Below are positions 1 through 64,000 of a stretch of 64,000 nt of DNA, in pieces (the stretch's first letter is position 1; the number at the start of each line of letters is the position of its first letter). Source of the stretch: Diplosphaera chodatii (Eukaryota; Chlorophyta; Trebouxiophyceae; Prasiolales; Stichococcaceae); assembly GCA_032358165.1 (NCBI GenBank), contig JAALGY010000061.1:62001-126000 (forward strand), in the 5' to 3' direction. A program made the position numbers and the translations under genes. The notes under the pieces are model-generated. The model was not told the DNA's origin, searched no databases, and saw nothing but the letters and a program-made list of their open reading frames with translations.

Positions 1-3000
1 GGGCACTTCATCCACTCTGGCACACGCGGCGCCGGGGGAGTGCTGCCGGCAGCAGCAGCTTCGTCCTGCAGGCGCAGCTCCTGCGTGCCGCTCTGTGCCG
101 CCGTGGAGTCGCTCGCAACCGCCAGGGCCTCGGCTGCTGGTGGCGCTGCATCCGCAGCCGGCGAGGTTGCTGTGCCGCCGCCCTGGGCAGGCGCATGCCC
201 GGCGGCTGCAGGGGGGTGTGCCGCGGGCTGGCTGTGCACGCCACTGGGGTTTGGGGGGGTTGCTGAGCCGGCTTCCTCCCCCTCATGGACCTGGCCAGGC
301 AGGGCGGCTGCAGCGGCGGCAGCCGCGGCCTTCCTGCGAGCACGCTTCAGCGCGGCCTTGCTGGGGGCCGCTGCCGGGACACAGCCTTCCTCCTCGGCCT
401 GCGTGTCCACCACACCCAGCAGGTACAGCACACCTGGACTCGGGACTTCATGCCTTGACCCTTGCTCAGGGTTTGAGACGAAGACCGGCTGGCGGGCAGG
501 AATGGGGTACAAGCAGGTCTGGGGATGGACTTGCATGAGCAGATGCCACATGGCACCTTGAGGGTCGTGTGCAGGTGGTGACACGCCATGGGAAACTGGC
601 ATTGTGTGCAGGGCAGAGCTTGTGCCGGGGTCCGGTCAACAGGCCAAAATATCAAGCAGTCTATGCCTGATTCATCAGCAAGATGTGGGAATGTATACCA
701 GGAGGGCAGCCATGGCGGCATCGGCGTCCGCCGCTGTCCGCTGCATTCGGGCCGCCCCTCTACCTGCTGCCACCGGCGCAGCTGCTGTCCCGTTGCCTGC
801 TGCTGCCGCCGCCGCCAGCCCAGCTGCCACTGCGGCCCTGTGCGCTCCAGATGCTGCGCTGCTGCCTGCTGCGCCATTCACAGCTGGCCTTTGGCTGGGG
901 CTGGGGCTGGGGCCAGTTTCCAGGGCCTTCGCCTCGGCAACGTCCCTCGCAATGGTTGCAGATGGCTCTGGTGCAGATGCAGGAACAGGTCATCATGCAA
1001 TGGCACAGGCTGCTCATCAACTCAGTCGTTTGCGCAAGCCAGCAGGGCAGTCAGCGGTACCGAACGCGGACTCAACCGCGTTGGATGCAGCCTGGGTCAG
1101 GCCCACCTTGCTCACCTTGCTGTGCACTGTCTTCCATTGCCTGTGTCGCACCGGCAAGTGCCCTCTCGACGAGCAAACGCTTTGACGCAGGCAGTTGCTG
1201 CGCTTGCTGCATAGCGAAGACATCCCTGCTTACCAGGTGCTTTATGGTTGCAAGCAGCTGTGGCATCAGCACTGGCACTGCGGTCAGGGATTGCTGGGCC
1301 GATATCAAACACTGCTTTTGGCAGCCTGCCATTTGATTTATATGGTGTCACACCGCTTGCAAAGCTCAGCGTGTTCATAGCAGCTCCACTGACAGGCGTG
1401 TGCCCAACGTGCATACCTGCTGAATCTGCCCTGCAAGTTGCAGCCAAGCAAGGGGCCCCGTGGACTCCCCGTCACCATACATCTCGCGGTGCTCTGGACA
1501 CTGTACATTGCACCCAAAGGAGGTTAGCTAACTATTTAGGGTTTCTGCAGGCATCAGCAAAGCTAGGCTGGTGATGTCAACCACTGCTTCACGAGGCTGG
1601 CGAGGTCGTTGGCTGCTGTCGTGGGTGCATCAGCAGTCTCAGCAGCCAAACATGCTGTTTCAAAGGCATGCCACCAACAAACCCGCCCTGGCACTTGGTG
1701 GTAATCTCAGTGTCAGGCGCAGTCGCAAGGCGTGCAGGACAGCAGACACACATGCTGCAACACGGGCATCGACACCTGCTGAGCGAGCAGCGCCAGCGCC
1801 TGACACAGCGACACAACTGCCGGCACGATCTGCGGGTAGTACCAGGGGACTCCTGCAAGGTGCTGCAGCGATGCAACAACAGGGAGTCAGTGCCCAGCGT
1901 GACAAATGCGCCACTGTGCCAGCAATGTAGCGCCAACACCTCCAGAACAGCTGGACGATGCTCCCTGGCAGTCAGGCTGGACGCCGACACAGGATGTGTG
2001 AGGTGCAAAGGATTCGGCTTTTGGTGGCATGCCTGGGTACACAGGTTGCTTGGCGCTGGGAAATGTAAGCACAGCAGCACACCTCCAGCTTCGTCACCAG
2101 GTGGCTGGCGGCCTTGAAGGCTGCCATGAAGTGGGCCGCCAGGGGCACATTTGCCTGCAGCAGGCGGATGACGAGCCTGGCACCCTTCTGTGTCGCTTGG
2201 TACCCCTGATCCGGGCCCGCCCGCTGGGTCGCCATGATGATTGGCCGCGTCTCATCCCCTGCACATTGCGCAGAAGGTCTTCGCAGGAGCGACGTGTCGC
2301 AGGCCTAAAAGCAATGCTCTGCAAACTGCCACATACACTGCGACCGCAGACGAGCACCTCTGGTCAATGCACAGCCTCAGTTGCCATGAAAACAGGTTCC
2401 ATGACGGCAGGTTCAGCAGGGCATGGCTTCAGGGTGGACACAGGAGCGTGTCGTGGACTCGTGGCCCAGACCGACCATGCCACATTGCTGCTCGCAGAGC
2501 TTGCAGACGAGGAGACTGTCGTCACAGCTGTAAGTACTCTGCTTGCTTACGTGTCAGGGCAATGGCGCCAGCACATGCTGCCCTGATGAGGGACGACGGC
2601 AGGCGCTGTTGCTGCCCTCGCTGCTGATTGCTGGCGCCGTGCGACGCTCGCCCGGTGCTGCCCTCCCCTGCCACGGAAACCGCCTCCACGGCAGCAGCCA
2701 GCGCTGAGCCGGCCTTGCGGTACGCTTCCATGTCGGGAAGAGCCTGGCACACTTGGAAACAACAGTGCTGGTAGCAGCAGCCGCACTGCTGCTTGACCAG
2801 GGCGCAAGGTGCAGTTTGACGGCGCCTTCAAACTTGACGTCGAACCAGCAGAGTGCATGCCTGCGCATGCGCCTACGCAGCCCTGCAGGGGCGGTGCGGG
2901 GCGCGCGTGCAGCTTGCCTCGTGACAGCAGATGCCGCCACAAGCAGCGCGGGAGGCTGACCTGAAAGAGTGGCGGCAGCTCCTTGCCGACCACGGGTGCC

Positions 3001-5360
3001 AGGTGCGCTGCCAGCGCCTCCATCAGCTGCACGCCGGCGTCCTGATGCAGGGCCTCCAGACCGGCTGCAACGAACAGCCGCAGCAGCGCAGCGGCGGTGC
3101 TGGCAAGCACCGATCCCGCCACGAACGCCGAGAAGCGCTGCTCCAGGGAGGCCTCCGGCGCGCCGTGTGTGCAGCAGCGTGCGGCAGTCGCCAGGGCCGC
3201 GGCAATGGCTGCTGCCCAGGCCCGGCCCGAGTCGGAGCCCGGCGCCAGCAGCGGCCGCACGCCTTTCTCCTTGAGGCAGGCATCAGTGATGCCCTGGATG
3301 CAGGTGCCCAGGGTGATCAAGCCCGCCAGGGCGACGGAGCCAGGATGGGTCACGGTGGGCCGCCGCTGCGGCCGCGCGGCATGCTTCGCTGCTCCTGCAC
3401 AGGGCGGCGGCAACCTTGAAGCGCCTGCGAGCGCCGCCGGCTCAGGTGCGGGCGCATCTGAGGCGGCGCTCCTGCCACCATCCGCCGCTTTGCGCTCGGG
3501 AAACGCTTGCACCACACTGGCGGTTGCACGTTCCAGGGCGCCGACCAGCTGCCCCAGCAGCTCCCGATGCACCGCCGCGGCTGCTGGGCCCCGCAGGCGC
3601 AACAGCAGCTCCATGCCCTTGCACACTCGGGCGTCTGTCGCAGGAGCCGCAGCAGTACAGCGCCACTGCAGCCCGGCGTCCTCTGCGGCTGGCTTGCGGC
3701 TGGCTAGCGCAACCGAAGCGCGCACGGCCGCTGTGGCACCAGCATCCGGAATCCCGCCCGCACCAGTCCACAGGGTGACTAGCGCATGCAGCGTGTCGTT
3801 CAGCGGCACCGCCCACGGTGAGAGGCTGCCGCCATCCTCAGCTGCTGCGCCGCCGCCGCAGGCGTCAGCATCTGCTGCACCGCCGCCTGCTGCTTGCCCA
3901 GCAGGAGCCGCTGCCGCCGACTCACCGCCAGCAGCCGGTGCACCTTGTTTGCTTGCCGTAGCCGGTGCTGGCCCAGCACGGTCTGCCTCCAGCCCAGCAC
4001 GACACAGCTCCAGATGCTGCAGCAGCAGCGGCTCGCCGCCAGGTAGACCTCTCTCTGCAGGCGCAGGGTTCGACGTGCTTCTGCTGTGCCTGGACTGGGT
4101 AGCGCACGGGTAGGCTCCCCTCTCGCACGTCTGCCTGAAGACTGCATGCTGCACAGCGCAGCACCGCGACCAGCGCCGTTGCTCGCAGCCGACGGCGGTC
4201 CACACAATGCGCTGGCGTGGTAAGCACAATGCGCAGCAGTGGCTTGCCTGCAGCGGCCACGCAGGCGATGCGTGCAGCGCAGCGTGCGGCGGTGACTGCA
4301 TCCAAGTCCGGCCCTGCCGGGAGGCTGGCTGCCTGCCTGCAACGGGGGCAGCCGTGTGGGTCGAGAGCACCCTTGACAGGTGAGCAGCACGAGCTGGCAG
4401 CAGCCCGCCCCCGCACAGCATGCCGTGCTGACATCACTCATCATGCTGCAAACACGCTCACCTGAGGCACCCCGCGGCTGCCGGCTGCAGCTGTGAAGCC
4501 GCATTCCGCAGGGCCAGAATGTCGTCCGTCACCTCCTCCACCGTTGCGAGCACAACGATGGCCATGACGCTCACAGCACCAGGCAGGATGGCCTCTGCAG
4601 CGGCCATGAGTCCTGGGCGCCGCAGTCCCCTGCCCATGCGGACAGCCACATCTGGCCACGGTTCACATGAGTGACACTGTACACATCACGATCACCTGCA
4701 GTGCGCAGCGTCTGGGGGATGGATAAGGCTGGCTCGCCTGCCCAGGCTGGGAAGGCCGGACTTGGCAGTCCATATCTTGGCAGACAGCCCGCCCTTTCGC
4801 AGCGTTTCTCTTGAGAGCTGCAGTTGCATAGTATCATGCGATCCGATTGGGGAGGAAGCTCAAGGATCGTGATACGCAATGCATGTGGATACCACAGTGT
4901 CGGGTGGGCGTACAACCCACATCCTGCTTACCTTGGGTGCTGGTTCTTGGAACTTGGCGCCAAGTGCGCAGAGTGCTGAGGCGGCCACATTCACGTTTGG
5001 ATGCTCTGTCAGCGCCAACGCAACTGCAGGCACTCCGACGATGTACTTGCTGGGATCGACAGTCCTCCAGGCGGTGCTGCGCAATCGCAGTTGAGCGTGA
5101 TCACCACGGGTGCAGCAGGGCTATATGCTATGTGGTGCAAGCTCGGCCGTCCGGCCATGCTGATGTTGCGCAACGGCACATCATCCTGTGCTGTTGCAAC
5201 AACATGATTGTCTGTGATGAGCAAGCCACCTGCATCTGCGCTCGACAATTGCACCGAGCCTTTTGTAGTCTTTATCAGGGTCATGACCATCCGGACACTC
5301 CGGCTCATCCGTGCTGAACTCAGCAGCAACCGCGTCTGCTATCTGCCGCCAGGCGTTCAT
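1..5360 (-). CDS. U-box protein with long helical N-terminal region, copy 1 (3' end cut by window)
   Basis: Thirteen exons can be traced on the minus strand: 5360-5230, 5076-4932, 4817-4738, 4629-4462, 4336-4248, 4054-2961, 2743-2551, 2258-2083, 1862-1776, 1500-1417, 1293-1116, 967-699 and 398-1. All junction phases agree and no stop interrupts the frame, giving about 1,030 residues before the edge. The start (MNAWRQIADAVAAEF) matches the start of the paralogue at 22409. The body is rich in Ala/Leu helices and looks like a helical-repeat scaffold, but I recognise no named repeat. The last exon starts AEEEG, has a basic KRARRK patch and reaches PEWMKC, the first residues of a U-box, where the window ends. 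U-boxes recruit E2 enzymes, so a ubiquitin E3 role is inferred by family. Introns after 4738 and 4248 use GC donors. Function of the N-terminal part is unknown. Confidence 0.85.
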
Positions 5361-6017
5361 CGTTGTCGGATGCTATGCCAGCATCCCTGAGACTGGCACA
5401 GGATACGGCACTAGTGGTGCCACTGCCAGCGGCCCTTGCAGTGATATCACCACGACGCGACGAGCAGCATCAGCAGCAGCTTGCACAGACTGTGTGCCTC
5501 AACACTGTAAGTCCAGCCGATGAGATGCGCGGCACGTACCGACGTTACCTGCTGCTTCAAACAGGCACACCCTGCAGTGACCAGCAGGTTACAACCAGTT
5601 GTGATGACGTCATGTCCCTGCCCCTGGATTGGCGCAGAGCTGGCAGATGCAATTGCCAGCTGCTGCCTATGCGAGAGACGGGTGTCAACTCCAGCTTTGA
5701 GCGCTCGTTGTGCTATGGCACATGCAACAACAACGCTGCCGCTCTGCCCTCATGCAACCAGGCTAAAACAATATGTGACCCGACCCAGCTCTTCTCTCGC
5801 ATCCCAATCGTTCTCAAGTATGCAGCACCCAGCCGGGTTCTGCACTGCTGCTTCTCACACCGTAGCGGCGCAAATGCTCTGGCGGGGAGGTGCCCACTGA
5901 CCATAGCGCCCCATATCGTGTCAGCCAGCACGGTCTTGTCAGCGTGCCACACCTACCCTGTCGCTAGTCTGTGGCCGCTGCCGCTCCGTTGAACGGCTGC
6001 TGAGATGCCGCACCGCC
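5361..6017. other. Gap between U-box copy 1 (5' side) and GNAT copy 1 (3' side)
   Basis: No convincing gene. The ~45 bases just upstream of the U-box start, with the shared string CTGGCATAGC, resemble the bases upstream of the paralogue's start at 22409. The duplication therefore includes some 5' flanking sequence. Confidence 0.5.
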
Positions 6018-7641
6018 TCAGCACTCCTCAGATGCTGCATGATTTTGCCGATGTGGTGGTGTTTTCAGGCTGCTGGCCTCTGCTGCCGCTGCTGTGCTCG
6101 CTGCCGCCGCTGCTGCTGCTGCCACCAGCGCACCGGTCGGCCGCCACATGAGGAACACCGGGAAGGGGCCATGCCACGTCTCGATGTCTTGGAAGCCATG
6201 GCGCAGATACAGCCGCCGGCTGCGCTCGCTGCTGGCCTGCAGCACGGCGGTGTTTCGGATCAGACGCCAGAGATGCAGGTTGACAAAACCTTGTGCTGGG
6301 CCCAGGACAGACTGCACAGCTGTCTGGCGGCCGCCGTATGGTCGTGCAAAAGGGCAGAAAAACCTGATGCAATCTGGTGCAAACTCGACTTTCCACAGCA
6401 GCATGCAGCACAGGATGCGTGCCAGCAGCTGCACACAGCATATCAGGCACGGCCATGGGCCATGCCTAACACGCTGTTGCACTGGCCTGAACCCTGATCA
6501 AACCGTACCTCAAGGTAGGACGGCAGGCTGTGTGTGTCGGCGTAGCGCAGCACGCGCTCCAGCAGCCGTGAGCCGATGCCTTGGCACTGCAGCGCGGGCC
6601 GCACGCCGATCAGTGTGACGAGCAGAAACGGCCCATGCTCCTGCAACAGGACTGAACCCTCACCATGCCGCATGATCCATCTGCACCTCGAATCGGATCA
6701 TGTGCCACCAGCGGCGACCATGCACTGTGGGAGGGGGCAATGAGCTGCCGCTGCTGCCTGGCTGGCCGTCTCCACATGTTTCCACTCACCCGCCGGAAGG
6801 CGCGCTGCTTAGCGTGCAGGAAGTCGCCATAGGCGGCGGCCGCCCGCCACTTTGCCGGCGGCACCGAGGCCAGCAGCAGCCTCAGGCCCCGCCACGTGCT
6901 CGCCAGGTACCCGGCCTGCGGCAGCACGCACATCCCATGGTGAACTCCGTGCTGCGCAGCCTGCAAGGGGCTGGGCCGTAGCACCTGACAGAGGTTTGAA
7001 CCAAGCGAACAGCTTCCGGCCTGCCCTCAGGAGATGTGCTGGCATGTGTAGAGCGTACTGGCACAGGTCAACATGCAGTTCCAGTCCTGCTGTCCATACA
7101 CCTTGTGCAGCACAGCAGCATGCTGGTGCCCGGCGTGCAGTGATCGAGCACAGCCAGTCACAAGCACTCGAGCACACCTCTTGATCCGGGAGCACATTTG
7201 CCACGATGGCGCCGCCACCGCCCTGCGCCAGGAAGTTCAGCGACGGCTGGCTGTCCAGGATGTGGCCGCTGACGTAGTTCACCCAGAAGGCGCGCTGCGC
7301 CGCGGAGCTGGGCCGTGCAAAGTGCAGGGATGTGGGATCCGAACCCGCGAAGGCCTGCGTGATTGACATCACGCCATGCCGATGTGACGACATGTTGACG
7401 TGACGCCATGTTGAGGGGGTTGATCAGACGCAAGCTGATCCTGGCGCAAGCGCAGCGGCTTGCACAAGCTCTGGCCGCAGGTACAGACCATGCACGGCGG
7501 CGGCATGGTGCCCACATCAGCAATGGTAGTGCTCACGTCGGCGAATGTATCTAGGGCCAGAATCCTCGCAGCGCCGTGGCTGCCGAACTGCAGCAGGCCG
7601 TCACTCCCCGCTTGGGGCACGGCATCTGGCGCCGCAGCCAT
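6018..7641 (-). CDS. GNAT-family N-acetyltransferase, copy 1
   Basis: Five exons on the minus strand (7641-7537, 7354-7178, 6915-6790, 6640-6509, 6236-6018) join in phase 0 to give about 252 residues. Exon 4 holds GNAT motif A, with the acetyl-CoA pyrophosphate-binding QCQGIG loop inside LIGVRPALQCQGIGSRLL. Exon 5 holds motif B (RLYLRHGF) and ends FLMWRP followed by an Ala-rich tail. Exons 1, 3 and 4 have exactly the same lengths (105, 126, 132 bp) as those of the copy at 35846. The family moves an acetyl group from acetyl-CoA to an amine; the substrate cannot be read from sequence. There is no clear targeting peptide. It lies tail-side to the start of U-box copy 1 on the same strand. Confidence 0.85.
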
Positions 7642-7835
7642 GCTGCGCTGAAGTCTGTCAGGGGCCCTGATGCCAGATGCATCTCCTCCAACTCAGCCAG
7701 CGCTGATTGGGTCCAACTGTGATGCTGTGACGGGGCGTTGCATGCGGCGAGTCGCCAGCTGTCCGCGGTGGCATGCACGGCTGCGTGCAAGCTGTACTAG
7801 ACGGTACGGATCTCTGAGTCGGACGCTTCTGGGAG

Positions 7836-7849
7836 GTCTCGAAGTTTCG
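7836..7849 (+). promoter_or_regulatory. Heat-shock element upstream of sHSP
   Basis: GTCTCGAAGTTTCG fits the nTTCnnGAAnnTTCn heat-shock element with one mismatch in the first triplet and a perfect GAAnnTTC dyad. It lies about 125-160 bases upstream of the two candidate start codons of the small heat-shock gene. That is a sensible place for heat-shock factor binding, though no expression data are available. Confidence 0.55.
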
Positions 7850-7973
7850 GCACCGCAGTCTTGAACGCAGCCCGAGCCGCCCCGTCGCCACTTTCACATC
7901 TGCAACGCACGACTTTGAGCCTACCAGCACACCCGACGATCTGTGAGACCCCAGCAGCACAGCAGAACCAAAC

Positions 7974-8825
7974 GTGCAGCATCGCATCATCAAGAAACCA
8001 TCATCGATGCAGACAGCACAGCTGATGAGCAGGGCCATGCGGCTGGCGCCGGCGGTGGGCTCGCGCGCGTCACTGACGGTGCTCAGGAGCCCGCTGCGCC
8101 CGGGGCGCGCCCCTGCTCGAGGCGTCAAGACGGCTGCGCAGGAGGGGCGTGCCAACGGTGACACACAGCAGGTGAACGTGCAGCAGCAGCATGGCAACCA
8201 GCACCAGGCGCAGCAGGCGCAGCAGCAGGGCGTAGCCCGGCAGCAGCCGCAGCAGCAGCAGGCGGCAATGTCGCAGCAGCGGCTGCCGGTGGGGCGCCGC
8301 CTGCAGCGCGTGCCGCTGTCCGCGGTGCTGTCGCCGCTGGACGACTTCGCGCCCGGCTTCGGCCGCGTCGGCGGCTTCCTGCGCTCCATCGAGGACGAGA
8401 TGAGCTCCATGATGCGGGCGATGGAGTTTGGGGACGATGTGACGGGCACCGCCCTGGCGCCCTCTGCCGAGGCGCGCCAGGACCTAGTCGCCCCCCTGCA
8501 CGTGGACATCCACGAACTGGAGAAGGAGATCGTGCTGAAGGCGGACACCCCCGGCATGACCGGCGCCGACGTCAAGGTCACATACGAGCCGGAGAGCCGC
8601 ATGCTGTCGATCGGCGGCCAGCGGTCAAGCGAGCACACGGAGAAGGATGAGGCGGGGCGCTTCAGCCGCTTCGAGCGCCGCTTTGGCTCCTTCCAGCGCC
8701 GCTTCAAGCTGCCGCAGAACGTGGACACCGGCGCGATCTCCGCTAAGGTGAGCAACGGCGAGCTGGAGGTGCGCATCCCCAAGACCGAGGCGGAGCCCAG
8801 GCAGCAGGAGATCAAGGTGGAGTGA
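7974..8825 (+). CDS. Organellar small heat-shock protein (HSP20/alpha-crystallin)
   Basis: A single open frame encodes 283 residues from the first ATG, or 272 from the ATG at 8007. The second start gives a neat Arg-rich, acid-free presequence (MSRAMRLAPAVGSRASL), so mitochondrial or plastid import is likely. A Gln-rich linker follows (about residues 60-100). From about residue 170 to 275 lies an alpha-crystallin domain: VDIHELEKEIVLKADTPGM, then SIGGQRSSEH, FRRRF-type FGSFQRRFKLP, and the closing strand SNGELEVRIPK. Such proteins hold unfolding clients for refolding by Hsp70/Hsp100. The frame has no intron, unlike most neighbours. A heat-shock element lies upstream at 7836. Confidence 0.92.
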   Translation: MQHRIIKKPSSMQTAQLMSRAMRLAPAVGSRASLTVLRSPLRPGRAPARGVKTAAQEGRANGDTQQVNVQQQHGNQHQAQQAQQQGVARQQPQQQQAAMSQQRLPVGRRLQRVPLSAVLSPLDDFAPGFGRVGGFLRSIEDEMSSMMRAMEFGDDVTGTALAPSAEARQDLVAPLHVDIHELEKEIVLKADTPGMTGADVKVTYEPESRMLSIGGQRSSEHTEKDEAGRFSRFERRFGSFQRRFKLPQNVDTGAISAKVSNGELEVRIPKTEAEPRQQEIKVE

Positions 8826-9982
8826 GGCGCAGGGGGGTGGATACGGGCATGGAGATGAGCATGAGAGCCTCCCTGGGCGTTGGGTTGCTGATTTGGCGCG
8901 CGCAGCCGCCAGGCTGCGGGCGCAGCCTGCAGCAGATTTTGGGGACATATGAGACTGCCGCTTCTGTGTCGGACCATCAGTTTTGGAGGGCGCAATGTGA
9001 GCTGTTTGCCTGCAGCCAGGCACAGTAGAGGGTTCTGGAGTTTACGATCTGAACAGTTGCCGTTGACCGTCGTGTTGATGGCCAAGGGCCGTAGCATATC
9101 TGATGTACACGGCATTCTGACGACCAAGCACTGGTGATGGCATAATGGTGGCTGTTGTAAACAGTTGCTGCTTACCATTGACAATCGATGTTTATGCACG
9201 TTTCTGTTTCGCATGGTAAATTTGAGGCATGGACAAACATCTCCACACGGCTCTGTGCTGGTGTGCTGCTGCCAGACTGCACCAGTTTGTAAGAGGCTGA
9301 TTTGTGCCGCTCATGCAAACCGACCGCAGGCATGCGGCGACAGTGCGCCCAGCCATCAGCATGATGCCAAGTGCTGCAGACACCAAATGTGCAAGCCATC
9401 TGGATGCGGTTTTGTCTGGTTACAAGTGAATGAGGGTCGCTGCTATAAGGAAGCTAGAACAGTACATAGAAGTACCGCAGCTGAACAAAGCACTAAAAGT
9501 AAGGAAGCTTGCTGTGGGTACAAACAGTACCAATGGGTCGCCACCTTTAAACCCGACCGGACGCTGATGGTAACGTCGAGCAGCAAAACCAGGGAATGGA
9601 ATGACAGCAGCATGACCAAGAAAACCCGTGGCAGTGCACCACGGCGTGTCCAGCAGCAGCTGGCTGCTCAGATGGCTGAATGGCACATGCGGGAAAACTC
9701 CGCATGTCCAATGCTGCCCATGATGCACCGCCCCTGTGATAACGAAGGGAACAAACGATCCTGTTCTGCACGCCGCGACCTATGTGTCGCGTCTCAGCGC
9801 AGCGCAGCTGCTGCTGTTTACGCCATCTGGTGCTGTACCCTGCATCCAATGCAAGCTGTTGATCCCCGATGCTCTTGTTAAGATACCCGCTGTGGATGCC
9901 CGATGTCGGACCCGATATCAGACCTGACAGAACCGACGCCTGCTGATGTCCGGATGACTGCCTGGCTGCCTGCGTGGCGGCC
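8826..9982. other. Convergent 3' region between sHSP and C4 zinc-finger gene
   Basis: Both flanking genes end here. A TGTAA polyadenylation signal for the sHSP gene is present at 9156-9160. The open frames inside (for example a plus-strand frame at 9165-9881) have no recognisable protein character. Otherwise I see nothing. Confidence 0.5.
9156..9160 (+). terminator. TGTAA polyadenylation signal (sHSP)
   Basis: TGTAA is the usual poly(A) signal of chlorophyte nuclear genes. This is the first good one on the plus strand downstream of the sHSP stop at 8825, about 330 bases away. Confidence 0.5.
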
Positions 9983-12900
9983 TCAGGCCTGATCTCTTGG
10001 GGAGCCTGTCTCTTGCTTGGCGTCTGCCTGCTGCTGGCCAGCCGGCAGACCCCCGGCCGGTGGGGTGACGGGACTGGCGGTGCCCTGCAGAGCGCCGTTG
10101 CCGCCGCCGCTGCTGCGGGCGGCTGTTGCGCCCCAGGACACGCGCCGCGTCGCCACCTGCTTCCCGCCGCCGCCGCCCAGCCGGGCCTGAGCCTGCTGCA
10201 GGATGGACTGGAGGCCGCCCGCCGGCGGCAGCCCGCTGCTGGGCGGCCGCGTGACGGCGGGGATGCTGGTCGCTGCAGGCGGCTCGCCGCCGCCACTGCC
10301 AGCGGTGATTTCAGCCACGGAGGCGACCGTGACCCCCAGGCCGGTGCCGTCTGGCAGCGCCTCCTTCTTCATGGCTAGAGCGCCGCCGCCCGCCGCCAGC
10401 CGCCCCAGCTGCAGCCCGGCGCCGCTGAAGGCGTCGCGCAGCGCCTGGTCATCGAGTCTGCACAAGGGAACGTGCCACAATCGAGACGCCATCAACAGCG
10501 GGGACAGGGTTCCCAGTCAGCAATGGATCTGAACCTAACACTGCGCCACCTGACCACAGGTCAAAACATGCACTATGGGCTCCCGAGGAACTGGCTGAGC
10601 TCCTTCAATGCTTGGAGCCCGCTTCAGCACAGCGCATGTGGAAACTAACATGTGTTTAGGGTTTTGAGACAAGGCCCACCTGCCGGCGTCGCTGCCGAGG
10701 CGGCCCAGGTCGCCGTCGCTGGCGATGCCGCCGAGCGCCAGCAGCTGCTGCGCGGTCGTGGACCGGCTGGAGGTGCTGCTCGCGAAGCTGCGCGACCGCA
10801 GCGGGTCCTGTGGAGACATGAGGGGAATCAATGATGCTAGATGTACAAGATGTCGATATGTTGTATCTATATGACAACATATGACCAGGTTGTCGTATGC
10901 AAGACACTGTGCTGTGAGGCTCGAGCTGCTGGCCAGTCGAAGCTGACATGATGATTCACACGTGAACACGCAGGACCAGCACACCCCCAAACTCCATTTC
11001 AATGTGCACGAGCATCAGAACAGCACAAGGTGTGCACCTGCAGGCTGCCCAGGCTCAGCAGCTTGGCGTCGTTCGCGAACGCGCCGGCGGCAGCAGCCAG
11101 CAGCTCCGGCTTGACGGTTCCAGAGGCTACTGCAGCGCTTGCCGCTGCGCCGGCAGCGGCTGCGGCGCTGCTCAAGGGCGCAGCACTCTGGCACTCTCGG
11201 CACCTGTACAGAGGAACCAGACGTTAGCCCGTGGAGCTGAGGATGCACCGCGGACTCAGTCGCAGCCCAAGGGCTGCAAGGAGCGAACATCAAGCGCCTG
11301 GCGTGGACGACAGTCTGCCGCCTGCTTACACCGAGCAACAAAGGATGTGGCATGCTCACATGGGCAGCGGGAAGTCGCTGCTGGCGGGGTTGCCGCACGC
11401 GAAGCAGGCGAGCGTGGCCACTGGCGCACGCGGCGGCGCGACCGAAACCGTCGGCGACGCCGCTGTGCTGCCGCCGCCGCCCCGGACACCGCCAGATGCC
11501 GCTGCACCTGTGTATGTCACACAAGCACAGTCAGGAATTGCCGGCAGTGCATGGCGCATCGAACGCACGTGTGCGTGTCGTCGGCTGGCTGATGGATGCT
11601 GAGGTGTTGGGTGTGCCACAGATTGTAACATAGGGTACTTGGGGCAGGGCACGGCCAGGGCAGGGGCAGGGGCCCGACTGGGGTAGGGCACTGGCCCTGC
11701 AGTACGGACCTACACATACTGCACGACTCCCAGCCCTGCACTATCCCGTCAAAACCTAGGCACTACCGTATCGAAGCCAATCTCTGCGCTGGCTCACATA
11801 CAGGACCTAGCCGCGCCGGGCAACGCACCTGCGGCCAGGCTGCCGGTGCTACCGCTGGGGGCGCAGCCGCCGCCCGTGGTGGCGGACGCGGGCGGCGACA
11901 GCGACAGGCCCCGCGCCACGGCCTGCATCGCCGCGCCCAGCTGCGGCGCTGCACTGCCTGCCCTTAGCCGCTGCTGCTGCTCCGGCGTGGACGCCGCCGC
12001 GGCGTTCGCCGCTGCGAGCGTCGCCGCGAGCGCCGTCAGCTCAGCCGCAGGCCGCTCGGCTGCAGGGGTGGCGGGTGATGCCGCGGCGGGCGCGGTGACT
12101 GCTGGCAGCCCGCTGGCTGGCGATGCGGCGGGCGGCGGGGGGGTCTGCGGTGTGCTCAGGGCGCGCAGCGGCAGGCTGCCCCGCTGCGGGCTCGGCCGCG
12201 CCACGCCGTGGGGCTGCAGCCGCAGGTCATGCTGCGGGGTGGGCCTTTGAGCCGGCTGCAGCTGGTGCTGCAGGTGCACCTGGCCCTGCTGCTGCTGCTG
12301 CTGCTGCTGCAGCTGCGCCAGCAGGAGCCTCTGTGCCCACTCATCCTGCAGCTGCTGGAAGCCCTGGGGCTGCAGCGCCTGCAGCTGCGCCTGGCCCTGC
12401 TGCGACGCGACGATCGCCGCCACCGCGGCCGCTACAGGGCTGGACGTGGCGGCTGCGGCATCCAGCGGCTGCTGCGGCTGCCGCGCCGACATTGCCTGGA
12501 TGTAGCGGTTGTGGGCGTCCACGGCGGACTGGAAGGCGACCATGGTGGCGGTGGAGTTGTCGCCGTGCTGCGCCCGCACCTGCTGCAGCGTCAGCTTCGC
12601 CATCTCCGCCTCGTTTTGTGTCCAGGTGAGGAGGTCAGCGGCCGCGACGCACGTCCGGCAGTTGGCCGACAGCTGGTCGGGCTCCTGCACGGACGGCTCG
12701 AAGTTGCCCTCGGCGGGCCGCTCGATGAGGCAGGTACGGCACTGCTTTGTGCGCGCCGCCGCTGCCGCCGCGCCCGCCGCAGCACCAACAAACGGGCTGT
12801 AGTCGAAGCCGGCGGCGCCGAGCTGCTGCGCGAGCGCCTGCTGCTGCGCGTAGGAGCCCGCCAGCATGTCCTGCAGGCTGCGGCGGTTGGCGAACGCGTC

Positions 12901-13758
12901 GGCGGCGCCGCCCGGCAGCGATGCCGCCAGGGCGCCTGAGCCAGTCCTTGCGGGGTGCCGGGACGGAGACGCCGCGGCACTGCCATGCGGGGCCAACAGG
13001 CTGGCCAGGCTGTGGGGCTGTTGCTGGTGCTGCAGCTGCAGCGCGCCACTGGCGGCCGCCAGCTGCGCCACCCCCATCTGCGCGGCTGCGGCGGCGCCGA
13101 ACGCGCCGCCGGTGAACAGCTTCGGGTCCGGGAGGCCGCCGGGCTGGAAGGCCCTGCCCATGGCGCCGGCCGCACCGCCGGGGCTGCCGCCGTCCGGCAC
13201 ATCGTAGCCGCCGCCGCCGCCGTGTGCTGCAGCTGCGACGTCCAGGATGGCGTGGCGGCGCGGGTGGCGGTGCTGTTGCAGCGCCAACCCGTCGCCGTCG
13301 CGCTCGCGCTTCGCCTGCCGCTTGCGCTGCACGCCGGCATTGGCGCAGGTCTTGCAGTTGGAGGCATGCGCGTCGGGCCTGCAAAGTGGCAAATCGAGGT
13401 CAATGTGGCCGAGTTGCCAGCTGGCCGTTGATATGACCTACGTGCCACGTTGCAAAACCTCCGATGCGGCCGCAACCGGCGCCCGGGGCGGGGGCTTCAG
13501 GTGATCAGGGGCGCACTTGGATCTGTTGCGGTGGAACTGCGACAGGGGCTTGTGCAGCCCGCAGCCGGGGCAGTGCTTCGAGTCGCTGCCGCCGTCGGAC
13601 ATGGCGGTGGTGTCGATGCGGGGGGCCGGCAACAGCGTCGGGGCTGCCGCTGCGGGGGCTGCCGCCAGTTGGATGACACCTGACACTGACGTCCAGCTGG
13701 CGGGGTGTGCCGCCTCAGGGAGCGCAAATGCTGATGCTGAGCCGCCTGCACCAGGCAT
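9983..13758 (-). CDS. 900-residue protein with three C-x2-C...C-x2-C zinc-binding modules and Gln/Ala-rich body
   Basis: Six exons (13758-13517, 13378-11829, 11501-11360, 11203-11038, 10807-10680, 10457-9983) sum to 2,703 bases, exactly 901 codons with the stop, and every junction keeps phase. The first module spans intron 1 (CPGCGLHKPLSQFHRNRSK, then NCKTC). The second is in exon 2 (QCRTCL ... NCRTC). The third is split by intron 3 (CFACGNPASSDFPLPMCREC). This C-x2-C/C-x2-C ribbon with a KPLSxF signature occurs in algal and plant DNA- or RNA-associated proteins. The rest is low complexity with a run of eight Gln and long Ala/Pro/Ser stretches, as in transcriptional or RNP scaffold proteins. 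I do not recognise a named orthologue. ATG 13758 is chosen; an in-frame ATG nearer the first ribbon (MSDGGSDSKHC) is an alternative. Confidence 0.8.
11658..11683 (+). other. G-quadruplex-type motif in an intron
   Basis: Four G runs of three or four bases are separated by loops of 2, 2 and 7 on the plus strand. It lies in the second intron of the zinc-ribbon gene, which is transcribed from the other strand, so the RNA would carry the C-rich side. Confidence 0.35.
12286..12309 (+). repeat. (CTG)8 microsatellite encoding poly-Gln on the minus strand
   Basis: Eight perfect CTG units read as CAG on the coding strand and give a run of eight Gln in exon 2 of the zinc-ribbon gene. Length polymorphism would change the protein without shifting the frame. 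Confidence 0.85.
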
Positions 13759-15560
13759 GGTGCGTCACCCGCGGCTGGCGATCGCGCGCATCTGGGCCGC
13801 CTGCGACGCGCTCCTTGCGCCACAAGTCCTGCGGCAGAAGTCAGGGGCCACGCCTCATGAAGTGTTGAAGGACTCGACGGGGGCCCGCTGCGAATTTACG
13901 GGCGTAGTGTATTGCTGACACGGTGGCAGGTGCCGCCCTCACGGGATGCGGCCTCACACGGGTCCCCAGGGACCACCGGGCACCGCCCAAGCCGCCGGTG
14001 GGCCGTGCTGCGGAGCTGGGTGCCGCTAGGCAGGCCGCAAAGGCGGGCAGCATGACCATGGCCGTCAGCAGACCGACAAGGGCTAGCCAGCTGAGCGGCT
14101 CAACACATGGGTATTGTGTGGGTGTCAGCTGGCAGGGCCCACGCGCACACACGGGCGCCTTCTGCCACCGAAAACCGCCTCAGACACGAGGATCGAGCGC
14201 ACATGGGATGGTGCTGGGACCCACTGAGGTAGCCCGGCACCCCAGCGGCGCCTTTTGGGCTGATACTGCGAGTGGGCAAACCGCACGGGCCCCGGTTTCT
14301 GCCTGTGCCGGCACCTTCAGCAGGCGTCTGCACCACATGCGGTCGGCTGTGGGGTTGTGGAACGCCGTGGGCCGCCGCGCCGGAAATCCGTAACACAGGG
14401 GCGGGCTGGCAGTGTCCGGTAGCAGGCCAGCCAGCCGGCCGTGTTTTGGAGGGGTGTACAAGGGCTCACCCGGAGCGGCGGCGCCGATGCAGGATGCGGT
14501 GAGGTCTTGTGGCCCTCGGCAGACGGCATCTGGGCAGTTGCGTGCCCCACTGCGGCTGGGCAGCCAGTGTCTCTGTGCCAGATCTTGACCGTCCCAGAGT
14601 CCCGCTGCGCTGGAATCTCTCATCAGGTGATACTCTGCTTTGCGCCGCATCGGGAGCGCCGAAGGACCTGATTTGGCCGCAAGTGGCTTTGGTCATACGT
14701 CAGTAGGACTGTGTCGCAGAATGAGGCCCATCGGAAGCTGCCGTGCGCTGCCGTCGTCCGGTGGTTTTCGCACCGCCTGGAGCGCTAGGTCAAAGTATGG
14801 CGATTGCCTGTCTACAAGCAGAAGACACTGCAAACAGTTGTCTTCATGCTTGTCGTCATGGGCCTCCAGCCAGTGGCTGGACGCGCCCACGCCGTGGCAG
14901 ACCGCAGACCTGCACGCCTGGCCGCCGAGACGTGCTGAATACATCAAAGGGTGTCTGCGCAGCAACAGCAGCTGGCGTGGCACTAGCCGATCAATCGTGG
15001 TGAGTGGCTTTCTGATGCCTCAGCCACCAGGCCCTTTGACCTTTGTTTTGCCCATGCCACTGGCAGCCAAGCAGCGGCACAGTAGCCGATTACAATGGTC
15101 TGTGTAATATTCCTACCTGCACCAAGTGTGGTTGCCATTTGCACCCAGCCGCCATGCCCTAGTGCACGACTGTGGCAAAGCCATCACTGTACCTCAGCCT
15201 TCATTTCACACTAGGCCAGACCCTCATCACGACACCAGCTAGCCTTTGTGATGCTGAATTGGTCTTAGGGGGTGTATGCACCCCTGCGGTTACCTCACGA
15301 GCCGGTCTTGTAGCGCGGTCATGATGTCAACAGTCACGGTTGCGGCTAAGTCTGAGCAATGGATGATCATGTCAGACGTTCTGGCCGCAGGCACTCAGCG
15401 GATAAAGCTGCCTGAAACGGTGACAGCAAGCAAGGCTGCGCACCAGTGACGTGAGCGGCGGCGGCAGCCCCCATACGCTCGGGCCCCGTCCCACCGGCTG
15501 CGGCAGCGGCGGCAGCAGCACAGCCCGGACAGCCACCCTCGTGAGCCGCCGCCCGACGAC
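13759..15560. other. Divergent intergenic region
   Basis: This stretch of about 1.8 kb separates the starts of the zinc-ribbon gene (minus) and the mitochondrial carrier gene (plus), so promoters of both should lie here. Open frames such as 14180-14650 minus show no domain, no splice-consistent extension and no paralogue in the window. I see no gene. Confidence 0.5.
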
Positions 15561-18135
15561 ATGGCGGCCAAGCAGGCGGACCCGCCGGCGGTGCCGGTGC
15601 CGAGCCCCAAGGGCGTCTGGAAGACCGTGAAGCCGTTCGTCAACGGCGGCGCCTCCGGCATGCTGGCCACCTGCATCATCCAGCCCATCGACATGGTCAA
15701 AGTGCGGCTGCAGCTGGGCGCCACCGGCTCCCCGGTGAGTGCCTCACTCCCACACCGCTGCGCCACGCCAAGCAACATGCGATGCCCGCTGCAAGGGTGT
15801 CGCGGCCTTGTGATGGTGACCAACCTCATGAGACACCTGGTCCTTCTGCTTCCAGTCAGCTGGTCCTTCTGCGACGTCCGGTATCTCGACTGTATAGGAG
15901 CCTGAGTCTCACAGGCTTGGCACCTCAGCTTCTGCTGCAGTCAGTCACCTCTTGATCGTGCCAGGATGAGTGCCAAGTGACCATTCTGGCATCTCGTGCT
16001 GCAGATCGCGGTCGCGTCGGGCATCATCAAGCAGGACGGCGTGGGCGCGCTGTACAGAGGCCTGTCCGCGGGCCTGCTGCGGCAGGCGACCTACACCACC
16101 GCGCGCCTGGGCATCTACCAGGCCTTCAGCGACGCGCTCGTGAAGCACAACGACGGCGGGGTGTGTGCAACCAACCTCCTCATCCCCCCTGATTCATTCA
16201 ACCCGACACATTCGTGATAAATTGCAATGGAATTGTGTCCTGGATCTGCCTTGCGGGCAGCGTGCACAGTTCTGCAGCACGTGATTGCCACCTGCGCAGC
16301 TGAACCTGCAAGATCCTGCTACTGTACGCATGCGACCAGCCAGGACGTGACGCAAACGTGCTGGTCCGCTGCATCTGCTGCATGCTCGTGCCGATGGCAA
16401 GGGTGCTCACCGCCAACGCTGCCATCCGCAGGCCATCCCGCTGTACCAGAAGGCGGGCGCCGGGCTGGCGGCCGGCGGCCTGGGCGCCCTGGTCGGCTCG
16501 CCCGCCGACCTGTCCCTCATCCGCATGCAGGCGAGCAGAGTCCCGTGGACACTCCTATGGCGACAGCATTATCTGCTCTGCACACGCACATCTCCTTGTA
16601 CCCGCATCAGATGTGCAGCCTGGACACTCCAAATGTGCAGAGTTCAGTGGGAAGAGCATTCCCTGCTCTGCGTGTGCATTGTCTCATACCTGCATAGACA
16701 TGCAGCCTGCAACGACCAGCCGGGACAAGGCCGTAGCTGGTACGACAGAGCCTCAAATCACTGACGCCTTGCGGCAGCTGCGCCTGAGCAAGGCCCCTGG
16801 CTGGTGCGCAGGCGGATTCCACGCTGCCCATCGAGCACCGGCGCAACTACAAGAGCGTGGTCGACGCGCTCGTCAGGTGCGCGCCTGGCTGGCTCGTCTT
16901 CACTCTCCCCTTGGACGCCGCTGCCTGACAGCTCCTCACTTGTTGCACAAACACTGCTGGCTGCTCAGCCGCACATCAGCATGACCCGGGTCGCACGCAC
17001 TGGGCCTCAAGTAGCCTTGCCTCAAGTCCCTTTACAGTAGATGTGCGTGAAGTTGAACTCGACCCTGCTCAACAGGATTGTGAAGGAGGACGGCGCGGCG
17101 GGCCTGTTCACGGGGGCGGGCCCGACCGTGGTGCGCGCCATGGCGCTCAACATGGGCATGCTCGCCTCCAACGACCAGGTGCGCCGGGCAGCCCCCAGCC
17201 GTCGCCTCACTGCCCGCCCTGGTTGAGCACTTGCTCAAGGATGGAGGGAGAATGCACCAGATTTGTTGGCTGCTGTACTGTGTATTGTCACAGGTTGGCC
17301 GCCACCGGGCATGAGGCCAGAGTTGAGTAGATTAGAGTGCCCTGAAGCCCTTGAACCTTGGCGCGCGCGCAGATCAAGGAGCTGCTGCGGGAGGCGGGCG
17401 CGTCGGAGCGGGCGTCGGTGCTGGGCGGCGCCACGCTGGCCGGCTTCATCGCCTCCGCCTTCAGGTGCTGCCAGGCTGTCCCTGCTGTCCCTGCTTGCGG
17501 CCGAGTGCAGGCTGACATGCCTGCTGCACCGCCATAGGGCTTTCAGGGCCGGCGAAGTGGAGCATTGCGGGCGTTGCACCAGGCTCTGTGGCCACTGTTC
17601 TGTCGGCCTCTGTCAGCAGCGACACCAGCGATGTGGGGACGTCTGAACCGCCTGCCGTCAACCTTGGCTGATATTGACACCGTGTGCCGCGCAGCCTGCC
17701 GTTCGACTTCGTGAAGACGCGGATGCAGAAGATGGAGCGGGGCCCCGACGGCAAGTACCCGTATGCCGGCCCCGTGGACTGCGCGCTGCAGACCATCAAG
17801 AACGAGGTGCAAACCCTATGCTACTTGCACCCTAACCCTCTCAGCAGCATGCGCGGACACTTTGGCGTGGCAGCATGTTCATGTGCTCTGGCAGCTCTGA
17901 CACGGACGGGTGGATGTGTCAGCATGGCCGCCGGGCCCTCAGCAAAGCACTGGTGTGGAGCGCATGTTCCCACCCTGTATTCTGCTCCTCACGTCACCAT
18001 CCTGCTGCGCTGCAGGGCCCGCTGAAGTTCTACACCGGCTTCCCCACGTACTGCGTGCGCATCGCGCCCCACGTCACGCTGACGCTGGTCTTCCTGGACG
18101 CGCTCAAGAAGGCGCAGGGCAACATGGGGCTGTGA
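15561..18135 (+). CDS. Mitochondrial dicarboxylate/tricarboxylate (2-oxoglutarate/malate type) carrier
   Basis: Eight exons (15561-15734, 16005-16160, 16432-16530, 16812-16876, 17076-17178, 17373-17464, 17695-17806, 18016-18135) total 921 bases, 306 residues, the normal length for the SLC25 family. All three PxD/ExxK signatures are visible: QPIDMVKVRL, SPADLSLIRMQ and LPFDFVKTRMQ. The stretch SPADLSLIRMQADSTLP and GPTVVRAMALNMGMLAS are typical of plant DTC and animal oxoglutarate carriers. These exchange dicarboxylates, and in plants also citrate, across the inner mitochondrial membrane. As usual for the family there is no cleaved presequence. Intron 3 starts with GC (ATGCAG then GCGAGC) rather than GT. 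Each of the three repeats should form two membrane helices. Confidence 0.92.
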
Positions 18136-18613
18136 GGCGGCGGGCCCACCCTGTAGCGCAAAGAGTGGCACGCAGTACAGGGATGGGCGCCAGCAGCGCT
18201 AGGGCTGCGGGCGTAGGAGTGTCTGGGGAGTGGGCTATGACCAGCAGGTGTAGGGCATGTGCCCCTGGCCGAGCCTGCTCTGGCTGCTCTGGCTCGGCTT
18301 CTGCATCGTAAACGCCATGCATGCAGCTGTCGCTGCCTGTGCGATGGGCAACACAGGGTATCTGGTCACTGCACCCAGCCTGAGGTGGCTACAAGCTGCA
18401 AAGTGATTGATGTGCGGTAGCTACTTGCTGTTCGCTTTGTCGTAGAAGGTGTACGAGGCCAGGGTGGTCGGGCTCCAAATTGAACTTCCACATTCTTTCC
18501 GAAATACCACAATGAAGTATTTTCGGCAACTGCGTCTGAAACCACTCTTCGCTCCGTGCTGCATGTCAACCACTGATCTGTCCACAAAGCGGATGCCCGC
18601 TGCCGTTCCCCCG

Positions 18614-19654
18614 CTAACCAGACGACTGATCCGACGTCGTGCTCTCCCCGATGTCCTCCGCACCCCTGCCTGCGTGCTCCGCCTGCTTCGCCAGGCTGTC
18701 TGCGTCTGCCGCTGTCCCCTCCTCGCTATATGACACCTGCACCATGGCGGGCCGCAGCAGCTGGCCGCCGATCTTGAAACCGCGGCGGAACTCCTGCAGC
18801 ACCGAGCCATCCGGGAGCTCATTGCTGGGCGCCCGCATGATCGCCTCGTGCACCTCTGGGTCGAAGGGCGTGCCGACACCAGGAACCACCTCCAGCCCCA
18901 TCTTCTTGAAGGCGTCCACCATCTTCGCGTACAGCCCCTGGTAGGACCCCGCGATGCGCTGCTCGCCCTCTGTCTCTGCCTTCACCTGCCCCGCCGCCGC
19001 CTCGAAGGCGTCGATCACCGGCAGCAGCTCCTCAATGACCTTGGCCTTGGCCTTGTTCACGGCGTCCGACTTTTCCTTGCTGGAGCGCTTTCGGAAGTTG
19101 TCAAACTCCGCATTCAGCCGCAGGTACTTGTCCTGCGCGGCCTCTGTCTGCCCCTGGACCGCGGCCAGCTGCGCGTCGGCGGCGTCCGCCCGGGCCGCGG
19201 ACACCGTCAGCTGCGTGTCGACCTCCGCCAGCAGCTGGTCCTGGTCCTCCTGGCTGCCGGACGCGATGGCATCGCGCGCCCGCTGCATGAGCTCTGCGAA
19301 GGGCGAGGCGTCTGATGTCTCCTCCACCGGCACGTCACCGTCCCCGTTGAGCTCTGCGCCGTCCTCTGGAGCCGCTGCCGCCTCCGCTGCCGCTGATGCC
19401 TGCTCTGTGGCGGTCTCGTCAGCAGCTGCCAGCGGCCTGAGGGGTTGCCTCCGCATGCGCTGCTGGGTTCTCAGCTGCTTTCTGCTGATCAGACTGGTTG
19501 CTTGCATGCTGCTCGACACGCAGACTGGTCGCACAGCTTGGCAGCGGGTCGCAACCTTGGCGGCTCGGGATGGCGAGTGCATTGCCACGCTCGCTGTGCC
19601 CGGTGCCAGCATCATGTTCATGGATGCCATAGTACCTGTGAAGGGCTTTTGCAC
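18614..19654 (-). CDS. Chloroplast-type GrpE nucleotide exchange factor
   Basis: One open frame of 346 residues. The N-terminus (MASMNMMLAPGTASVAM, in-frame ATG at 19630) is Ser/Ala/Arg-rich like a plastid transit peptide, followed by an acidic Ala/Glu linker. The GrpE core has a long helical section (LRLNAEFDNFRKRSSKEK) and the diagnostic stretch FDPEVHEAIMRAPSNELPDG, then VLQEFRRGFKIGGQLLRPAMVQVS. GrpE releases ADP from plastid Hsp70 in the DnaK/DnaJ cycle. The C-terminal tail after VSYSEE is Ser/Ala-rich and variable. The gene is convergent with the carrier and divergent from SHMT. No intron is needed, which is unusual beside its neighbours. Confidence 0.9.
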   Translation of the reverse strand: MQKPFTGTMASMNMMLAPGTASVAMHSPSRAAKVATRCQAVRPVCVSSSMQATSLISRKQLRTQQRMRRQPLRPLAAADETATEQASAAAEAAAAPEDGAELNGDGDVPVEETSDASPFAELMQRARDAIASGSQEDQDQLLAEVDTQLTVSAARADAADAQLAAVQGQTEAAQDKYLRLNAEFDNFRKRSSKEKSDAVNKAKAKVIEELLPVIDAFEAAAGQVKAETEGEQRIAGSYQGLYAKMVDAFKKMGLEVVPGVGTPFDPEVHEAIMRAPSNELPDGSVLQEFRRGFKIGGQLLRPAMVQVSYSEEGTAADADSLAKQAEHAGRGAEDIGESTTSDQSSG

Positions 19655-20224
19655 GGTGCAACTTTCCTACACCTCAGGCACACGGGCTGTGCACCTGTGA
19701 TAAAAACGTGCAGCTGAGCGGCTTTCCTTGCAAGATGCAGGCAATGGTGAGTCCAAGCCAAGTATTTGCTATGCGATATCGACGACTGTAGCCCTGGTCA
19801 TGTGCTTGTGAAACGCCTCAGTGTCCCTGCTCTGCAGCACTCAGAGCCGTGCTGTCTTGGGCTGTTCGCTGTTGGCAGTGCATGAAGACTCAGCCTAAAA
19901 CCCTAGGACTGACGCAACCCGTGGCTTGCACGTCGCCTAGCTCGCAGTGCCCTGGCCCCTAGTCCCTGCATCACACTTGTAACAGCCATACCGGCTGCAT
20001 CGTAAGCATACCGTTGCCTGACGCTTTGGCGGGTGCCGGGGCGCCAGAGTTGGATAGCATAGCGGTTGTGCACACGCGATAAGCTGCACGACAAGCGTGC
20101 GTGCCGGCAGCAGTGGCTTGGGAGGACACACGCAGCTGTGCGTTGGAACACGCGTTTGCAAGTTTAAGCGCCTCGGCGGTGGCCGATACAACACCGGTCC
20201 ACTGCCAGCTAAGGCTGCAACGCA
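19655..20224. promoter_or_regulatory. Shared divergent upstream region of GrpE and SHMT genes
   Basis: The start codons of the two genes are only about 570 bases apart on opposite strands, so both promoters must fit here. I see no TATA box or heat-shock element good enough to name. Confidence 0.4.
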
Positions 20225-21793
20225 ATGGCTGGCATGCTGATGCGCCGTTCGCTGCAGCGCTTGGCGCCGTCTCTGCGGGCTGTGGGTGCTGGTAGCCAGC
20301 GGTCCTTCGCCGCACAGGCCGAGCCCATCTCCAACGAAGAGGAGTACAATAAGTTCGCCTCCAGCTCCGACCGCAGCCATGTCACGTGGCCCCAGGCGCT
20401 CAACAAGCACCTACACGAGGTGGACCCCGAGCTGTATGACATCATCGAGAAGGAGAAGAACCGGCAGTGGAAGGGCCTGGAGCTGATCCCCAGCGAGAAC
20501 TTTGCGAGCGCCAGCGTGATGGACGCCGTGGGCAGCGTCATGACCAACAAGTACAGCGAGGGGTACCCGGGCGCCCGCTACTACGGCGGCAACGAGTTCA
20601 TCGACCAGGCCGAGTCGCTGTGCCAGAGCCGGGCTCTGGAGGCCTTCCGGCTGGACCCCGAGAAGTGGGGCGTCAATGTGCAGTCGCTGTCCGGCTCGCC
20701 CGCCAACTTCCAGGTGTTCACAGCGCTGCTGCAGCCGCATGAGCGCATCATGGGCCTGGACCTGCCGCACGGCGGCCACCTCAGCCATGGCTTCCAGACT
20801 GACGCCAAGAAGATCTCGGCCGTGTCCATCTTCTTCGAGACGCTGCCATACCGGCTGGACGAGAGCACTGGCCTGATCGACTACGATGCCCTGGAGCAGA
20901 CAGCCACCCTCTACCGCCCAAAGATCCTCATCGCTGGCACATCGGCGTACGCGCGGGCCATCGACTACGCCCGCATGCGCAAGATCGCCGACGCCAGCAA
21001 GGCGTACCTGCTGGCTGACATGGCGCACATCAGCGGCCTGGTTGCAGCAGGTGTTGTGCCATCGCCGTTCGACCACGCTGACATCGTCACAACCACCACG
21101 CACAAGTCGCTGCGTGGCCCGCGTGGCGCCATGATCTTCTACCGCAAGGGCGTGCGGGGCCAGACCAAGAAGGGCGAGGACATCATGTACGACCTGGACT
21201 CCAAGATCAACTTTTCTGTGTTCCCTGGACTCCAGGGTGGCCCGCACAACCACACCATCAGCGGCCTCGCGTGCGCGCTGAAGCAGGCCACCACCCCCGA
21301 GTTCAAGGAGTACCAGGAGCAGGTGCTGCGCAACTCGAAGGCCATGGCTGACCGGCTGCAGGAGCACGGCTACAGCCTTGTGTCCGGCGGCACGGAGAAC
21401 CACCTGGTGCTGGTGGACCTGAAGCCGCAGGGCGTGGACGGCAGCCGGGTGGAGCGCGTGCTGGAGCTGGCCCACATCGCCGCCAACAAGAACACCGTGC
21501 CCGGCGACAAATCCGCCATGGTGCCAGGCGGCCTGCGGATGGGCGCGCCGGCGCTCACATCCCGCGGCTTCGTGGAGTCCGACTTCCGCCAGGTCGCCGA
21601 CTTCGTGCACAGGGGCGTTGAGATTGCCAAGGAGCTGAAGGAGGCGTCGGGCCCCAAGCTGAAGGACTTCCGGGCGATGCTGGAGCAGGGCACCCCGCAG
21701 CCGATTGAGGACCTCAGGATGGAGGTGGAGGAGTTTGCCAAGAGCTTCCCAACCATCGGCTTCGAGAAGGCGTCCATGCGCTACAAGGACTAG
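20225..21793 (+). CDS. Mitochondrial serine hydroxymethyltransferase
   Basis: An uninterrupted frame of 522 residues. The N-terminus ([18 protein letters not shown], then SFAAQAEP) is a mitochondrial presequence. The mature enzyme has the expected fold-type I motifs: [50 protein letters not shown], and the PLP lysine in [12 protein letters not shown] at about residue 294. It converts serine and tetrahydrofolate to glycine and methylene-THF, and in photosynthetic cells also serves the photorespiratory glycine-to-serine step. Length and motifs are complete. The absence of introns in a gene this long is notable. Poly(A) signal at 22067. Confidence 0.97.
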
Positions 21794-22066
21794 AGGATGT
21801 GAGGAGAGCCATCATGTCCGGGAGGCAGGGTTGGAAGGGAACTCGGGACGAGCAAAGGGAGCTGCTGGCGGGGGAAACGCTTTGGCCTCGGTGACTTTGT
21901 TAGTCGTTTCAAGCTTACGACACACTCGCTGCACTGCAAAGCTGCATATCGCTGCACATCGATTTTGGTCTGCGAGAGGAGAACTGTGTCGGATCCTGTA
22001 CTGTTTCAGTCTGGGTGCAGCTTGGCTGAGCGGCGATGTCTTGGCTGCACTGCCTGCTGTCATATA

Positions 22067-22071
22067 TGTAA
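22067..22071 (+). terminator. TGTAA polyadenylation signal (SHMT)
   Basis: A TGTAA about 275 bases after the SHMT stop, in an AT-richer stretch (ATATATGTAAAG), fits a chlorophyte poly(A) signal. Confidence 0.55.
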
Positions 22072-22408
22072 AGCAATACGGCGAGCGCCTAAGCCGGACT
22101 CGACGCCCTTCTGTCGCACGATCTACAGGTGTCTTCACGAAAAGTCAGCACATAGTGACACGGAGGCTGACCTGCTTGCTGCAGGGTGCGCAGATCATCG
22201 GCAACAGGCGAAGCCGATGCATCATGCATTCCCGCAGAACTGACGTTTGCACCTGAAAAGTCCGTCCGGCAAGATGACTGTGCTGCTGCTGTCCGTCTTC
22301 CCGCAGTGAGGGCTCTGCAGGGACCATCTGCAATCGCACCGCCGTGACGTTTTTGCCACTTGACCGTCCTGCGCCACCCTCAGTGCTGCTGGCATAGCGC
22401 CCGGCAAG

Positions 22409-25400
22409 ATGCCGCCCTGGCGAAAGATTGCAGAAGCCGTTGCGGCTGAGTTCATTGTGGATGACGTCTACCGCCCGGCTGATGGCCCCGACCCTGATGC
22501 AGACTACGAAAGGCTCGGCGCCATTGTTGAGCGCGTATGCAGGTGTGGTGCTCACCCGAGGCTGTACGTTTGCAATACATGAAAGCAAGCAGTCCTCGAG
22601 GAAGATTGCATGATCAGTTGCACGAGCTTGCTGCCACCGCGTGATCATGACCGCACCTGCGGCAAGTGCCCTGTGCTGCGGTATGCGCAGCTCCACCGCA
22701 ATGGATGTCGATCCCAGCAACTACATCATCGGGGTGCCTGCGATCCTGCTGGCGCTGACGGAGCATGAAATATTGAACCTAGCAGCCTCAGCACTGTGCG
22801 CACTTGGCGCCCAATTCCAGCAACCAGCGCCCAAGGTAAGCGGGAGTTGCTGGGTCCCTGATGCCGACACTGTGGGCAGCATCGCACAATTCCGAGCGCT
22901 TCCTTGTCAAGAGCATTGTTATGCAATGCAACTGCAGCTTTTGAGGGAGACGCTGCGCAGTGGCGGGCTGACCTCGAAAGTATGGGTTGCCAAATCGGGC
23001 ATTCCCTCCCTGGGCAAGTGAGCCAGTGTGCGCTGTTGTTCGCAAGCAAATCCCCCAAACAGTGCGATGCATGCAGACCTGTGAGTGCACAATGCGCGCC
23101 TGAAATCAGCTGCCAGACACGGCTGTGCACATTGCCAGGGCACTCCGCCGCCCAGGGCTCATGGCGGCGGCAGAAGCTATCCTGCCTGACGCCATCAGCA
23201 TCATGGCCCTCGACGTGCTGGCGACTGTGGAGGACTTGACAGATGACCAGGCGGCGCTGCAGAAGACGGCTTCGCAGCTGCAGCTGGCAGCCGCGGGGTG
23301 CCTCCGGTGAGCGAGCTCGAGCACGGCGGACATTGTGAAGCACGGCATGCTGCCCGGCGTCTCGTGAAGCTGCCAGCTGGCGCTTCTCATGGCTCGATGT
23401 GGGGGGGCACATACGACACGGCGGCCCTGGTACTGCAGGCAGGCCGCCGTCCTGCCGGCGGGGCTGGACCTGGATGCGGTCACCGCCGCACGCTGCGCTG
23501 CACGCCTCGCACTGGTGGCTGTTGCAGGCAAGCCATGGCTGCACCTCGCGTCTGCCGATCCAATGAAGCGCGGACACAGCCCCCGATCATCAGCAAGACA
23601 TCTGGTCGCAGTTTCTGCCTGGGTGCTGCGTGCAGTCATCAGGCAGACGTCACGCTGAGCAAACTAATGTGTCATCCATGTTCAGCAGCACTGAACGAGT
23701 TCCTTGAACCCTGCGCCTGCAGAAAGGGGTCTGCCTGGCGGCGAGCCGCTGCTGCTGCAGCACCTGGATGTGTGTCGTGCTGCCGTGGCGGCACGTGCAT
23801 GTGAAACAGTTGCAGCGAACGAAAGCGATGCACCGGATGGCGATGCCGAGGGGGGATTTGGTCGGGCGGGATTTAATGGGCGCCGCCGCTGGGGCGGCAG
23901 GCGGCACCGCAGCAGATGACGAGGCGCTCGGCAGCCGCGCGGCAGCCGCGCGGAGCACCGGCGGCATCGCGACGTGGGCGCTGCCACTGAGCGACACGCT
24001 GCACGCGCTGGCCGCGCTCTGGGCCCACGCGGATGAAATCACAGACGCCAGCGCCGCAGCAGCCGTGCGCGCCGCGATCGCGCTGGCCAGCTTCGAGACG
24101 GCAGACCACACGGTGCTGCCGCGGCCCGGCCTCACGGCCGCGCCGGCATCGGACCCCCGGCTGTGCGTGGGCATGGAGGTGCTGCTGCGCCTGCGGGGGC
24201 CGGCGGCCGCAGCGGTGCACCAGCAGCTGCTGGGGCAGCTGCTCGGCGCCCTCAGGGCCGCGTGCCTCAGCGTGTCGCGGGCGTGTCCCGGGCACCGCGC
24301 GGCGGGCGGCGGCGGCGGCGCCGCCTCGGATCCGCCCGCGCCCCAGCCGGCGGCCCATGCAGATGCGCCGGCGACAACGCCGTCCCCTGCAGCAGCGGCA
24401 GCGGCAGCAGCAGCGCCTGCGGTGCCGGCGCCCGACACGACGCGCTCCGCCACCGTCGCGCTGGCGAGCCTGATGACGCTGGGCATGTGCGTCCAGGGCG
24501 TGGTCCACGCCTGCCTCAGGAGCAAGGGCCTGCAGCCGCTGCTGGCGCCGGGCTCCGACTCGGGCCGGGCCTGGGCGGCGGCCGTCGCCGAGGCCCTCGC
24601 GGCCTCGGCACGCTGCTGCTCGCAGCACTGGCCAGAGGCGCCCGCACAGCTGCGCTTCACGGCGTTCATCACGGGCGCTACATACGCCGGCGCCGCCGCG
24701 GCGCTGCTGCGGGGATTCGTCGCGGGCGGGCCGGAGGCCCTGCAGCAGGCGGCCGGCGTGCAGCTGATGGAGGCCCTGGTAGCGCACCTGGCGCCGGCCC
24801 TGGGCGAAGACCTGATGCCGCTGTTCCAGGTGAGGACACTGCGCTCATGGACAGCCGCAGCTGCTGTCGACGTAGGCGCAAATGGGCTGGGCTTGTTGCC
24901 GCTGTGGAGCTGTGTGCATGCATGCTCTGGCATGCGATTTAGCCATGGTGTTGCGCCTCTCAAGATGCCCTTGCACATTGGTCATGCAGCGTTGGGTCTG
25001 CTGCTGATATCACTTTGGACTTCACACTTTCAGGCTATGCCAAACGCTATAGAGGTCAACCGCACAGCCGGGCCAGCGCTGGCTGCGGCCATCGAAGCTA
25101 TCCTGGCAGCAGGGGAGCGCAGCGGTGGTCTGGCGTCGAAGGGCGGCAGGAAGCAGCAGCTAGGGCAGCAGCAGCGACAGCAGCTGCCGGCGTCACTCAT
25201 CAATGCAGCATGTGCTGCCGCCATCACGCTTACGCGTGAGTTGTGTCGACATGCCGCGCTGACCTGCAAGCTTTTCGTAGACTCCATATGCCCGTCAGCA
25301 GAACGACGGGAAGTCTGATGGGCTTTGACCTGTGCGTGAGACCAGATGCACCTCGGTCACATCGTGGCATCCTGCATTCAGCTGCCGAACAGAGCTTAGG

Positions 25401-27734
25401 TGTAGCAGTCTGCGGTGCCTTCATCTCACGCCTGCTGCCCGTCTCTCTGTAATACTACACAGCTGTGCAACATGCAGGGGACGAGATGCGGCCCGTCATC
25501 ATGTCAGTGCAGCGTGAGGGTCCCGAGCAGGGGTACCGCGCCGTGCAAAAGGGCGTCAAGCTCGCCGCCCGGCTGCTGCACGCATTCACGCCCCAGGCGG
25601 CTCGCCACATGGCGGCCGCAAACGCTGCGGGCCACCTGATAGCGAAGCTGGAGGTGTGCTGCTGTGATCGTGGTGAAAGTTCATGGGCACGCTGCAAACG
25701 CCTTTGCGCACCTCGTGCATTGGGGTCCAGCAGGTTTGCTGCGCCTCCCTCAAGTGAGTGTTGCGTTGCTGAGCTCGATGTGGCGGCACTGTGCCTGACG
25801 GAGTGGTGCCTTCTGGGCGGTATGCAGTTCACTGTCACTTTGTTGACTGCAGCATCTTGCAGAGGGTCCCTGGTACTACCCGGAGATCGTGCCGGCCGTC
25901 GCGTCACTGTGCCAGGCGCTTGCGCTGCTCATTCGGCAGGTGCTCTCGATGCCCCTGCTGCCTCCCTTGCACACCTGCCTTCCACCGGGCCCTGCGAATG
26001 CTTCTCGCCCTGTGAGCTGCGTTCGGATAGATCCACTCACAGAGGTTGCTTCTGGCATGCATTCGAATCGGTCAGGCTGCCAGAATTGTGAACGCACTCA
26101 GCAACATCACAGCAGCATTTGTTGACACCCCCAGCCTGATGTAGGATTTGCCACTTTGCCTGCCTGCCTGTGCGACTGCTGAGCTAGACACCTGGTGTGC
26201 ATTGTGCAGTTCCCAGAGGGCCACCGGACATGCGCTGATGCCTGGCCACCGCTGGCAGCGGAGCTTTGGGAGGTACGGGCAGGAAGGGTTTCTGCAGTTG
26301 CCAGGCACATGACAAGCGTCGTGATCAGTAGTCGCTCTCGTGGCGTCTGCTCGCAGCTGCACTGGCAGTGCCACTGCTGATGCCCAAGAATTCTCCAGAG
26401 CAAGGGTCAACTTGCAATCTGTGTGCCGTGCAGCAAGCACAGCAGCAGCCCGCGTCGAGGGTTTTGCTCATCGGAAAAGCGATTGCCGGCGTGGCGCAGG
26501 CAATCGAAGACACAGCACAAGGTGGGGCCCAGCTGCATCCGTGTGAAGTCCGCAGTCCTCAAGTGGAGTGCTGATGCCTCGAGGCTTTGCTCCAAGGGGT
26601 TTTTGATGCCCAGTCTGTGATGTTGCGTGTTCAGTTTCGCAGCAGGGTCGGCGCAGCCATCCGACCCCGACGGCAGCAACGCCACCGAGAGCACAGCTCT
26701 GGGGGATAACTCCAGCCAGAGACCGAATGAAAGAACCCGCATCAGTGCAGCGTCGGACACGCACACGGCGGGAGCAGCGGCAGCGACAGCAGGCAGGTCG
26801 GCGGCAGCAGCGGCAGCGAGTGGGGGGGCAGTCCCAGCGCAGCGGACTGGGGCTGACGCAGACGCTGCGATGGCCGCCCTGCTGGTGCGCGCACATCCAC
26901 ATGTCATTGTAAGATCCTATGCTCTGATCGGCCAGCACAAACTTCGCCCATGGTGCCGCTGGCAGATCAATATCTGCATGCATACCCTCAAGGGGCTCTC
27001 TGGAAGTGTTTGTGCATGTCCCACCAAAACATCGCAAATGCCCCATCTTGCATGCCAGCTGCCCGTTCGAGGATTTAGGAGCGTGCAAGCCAGGTCAATC
27101 AACGAATACATGTATGCATCACGTGCTGACTATCATGCAAGTGCAGGCCGAGGAGGAGGGCAACGCGCCGGCGGCTGCGCCCAGCAAGGCGGCGCTGAAG
27201 CGCGCCCGCAAGAAGGCCGCCGCCGCCGCTGCTGCAGCCACCGTGTCCGGCCAGCTCCCTGTGAGGCAGCCGAATGGTCTCGCAGAGCCGACAAATCCCA
27301 GCGCGGCGCACAGCCCATCTCCAGCGATTGCCGGCCATGCGCCTGCCCAGGGTAGCGGTGCGAGCCCGCCGGCTGCGGACACAGCACCACCATTAGCCGG
27401 CGGCTCGGCAGTTACCGACGGCATGGCGGCAGCACACAGCGGCATGCAGGAACTGGGCCTGCAGGACGGTGCAGCAGCCGGCAGCCCTGTGCCAGCGCCA
27501 GATTTGCCGGGGTGGATGATGTGCCCGTTGACGCACGCCATCCTGGTCGACCCCGTGCTGTGCATCGGCGACGGGCAGTCGTACGAGCGGGCCGCGATCA
27601 TACAGTGGCTGGCGATGTCGGACGCGTCGCCAGTCACGGGCCAGCCGCTGGCATCGCGGGACCTGCTGCCCAACCATGCGCTGCGCAGCATCATTCAGGC
27701 AGCGCAGGCCCGGTCCTCACGGCAGGAGGAGTAG
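22409..27734 (+). CDS. U-box protein with long helical N-terminal region, copy 2 (possible frameshift)
   Basis: Thirteen exons parallel those of copy 1: 22409-22542, 22691-22835, 22938-23017, 23139-23306, 23439-23527, 23723-24829, 25034-25235, 25478-25653, 25853-25939, 26210-26272, 26332-26521, 26643-26884, 27147-27734. Several have identical lengths in both copies (145, 80, 168, 89, 176 and 87 bp). Exon 13 gives the complete U-box at the C-terminus: PGWMMCPLTHAILVDPV, DGQSYERAAIIQWL, SPVTGQPL and LPNHALRSII. A ubiquitin E3 role is inferred from the domain. Exon 6 is 1,107 bp and breaks the frame: its first part (GLPGGEPLLLQHLDVCRAA) and the rest (WALPLSDTLHALAALW) are in different frames, joined in one frame in copy 1. 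The shift falls near 23850-23890. It may be a disabling mutation, a sequencing error or a missed tiny intron. Confidence 0.8.
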
Positions 27735-28090
27735 GTAGTGGGTCATCGGTCGACCGAAGACGGGCATGCAATTTTGTTTAGGCGTGCACTGCTGACGCCG
27801 CGGATGGCTTCAGTTGGACCTTGGCATGCTGCTTTCTGTCGTCCCTTGTCAGTACTGCTGTCAGTGAGTTGTCTTGTAGGTCAGCGGCAAAACTTTGCCA
27901 TTCTTATAACGTTTCCAAGAAGTCTGCTGGCGATCTGGTCATGAGACTGTCATTCATTCCCATGGTTCGCTCAGCCTCCAGATCAGCAAAGCTCAATGTA
28001 GCATGCCGGTGAAGCAAGCATCAAAAAAGTGCACTGGCATAGGGTAAACGGCAGAGCAAAGGGTTGCATGAGACGGCCCGGCTGTCTGAC
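27735..28090. other. Convergent gap after U-box copy 2
   Basis: No gene. It separates the U-box gene 3' end from the minus-strand unit that follows. Confidence 0.5.
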
Positions 28091-29440
28091 TCAGCACGTG
28101 AATGCTGCCGCCGCCCAGCTGACCCCCGGCATCATACATTCTTCGTAGCCAGCTTGGCACAGCAGCCGACGCCCCTCCTTTGACAACCGCTGCTTCAGCT
28201 GCTGCACCCATGCACGCACCATGCCAAGTTGAATGACTGGATGCTGGTCCGTGGGGAAATGTGTTGTTCAGACGCAGTGGAGGAACATCGTCAACAGTGG
28301 GCCACTGAGCTTCAAGATCAGCAATCTGTGCAACTCCCACATCCTCCCACATGACCGCAGTGCAGCACACAGATTCCAGGGTGCAGTCGCCACTGTACCT
28401 GCCGCCGCTGTGCCCGCAGGTTGCACATACGCTTCGCAGCCGCTGGCGGCACCAGGGCAGCTTGCGTCGGCCGGCGGCGCAAGTGCTGGTCAAGCTGCCG
28501 CCGCTCCCGGTGCTGCTGCAGCATCTGCATCTGCTATTGACAGCTGAGGCCCCTCTGCAGGGCATGCACACAGACTGTCAACGCACAGTTCTTCACCGTC
28601 CCTCAGGCAGGCCACACAGTGCACCAGTTGGGTGACCACGGTGGTGTCTCGCTACTCATTGAATGACCTTGGGTGCCGTTCTGCTCTGCCATTCGGTTTG
28701 GCTGCTGCAACGGCCCGCTACTACCGCCAGCGGGCGCCTTCCTGTGGGGCGTGCGGGCGCAGCACCACCTGCTCGTGAGGGGATGTGTCTCAGGCCATAT
28801 ACGACTGTGGCCCCTTGGATGATCCACGTGGAAGCATGGAGGAGCGGTAGGGGGTACGAGGGATTGTCATCTACAATCAGATAGCACGTGACACCAGGAG
28901 ACATGCAGCATCACATCACCACAAAGCAGGTCAGCTGCAGTGCACCTGCCGTACGGCCTGTATTCGCTACCTCCCACACGCATTGCGGGCCCCTGGCGGC
29001 AAGGTCTTCCTCTGCTGCCGCTGGGATGGCGCACCAGCAGCTGCCACACGGGCTGGGGGTTCCGGCAGCTTGGCAGCCGTCTGCATGCAGCAAAGTCACT
29101 GGCTTGACAGACCAACAGGTTTGTCATCAGCAGAACTCAGACCGCACAACAGGCCTCATGTGCGGGCAGATGATGATGACACTGCTGTACACATGCTCGG
29201 TTGCAAGATGCAAAGGAATGCATCCGTACGCACCAGCTCTGCGACGCCGGAGAAGCTCGTGGAGACGGCCTGATGCACAACCTTCGCCATCTTCATGCCG
29301 CGCGGCTTCTCGCCCATGCCTAGCTGCTGCGAGACGTCCGGCAGCAGCAGCGCGGTGACGCCAGCGTTGCAGGATATTACGGTGTTGGCTGCTTCTGCCG
29401 GCCCGCAGTTGTCCAGTACCAGCACCGTCCCGCTGCCGCA
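28091..29440 (-). CDS. Unrecognised multi-exon gene (B) downstream of TNL1
   Basis: Several minus-strand blocks look coding and have good splice signals. Exon 29440-29234 (CGSGTVLVLDNCGPAEAA ... STSFSGVAEL, 69 codons, acceptor CCACAG, donor GTGCGT) joins in phase to a basic/Pro block near 29067-28955 (QRQQRKTLPPGARNACG). Further down are a Gln/Arg-rich helical block near 28550-28400 and a terminal block ending at 28091 (WVQQLKQRLSKEGRRLL). I could not connect every junction, and no start is assigned; an upstream exon must exist because 29440 follows an acceptor. A decayed copy of the first block sits at 44470-44568 downstream of TNL3. I recognise no domain. Confidence 0.4.
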
Positions 29441-29606
29441 CTGTGGACAAAGGACAGAGCAACACTCATGTGCCAGCAGCCCGGTGCAGTAATGCACACC
29501 TGCTGTCCATCAACCACGCTGCACTGTATGATGGCAGCAATGATCTGGTGAGTATCACATCAACATTATGGATAGTATGGTTTGAAATCGCCTCCAATCA
29601 GTCAAA

Positions 29607-30556
29607 TCATAGCTGCACCTCGATCTCGAGCAGCTCCTCGCCTCGCAGTCCAGCCACAAGCGACTTGACGACGTCGCGCTTCAGCCGCAGCGCTATCGGG
29701 CACGCAGCGGGGTTGTCAACCCGCTGCTTGAATGACGCGAGCATCGAAACAAGCTCCTGGGAGGAGCCAGCGGCGTACTCCGGCGTGCTCCTGTGTGTTC
29801 TGGTCGTTGACTGCCCCATGCTGCCGACTTGCACGGTGGCAGTCCCGCTGGCCACGGTCGCCTGGGGGGCGAGCGTCCTTTCGGAGACTCGCGTCTGCTC
29901 CACGCTGCAGCAGCAAGGGCCAGAAAATGCAACAGGGGCTAGTCATTACAGGTGCGGACTACTTGTATGTCAACAGTTGTCTCAGTGTCACACACACAAT
30001 GCTCTATGCAACAGGTTGGTGTGCTCTCACCTGTAGTAGTTGCCGTCCGCTGGCGCTGCAGCCACCACACGAGAGCCAGGCGTGGCCGGGTTGATGCTTT
30101 CGAACGCGCGCCAGCCGGGGCTGCTGCTGCCCGCTGCGGGGATCCTTGCACAGAATTCGACGGTGGTGTCCAGCAGCATACCGCCGCGCGCGACCAAGGT
30201 CTCAGGCGAGCTGCCGGCTGCGGGACGACCAGCGCCGGGAGGAATGCACCTCTGGCTGGTTGGCTGCAGGGATGCGCCTACGCGCTGCAGCTTGATGCAC
30301 GTCCGGCCAGCCTCGCTGCATGCCGCCAGCTGCAGTGAGATCACGGCACTGACTGCCATGGGACGGCGCGGCCACCCACGCTCCAGCTGCAGCGGCTGAG
30401 TGAAGGTGAGCTGCATCAGCTGCTCCCCGCCAGCGATGATGCTGTATTGAACGGAGCAGGGGCTACTGGCAATGCCAATGCCAGCGTCACTGCTGCTGGT
30501 CTGCCACCGTTGCAACTCCATGGTTGAGCAGGCATCGTCGCATGGTGCTCTGGCAC
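29607..30556 (-). CDS. Unrecognised two-exon coding unit (A) downstream of TNL1
   Basis: Exons 30556-30031 and 29904-29607 join in phase (AG + C) with donor GTGAGA and acceptor TGCAG, giving about 273 residues and ending LLEIEVQL. The first exon has alternating hydrophobic stretches that suggest beta strands (YSIIAGGEQLMQLTFTQPL). The second has a helical charged part (SMLASFKQRVD, RLKRDVVKSLVAGLRGEELL). The first in-frame ATG is near 30520 (MELQRW), but the exon also follows a good acceptor at 30557, so an upstream exon is possible. It could be a separate gene or a far 3' part of TNL1. I recognise no family. Confidence 0.4.
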
Positions 30557-30658
30557 CTGCAAAAAACGACATTAGCTTCGTACAGCTGCAATTTCCTTCA
30601 AGCACACGACATGTAACGTGAAGCATGATCCTGTGTTGGCTAGCACACGGACAGCTGG

Positions 30659-33600
30659 TCATGAACCCGAGCGGCTCTGCTTGCCTCTGCTGCGACCGCT
30701 GCCCCCGCGCAGCCGTAGTATCCCAGCATCCCAGGGACGGACATCGTCACCACTGCTGGCGCAAGCAACGTCTGCCTCCCCTGCACATTGACATGCAACT
30801 GTGACTCGGTTCAGACAGCTGCATGCCCAAGCATAGCTCAAGGCTATGCAGCTGCAGGCAAGGTCAGCTATGTCTGCATCACAACCGCATTGGTGCAGTG
30901 CTTCGGGCAAGTCGTGAAGCAGCTGGCATTAGGGCCATGGCATCATGCTCACCTACGAGGCCTGTGTAGACGAACACCTGCAGATCTGGGTCATCAACGC
31001 TGCACATGTAGCCAGCGGCCAGCAGCTCCGCCTGGCGCCGCTGCACCTCAGCTTGTGTCTCCTCTGTGGGGTGAAAGACATACGCATACGCCGTCTCTGC
31101 GGCAGCTGGTTCCCCAATTGGCAGTGCACCATGCTGCCATGCAACAACTGACGTTTGCTGAGCTGCCACGCCAGCGCGTCGGACGTCAGCGCTGGCGTGG
31201 CAGCTGACGCCGCTGACGTCCGACGCGCTGGGCTCGGTGCTAATGCCCCGCTGTACGTACAGAGATAGGGCCCGTTGCTGGCTGGTGCTCATCATGCGCC
31301 TCAGCGTGCGCGCGGGGCCGTTGCCAATGATGTCTGGCACTTGCTGCTGCGCTGTGCTGCTGAAATCTGGTTTCAAACTGGAAAGGCCGCGAATGCTGTC
31401 CGGCAGCTGCTGCAGCGCAGGACAGAAGCTGCCATCAGGGTGACCAAATTGCAAAGGCGGCCGATGCTGTCTGGCAGCTGCTGCAGCAGAACGCAGCCGC
31501 TGACATCCAATGCTGTCAGGCTGCCAAGGCTGCCGATGCTGTCCGGCAGCCGCCGCAGCGCGGTGCAGCCGCTGACATCCAATGCCGTCAGGTTGGCCAG
31601 GCTGCCAATGCTGTGCGGCAGATGCTGCAGCGCCTTGCAGCCCTTGAGGTCCAGCATCACCAAGCTGCCCAGGCTACCGATGCTGTCAGGCAGCTGCCGC
31701 AGACGACGGCAATTTCTGACGTCCAGCGTCATCAGGCTGGCCAGGCTGCCGACGCTGTCGGGCAGCCGCTGCAAAGCCTCGCATCTGCGAATGGTCAGCG
31801 TCTGCAACATGGCAAGGCTGCCACTGCTGTCTGGCAGCCGTTGCAGGGTGCGGCAGCCGGCAAGGTCTAAGAGCTGTAAGAATTGCAGGCGGGCAATGCT
31901 TACGGGCAGCTGCAGCAGCCTGTGGCGCAGAAGCAGCTGCACCAGCTTGTGGCGCCTTGTAAGCTGCAGCACCTCGAGGTGCCTGAGGCTGCCGATGCTG
32001 TTTGGCAGGGAGCGCAAGCGGTGGTCGGACCACTCACTCAGGTAGCGCAGCTTGCTGCAGGCCGCTACGCTGTCCAGCAGCCCATGCCCGCAAGTGTTGT
32101 CACCAGGCGCATCCAACACCAGCAGCTGCTGGTTCAGCACTGCCCACTGATTGTGGTCATCCCTCAGGCACAGGAACAGCAACTCCAGCGGCATGTGCCC
32201 TTCGTCTGAGCTGCTGAACCACCTCATGCCAGGTAGTCTGCCTTGACTGCGTAGCGGCAGGTCCACAGCTGCCAAGCGGCCGCCATCAGCAGCAGTAGAC
32301 TGCTGATGGCGGTCCAGCAGCTCGCTGATTGTCCAAGCTGGCACATCTGCTGCAGCCGGCGGCCCCCTATGCAGCCGTGACGCTTGAGTTTTCAAGCTGC
32401 CAACCTGCAAGATGCAGAGAGGACCTGTCGGTGAATATCCTGCCTAGGTGGCAATGGATCACTCACTGCCAGCGCTTGCGCTCCATGCGATGCCGACCAA
32501 TTGATGGCAGCATGCAAGGTGCGAAACTGGGGGACCTGTGGCAGCCTGCTTGTTGGGGAGAGGCTGCTGAGGGGCCAGCTCGCAGGGCGGCTCAACCGCC
32601 TGCTGACCGCCCTCGCCATCTCCACCATGCAGTCGTGCACCTGAACTCTGCGCCCGTGCAGGCCCATGACCAGCTTAGTCCCCTTCTTCGACTGTTTCAT
32701 GGCTAATCATCTACATGGTCATGGGTGTCGTGACAGGCAAACGATCTGTCGTGCTCACCGGCTGACGTCTGTGAAGATGCCATCTTGCCATGCCATTGAT
32801 TCGGAGGCGCGGCAGCTGACGAGTGCCGCGCTTACGCAGGTGGTCCACAGCTCCTCCGCTTTGCGCCGCCAATGCGCCAGGGTGGAAGCCTGCCCCGGGC
32901 CCTTGTCGTTTTGCTGCTGCAGGATGCCAGCCCACACAAGCACCAAGTCCTCCTGGGGATGGCCGCGCATGAGCAGCGCTGCATCTAAAAACAGGTGCCT
33001 GCAACAAGCAACGTGCAACGCGATAAGTATCACGATAAGTATACATTCCTACTGTGAGCTGCGATAGCTAACCTCCTCTTCCATGGCAGCATCTGATGCC
33101 CCTGCAAACAACATTCCCACGACCAAAGCAGTTATGTCCGGCATACGAGTCCTATGGAGACAAGCACTGATCATCATGTGCAGCGGACCTGTGTTCGTCG
33201 GTGGGCAGACGGTCCAGGCTCCACTGCAGCACCGCCAAGACGTTTGATGGTCCCACAGTGAATGTGTTGCTGATGTCCGGGACTGCTAGCAGGTCCTTGA
33301 CAGCATCCTGTGGAAGCAACAGCGGCCCTAGTCCAAGCAACCAGATGCACCACGCAAGGATACAAAGGTACGACCTGCAAAACCATCACCCCGATGCGCC
33401 AGACCCAAGTCGACTCACATCAGCTGTTTCGGGGGAGCAGCTGCGCATCCCGGCACCCACCACCTGCAGCGCCAGCGGCAGGCCGCCGCATACCGCCAGC
33501 GCCTGCCGAATTGCCGCATGATATCCAGGGGGTGCCTGGTCTGCGGCAAAGGCGTGTTGGCACAGCAACTGCTCCGCCTCGTCATGCGCCAGCACCTTGA

Positions 33601-35074
33601 CTGGCCGCAGCAGGCACCTGCCGCCGTCAGGGTGCAAGTTGCTGCTGTCACGCCCAGTGAGGATGATGCGGCTGCCCTCTGCCAAGGCATCGAGGCTTAG
33701 CAGCGCGTCTCGCTGTGGCAATGTCCAGATGTCGTCCAGCACCAGCAGCAGGGCACCGGCATGCTGGATGCATCGCTCGAGCTGCTGCTGCTGCTGCGCT
33801 ACGCTGCCGGCTGCAGGTAGGCAGCTGCCTCCCAGCACCTGGATCAGCTGTTGCTGCTTGTATAGCAAAGGCGTGTCCTGCTTGACCTCGAGGAAGAGGC
33901 GGCTGCTGAAGTAAAGGCCACTACCGCTGAGGCGGTTGAACAGTTCTCTAGCCAGTGTGGTTTTGCCAATGCCGCCCGTGCCGTGCAGGCTGAGCACGCG
34001 CACGCCGCCAGGCTGGTCGGGCTGCAGCAGCGGCAGCAGCTCCTGCACACATGGCATGCTGTCAAGAGAACGCTGCCGCTACAGGCGTGTTGCCGGCAGC
34101 TGGGCGACACGAATCGCATGAACGCTGCGTCTACACAGCTACCCGAGCTTCTATGCCACTGCATGCGGAGGACCCAATGTGTTCGAACCCAGGCCTCATT
34201 GTTCAGAACTATGCTGTTCAGGTTTGAGAAAGTGTACCTGCACCCGGCTCTCCATACCCACAGCATATGTGGGCGCCTGAGAGGGCGGCCTTTTGAGACG
34301 GTGCAGCACCTCAGCAACGACGGCATCGACATGGAAGCTGTCCAGCCTGCATGGAAACATGGTGGATGTGCTGTGTGACAAGACTGCACAGCCATGCACT
34401 GCTTGTCTCCGTGCAGCAACACTGCAACACAGTGCAAGGTAAGTTCTGTGATGCCTTACACTAGTGGTGACTTGCAAGAAGATCCGGCTGCGAGCTACAC
34501 TCACTTTCTGTGCGAGTCCAGCCTGTCGCCAATAACCCGGTCGGCAAGGTCAGCGCCGATCTGCTGCAGCCGCTGCAGTGCTGCTGGCGGTGCGCCACCA
34601 TTGCGGGCCTCTGCCATCTGCAGCTCAACATCCTGCTGCAGCGCATCAATGTCGCTGGTGTGGTAGAACACTGGCAGCAGCAGCGGCTGGCTGCTGGCCT
34701 GCTGTGAGGCCTGGTGCAATTCTGCTTGCTGTTGAGCTGCACTGCCTGCTGTTGCCTGCAAATCTGATGCTGCCACAGCAGGGCGTTGCTGCTGCAGCTG
34801 AGAGGGATGCAGCGCCCAGTGCAGCTCCTTCAGGCAGTAGCTGCTGCGCACGAAGTCGGGCGTCAGCACAAACACTACCATGCTGCTGCTGCGAAAAGTG
34901 GCTTCGATCTCCGCGTCTGCAGCGTCACAGTTGCGCAGGCTGGTGTCGTCCAGGAAGGCGCTGACGCCGTGGCGCCGCAGCTCCCGCTGCAGCCACACCG
35001 CGAAGTTGGCCTTTTGCGGGCCCGCGTGGCTGATGAACACATCGTACGTCCTGCCGCTTGCTTCCCCGGGTGCC
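30659..35074 (-). CDS. TIR-NB-ARC-LRR protein TNL1 (frameshift in last LRR)
   Basis: Exons 35074-34505 (TIR), 34346-34238 (linker), 34042-33419 (NB-ARC), 33307-33189, 32998-32759, 32647-32536 and 32404 onward (LRR) keep phase throughout. TIR: YDVFISHAG, and the conserved Glu of YCLKELHWAL expected in NADase-type TIRs. NB-ARC: P-loop GTGGIGKTT, Walker B LLLVLDDIW, GSRIILTGRDS, CGGLPLAL; the MHD position reads VHDCMVEMAR. About nine LRRs of the LPDSIGSL type follow. At 31421-31440 the repeat spacing is 17 instead of 18 bases, so the LRR frame stops at 31373. The other frame continues through the next LRR into a ~220-residue post-LRR region with a final exon 30780-30659. The TIR exon starts after an acceptor, so a short 5' exon is missing. 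Likely an intracellular immune receptor by family. Confidence 0.85.
31161..31229. repeat. Two overlapping inverted repeats in the post-LRR part of TN L1
   Basis: AGCTGCCACGCCAGCG at 31161-31176 is the reverse complement of 31190-31205. A second perfect 19-base pair of arms is 31173-31191 and 31211-31229. The arms overlap, so the two hairpins exclude each other. It lies in coding frame b of TNL1. Confidence 0.8.
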
Positions 35075-35845
35075 CTGCATGCAAAATTTGTCAGCATCAT
35101 GCCTCCTGGCAATGACGCAGGGGATCAGGTTACACGCAGCGGACGTGCTTCGGCTTGCGATCCATCAACCATCGCAGCCGCCTGCAGCGGGCAGGGTTAC
35201 ATCTACTCGCACAGACCTTCCAGACAGTTGCATCCGAATAGATCTGCTTGTCCGGCTGGTGCTGAGCGGATATCTGCACTTGCGCCAGTGTCTTCAAGTG
35301 ATCAGCTCCTAACTTGGGGGCTCCACTGCATACATAGCGCAGGACCCACAAATCAGACTATGCTTGTGATCTTCGAAAGATGCAGGCTTGCTACCGTGCT
35401 ACCAAGGCGGTGCCAGACTGGTGCCTCATTTTGTGCAAACGGTTCAGCACGTCCTTGGTGTCAGATGCCCTTGTACGCAGTGATCTGTTTGACGTGTGTA
35501 CCTCAGAAACGAAGAATGGTCCGCAAATGACTGAGGGTGGGTATCTGCATGCTGCTGCACCTCCCGGATCAAAGATGCTGAACAGCGTCCAGCTGTGACG
35601 AAGCTCCATGCAGCCCAACTGCGTGATCGCAGACTACAGCTGTGCTAACAAGCGCCACCGCATGCGCTAGGTGGATGCTGAGAGTCCTCGGAGGCTGGCG
35701 GCCTCGGCAACGCTTGACTTTGCGCTGCAGCTTGAAGCTTGCGATCTGGGATTGGTCCAGATGTGTCAGGCGCAAGTCCGTTGGCCACGCTCCACGCTTT
35801 GCACAGCGTCCTATAATCCCAAACTGTAGAGCTGGGGACGTTGTC
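35075..35845. promoter_or_regulatory. Divergent region between TNL1 and GNAT copy 2
   Basis: Holds the promoters of both genes and presumably the unidentified first exon of TNL1. The GNAT-side half (about 35580-35845) is clearly similar to 58590-58838 upstream of the decayed GNAT copy. The shared blocks include CCAGCTGTGACGAAGCT and GAGCTTTGCACAGC-like strings. The two head-to-head pairs were therefore duplicated together with their intergenic DNA. Confidence 0.55.
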
Positions 35846-37422
35846 ATGGCGCTACTGCAAGCCGGCCCGTTGATTGTTGAGGAGGACGGCATGATGCGCT
35901 TTGGCACCAGCGGCCCCGCTGCCCAACTCGCCGTCGACGCGCTCACCAGCGTGAGACCTCTCTTGAGACATCGATCATGACAATACAGGTCCAGATATGA
36001 TGCGTGTTCCCAAGACTTAATGCTACTGAAATGGGTCACCTGTCGCAGCCTGTGACATGAGCTGCACAGCAACAGCCCCGCCTGCGTCGACCTTTGCAGG
36101 CACCGCCGTCATGCCAGCAGCCTGGCTCGAGGCAACCTGCACCTGATCACACGATGTATCCTCACCGGATCACAAAGTAGGATTTGTCAGTGTTATGCGC
36201 AGGGGCTAGCGGAGGGCCCGCTGGCCCATCACTGGTCGCGCAACAGCGACGCCGGCCGCCGCGCCTTCTGCGACGCCTACATCCGCGGCAGCCTGCGCGA
36301 CAGCGAGCCGCGGCTGCAGTTCCTGGCGGCGGGCGGCGCTGGCGCCATCGTGGCCACAAGGCTGCCCGAGCAGCAGGTCGGCGCGCCGTTGAACTGTGAT
36401 GTATCACATTCACAGGTTTTGAATCGGGGCTAGGGCTGGATCGGCAATCACTGCTTTGATTAAGGCAAGCAATAAACAGTCATGGCAGCTCAGTGCCCAT
36501 GTGCACATGGCTGGTGTCAACACACAAACCTGTTGGATTATGATCATGAGCCGTACATGCGGTCAGTCTCAGCAAGTGGTTTGCACATGTACTGCAGCTC
36601 GGGCGGCTGGCGGGCGCCTGGGCGGGGCTGCGGCTGCTGCTGGCGGCGGTGCCGCTCGCCAAGTGGCGGGATTTTGCGGCGTTTGACGCATACCTTTCAG
36701 CAAAGAAGCAGAGCCTGCAGCAGGTGGGGCGGTGCTAAGCGCTGGTAAATTGGCATCTCAGCTGACCAAGCTGTGCGTAACCCATCCTTTAAGGATGTCA
36801 GGAGCCCAACCGCGGCTTAGGCATGTCCGCATGGCATAAACCTGCTCGCGCCGGCCCGCAAGGCAGCATGCGCCTAAGCGCCAAAGTCCAGCGCCACATG
36901 CTGGCAGTTGTCAGCGTTCAGATGCAGCGTGGCACCCGCAGGAGCACGGGCCGTTCGTCCACGTGGTCGCGATCGGGACGCGGCCGGAGGCGCAGGGCCA
37001 GGGCGTCGGCTCCCGGCTGCTGGCGCGCGTGCTGGCGCACGCTGACCAGCACTCGCTGCCCGCCTACCTCGAGGTGCTGTGGGTTCTAGGATGTAACCTC
37101 CTGCATCGATGCGCAGGCCAGCTGGCGGCACAAGGCGGATCGCAGAGTCCATGCTGCTGGAAAGCAGCACGCACATGCACACGCTATGTGCGAATCTGTG
37201 CGTTAGTGATCATGCGCTTTTGTTAATGGGCAGACGGGCAACGAGCTGGCGCGGCGGCTGTACCTGCGCCACGGCTTCCGGGACCTCGAGACCTGGCGCG
37301 GCGGCATCCCGCTGTTCCTCATGTGGCGGCCCGCGTGCGGCTGCCCTGTAGCGGCCGCGGGGGCGTCACCAGCTGGCGTTGGTGTAGCAGCAACCAGCGC
37401 ACCGGAGACGGCAGCAAGCTGA
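35846..37422 (+). CDS. GNAT-family N-acetyltransferase, copy 2
   Basis: Exons 35846-35950, 36203-36376, 36598-36723, 36942-37073 and 37234-37422 join in phase 0 to 241 residues. Motif A is complete (GTRPEAQGQGVGSRLLARVL) and motif B reads RLYLRHGF, followed by FLMWRP. Exons 1, 3 and 4 match copy 1 (6018-7641) exactly in length. By family it acetylates an amine using acetyl-CoA; the substrate is unknown. It is transcribed away from TNL1, with only about 770 bases between the TIR exon and its ATG, so shared control is possible. This is the best-preserved of the GNAT copies on the right side of the window. Confidence 0.87.
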
Positions 37423-37696
37423 CGGGCTGTTGTTGGCGCTGACATGGCAGTCCCTGCAGCAGGCAGCACAGGCGGCCCTGCTAAGGCCGTGCCAGCGGGG
37501 GCGTACAGGTGCAGCTGACGCCGGCAGCAGTCCGCTAAGCACCACAACCCGGCTGCATGAATGTCCCGGCCTGGCCGCAGCTGGCACTGGCGGCTGGAGC
37601 CGATGCCAGCGCCCAGCCAGGGGCAAGCTGACGATGCGTGCAGCCCTGCAGCAGTCAGCAGAGCAACACAAGCCTGGGAGCATCAGCTTACACCGG

Positions 37697-37997
37697 AGGT
37701 CAGCACTTCCTGCTGCGTGTGCTGCGCTGCATGCATGGCAGCTGCCTTCTGTTTGAGTCGCACATTGCCATCGCATGTGGACAGTCAACAGCTAGCAGTC
37801 TCCAACGGTCATGGAGGTGGTGGTTATTAACCCTGCACTGCGGCCACATACCACCTGCAACACCAGGCATTGTGCGATGCGCTTTTTCTAGTGGCGATGC
37901 ATGGCAATCCTCAACGTAGGCGCGCCGTGCTTTGCAGGCCAGCAAGCGCAGCCAGCAGCTGCACCTGTGCCACGGCTTTCGCACCATCGACACCTGA
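37697..37997 (+). pseudogene. Decayed GNAT exons 4 and 5
   Basis: About 270 bases after GNAT copy 2, a block at 37697-37757 reads FLLRVLRCMHGSCLLFE, which aligns with the second half of GNAT exon 4 (LLERVLRYADTHSLPSYLE in copy 1). After a TTTGCAG acceptor, 37938 reads SKRSQQLHLCHGFRTIDT followed by TGA at 37995-37997, which aligns with exon 5 (RRLYLRHGFQDIETW). The acetyl-CoA loop is absent and the frame is closed, so this is a relic of a further tandem copy. Confidence 0.65.
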
Positions 37998-38258
37998 CAC
38001 TGCCCAGCGGCCAGCCAGCAGCTGCAGTGGCAGTTGCAGCAGCAACGAGACATAGCTGCCGATCAGTGCCGGTGGGCGGCGCTAAATCAGGGCAGCGCCT
38101 CAGTTGCCAGACCCTGCTGCGGCGTGGAAGCTACGTGCCCATATGTTTGTGCCACCAGCTCAGCTGCTGTAGGGCACCTCCGCTCCATGTGCTTATGCGC
38201 ACGCACCGGCAACGGCCTGTTGACGGCTACCCGGCCTATGACACAGTCATTGGAGTCT

Positions 38259-38371
38259 GAACGGGTGTGAAGGACACATAGTAGCAGATGTTTGGATCCA
38301 ACATCTGAAGGACACATAGTAGCAGATGTTTGGATCCAACATCTGCTACTATGTGGCCTTCACACCCGTTC
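38259..38371. repeat. Long hairpin with internal 38-bp tandem duplication
   Basis: Arms 38259-38292 and 38338-38371 are 34 bases each and reverse complementary with one mismatch; the outer ends read GAACGGGTGTGAAGG and its complement. Within the left side a 38-base unit (GAAGGACACATAGTAGCAGA onward) occurs twice, starting at 38269 and 38307, each carrying TGGATCCA. The right arm can therefore pair with either unit. It lies between the GNAT relic and the 3' end of TNL2. A foldback or MITE origin is possible; no target-site duplication was identified. Confidence 0.85.
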
Positions 38372-38643
38372 TGATAGGTTGGAACGAAGATGGAAGCCGC
38401 TTGCACCCTTCTCAATTGCTGCAGTATATGCCAGTAACGGGCATCAATGATGGCTGCTTTGCGACGTTGCTTCAGACATCGAAGTGGTGTTCATGTACGA
38501 TAGTCGTGAAGTTCAATGACCGTTGTAGTAACCGTGCTGGCCTGGCCTATATATGACATCAAATGTCATCCGCTGCATACATGAGATAATCAGGAACGGC
38601 AAGACAGCAAACGTTGTCCGACATCTGCTGGGGTCGCTAGGAT

Positions 38644-41600
38644 TCACTTTAGGCGGACTGCAATGCTGTCTGGCAGCGGCTGCAGCACCGCACAGCCGTC
38701 ATAGCACAATGATTGTAGACTTGGCAGGCCACCAATGCTCTCTGGCAGGCATTGGAGTGCTATGCACTCCCTAACGTCCAGCACCTTCAGTTGCAAGAGG
38801 CTGCCCATATCATTTGGCAGCCGCTGCAGCGCCACACATCCAGCGGCGTCTAGCATCTCCAAATTACCAAGGCTGCTGATGCTATCTGGCAGCCGCTGGA
38901 TCATCGGACAGTCTGCGATGCTCAACACCTCCAACCTGGGAAGATTGCCGAGGTTGTCTGGTAGGCGACACATGGTCAGGCACGTCTCGACACTAAGCCG
39001 CTTCAGATTGGGCAGACCGCAGATGCTGTCTGGCAGCCGCTGCAGCAGTGCGCAGCCGCTGACGTCTAGCTCCCTCAAATTGCTGAGGCTGCCAATGCTG
39101 TCTGGCAGCTGCTTCAATGCTGCACAGCCATTGGTATAGAGCATCTTCAACTCGGAAAGGCTGCCAATGCTCTCTGGCAGCTGCTGCAGCGCCCCGCACC
39201 CTCTGATGGCCAGAAGGTTCATCCTCGGAAGGCTGCTGATGCTATCTGGCAAGTGCTGCAGCGCCGTGCAGCCATCCAGGAACAGTAGTTTCACCCTGCA
39301 AAGACTGCCAATGCTGTCCGGCAGCTGCTGCAGCACTGCAGAGTTTGTGACTTCCAGCATTTCTACGGTGAGGCTGCCAACACTGTCCGGCAGCTGCTGC
39401 AAAGCCACGCAATCCAAGACTGTTAGCAGCTCCAAGCTGGATAGGCTGCCAATGCTGTCTGGCAGCTGCTGCAGCGCATCACAGTCTTTAATGCTCAGCA
39501 TCTGCAGGCTGGACAGGCTGCCGATGCTGTCTGGCAGCTGCTGCAATGTTGTGCAGCTGCTGATGTACAGAGCTTGCAGACTGTGAAGGCTGCCAACACC
39601 GTCTGGCAGACTCCGAAGGGCTTTGCAGCCTTCGAGGTTCAGCTCCGTCAGCCAGCCAAGGCTGCTGATGCCGTCTGGCAGTTGTTGCAGTGCAGTGCAA
39701 TCCCTGACTTGGAGTGTCATCAAGCTGCAAAGGCGGCCGATGCTGTCCGGCAGCTGCTGAATGCCCGCACAACCATCAATGCAGAGCCATGCTAAGCCGG
39801 AAAGGCGGCCGATGCTGTCCGGCAGGTGACGCAGCGCTGTGCAGTTGCTGACATTGAGCGTCTTCAGGCTGCGCAAGCTGCCAGCGCTGCCAGGCAGCTG
39901 CTGCAGCATGCTGCAGTTGCCCAGGTCCAGATGTTCCAGGCGACGTAGACGGGTGATGCTGTCTGGCAGCTGCGCAAGCCCGCTGCAATTGTTGAGCCGC
40001 AGCGCCTGCAGGTGGCAGAGCCTGCTGATGCTGGCGGGCAGGGAGCGCAACCGCCGGTCCGACAGCCTCAGGTGGCGCAGGCCGCTGCACGCTGTGATGC
40101 TGTCTGGCACGCTGTAGTCACAAGCACTGTCACCAGCTACATCCAGCACCAGCAGCCGCGCGCCAAAGGCCCACTGCTGCGGCGAAGCCACCAGCCGCAG
40201 GTATAGCAGGTGTTGTGGCATGCCGCCGAGGGCCGCGCCAGCAGCCAGGTCTGCCGCGTCCTCTGTTGGTGCGTGCGGCAGGTCCACAGCCGCCAGCTGG
40301 CACTGCTGATGGCGGCTCAGCAGCTGGGTACACGTCCAGGGTGGCACATTTGATGTTCCCGGCGGCCCGCACTGCAGCCGTGATGCATCAGCTTGCCGAG
40401 CGTTGGCCTGTGGCAGCGCGCATGTGGCTGAGAGACTGCTGAGCAACCAGGGCGACCAAGTGCCAGAGTGCGCCAACCGCTTGCTCACTGCCCTTGCCAT
40501 CTCCACCATACAGTCGTGCACCGCAACCCTGGTGTAGATGTCCTTGCCGGTGTCGTGAAAGGTGATGAGCGTGGCGCGTGCGCAGGCATTGCACAGGGCC
40601 TCAGCTTCCTGCCGCCAGTATGCCAGCGGAGCAGGCTGCTGCATGCCGTCCTGCTGCTGCTGCTGCAGCATATTAGCCCACACTGCCACCAAATGCTCCG
40701 TAGGTTGGCTGCGCATGAGCAGTGCTGCGTCCAGGAACAGGTGCCTGTGATTGTCCGTTGGCAGCTGGTTGAAGCTCCTCTCCAACACCGGCACCAGAGT
40801 TGGTGTATGCCCCCCGCTGCCTGTTACCGGACTTAGGTGCTGGATACCCGCCTCAGCTGCTTCAGGCGAGCGGCTGCGCATGCTGGCACCCACTGCCCGT
40901 AGTGCCAGCGGCAAGCCGCCGCACAAGGTCAGTGCCTGCTGCACTGCTGCAGTGTGCTCTGGAGGTGAGCTTTCTGCGGCAAAGGCATGCCAGCACAGCA
41001 GTTGCTCTGCATCTTCATCCGTCAGGAGCCCCACATGGCGAAGCACGCAGCTGCCGCCCTCCGGGTGCAAGCTGCTGCCGTTGCGCCCTGTGAGGATGAC
41101 GCGGCTGCCATCTGGCAGAGCGTCGAGGCGCAGCAGCCCGTCCCTCTGCTCTTCCGTCCAGATGTCGTCCAGCACCAGCAGCAGCGGACCAGCGTGCCAG
41201 ATGCGTTGCTCGAGCTGCTGCTGCCGCTCAGCCGCACTGCCGGCAACTGGCACAGAGCCGCTTGTCAGCAGTTGCAGCAGCTGCTGCTGCTTTTCTGCCA
41301 CATGTGTATCCTCTCCGACCTCAAGGAAGATATGGCTGCTGAAGCGAAGGTTCCCTCCGCTGAGATCGTTGAACAGCTCTTTGGCAAGTGTGCTCTTTCC
41401 AATGCCGCCCATGCCGCACAGGCTGAGCACGCGCACGCAGCCAGGCTGATCGGGCAGGAGCAGCGGCAGCAGCACCTGCACAGACGATACACCTCATCTT
41501 CGGCTCTGCAGCGAAAAGAATACTCATCTATATTCCAGATAACAATGCACAGCAGTTGCAGAGTTTGCCGGCAGGAGGATTATAGGTACTGCTGGCAAGC

Positions 41601-42477
41601 GTAATCTTTGGAATGCATGTGCAACCACTGCTGGTGATGATGTACCTGTACCCGGCAGTCCAGGTTCACGGCATATGCGGGCACCTCAAACCTCGGCTGA
41701 TTCAGGCGTCTCAGCACCTCCGCAACGACAGCATCGACATGAACATCGTCCAGCCTGCAAGGACCGTCAATGCTCAATGTACAGTCTTTGCAAAAGCATC
41801 ACGAAATGCAACCTTGTGTTTCCAACTTGGTGGAAGGAAGCAGCAGGAGGCATACATAGGAACTGGTATGCACCCCCCAGGGCATGCCAAGAAGGTGCAT
41901 GTTGCTCACTCACTTGCCAAGCAGGTCCTGCCGGTCGCCAGTGATCCGGCAGACGGCGTCGAGATCAGTGCTGGCTTGCCACAGCCGCTGTAGCTGCATG
42001 GGAAGTATGCAGGACATCCGCGTCCAAATGATCCGCCACTGCAGTTGCCTCTGCAGCGCACCGATGTCACTGGTGTGGTAGAACACCGGCAGCAGCAGCG
42101 GCGGCTGCCTGCTGCGCTGCTGTTGGGGTGTATTGCCGCCAGCTGCTGACTCGAGCTGCTCGGCTGGCGCAGCGGTGGTCTGCAGCCGCGCTGGGTGCTG
42201 CTGGGAGGGGTGCAGCGCCCAGTGCAGCTCCTCCAAGCAGTAGGCGCTGCGCAGGAAGTCCGGCGTCAGCACAATGACCACAATGCTGCAGCTGCGCAGC
42301 GCTGCCTCCATTTCCGCATCAGCTGCGTCCCCCAGTCGCAGGCTGCGCTCATCCAGGAAGGCGCTGATGCCGTGACGCCGCAGCTCCCGCTGCAGCCACA
42401 CCGCAAAGCTGGCCTTCCACGTGCCCGCGTGGCTGATGAACACATCGTACGTCCTGCCGCTGGCTGGCTGACTGTTC
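38644..42477 (-). CDS. TIR-NB-ARC-LRR protein TNL2 (intact, NB to LRR in one exon)
   Basis: Exons 42477-41914 (TIR), 41754-41646 (linker) and 41475-38644 (NB-ARC plus LRR, 943 codons and stop) give about 1,167 residues plus a missing short 5' exon. TIR: YDVFISHAG, GISAFLDERSLRLGDAADAE and the Glu of YCLEELHWALHP. NB-ARC: P-loop GMGGIGKST, Walker B LLLVLDDIWTEEQR, GSRVILTGRNG, CGGLPLALRAVG and VHDCMVEMAR at the MHD position. Twenty LRRs follow, most of the form ALQQLPDSIGSLSSLxxL, ending PLPDSIAVRLK. The four introns that split the corresponding region of TNL1 and TNL4 are absent. Of the four TNLs this and TNL4 show no lesion. Role as intracellular receptor with TIR NADase output is inferred by family. 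Confidence 0.9.
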
Positions 42478-42532
42478 CTGCAAGACGTTCAACAAGAAGT
42501 GGCAGCCCCACAGGAAGGCCAGGACCTGCTCA

Positions 42533-42570
42533 TAGACTATACATACATGCTGCAATGTATATATAGTCTA
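42533..42570. repeat. AT-rich hairpin upstream of TNL2
   Basis: A 16-base stem with one mismatch (TAGACTATACATACAT against its complement) encloses the loop GCTGCA. It lies about 55 bases upstream of the TNL2 TIR exon, within the intron or 5' region. It may be a terminator-like or simple foldback sequence; no function is assigned. Confidence 0.6.
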
Positions 42571-43862
42571 AGGCATACGAAGCATTGCCTGGGTCATGAA
42601 ATCCGCCCAACCTGGTGCCCTGTGCCATCATCTCAGGTTTCAGCCAAGTCTGGGCATTACGCAAGGTTGTGCCATCGCATCCACCTGCAGCGGTGCACAT
42701 ACCAGACTGAGCTGGAAGCTTACGGATGTGGCACATGACTTCTGCTGATCAAGATGGGAGTCGTTGCCATGGTCTACTACCAGAACATGACACAGTGATT
42801 GCTGAGCGGTGAATGGAAATGAAGATACAAGACATACCGTACAACGAACCTGCAGCATGAATAGTAAGCCAACAGGAGACGAGCACCAGGCAGCTGATCA
42901 TGACATGCAGCATCTCACACTGCATCAGAATGGCCGCGAGTGCTGCACACAGCAGTAAGAAAATCCAACATGTCAGCCCCCCTGGATGCGCTGCTGACGG
43001 GATGTTGACAAACCAGCAATGATGCGCACTCTTGATGAAAAAAGCGGTTGCTGGGCAGGCTGGGCGTTACAGCAATGCGATCAGAGCAGCATTGCCTGCC
43101 GCAAACATCCATGGTTGATCAGGAAACGAACCTGTTATTGGGATGCTCATGACGACAGCCAAAGTGGCGGGGGTTGTAGGCAATGGGCCGATGCGCGCAA
43201 TGACGGACGGCATCATCCTAGTGCGTGCCGCTGCGCCGAAGTATGTATGTATGCCTGCTGTATGTTTGGCCTTACACAGAATTGGGCCTTTCGCTGGGAG
43301 CCATGCCTGCATCACAGGCACCTCCAGCTGCGGCTCGGGGGATTGGACGTCGAGGTGCTGCATGCCTGAGTTTGAGCCATATACAGTTGCGACGGATGTA
43401 TCAAACCCACATGCAGAATAAAACTGGTGCACAGCTGCAGTTTGGCACAGCGCACCCTCCGCCTCGCCGCACATGAGATCAACATTCATTCGTTAAGCTG
43501 CGTTGTGCATGCTGCGTGTTATGCGTGCCATACCACCCAAAGATCTACCCTGTCGGGCAAGGAGGGGCACACATCAACTTTAGGGCTAGCATCGTGATCG
43601 ATCATGCAGCAGATGTGTGCATGCAGCAGGACGCTCACCGAGGGCATGAGCCGCACAGCAGGTCGAGATGTGACCAGCACTAACAGCTGCGGCTAATGCT
43701 CGCATTTGCACGCACGCGAGTCCAAGCACGCGTCAATCATCACGCGGTCCCTGGCCGCATACACCGTCAGCACTACCTGCATTCTGATGGCTATGTGCCG
43801 TGGAGGCACATTGTACCAGCTTGAGCCAGTTCACATCCTATAGCGAGGCAACAAGGCAGAAC
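42571..43862. other. Divergent region between TNL2 and decayed membrane-EP gene
   Basis: Presumably held the promoters of both. Open frames on either strand around 43067-43489 show no recognisable domain and no splice-consistent extension. Nothing else identified. Confidence 0.4.
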
Positions 43863-44290
43863 TTGGTCGTCGGCGTGGTCGCCATCATCACATCTGTGGT
43901 TGCGATCCTGGCGTCAGTAGTACAGTTTTGATCTCTCCATCGAGCGGGATCTGCTGGCAGTTACACCGGAACGGTTACAACGGCCCTTGAAAGACCTATG
44001 CAGAGGTGGCAACCCGCACCATGGCACAGGTCATGGTCACAGCAGAGCGATCAAGGATTCAACTGCACAGCCAAGCAATGCACATACAGGACAGTGCCAT
44101 CCGATGTCTGCTCTCTGCTGCTGTGAAATACCCTGTCCATCTGTCCATCCAGCTGCTGAGCTGTGATGATCTGCTGTTGCTTGGTACACCTATGGCATTG
44201 CCGGGCCGCCATGCTGCGCGAGCGTCAGCAATACAGCAGCTGCAACCTGGTGTCGCTAATGCTGCTGCGCGGCCAGAGCCTCCCAGAAGC
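43863..44290 (+). pseudogene. Decayed copy of the membrane-anchored EP-like gene
   Basis: 43863-44030 is closely similar in DNA to exon 1 of the gene at 49618. It reads LVVGVVAIITSVVAILASVVQF and then TGA at 43929-43931, against LAIVAIIVSVVALLASVAQFLI in the intact gene. The start ATG is also lost. A weaker match to exon 2 appears near 44205-44270 (MLRERQQYSSCNLVSLMLL against MTPLEEQQLRAAQMDLLL). No EP-motif exon remains. It is head-to-head with TNL2, just as the intact gene is with TNL3. Confidence 0.75.
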
Positions 44291-44469
44291 TTGCATGCCT
44301 TCGTGTGGTCCGCCACACCGCTCCCTGCGGCCTTGGTCGTCTGCTGCACTTTGAGGCGAGGGTTCTGTAGTCAACCTGCACGTGCGCCATAAGCTTAGAT
44401 CTGCTCGAGCACTGCTGACACCCCGGACTGATCGGCATCATAGTGTTGTAACATCAGTCCCACCTCTCC

Positions 44470-44568
44470 CGCCATGGTTGGGTGATGCCAGCGTTGCGGG
44501 ATATCACGGTGCTGGCTTCTTCCGGCGGCCCACAGTTGCCCAGTACCAGCGCCGTCCCGCTGCCGCAC
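44470..44568 (-). pseudogene. Fragment of gene B downstream of TNL3
   Basis: Starting after a CAG acceptor at 44569, it reads CGSGTALVLGNCGPPEEAST and then NAGITQPW before losing similarity. It matches the first recognised block of gene B (CGSGTVLVLDNCGPAEAANT, 29440). It is about 170 bases downstream of TNL3, as gene B is downstream of TNL1. Confidence 0.65.
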
Positions 44569-44739
44569 TGTGGACGAGGGACAGAGGAGACTCACCCTGC
44601 AGGTCAAGCAGACCGCTGCCCAGCCGCAAAAACAAGGCTGCCTTCTTAAACACGCTGTTGAGCACAACCCAGTGAAACAAACCTGGAGGGGTGACGGCCT
44701 TCCAGTGCCTTGAAGGTGCTGCGGTGCAGTGAGCCATTC

Positions 44740-47700
44740 TCATTTTGACTGCCTGTACTGCCTGTACCCTCTGAGGAAGCGGTCAATGGGGTCCCTGAGC
44801 TCTGCCTCGCCTTCCGTGATAGACAGCCCGTTCAAGCTCGACATGCTCTGTGGCAGCTGCTGCAGCCGCCAGCAGTCGCTGATGTTCAGGCTGGCCAGCT
44901 GAGTGAGGCCGGCAATGCTGCCGGGCAGCTCCTGCAGCTTCACGCAGGCACTGATGTCCAGGGACTGCAAGCTGGAGAGGCTGCCGATGCTGTGCGGCAG
45001 CTGCTTCAGGCTGCTGCATTGGCTGGCGTTCAACGTTGCCAGCCGACGCAGGCTGCCGAAGCTGTCTGGCAGCTGCTCCAGCGTGCTGCACCCGCTGATG
45101 TCAAGCGCCTCCAACCTGGACAGGCGGCCGATGCTGGGCGGCAGCTGCTGCAGCGCCACGCACCTCGAGGCATCCAGCCCCACCAGGCTGTGGAGTCTGC
45201 AGAGGCTGTCCGGCAGGTGCTGCAGCGCCAGGCACAAGCTGATGTCCAGCGTCTCCAAGCTTGAGAGGCGACCGAGGCTGGGTGGGAGCTGCCGAAGCTG
45301 TGTGCACGTGCTGACATCCAATTCCAGCAGCCTAGACAGGCTGCCAATGCTGTCCGGCAGCCGCTGGAGCGCCTTGCTGTGGCTGATGCCCAGCACCCGC
45401 AAGCTGGGCAGGCTGCCAATGCTGTCTGGCAGCTGCCGCAGCGCTGTGCAGCCACTGACGCTGAGGACGTCCAAGCTGGCCAGGCTGCCAATGCCGTCGG
45501 GCAGCTGCTGCAGTGCTGTGCACCAGGTGCAATACAGCGCTTCCAAGCTGGGCAGGCTGCCAATGCTGTCAGGCAGCTGCCGCAGTGCCGTGCAGCGCTC
45601 GATGTTCAGCCACCGCAAGCTGCGCAGGCTGCCAATGCTGTCGGGCAGCTGCCGCAACGTCGTGCAGCGCTCGATGTTCAGCCACTGCAAGCTGGGCAGG
45701 CCGCCGATGCCCTCTGGCAGCTGCTGCAGCGCGCCGCAGGCGGTCAGTTCGAGGTGCCGGAGGCGACCGAGGCGTGTGGCGCTGTCAGGCAGCTGCGCCA
45801 GGCTGCTGCAGTCGCACAGCAGCAGCGACTCCAGGTGCTCCAGGCTGCCGATGCTGGCCGGCAGGCGGCGCAGCTGCCGGTCCGACAGCCTCAGGTGCCG
45901 CAGCCCGCTGCACGCCGAGATGTCGTCCGGCAGGTCGTACTGGTAGGCGCTGTCGCCGCACGCGTCCAGCACCCGCAGCTGGGCGCCGAAGGACCACTGC
46001 TGCGGCGCCGCCGCCAGGCGCAGGTACAGCAGCTTTGACGGCCCCGGGTTCGGGCCGGAGGCGGCGGCCGCGCCACGCGCGTGCGTTGCCGGGAAGTGCG
46101 GCAGGTCCACGGCCGCCAGCTGGCACCGCGGGTGCCGGGCCAGCAGCTCGCCGATGCTCCAGGGCTGCATGCCTGAGGCCCCCCGCGGCCCGCAACGCAC
46201 CCGGGACGCCTGCGCCCCGAATTCCTCTCCCTGCAAGGCTGCACTCTCACAGTCCCGCCTGTGCGTCTGGTAGTTGCGCACGCAGAGTAGTGGTGCAGGT
46301 GGCGCGGGCAGGCACCTGCGGCAGGGCCTCATCGCAGGCGATGTCGTGGAGGGTCCAGTCCGATGGCTGCAGACCCTTTGCGACTGTGTCCAGGCCCATC
46401 TCGACCAGGCAGTCGTGAACATCGATGCTGCAGCCACAGAACCCTTGCATAAGCATGCGACTGATGGGACAACAGCACGGCTCGATGCAGCAGTGCAGCG
46501 GCATCTTCGCAGGGCATACACTTCACAAGTCTCACAGATCCGCGGTGATGGTGACGAGGGAGTTGCTCCACAGCACGGCGAGCATCTGCGCGGCCTTGAA
46601 CTGCAGCTATTCGGGGCCGACGGGCGCCTTGCGCCCCGGCATGCGGGGCCGCTGCACCAGGGCCGCCCAGGTTGCGAGCAGGTGCTCCCGCGGCTGTCCC
46701 CGCAGCATGATGGCAGCATCCAGGAACATGCGCCTGCCAGCACGTGCAACCAGCTATGCACGTCGGATGCACGGCATAAGAGGTACAGAGTGCATGCCGT
46801 GTCAGGGTGTCAAGGCGACTACGGTTTGTTATCTTCATTCAATGCAAGCAAGTTGCCAAATGCTGGCTCTCCTTGAGTGAGGTCACCTGTGATCATCGTC
46901 CGGCAGCCGGTTGTAACTCCACCGCAGCAGGGCCAGCATGTTTCGAGACTGGGCAGGTCCACTCTCCGTGCGGCGGCAAAAGCTGTTGGGTGCTGCCAGA
47001 AGATCCCGAAGGTCATCCTGCACCGTGTCCGCATCAAGATGAGCACCCACAGACTCGATCTCACACACACTGCTTGTTCGCTTCCTGTTGAGGCAGCAGG
47101 TCATGCGCGTAGCAGCTCTGAAAGCGCAGCCGGCGGACACCGCTTGCCTCGCAAGCAGAGGCGGCGCGGCCCCGCAGCGAGCTGCCCACCACCTCGAGCG
47201 CCAGCGGCAGGCCGTCGCAGATGTGCAATGCCAGGCGCACAGTTTCCTGCTCCGCCGGCCCGAGGGAGCCTGCTGCGGTGATTGCGTACGCGTGCCAGCA
47301 CAGCAGCCGCCGCGCCGCCGCATCGTCCAGCGTGTGCACCGGCGCCCGGATGCAGGCGCCGCCCTCGGCGGGCAGCACGCTGCTGTCGCGTGCGGTCAGC
47401 AGCACGCGGCTGCCGGCTGGCAGCGCGTGGGCGCACAGGAGTGCGTCCCGCTGGTCGGCCGTCCACACGTCGTCGATCAGCAGCAGCAGCGCGCCGCCCT
47501 GCCGCACACACTGCTCGAGCTGCTGCTGCTGCTGGCCGCTGCTCAAGGCCGCCGGCAGGGAGGTCGGCCCCGTGAGCTTGTCCAGCAGCAGCCGCTGCAG
47601 CGCCGCGGGCACCCCATCCTGGCCCACGTCCATGCAGATGTGGTGTCTGAACTGCAGGCGGCCGCTGCTGCTGAGCTGGTTGAAGAGCTCGTTGGCCAGT

Positions 47701-48797
47701 GTTGTTTTGCCGATGCCGCCCATGCCGTGCAGGCCGAGCACGTGCACGGCACTTGGCTGGTCGGGCTGCAGCAGCCCCAACATCGCCTGCAGACAGAGGA
47801 ATAAGGTCTACGGAGGCGACATGGCTGCATGCTGTGTTGCTCACGCTAACATTGCGACTGGTGCGGCTGCAGAGGCGCTTGTTCTGGGGACGCAGCACCA
47901 TACGCCGTACCTCTGCACGCGCAGCAAGGTCGACTGCGTAATCAGGTGTCTTCAAGCGGGGGCGCTCCAGATCCCACAGCACCCTTTGAACAATGGCGTC
48001 CACATGTACCACGTCCAGCCTGCAACAGCTGATTGCCCTCACTTGCCGATGACCATGTGCAACACATCAACAACAGCTGCCAGTCACGTGCTCTCCTGCA
48101 CACATGCATGGAAACACCTCTCGCTGCCGCTCGAGATGTGGTCATGCAACCACAACGTCAGAGCTGCTGCAGGCAAGTACGCCCACCACACAACCAGAAA
48201 CCTGCTAGGGATGCTTACTTTCCGTGCGAGTCCAGGCGGTCGCCTGTCCGCCTGCAGGCAGCTGCCAGATCCTCGCCAGCTTGTTGTGCCGCCGCCCTGT
48301 CGGCTGCAGGAGCCGCTGCAATCTGACTGGCCATCTGCTGCTGCAGGGCAACGATGTCGCTGGTGTTGTGGAACACCGGCAGCAGCAATGGCGGCTGGCT
48401 CTTACCACGCTGCACTGCGCAGGGCTGGCCCGGCGTCGGCAGCCGTGCTGCTGCTGTGACTGCGTCTGCATCCCCGTCACAGGTGCCCCCGGCGAACTTC
48501 TGCTGCAGCGGGGGGTGAGGCGCCTGTGGGTGCAGCGCCCAGTGCAGCTCCGCCATGCAGTAGGGGCTGCGGAGGAAGTCGGGCGTCAGCACCGCCACGA
48601 CGATGGCGCAGCTGCGCAGCGCTGCCTCCATCTCAGCATCCGCAGCCTCGCCCAGCTGCAGGCTGGTCTCATCCAGGAAGGCGCTGACGCCGTGGCGCCC
48701 CAGCTCCCGATGCAGCCACGCCGCGAAGCTGCTCTTCTGCTGCCCGGCGTGGCTGATGAACACATCGTACGTCCTGCCGGTGGGTGCACTGCTCTGC
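44740..48797 (-). CDS. TIR-NB-ARC-LRR protein TNL3 (in-frame TAG in NB-ARC)
   Basis: Exons 48797-48219 (TIR), 48019-47911 (linker), 47786 to about 47060 (NB-ARC, 3' boundary uncertain), 47017-46887, 46733-46536, 46427-46316 (112 bp, as in TNL1 and TNL4) and 46230-44740 (LRR, 497 codons). TIR: YDVFISHAG and Glu of YCMAELHWALHP. NB-ARC: P-loop GMGGIGKTT, Walker B LLLLIDDVWTADQR, CDGLPLALEVVG; VHDCLVEMG at the MHD position. Fifteen LRRs, then a basic tail RGYRQYRQSK. In exon 46733-46536 the codon at 46607-46609 is TAG, with coding similarity on both sides. A 57-base GT-AG stretch around it could be spliced out in frame, otherwise the protein is truncated before the LRRs. It is head-to-head with the intact membrane-EP gene. 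Confidence 0.85.
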
Positions 48798-49617
48798 CTG
48801 CGAGGCCGGCAGTGCGAAGTGCTGTAGAGGCATCTCAAGCAAGGTTTGCTACTTGTCAAGTTGGGTGCGCAGTTCAGCTTTGCTGCCTCTGACGCAAGCG
48901 GAGTGAGCACCGCCACCCACCTGGCATCCGCTGCCGTCGCATGACCCCTGAGCTTGCTCCTTTGTGTCAACGCATGGCGACCAATTGCCAGCCTGCATGA
49001 TGACGGCAACGATCGCCTGGAGTTGAGCCCACAGCCTACTGCAGCGGGATACGGCACCACTTGTCGCAAGCCTTGCCTGCAGGGCTGGAGGAATAGTCTT
49101 TGCTGGTTGCGCCATCGCACTGGGTCCACATCATTAGCCAGACCCGCTGCAATTACTCGCGAATAATGCGTACCGATCAGGTCACACCGCGATATCAAAC
49201 CACACACAGCTGATGGCTGTCGAATGACATGTTGAGTCGCATGCTGCATTTTCAGGTGTGGCTGTTGCCAAGATCCCAAAGCCAAAAAGTTTCTTGCTAC
49301 CAAGTGCAATAACGGGTCATCGGTGCATGTGAGCGCCTGAGCTCTGAGTGCTTGAAAGTCCCAGATTGCAACTCCAACGCTGCGCCCAGCACATCCGTCC
49401 AGTCTATCATGTCATCTTGTCATGCCAGCACGTGATGAGATGTGCCAAGCTGTGAACGACAAAGCCTTTGCAGACCCCATAGTGAACCACAGGCGCGCGC
49501 AATGATTGATCTCAAGTCATTGTGCTGGTCGTTCATAAGCCCGCCGGTCAGCTCTACCTCCGAGCTGCTGCCGGCGAGAGCGTTCCAGCAGACTGATCGA
49601 CGTTCAGCAATGACACA
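48798..49617. promoter_or_regulatory. Divergent region between TNL3 and the membrane-EP gene
   Basis: About 0.8 kb between the TIR exon of TNL3 and the ATG at 49618. It should contain both promoters and the missing first exon of TNL3. No specific element is recognised. Confidence 0.45.
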
Positions 49618-50703
49618 ATGAGCCAAGAACTGACTCTCGCTATCGTCGCCATCATCGTATCTGTGGTTGCGCTCCTGGCATCGGTGGCACAGTTCCTGAT
49701 CTCCCGGTGGGATCTGCTCGCCAGCGCGGCGGAACATCGCCTGCAGGCGCTTGAGAAGAGCTATGCGGAGGTGGCGCAGCCCGCCATGGCGCAGGTGGGG
49801 GTCTGTGTGACAGCAGAGCAGTCGCGACACGTGACTTTCTCCTGCACATGCATGCGTGGTGCGAGCAAACTATTGCCGCTGAGTGCTTGCTGCTGACTGT
49901 CGGTGATCACACAATGGCATGTCCCGTGCGGCAGCTGGATGCCATCAAGATGATGTACCAGGGCGATGCGCTGTGGACGGCGCTGCAGTTCCGGCCGCCC
50001 GCCGGCGCCAACATGACGCCGCTGGAGGAGCAACAGCTCCGCGCTGCGCAGATGGACCTGCTGCTCGCCGAGCAGCGGGCCCGAAACGCGGTCAAGGGGT
50101 TCTGGGACGACACGTTGCGCGCCATGCAGCAGGTGATCCGCACCGCTGTGCGGCATGCATGCTGTGCAGACGAGTTGCCTGCTGTGTGACGATCCGAGCA
50201 TCCAGCATCGCTACTTCACTCGACATCCGCTACGAAAACCAGGGCATGCGTTGGCACGCGAGCCCTCTGAACGTCCGTGTCTTGATCTCGCCACTGCTTG
50301 TCACCAGGGCAAGCTGCCGCGAGCGTTCGGCGAAACGTCTGATGACCACATCCATTTCGCCTCCAGCCGCTGGATGTACCGCGCCAACAACTTCCGGGAA
50401 CTGGCGGAGCCCTTTGACATCGCCAACTACTACCGACTGGAGCTGGACCGCTCCTCGGGACACTATCTAGAGGGCAATAGGCCGAGCACCTACGAGAAGC
50501 TGGAGCGCATGTGGCGGCAAGACTGTGACACCAGGATCCCGCGCCCAGCGACAATGATCTCGTCGGTCGCTTGGGCTGACGCGATGTCGACGGTTCGCGG
50601 CGCGCCAGAGTCTGCAGCAATGCCCAACAAGGCAGTGCAGCGGCTGCCACCGCCGGACCTGCCGCCTGGCCGCACACTGCCGCTGGTGCACACAGCACTG
50701 TGA
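49618..50703 (+). CDS. Membrane-anchored protein with EDS1-type EP-like module
   Basis: Exons 49618-49794, 49935-50132 and 50308-50703 join in phase 0 to exactly 256 residues. Residues 7-28 form one hydrophobic helix (LAIVAIIVSVVALLASVAQF), then a charged helix (AAEHRLQALEKSYAEV). Exon 2 is helical (EEQQLRAAQMDLLLAEQRAR) and ends VKGFWDDTLRAMQQ. Exon 3 starts GKLPRAFGET and carries the key block FRELAEPFDIANYYRLEL, then HYLEGNRPSTYEKLERMW. The same order of motifs and the same phase-0 intron before the LP-x-x-F element occur in the TIR gene at 61261. The motif resembles the EPLDIA signature of the EP domain of plant EDS1/PAD4/SAG101, from memory. No lipase-like domain is present. A role as partner or sensor of TIR signalling is inference. 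Confidence 0.75.
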
Positions 50704-53700
50704 AGGGGGCAGACGTTGAACCACGCATTTTGGTGACTCCCTGCTACTTCGGTGTCACAACAGAGACACCCTCACTTTCCAATTGTATATTTGTTGTCAT
50801 GGTGCGAAGTGTCCACTGGGAGTGCGCGCAACAACATGGGAAGTCTGGTTCAAGCGCTGCAGTGTTGTAATGGGGTGCATGGCAGCATTAGCATGTCAAT
50901 TGAAATGCATACTGATTTTGTGTACTGGAGCACTTGTGAAAGATGTAGCTTTGTACACATGCCATGCAGTGTACAGTGCTCAGTTGCTCCGAATGTGACG
51001 GAACATGGATTTAGCTGCCAACATACAGCACAGTGCCCCGCCAGGATAGTTCCGCTGGCAACGAACATGAGGAACCCACCACCATGCCAACTTTCTGCGG
51101 ATCCTGATGTCTCACATGTCCAGCTCTTTAGGAAACTACAGGTGACTATACCTTCATCAAGGCTTACGGTGTATCGGCCCAAAGCATGCGGCCGACAGGC
51201 GACTGAAAGGTTGCACTGTTTGTGCAACTGGCTCTGCTGGCGTCCAGCTGCTGTACTGTGTCCCAAAATGCTGGTAGTGCGCCTACCTGTGGCATTGACA
51301 GCGCCATGCTGCACTGGCATCATTCACTGAACGCCACTACAGACGTGATGTTGCTGATGGTGCATCGGCTGCTGCGGTGCTAAGGGCAGGCATTCCTGGA
51401 GAATGCCCGCCTGCTTTTGCTTGACTACCTACGCCGCACTCGGTGGCCAGCAGCTGCTTGTCCTCGTGCTGTCTGCTGCAATTCAAAGTGACAGCAAGGC
51501 CATCAGTAAATCACCATGTGCGCCATCGATGTTGCTGGAACGCCGCCGGCAAGTCTAACTTGGCAGAGTCATGGTGCGCAGTCCATGCAAGCTTGCGTCT
51601 CGAGCTGAGGAAGGGCTGCAGGCGGGGTGTGCAGTGTGCGGACGTCAGGGGCGTGCAGCGCCGTACCTGCTGCAGCCGACCAACCGTTGGCAGCGTTGCT
51701 GTGCTGGGATGCAGCAGCTGGCGCCGGCAGGGCAGGAGACCACCTGCGCTCGAAGCAGGGCAGCAATGGGGCGACGTGCCGTTCACAAACAAGCAGTGCA
51801 TCTACAAGATGCTCCATGCTCGCCTTGCAGAGCTGCAGCTGCAAAGCAGCTTGGCGCCGGCAAGGACAGACCCGTGCCTGGCATAGTAGATTTAGGGCTG
51901 ATAGGGGCTCACGGTGCGCGACACCGCTAGCCCATGCCGCAGCTCCCAGCCGCTGGTTGGAGCAGCACGCGGCCGCAGCACATGCCCTGGCGCCCGCCCA
52001 CGGCCCCCAGCCACTGCAGGGCCAGTGCCTGCTCAGCCGTGGAAACCGCATGCAGCCTCGAAAGCGATAGTGAGTGACTGCCGCAGGGTTGGGGGTCCAG
52101 GACCACCTGGTCTCAGTGGCCCGCACTCTGCAGAGGGCTGACCAAGCAATGACATGAGCACCACTGCTCAGCTCCTCAGCATATAATGCGTCATCAGGCA
52201 CAGTGTAGCAGGTCACACTGCCGGTGGCACGAGCACCTGCAGCATGCAGGCGCCCGCTGATGCTGTCAGCCTGCAGGCTGTATGCCGCAGCTGCTGCCGT
52301 ATCACAGCCTGCTGCATCGCTCATGAGCTGCAGCGCTGAGTCCGGAATAAAGAGCAACAGGGTTGCAGGGGATGTTCTCTGCAGGGCCACTGACTTCAAC
52401 CTCCAGCAGCCGGCTGTCTGGCAGCCGCAGCAGCACATATGTCATTGGGTGACTCAGCGGCATCCGGCTGTGGCACTGAGTGTCACTGACGCTGCAAATG
52501 GCGGTGTGCGCCGATGCTGTTGCGGCTGCATCCAGACCTTCGACGGAGTCGCCAGCCGCCGTTATCTTGGCAGCCAGTTCTGCAATACCCTGGATCTTTC
52601 CTCTTTCCTGCCACTGCAGCCAGGGTGCTGCCTGTATTATTATTAAGTATCTATAGTAGTCAACAGCATGTGTTCTCTGTCACTTCACAGGAACAATCAT
52701 GTCACCTGGCAACGTGCTTCAGGCAGTGCCTCACCTAGAGCAACAGCTACTGCGGCTGCAATAGCCGCCTGCGCCATGCAGGTACATCCCACCGCCAGCT
52801 GCCCCGCTTGCTGTGCGGTCAGCGTACTGCAGGGCGGAACGCAGGCTGATCAGGAATCATGCAAGAGAAAGGGCTCCACTGCTTTCGCAGGGTTTGACTC
52901 CCCTTTCTTCCCGGATGCTCCATGTGCATCACGACCAGTGCTGTGCGTCATGCCCCAGAGGGCGCCCAGAGGTAGTTGCAGGCAATCTGGGTTGCGCACT
53001 GTGGACACACACTGCAGCACAGCCAGCCTGGCCAGACTGGCCAAGGTTTTGTAGCAGCGCAGCTGCAGCAGCCTCACCTGCCGCCATGACATCGGCCAGC
53101 CACCAGAAGTGCGCAGGTGGGCGACTGCGCCAAGGGGTTGCGCTGCAGCAGGAACTCCAACGGGCCCAGCGTCCCTGTGAACATGCTGCTGCGCATGACT
53201 TCAGCAGCTGGCGCAGCGGCGATCTGGGCTGCCACCTGATGTACGGAGGTGAATGGACCAATACGCCATTGAACAACATGGCGACCGGGTGCAGGCCCTT
53301 CGGACTGCAGCTAACATTCTGGCTGCAGCTGCGCCGCAGCTCCGCCATGTGCAACAGGTACGGAGGATGTGATTGAGCACGGCAGGATGCATCATCACAC
53401 ATCACACATAAATTACCTGGACTCAGCACCATGGCAAGGCCCAACAGGACTGCAGCCCATCACCATAAGCTGCTGCCACCGCTGCGCTCCACGGTCATGT
53501 CGGAGCTTGCTGTGATCTGCATTTGCAGGGTCACACCAAGTTTGGCATGCTGCCCAACGATTTGAAATGGTTGGTGATGGCTCGTCATTCAGGGAGGGGT
53601 CCAGCACCGAGAGCGGGACAGAAGTAAAAGTTGCACACCATGCTGGCGGTCAATTGCGGCCGCTGATTGCGCACGATTTGCTTCACGGGTGCACGGGTGC

Positions 53701-54428
53701 ACACTGGGCATGCGCTGCTGGTGCACTTCAGGTGGTGCTTCAGCAGCTCACGTGTTCCAGTGCACCTGCCACAACGGACACAGCCACACAGGTCAGGTGT
53801 AGCAATGCATCGTGTTCACAGATAACCCAGGAGTTGCTCACCAATGCCCATACAACAGGGCACAACAGGAAAGTGATAGGTGGCAGCCTTGCAGAATGTA
53901 GTGCTAGTAGCCAACGCACCTCGGGTAAGGACACGGCATCTCAGAGCATATGGTGAGGTGGCGCCACAGCTGCCTTGCGATCATACACGACCGCCCATAT
54001 TGGCAGCGGTGCATGGGTGCCTGACACTTGGCGCAATGCGGCAGAAGGAGGAGCCACCTGGAATTCATGCACCGCAAGCATGAGAGGTTGGGCAGATGAG
54101 CAGCTCATTGCATCTGACCGGCAGCTCGGACAGACACAGCAACACCAGTATACATGCCAGCGTCAGGACGCGCGTGGCAACCCGTGCAGCTCACAGCGAC
54201 AGCTTGACAGCAGGCCACACCTCCGCTGCTTTTTGACATACGGTAACTTCTCCGTCAACTCATCAGAGGGTTCGTCTGAGGCGCTGGAAGGGGCTCCTAG
54301 AGTAGGGCCGCCAGGTACGCCCCCTGCTACAACCAGTGACATGTCACCACGCGTAAAATAATGATGCCAAGCATGTGGATTTCCCTGGACATCAATGCAT
54401 CTTAGAGCCTGTGGAGCACTTGCAACAG
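50704..54428. other. Long stretch without an assigned gene
   Basis: 50.7-51.4 kb is AT-richer and carries only the poly(A) signal at 50866. From 51.5 to 53.5 kb several minus-strand frames have protein-like patches, e.g. LLRLPDSRLLEVEVSGPAEN near 52430-52370, YSLQADSISGRLHAAGA, and FTGTLGPLEFLLQRNPLAQ near 53180. I could not chain them into a gene or match them to a family. 53.5-54.4 kb shows nothing clear. It occupies the place downstream of TNL4 that genes A and B occupy downstream of TNL1. Confidence 0.4.
50866..50870 (+). terminator. TGTAA polyadenylation signal (membrane-EP gene)
   Basis: TGTAA 163 bases after the stop of the membrane-EP gene is a plausible chlorophyte poly(A) signal. 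Confidence 0.5.
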
Positions 54429-57400
54429 TCAGCACCACTCACCTCTACTGCGGTCCGCATCACATGGCAACGGACGCGCCGTTGCTGTCTCTGCGGGACG
54501 CGCAACCTGGCAAGGCTGCTGACACTGCTCGGCAGGCACAGCAGCGCCGTGCGGCGGTGGAAAGTGCGTCTCCGAGCTGACAAGGTTGCTCATGCTGTCC
54601 GGCAGCTGCTGCAGCGCCTTGCAGCCGTTGTGACCCAGCCACACCAGGTTCGACAGGCTGCCAAGGCTGTCTGGCAGCTGCTGCAGCGCTTCGCAATCGC
54701 TCACATCCAGCCTCTCCAACCTGGCCAGGCTGCCCATGCTATCCGGCAGATGCTGCAGCTTCCAGCAGCAGCTGATGTCCAGCGTCTTCAAGCTACAAAG
54801 GCGGCCGATGCTGTCCGGCAGCTGCTGCAGTTCATGACAGCAGCTGAGATCCAACAGTTCCATGCTGGAGAGGCTGCCGATGCTGTCTGGCAGCTGCTGC
54901 AGCTGCCAACACCATCTCAGCTGCACCAGCTTCAGTGTGGTCAAGCTGCCAAGGCCCTCTGGCAGCTTGCGCAGGCTGTTGCACTCGGTCAGGTCCAAGT
55001 GCTGCAGGCGTTGCAGGCAGGTGATGCTGCTCGGCAGCTCTGCCAGCCTGCGGGAACCGCTCAGCAGCAATGCCTCCAGGCTGATGAGGCTGCCAATACT
55101 GGCAGGCAGGCAGCGTAGCTCCGAGCCACACATCTTCAGGTGCCGCAGCGCGCTGCAGGCCGCAATACTGTCTGGCAGCTCGCACATGCCACGACCGGAC
55201 ACTTCCAGCACCAGCAGCTCCCCACCAAATGCCCAGTGGTGCGGCGCCACTGGCGACCGCAGGTACAGCAGCTCTGGTGGCAAGTCAACACGAGTCGAGC
55301 TGGCGGGGCTTAAGGCCCGTCCTGAACTCTCTGCCAAATCATGCGGCAGGTCCAGAGCTGCCAGCTGGCAGCGCTGATGGCTGGTCAACAGCTGGGTGAT
55401 AGTCCAAGCTGGCGCGTGTGCGGCGCCTGCGGGCCCGCACAGCAGTCGCGGTGCCTGAGCTTGCAAGCTGCCGGCCTGCACACGTACAAGCACATGTCCT
55501 CTTCACAGCTCGACATACTCTGTTCACAGTTCGATTTGGTTTACAGCGGCCTTGGTTAGCAAAACACGGCACGGTCATCCTTGCGCACAGCAGCATCGCA
55601 GCACACGAACCTGCGGCAGCCTGGTCGTTGGAGACAACCTGCTGAGAGACCAGTCAGTAGCATGGCTCAGGCCCTTGCCCACCGCCCGCGCCATCTCCAC
55701 CATGCAATCGTGCACCTGGACCCTGCACTCGTGCAGCCGTGTGCTCAAGTGCACATGCATACCTGCGGTCAGAGTGTGGCTAGCCGCAAGCAAACCCAGA
55801 AACACATGTGTTGCCATGCCGGACCAGGAGGTGAGCACCTGCTGTAGATGGCATCGTCCGGAGCGCTGCGGCAGGTGACGAGTGTGGCGGCTGCGCAGAC
55901 GTTCCACAGCTCCTCAGCTTCGTCCCGCCAATGCGCTGGGGTGGGGGGCTGCTGCAGGCCATCATCATCCTGCTGCTGCAGGATCCTAGCCCAGACCAGC
56001 AGCAGGTGCTCTTTCGGGTGGCCACGCATGATGAGCGCGGCATCCAGGAAAAGTTGCCTGCACAAAGCAAAGCACTTGTGCATGGGTTGGGCAGTCAGTA
56101 CATGTTATTACCTGAAGCGCCGACGTCAGCACTGCAAGAGAGCTGCCTGCTGCTGCTGATGAAGCACCGACACGAAGCATTGCTCTAATCCATGTCCCCA
56201 TGAAAGACTCGTCGGCTGCACCTGTGGTTGTCTGTTGGCAGCTGGCTCCAGCTTCTCTGCAAGATCGTCAGCATATCCAGAGCGCCCCCAGCGGCACCGT
56301 AGCGCCCAACATCAGGGCCAGGCGTTGCCAACAGCTTCCTGATGCTGTCCTGCACACCATGAAACTGGTTGCATTGCTGCAGCAGAGTGTGTGCAAACAG
56401 TTTGGCAGTCAGCGTGCACGCACGCCAGCTGCTGCAGGTCAGACTGCCTCACCTCAGCTGCTTGAGGCGAGCGGCTGCGCATCCCGGCGCCCACCACCTG
56501 GAGCGCCAGCGGCAAGCCGCCGCACACGTCAAGCGCCCGCGCGACAGCCGCAGCGTACTCCGGAGGCGCAAACTGTGCGGCAAATGCGTGGTGGCACAGC
56601 AGCTGCGCTGCCTCGCTGCGCTCCAGCTCCTCAACGGCGCGCAGCAGACAGCCGCCGCCATCGGGGTGCAGCTTGCTGCCGTCGCGCCCTGTGACGATGA
56701 CGCGGCTGCCGTCTGACAGGGCGTCGAGGCACAGCAGTGTGTCACGCTGCCCTGTCTCCCAGATGTCGTCCAGCACCAGCAGCAGTGGACCGGCGTGGGA
56801 CGTGCATCGCTCGAGCTGCTGCTGCAGTGGCACTGTGACGCCAACATGTGACATGGGGCTGCCTGTCAGTAGCTGGAGCAGCTCCTGCTGTTTGTCCACC
56901 AGGGTCACACCCTGCCCGACTTCCAGGAAGATGCGGGTGCTGAAGCAGCAGCTGCCACTGCTGAGGCGGCTGAAGAGCTCCTTGGCCAAAGTCGTCTTGC
57001 CAATGCCGCCCATGCCATGCAGGCTGAGCACGAGCACACCGCCGGGCTGGTCAGGCTGCAGCAGCGCGAGCAGCGCCTGCAAAGGTAACAAATGAGTTTG
57101 TGGACTTCGTTTGCGGACTTGGCTGCTGAACTTTCATACATACAGCTGGTTGCCCAGTGTGCCTGGCATTTGCACATGCCTTGCTGGCACTGCACCCAGG
57201 GAGATTGAGATGCATTGCAGGCAAGCGTGGCCGGTCATCACAATGCACCTGCACGCGACTGTCCAGATCCACAGCGTATGTGGGCGCCTCAAAGGCTGGT
57301 CGGTCCAGGCGTCGCAGCACCTCCGCCACGATGGCATCGACGTGAACATCGTCTAGCCTGCGGAATGTGTCAACTTACTGTTGGTGAAGGAAGCACAGTG

Positions 57401-58093
57401 GAAGTGCACGACAGCGCACAGCAACATCATCCAGTTTCGTGGAGGTTCGGGAATGCTAGGCGTGGTGTCAAAAGGGTTTTCAGGAAGCAAAGAACAAGTG
57501 CCACTTACTTGCCCTGCGAATCCAGCCGGTTGGCGGTGAACTCATATGCCGCGGCAAGGTCGGTGCTGGCCTGCTGCAGGCGCTGCAGCTCCGCGGCCGA
57601 TGCGCCATTTGTATGCGCCTCAGCAATCTGCCGCTGTATGTCCTGTTGGAGCGAATCCATATCGCTGGTGTGGTACAGGACTGGCAGCAGCAACGGCGGA
57701 TTCTTGCTGCGCTGCCGTGTGGTCTGCTGCGAGCGTGCATCCTTGCAACTTTCGCTGCCTGTGGCTGCCTGCTTCGCAAGTTGCTCAGCGGACTCTGGCA
57801 GCTGCGCTGGGTGCTGGTGGGAGGGGTGCAGCGCCCAGTGCAGCTCCTTCATGCAGTAGTTGCTGCGCACGAAGTCGGGCGTCAGCACGACCACCACGAT
57901 GCTGCAGCTGCGCAGCGCGGCCTCCATCTCCACACCTGCCGCATCGCCATACTTCAGGCTGCGCTCGTCCAGAAAGGCACTGACACCGTGGCGCCGCAGC
58001 TCACGCCGCATCCACACCGCGAAGGTGGCCTTTTGCGGGCCCGCGTGGCTGATGAACACGTCGTAGGTTTGACCACTGGCCTCCTCTCGCTTC
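54429..58093 (-). CDS. TIR-NB-ARC-LRR protein TNL4
   Basis: Exons 58093-57509 (TIR), 57357-57249 (linker, 109 bp), 57076-56453 (NB-ARC, 624 bp), 56349-56222, 56057-55839, 55722-55611 (112 bp) and 55475-54429 (LRR) give about 941 residues plus a missing 5' exon. The 109, 624 and 112 bp exons match TNL1 exactly. TIR: YDVFISHAG, GVSAFLDERSLKYGDAAG, Glu of YCMKELHWALHP. NB-ARC: P-loop GMGGIGKTT, Walker B LLLVLDDIWETGQR, GSRVIVTGRDG, CGGLPLALQVVG, and VHDCMVEMARAVG. Only eight LRRs are present; the last runs into an unrelated Pro/Ala/Arg tail (HFPPPHGAAVPAE) and a stop. Compared with TNL2 the LRR array is therefore short and its end may be eroded. Intracellular receptor role inferred. Confidence 0.87.
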
Positions 58094-58838
58094 CTGCACG
58101 AGAGGGCATTCACCATGAGGCAGAGAGCCCGTAGTCCATAAAGTAACAATCGGCCAGGCATGACGTGAGCACCAACGAAAAGCTTGTGACACAAGGCTGC
58201 AAGCCGTTGTATGGTTGCAAGCGCACCTTTTGCAGCCTTGCATCCTGGTTTGTTGCTGAAGCCCCGTGGCGCAGGCTCAGCTGCGCATCTCACCTCTCTG
58301 CACTCGCACCGGTTTGCGTGACAGTGTACGATTGCATACACAGGACATGCCGACCAGTGGCATGCATCCGCTGAGGGACTTGACGATCTTGCAGGCTGAA
58401 TCCGCTCATCTATGACCCCAGCACTCAGACTACCAGTGCCTGAGTCCCTGAGATGGCATGCACCTTTGCTCCTGCATGGTCATTGAGCTTGTCGTCGTGA
58501 TAGTCAGAAACTCCGCAAGGACGACGCGAGCACGGCGCGTTGAGAAAGAGTACCTGCAGATATGAGGCATGTCCGGGATCTCAGATCCCAGGCAGCATCC
58601 AGCTGTGACGAAGCTTATGCAGCGCAATCGGGGGATTGCAGACTGCAGCTGGTAGAAAACGTCATTGCATGCGCTGGGCGGATGCTGAGCGACCTTGGAG
58701 ATTGGCGGCTTCGGCAAGGATTGAATTTGCACCTTACAGCTTGCGACCTGGGGTTGCTCCAGGCGCAAACCCATCGACTACGCACCGAGCTTTGCACAGC
58801 ATCCGAAGTTCCCATCTTGTAGAGACAGAGGCGTCGTC
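58094..58838. promoter_or_regulatory. Divergent region between TNL4 and decayed GNAT copy 3
   Basis: The part nearest the GNAT start is similar to 35580-35845, showing the shared origin of the two TNL/GNAT pairs. The first exon of TNL4 should lie here but was not found. Confidence 0.5.
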
Positions 58839-59960
58839 ATGGCACTGCCGCAAGCCGGCCCCCTGAAGGTGGAGGAGGATGGCATGATGCGCTTTGGCAC
58901 TAGCGGCCCGGCTGCTCAACTCGCCGTTGACGCCCTCACCAGCGCGAGTGCTGTTTACCGACATGATTCGTGAGGATTCAGGTCCAGATGATGCCTTTTC
59001 CCATTCAGGAGCTTGAATGCCATTGGAACGAGTCACCTTTCGCTGCCTGTGACATGATCTGCACAGCAACAGCCCCGCCTGCGTCGACCTTTGCAGGCAC
59101 CGCCGTCATGCCAGCAGCGCCTGGATTAACGGAACGCTGGCCCTGATCACATGATATGTTCACACCGGATCACAGAGTGGATTATGTCATTACTATCATG
59201 CGCAGGGGCTAGCAGAGGGCCGGCCGGCCTGCCACTGGGCACACAATAGCGCCGCAGGCCGCCGCGCCTTCTGCGACGCCTGCATCCGCGACAGCCTGCG
59301 CGAGAGCGCGCCGCGGCTGCAGTTCCTGGCGGCGGGCGGCGGCGGCATCGTGGTAGCCATGCTATTGCCCGCGCAGCAGGTGGGTGGGCCTCAGTCATGG
59401 CAGCTTGCTGTCGGTGTACTGCTGGTGTGAAGGCGCGCAGCATTACTGGCTGCGAATGGAAGCCATGCGTAGAATGGCACTCAGAGGGCATCCCCTCCGC
59501 GTCTGCAAACTGGACGACTGGCGAGTACCAGACAGGGGCTACGGCTGTTGTTGGTGGCGGTGCCGTCTGTGCAAGTGGCGGGGAGTGTTGACGGCTGACG
59601 CATGCCTTTTAGTGCAGCACAGGAGCAGGTGGGCAAGCCACACCGGCGCTGGAATTTTGGCATCTTATTTTCGGACTGCAATGTGTGTGCCCCACCCTTG
59701 TGTCCCTGCTCAAATGCGCCTTTGGGGCAAGCCTGCATAGTCTTGCTGCTGTCAGCCGATGCAGATACGACTGTGGCGCCAGGGGCCTGTGGCCACATCA
59801 CTGACAGGCCGCAGCATGTTGTCCGCAGGAGCAGCGTGCAGTCGTCCATGTCATGGCGATCGTGGTGCGGCCAAAGGCTGAGGGCAAGACGCATGTGCAA
59901 CTGCTGCCGGACGTGTTGGCGCATGCCAATGCCCACTCGCTCCCAGCCTACGACTTACTT
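58839..59960 (+). pseudogene. Decayed GNAT acetyltransferase, copy 3
   Basis: Exon 1 (58839-58943) is near-identical to copy 2 and open (MALPQAGPLKVEEDGMMRF), but its donor is GC instead of GT. Exon 2 (59206-59379, 174 bp) is open. Exon 3 (about 59530-59627) still shows GLRLLLVAVP, then shifts frame and meets stops. Exon 4 (about 59834-59958) aligns without gaps, but the acetyl-CoA loop QGQGVG has become EGKTHV. No exon 5 is evident. With the loop lost and frame broken it should not make an active enzyme. It is head-to-head with TNL4, mirroring TNL1 and GNAT copy 2. Confidence 0.8.
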
Positions 59961-60807
59961 TGCAGGTAGGCGCCAAAACCGGCGGCGCCAACTGAATGGC
60001 AGATGTCGTGCAGCTCGAGCCAGATGCACACGCTGCACACGCTGCCTGCAGATTTGTGCTCCCCTGATAGCGTGCTGCTGTGGGGCAGTCCAGTGCGGAG
60101 CAAGCCTAGCGGGTGTACCACCGCAGCGGCCCTGTGACCCGGAACCTGGCACATCGGCTGCCCGCTGTTGCTCGTGTGGTGGCTCGCTGGCGCAGCCCTG
60201 TAGCGGGCTCGGCCTCAACTGTGCAACCAGGTACACTGGCAAGGAGTGCTCCAACAGTGCAGCATGCAAATAAGGCACGGCAGCTGCCGGCAGTGCATCA
60301 GCCCCTGGGGCCTGCGTCGCAAGTGGCGCTGCACCCTGATGTCCCGTGCATAGAGTGGCGCGGCGGCTGCAGCCAGTCTCTATATATATATTGGTGAGCA
60401 TTTTGCCCATGCGCCACATGCCTACGATCTGCAGGTGTGGCAGATCTCAGCTGATGTCAGGCATGCGGCACCTCTGAAGCGTGACACGACTGCTGCAGGC
60501 CCTGCAGCAGGGCTTCACGGCCTGGTGCCGCGCCGAGGGGTGCTGGAGTATGGCCCCTCGCGGCTGGCAGCCGCGACGCCGCGACAAAGCTGATGCTTGA
60601 CGCCTCTGCCGGCGTGAGCACAGCAACATGGTCCGCTGTGTGCAAACTCTGCCGCCGCCGTGCATGGCGACCATCACCATGGCCTGCAAACGCCGTCCCT
60701 CATCACCACCCTGAGCGCATGATGTCCCCTACTCACGCTGCCACACAGCACCCTTCATTGAACAGTGTGGTCCATTTGTGCAGGAGTCTGCTGCCGGGCA
60801 CAAGCAA
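59961..60807. other. Region between GNAT relics
   Basis: No gene recognised. It contains a short TATATATATA tract near 60388. Possibly eroded GNAT sequence. Confidence 0.4.
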
Positions 60808-60955
60808 TGTTGCACTTTGTGCGGCCCAGCATTGAAGCGCAGCACGCCTTCTGGCCGGACTGTACAGCAGCGGGCACATCCTATGCAACTGAGGTCATGG
60901 CCAAGGGGTGGCGAGGAGGCCATCGTGGCGATGCTGCTGCCGGCGCAGGACACAT
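60808..60955 (+). pseudogene. Isolated GNAT exon 2 fragment
   Basis: Reads MLHFVRPSIEAQHAFWPD, matching LHFARPSSAAQRAFWVN of GNAT copy 1 exon 2. It keeps weak similarity to the exon's end (GGHRGDAAAG, shifted frame relative to GGGAIVANVLP). No other exon lies nearby in order. Confidence 0.6.
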
Positions 60956-61260
60956 AATCATGTGTGGACTGTGAACTGTTGCGCAGTGGTTGCCAGCATG
61001 TTGCTGCAGCACGAGCTTCATGCAAGCAGCTGGACGGTCTAGCAGCGTAACATGCGCATCCTGCTTTTTCGCTAACTCTCAAATGCTTCGGTTCATCACG
61101 TGTAAGCAAATGCACAATTGTAGCAGCACGTGTATGGTTCGACGTATCAATACTTGTTGACTGCCAAGTTGCGCATGAAAGTGAGCAGAAGAAGTAGCAC
61201 TACTGCTCTGCCAAAACATGTTAGCCCTATGCATCTACCCATATGCTAACATTCTGACGC

Positions 61261-63065
61261 TTACACCACAGCAGCGCCCTCCGCCTCAATAGCAGCCTGC
61301 TCCCTCTTGGCGTCCTCGGTGGAGGAGGGGCAAGTCCTCCCGGGGTGCGCACGCTCCCAGCACCGCTCGATGTACACATAGCGCTCCGGGCGGTTGTCTG
61401 ACTCCAGGTAGTGCCGCTCGCCTGGGGGGTGGCCTTTCCAGAACTGGTTGGGCGGGCGGTAGTAGTTGGCGATGTCGATGGGCTCGACCACTTTGCGGTG
61501 GTTCATGGCGCGAGCCAGCCAGACGCTGTCGGCGTCCATGAAGTCTGCCGGCAGTCTGCCAGCCTGGATGATAGCACACCATCAAAGCTGAAGATCATCA
61601 CGCTGCCCATGAGCATGCAGATACGCTGCCACCTGTAACAATCACTATGTATACAACAGATCGCGGCGCTCAGCAGTACTTGCACAAGGTGCACACACCT
61701 TGTGCCACCGCACAACCAGGTCCCAAAAGTTGCGGAGCTCGCCACGGGCAATGTTTGCCGACTTGAAGTCGCCAGCACACGTGCGGAAGGCGTTGTACCG
61801 CGCTGCAGCGTCGCCGCCGCCGTACACTTCAAATGCATCCATGGAGTCAGTGCAAGCCCTATATTTCTGCTCCAGTATGCTGAGGTTGGCTTCCAGCTCG
61901 TCCTCCTGCACATGCCCATGGTTTGACGTGTGGCTGGTGCCATAGTATCAGATGCAGCAGTCGTCAGGGCGTGGTGGATCATGGTGCAAGTCCTGTCGCT
62001 CATGATGCACAAATGCGCCGTGCGGCTGCTTGCTATGCAGCCCTCCGATCGCACCTGCCGCTTGTAGTCGCCACTCGGGTCATAGTGCACCCCGGCTCCT
62101 AACTTTCCGACATCTTTCAAGGCTGCCACAATGCGGTGTATCAGCTCCTCCTCCCCCCTGGTGGGCAGCTTTGGGTTCGTCTGCGATAACACACGATCAC
62201 ATGCGTCCAGATGATATCATGTGATGAGCGCCTCGCCTACGGGCACTGCTTTAACATGCAGCAGGAGAGCCGCAGGACAACATGCGTCACAACACACCTC
62301 CACTGCACCGCAGCGTGATGCACCGACCTGATCACTGCGCTGGCCGGTGAGGCTGCACAGCTTGTCGATGTAACCTGCCCATAGCTGCAGCGTCTCCTGT
62401 GCGGGCCGCTTCTCGTGCCCACGCACTTCGAACTTGTTCTCGCGATACTGCTGTGCGATCCTGCCAAAGTCTGCGATCTCCAGGTCCCAGAAGTATGGGA
62501 CCACGATCTGGCGGTCTGCATCGGGAACGACGACTCCTGCAGCACGCTGCTCGTCCTGCTGCACCTGGCGATCCATCAGCAGGCCCAGCTCCCACATGCA
62601 CCAGCTGCCCCGCACAAACTCCTCGCTCAACACCACCACACCTGCAATGCTGCCCACGGCATGCGTTAGCCCTGAAGGATGCAAGTGATTGATGTTATGG
62701 GCAGCGCACTGCAACACGGGAAGTCGTGACGAAGAGGTGCACACCATCTAATCCGACCGAGGCGTTGCAACAAAAGGAGGTACAGCACCAGACCTCACGC
62801 ATGCATTGAACTCCTGCGCCAACGAGATGCTGCAAGGGCCACGCACCAACGGCGGCACCCTGCAGGGCGGCCTTCATGGCCGCTGCGCGTCGCCGTGGGT
62901 GAGGCCCTCCTCGTCCAGGAACGCGCGCCGGCGGGCGGGCGGCAGCCGATTCAGGTCCTTTCGCACAAAGTCAAGCATGCGCTTGACTTCGCCGCTGTCC
63001 TGAGCGCCCGAGTGGCTGAGGAACACATCATAGTTTGCGCCTGCCGAACCTGTTTGTCGGCACAT
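61261..63065 (-). CDS. TIR protein with C-terminal EDS1-type EP-like module
   Basis: Exons 63065-62847, 62641-62328, 62180-62055, 61905-61699 and 61563-61261 give about 389 residues. TIR: YDVFLSHSGAQDSGEVKRML, RRRAFLDEEGLTHGDA, GVVVLSEEFVRGSWCMWELG (conserved Glu) and IVVPYFWDLEIADFGRIA, closing with EEELIHRIVAAL. There is no NB-ARC or LRR. The last two exons (169 residues) form a helical module: NFWDLVVRWHK, then LPADFMDADSVW and KVVEPIDIANYYRPPN, HYLESDNRPERYVYIERCW. The intron between them is at the same place and phase as in the membrane protein at 49618. Near 62881-62890 one base seems missing: THGDAQ should run into AAMKAALQGAAVG but is one frame off. ATG 63065 is used; an upstream exon is possible. 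The stop overlaps a TGTAA. Confidence 0.75.
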
Positions 63066-63368
63066 GCACAGAACTCTGCTCAGCCATATGTCTGCCGTGC
63101 AAGAATGTGCACTGAAACAGTGGCAGCAGGTGCAAGATGGCTAGCTGGCTAGCCAGAAATAGCACCTCTTGTGATACTTTTGTGCTGGCCGCTCATGCTG
63201 AGCCCACGCTCTCCTGTCGCATGTGCCTCAGAGTCTGCTCCCTGTCGAAGTGCCAAACCATATGAGAGCTGTGGCTGTGGCCAATGCAGGAGCTCCCGCA
63301 CATATGATGATGCGCGGTCCTTTGACTTTTGGCCCAAACTCAAACCTGATCAGTCTGATCTTCGTCAC

Positions 63369-63669
63369 AGCGTGCGGCCGTGAAAGGTGCAGCCGCCGCC
63401 GCCCCTAGGGGCAGAGCCACAAGGAGTGCAAACTTCCACGGGGCGGTGCTGTCATGCAGCGATGCTGCTCCAGGCGATGGCCTACAAGCGAGAGGGGTTC
63501 TTGGCTGCCAGCTTGGCTCTCTGCCAGGGTGAATTGCGTTGAGTCGGCCGTCCGTGCCGATGCACTGCAACTTGACTGGCAAGGCTTGGTGATCATACTT
63601 GACACAGCGGCAGCTGCTCAATAGGGCCCGCCCACCTGGGGGGAACTGGAACGCGTGGCTCTGCCCCAC
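63369..63669 (-). other. Possible upstream exon with hydrophobic segment for the TIR-EP gene
   Basis: A minus-strand open frame contains WKFALLVALPLGAAAAAPF followed by TAARC. A donor GTGACG after position 63369 (phase 1) would splice in frame to the acceptor just before GTTCGGCAGG at about 63050, fusing a membrane segment to the TIR. A second donor after CAG at 63348 would not keep frame. This is inference only. Confidence 0.3.
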
Positions 63670-63809
63670 ATGCTAGTGATCTGAACTTCAGTGCGGAGCA
63701 GAATGACCTGCACATGATTGCTGCACCCTGAGTACGGCCTGCCATGGTGCGGCAGTGGACCCTGATGGTGCAATCGTGCCAGTGTGTCAGGTGAGAGCCG
63801 GGTGCTCAC

Positions 63810-63995
63810 CTTGTAACCACTCGCCAGGTCATTGCATCGATTGATATGCGCCCTGACGACTGCCACTGACGGCGGGCAAGTCTTGTGTCGGAGTTGACTC
63901 AGGGATGACCCAGCGCCAGTGCACCAATGGCGCGGCCAGCGTCTGCAGCTTGGTCTGGCGAAGACGTCTAGCTGCACAGCCACACTGTCGCTCAC
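63810..63995 (-). other. Possible coding exon at right edge
   Basis: A frame reading CPPSVAVVRAHINRCNDLAS then GYK ends at a strong donor (AAG then GTGAGC) at 63810. It may be another 5' exon of the TIR-EP gene or of a gene outside the window. No family recognised. Confidence 0.3.
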
Positions 63996-64000
63996 GGTGC

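Follow-up and report, generated by a model that had tools for sequence, protein, structure and literature searches.

Does a green alga carry, within a single protein, a TIR domain and an EP module of the kind known from the EDS1 family of seed plants, and would such a protein mean that the partnership of the two is old? The question is raised by a locus at 63065-61261 on the reverse strand of the window (the whole 64,000-nucleotide stretch of DNA analysed here), where an EP-type helical module comes after a TIR domain, both on one strand. The gene is read as five exons:

62847..63065, reverse strand: exon 1, with the start codon and the first half of the TIR (YDVFLSHSG..FLDEE)
62328..62641, reverse strand: exon 2, the second half of the TIR with the catalytic-type Glu (SWCMWEL) and GT..AG intron sites
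62055..62180, reverse strand: exon 3, a linker of the sequence type RIVAALKDVGKLG, as found after the TIR in the TIR-NTPase-TPR genes of contig C10
61699..61905, reverse strand: exon 4, the first half of the EP (DFK, FW), with matches to PF18117 and in the PDB
61261..61563, reverse strand: exon 5, the EP core VVEPIDIANYYR..HYLESDNRPERY and the stop codon, with matches to PF18117 and in the PDB

All introns between these exons have GT..AG ends, and the frame that leaves exon 1 stays open across the four introns until the stop codon, which argues for one TIR-EP gene, whose exons 1-5 are presumably joined in a single transcript. Judged by its sequence, the fused module is a true EP homologue, as an earlier note on this DNA had proposed. 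The profile comparison suggested there, exons 61905-61699 plus 61563-61261 against PF18117 (EDS1_EP), returns 52.2 bits (E 7.8e-14), the curated cut-off being 23.1 bits, and in single-sequence comparison with solved chains the module matches PAD4 (E 1e-9) and EDS1 (E 1.5e-9), with a weak match to SAG101 (E 0.006). A chance motif match is ruled out by the profile E-value and by those for PAD4 and EDS1 (~1e-9). The structural comparison likewise points to an EP fold: a member of the EP family from a metagenome has a predicted structure with this fold, with Foldseek E-values between 0.004 and 0.05, none of them below 0.001.

The front of the gene was said to hold a complete TIR with the conserved Glu. 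Both the domain and the residue are present, but the frame that encodes them is broken by one base. When the two TIR exons are read through this break they match PF01582 with 37.5 bits (E 2.7e-9); exon 1 alone gives no Pfam match, and exons 2-5 alone give a TIR score of 13.6 bits, below the cut-off of 21.3. The conserved Glu is found in the fusion TIR (SWCMWEL) and in that of TNL3, a receptor gene of the window (SPYCMAEL), and we take it, from its position in plant TIRs, to be the Glu of the NADase site.

The five exons total 1169 nt, which is not divisible by three, and in exon 1 the reading frame meets a stop after '...HGDAQRP'. A one-base deletion can be placed between about 62891 and 62876. 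Three of six sister TIR genes on C10 match across this stretch, each of them one base longer than the fusion (169/168, 171/170 and 169/168), from which it follows that one base has been lost in exon 1; the remaining three matches stop short of it. This loss is either decay of the gene or an error of the assembly, and the stretch in which it lies is not a long homopolymer. A splice variant that skips the break was sought by eye, and the sole candidate was rejected since it deletes FLDEE, which is conserved in the sister TIRs. The single TIR-EP protein of the earlier note is thus upheld in its five exons and canonical introns but is broken, in this assembly, in its fused frame.

Searches of the alga's own genome (85.6 Mb in 55 contigs) point to where the two halves came from. 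At the DNA level there is just one copy of the whole TIR-EP gene. Six genes on C10 resemble it in the TIR exons (71-85%), and six EP genes resemble it in the EP core (76-83%). The fusion TIR is nearer to the TIR-NTPase-TPR genes of C10 than to the receptor TIRs that surround it, and the fusion and those C10 genes have in common the linker 'RIVAALKD.GKLG' as well as the intron that follows the TIR; an intron within the EP falls at the same place in the fusion (after FWDLVVRWHK) and in the EP genes with a membrane helix (after FWDDTLRAMQQ). In its sequence, the fusion looks derived, combining the front of a TIR-NTPase-TPR gene of the C10 type with the EP of a local family. Joining two local gene families, it need not be old, and it is probably not the ancestral state; the fusion as ancestral form was rejected on the greater closeness of its TIR to the C10 genes than to the neighbouring receptor TIRs.

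The C10 genes form a tandem array in which six members carry this type of TIR (3080325-3084500, 3092910-3097000 and four more TIR matches up to 3151740). Two copies were compared, and the one read fully consists of a TIR, a P-loop NTPase and TPR repeats, the NTPase matching several STAND/AAA models, all below their cut-offs. Stops lie inside two of the six TIR matches, so part of the array may be decayed. At C10:3088474-3089144 a TPR-like frame is followed by a C-terminal EP remnant (HYTAKRPGIF.., TYQSSLLWAEKA; C10:3088809), another mix of receptor and EP parts, probably decayed.

The fused EP belongs to a family. The genome is of the green lineage, as shown by 56 chlorophyll a/b-binding matches, one of which was checked and is an LHC gene, in line with the green-alga setting of the earlier note. 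All ten PF18117 matches in it exceed the Pfam cut-off; an eleventh EP gene, EP11, lies on C9, and there are two EP remnants (window 43857-44032 and C10:3088809). The fusion is numbered EP6. Among the ten unfused genes, EP1, EP2, EP3, EP7, EP8 and EP10 were read whole, with start codons assigned by eye, and EP4, EP5, EP9 and EP11 were read partly. Members other than the fusion located in the window include:

49618..49794, forward strand: exon 1 of EP1, an N-terminal hydrophobic helix (membrane anchor) and the start of a coil
49935..50132, forward strand: exon 2 of EP1, helical, ending FWDDTLRAMQQ
50308..50703, forward strand: exon 3 of EP1, the EP core AEPFDIANYYR..HYLEGNRP and the stop codon (PF18117, 1.5e-11)
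43857..44032, forward strand: EP fragment, divergent to the receptor gene TNL2 with a gap of about 1.4 kb, the remnant of a further pair

A membrane-type N-terminal helix is predicted in nine of the ten unfused genes: the best 19-residue hydropathy is 2.35-2.87 in the six genes read whole and 2.65-2.80 in EP4, EP5 and EP11, and EP9, peaking at 1.19, is without a clear membrane helix. Four of the membrane EP genes are under purifying selection (dN/dS 0.26-0.39 in all six pairs). EP4 (C1:1955399-1954301) has an in-frame stop right after the membrane helix, with its EP core intact, and is probably a pseudogene. The earlier note recorded that EP domains have been regarded as always paired with a lipase-like domain, and no such pairing was found here. 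A six-frame exon search gave 47 Lipase_3 matches, none of them close to an EP locus; where the two share a contig, the smallest distance is about 255 kb. The EP reading frames have either the hydrophobic helix or a TIR at the position of the lipase-like domain of EDS1. The same kind of search gave no match to RPW8 (PF05659) in the genome.

The surroundings of these genes are rich in receptors. The genome has 30 TIR and 25 NB-ARC matches, mostly adjoining, and the window holds four loci in which TIR, NB-ARC and LRR matches follow one another:

34804..35052, reverse strand: TIR of TNL1, for which no EP partner was found
33443..34039, reverse strand: NB-ARC of TNL1
31376..32443, reverse strand: LRR open frame of TNL1
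42195..42455, reverse strand: TIR of TNL2
38647..41493, reverse strand: NB-ARC and LRR open frame of TNL2
48515..48778, reverse strand: TIR of TNL3, the divergent partner of EP1 with a gap of 840 bp
47166..47786, reverse strand: NB-ARC of TNL3
44743..46809, reverse strand: LRR open frame of TNL3
57811..58074, reverse strand: TIR of TNL4
56471..57052, reverse strand: NB-ARC of TNL4
54432..55502, reverse strand: LRR open frame of TNL4

In TNL3 the three domains score 70.0 (TIR_2), 93.2 (NB-ARC) and 193.7 bits (LRR_14), all above their cut-offs, with the joining of exons inferred; TNL1, TNL2 and TNL4 each have matches to all three. Housekeeping genes, encoding GrpE and serine hydroxymethyltransferase, stand beside the cluster at 18617-19666 (reverse strand) and 20213-21790 (forward strand) of the window.

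The common arrangement is that TIR and EP are encoded by two genes transcribed away from each other. Twelve EP loci were scored, namely the eleven genes and the window fragment at 43857-44032, with the C10 remnant left out, and at ten of them the closest TIR on the list is encoded on the other strand, some 0.84-2.6 kb upstream, several of these gaps being measured from match ends rather than start codons. An adjoining NB-ARC is present for eight of the ten paired TIRs. Two of these pairs are flawed: the TIR of EP2 is a fragment, and that of EP7, a membrane EP, is the broken TIR-EP fusion, from which EP7 diverges across 1146 bp. The exceptions are EP6, which is the fusion, and EP9, which has no TIR match nearby except a weak one (E 0.002) that lies downstream and on the same strand. 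Counted from the receptors, an EP partner was found for 8 of the 25 NB-ARC loci and none for 17 in the flanks read. A second, more divergent TIR-NB-ARC group occurs on C9, C28 and C30, and its member on C9 has a divergent EP gene (EP11). The suggestion that a one-chain fusion would mark a TIR-EP link that is old, or that arose twice, is thereby recast, the fusion being probably a derived form and the common layout one of separate, divergent genes.

Within this family the fused EP is, on sequence, the most plant-like and closer to EDS1 and PAD4 than are the membrane EPs. Its core shares 38-39% identity with three plant EP segments, a closeness like that between PAD4 and EDS1 of Arabidopsis (35%), and the remaining algal EPs that were aligned reach 23-36%. 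In an unrooted tree the fused EP and three plant EPs are split from all other algal EPs included (support 99.3/98); the tree, built with three plant fragments and without P0008, P0009, EP4 and EP11, shows a split and not a history. Cavity residues of EDS1 are defined by Arabidopsis mutant work, K440/441, K478 and R493 in the available text of PMC6377607 and F419 and H476 in that of PMC8185089. In a HMMER alignment the fused EP keeps F419, K440 and R493 and has K441 replaced by Ala and H476 by Pro; opposite K478 it has a Lys, which stands beside a gap in a low-confidence stretch of the alignment. The membrane protein EP8 has none of the six, which counts against assuming the same ligand. The membrane EPs, as far as their sequences tell, keep the signature of the fold and not the charges of the EDS1 pocket, and may bind another ligand or none. 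A PDB chain, 9vel_r (Gp29.2), weakly matches the EP of EP8 (E 3.8e-4) and does not match the fused EP.

Relatives of the algal EPs occur in other samples (P0001-P0009). Seven of these, P0001-P0006 and P0009, are shorter pieces, and the two longer ones are built like the membrane EPs, with a hydropathy of 2.31 in P0007 and a weaker 1.44 in P0008. Among the 8000 candidates to which a profile search was limited, only P0007 and P0009 matched.

From these observations a module can be proposed. A TIR-NB-ARC-LRR receptor would detect a threat, its TIR would turn NAD+ into a nucleotide signal, and this signal would be read by the EP protein whose gene stands head-to-head with that of the receptor. In most of these EP proteins a hydrophobic, membrane-type helix takes the place of the lipase-like domain of EDS1. 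In the one structure modelled, this helix leads without interruption into the first helix of the EP, so that ligand binding would directly change a membrane-bound protein, and the output could be clustering or a pore, formed without an RPW8 helper. The TIR-EP chimera, its frame broken in this assembly, would place producer and reader within one chain. The NADase activity, the TIR product as ligand, the membrane output and the immune role are all inferred. The pocket of the plant system is situated where EP domains from two different proteins meet, which counts against ligand reading by the membrane EPs. That the alga has a TIR-to-EP signalling module, taken as a whole explanation, we regard as an evenly balanced proposition. 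More tentatively, and at less than even confidence, the system could be a simplified and perhaps ancestral version of TIR immunity, in which a nucleotide made by the receptor TIR is read by a divergently encoded membrane EP that disrupts or gates the membrane, without lipase or helper NLR, and in which the same clusters give rise to chimeras.

The place of the fusion in such a scheme depends on how its frame was lost. It could well be a dead chimera, a product of recombination in the cluster, in which case only the separate receptor and EP pairs matter; we put this just short of an even call. The deletion in exon 1, the single-copy state of the gene, the further TPR/EP remnant on C10 and the stops in two of the six C10 TIR matches all fit such a fate, as does, as a weak negative, the finding of no fusion relative at E 0.01 among 270 candidates from the protein collection, a search that missed P0007 and P0008 even though both fall within its length window. 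It sits less easily with the open exons 2-5 and their intact splice sites, with the unbroken motifs VVEPIDIANYYR and NRPERY, and with a dN/dS of 0.33-0.45 between the fusion TIR and two sister TIRs, a ratio that pools the time before the break with the sisters' own constraint. If the break is instead an assembly error, a working one-chain protein might make and read its own signal, or act as an EDS1-like partner of EP7. This is possible though not what we would expect: every other exon is intact, and EP6, the most plant-like EP and the one with F419, K440 and R493 of EDS1, stands opposite the membrane protein EP7 at 1146 bp, but the break does not lie in a long homopolymer. It is very improbable that the TIR exons and the EP exons are two neighbouring genes, given the continuous frame across four canonical introns, a linker exon 3 that is in phase, and a fused EP for which no separate start exon with a membrane helix was seen (the hydropathy of exon 4 does not exceed 0.13).

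Two further accounts concern the EP proteins at large. They might be adaptors that pass the signal to an unrecognised helper NLR, the helix serving only to position them. There is a precedent in plants, where EDS1/PAD4 act with ADR1 (PMC12856790, in the part available), and some of the 17 NB-ARC loci for which no EP partner was found could be helpers; we nevertheless consider it unlikely, as no RPW8-type helper was found in the genome search and the membrane helix sits within the EP protein itself. Transfer of EP from seed plants into algae, with no bearing on how the plant pathway arose, would agree with statements in excerpts of PMC9806590 and PMC10834447 that EP is reported only from seed plants, with none in charophytes or non-seed land plants. 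It has little to recommend it beside the deep difference of the algal EPs (23-39% identity to three plant EP segments), the eleven EP genes with an architecture of their own, the relatives P0001-P0009 in other samples, and the EDS1 genes placed in Chromochloris (PMC7145615, available part). Compared with these accounts, the TIR-to-EP module remains the reading preferred here, and under it TIR and EP may have been signalling partners since long before seed plants.

The available passages of the literature are divided on this point. A 2022 paper states that EP 'uniquely defines the EDS1 family' (PMC9806590), a 2024 paper confines EP proteins to seed plants (PMC10834447), and a 2020 review called for algal relatives of the downstream parts of the TIR pathway (PMC7282519). 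The view that EP is a seed-plant feature, which the earlier note cited, had already been contradicted in print in 2019: three EDS1 genes are placed within an NLR cluster of Chromochloris zofingiensis, in one sentence and a figure mark (Andolfo 2019, PMC7145615). The presence of EDS1-type genes next to receptor genes in an alga thus has genuine prior art, and the two clusters are alike in having such genes next to TIR-NB-LRR genes in a chlorophyte. The layout there is termed operon-like, and EP architecture, a membrane helix on EP, divergent pairing and a TIR-EP fusion are not described in the available part of that paper. Within the open-licence literature, preprints excluded, the passages retrieved hold no mention of a TIR-EP fusion or of the membrane-EP architecture.

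The fully read C10 copy, with its TIR, P-loop NTPase and TPR repeats, appears TNP-like and so recalls the plant TNP (TIR-NB-TPR) proteins, from which it differs in an NTPase that matches STAND/AAA models only below cut-offs. Chlorophyte (Chromochloris) TIR-NB-LRR receptors are treated by Andolfo 2019 and are reportedly also the subject of studies that others attribute to Shao in 2019 and Feng in 2024. The receptors of the window resemble them in having TIR, NB-ARC and LRR in one gene and in being clustered, and differ in being divergently paired with EP genes. In the bacterial Thoeris systems an effector responds to a signal produced by a TIR, and that reader is not known to be related to the algal one. 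The likeness to Thoeris is one of logic only, a TIR gene beside a reader gene (PMC12856790, in part), and motif scans gave no EP relative in prokaryote genomes (60 stretches) or in viral contigs (68 stretches).

With EDS1, PAD4 and SAG101 of seed plants the alga has two things in common. The EP domain is common to both, by Pfam, by sequence comparison with solved chains and by the predicted fold of a relative, and so is the link to TIR receptors, in the alga by gene position. The alga differs in having a membrane-type helix or a TIR in the place of the lipase-like domain, in that an RPW8 helper was not found, and in that EP8 is without the EDS1 cavity residues checked. Algal EP genes that are physically paired with TIR receptor genes, and that bear a membrane-type helix where the lipase-like domain would be, suggest that EP as a signal reader predates both the lipase-EP fusion and the RPW8 helpers, and they make it possible to test, in a single-celled system, how TIR-EDS1 signalling arose.
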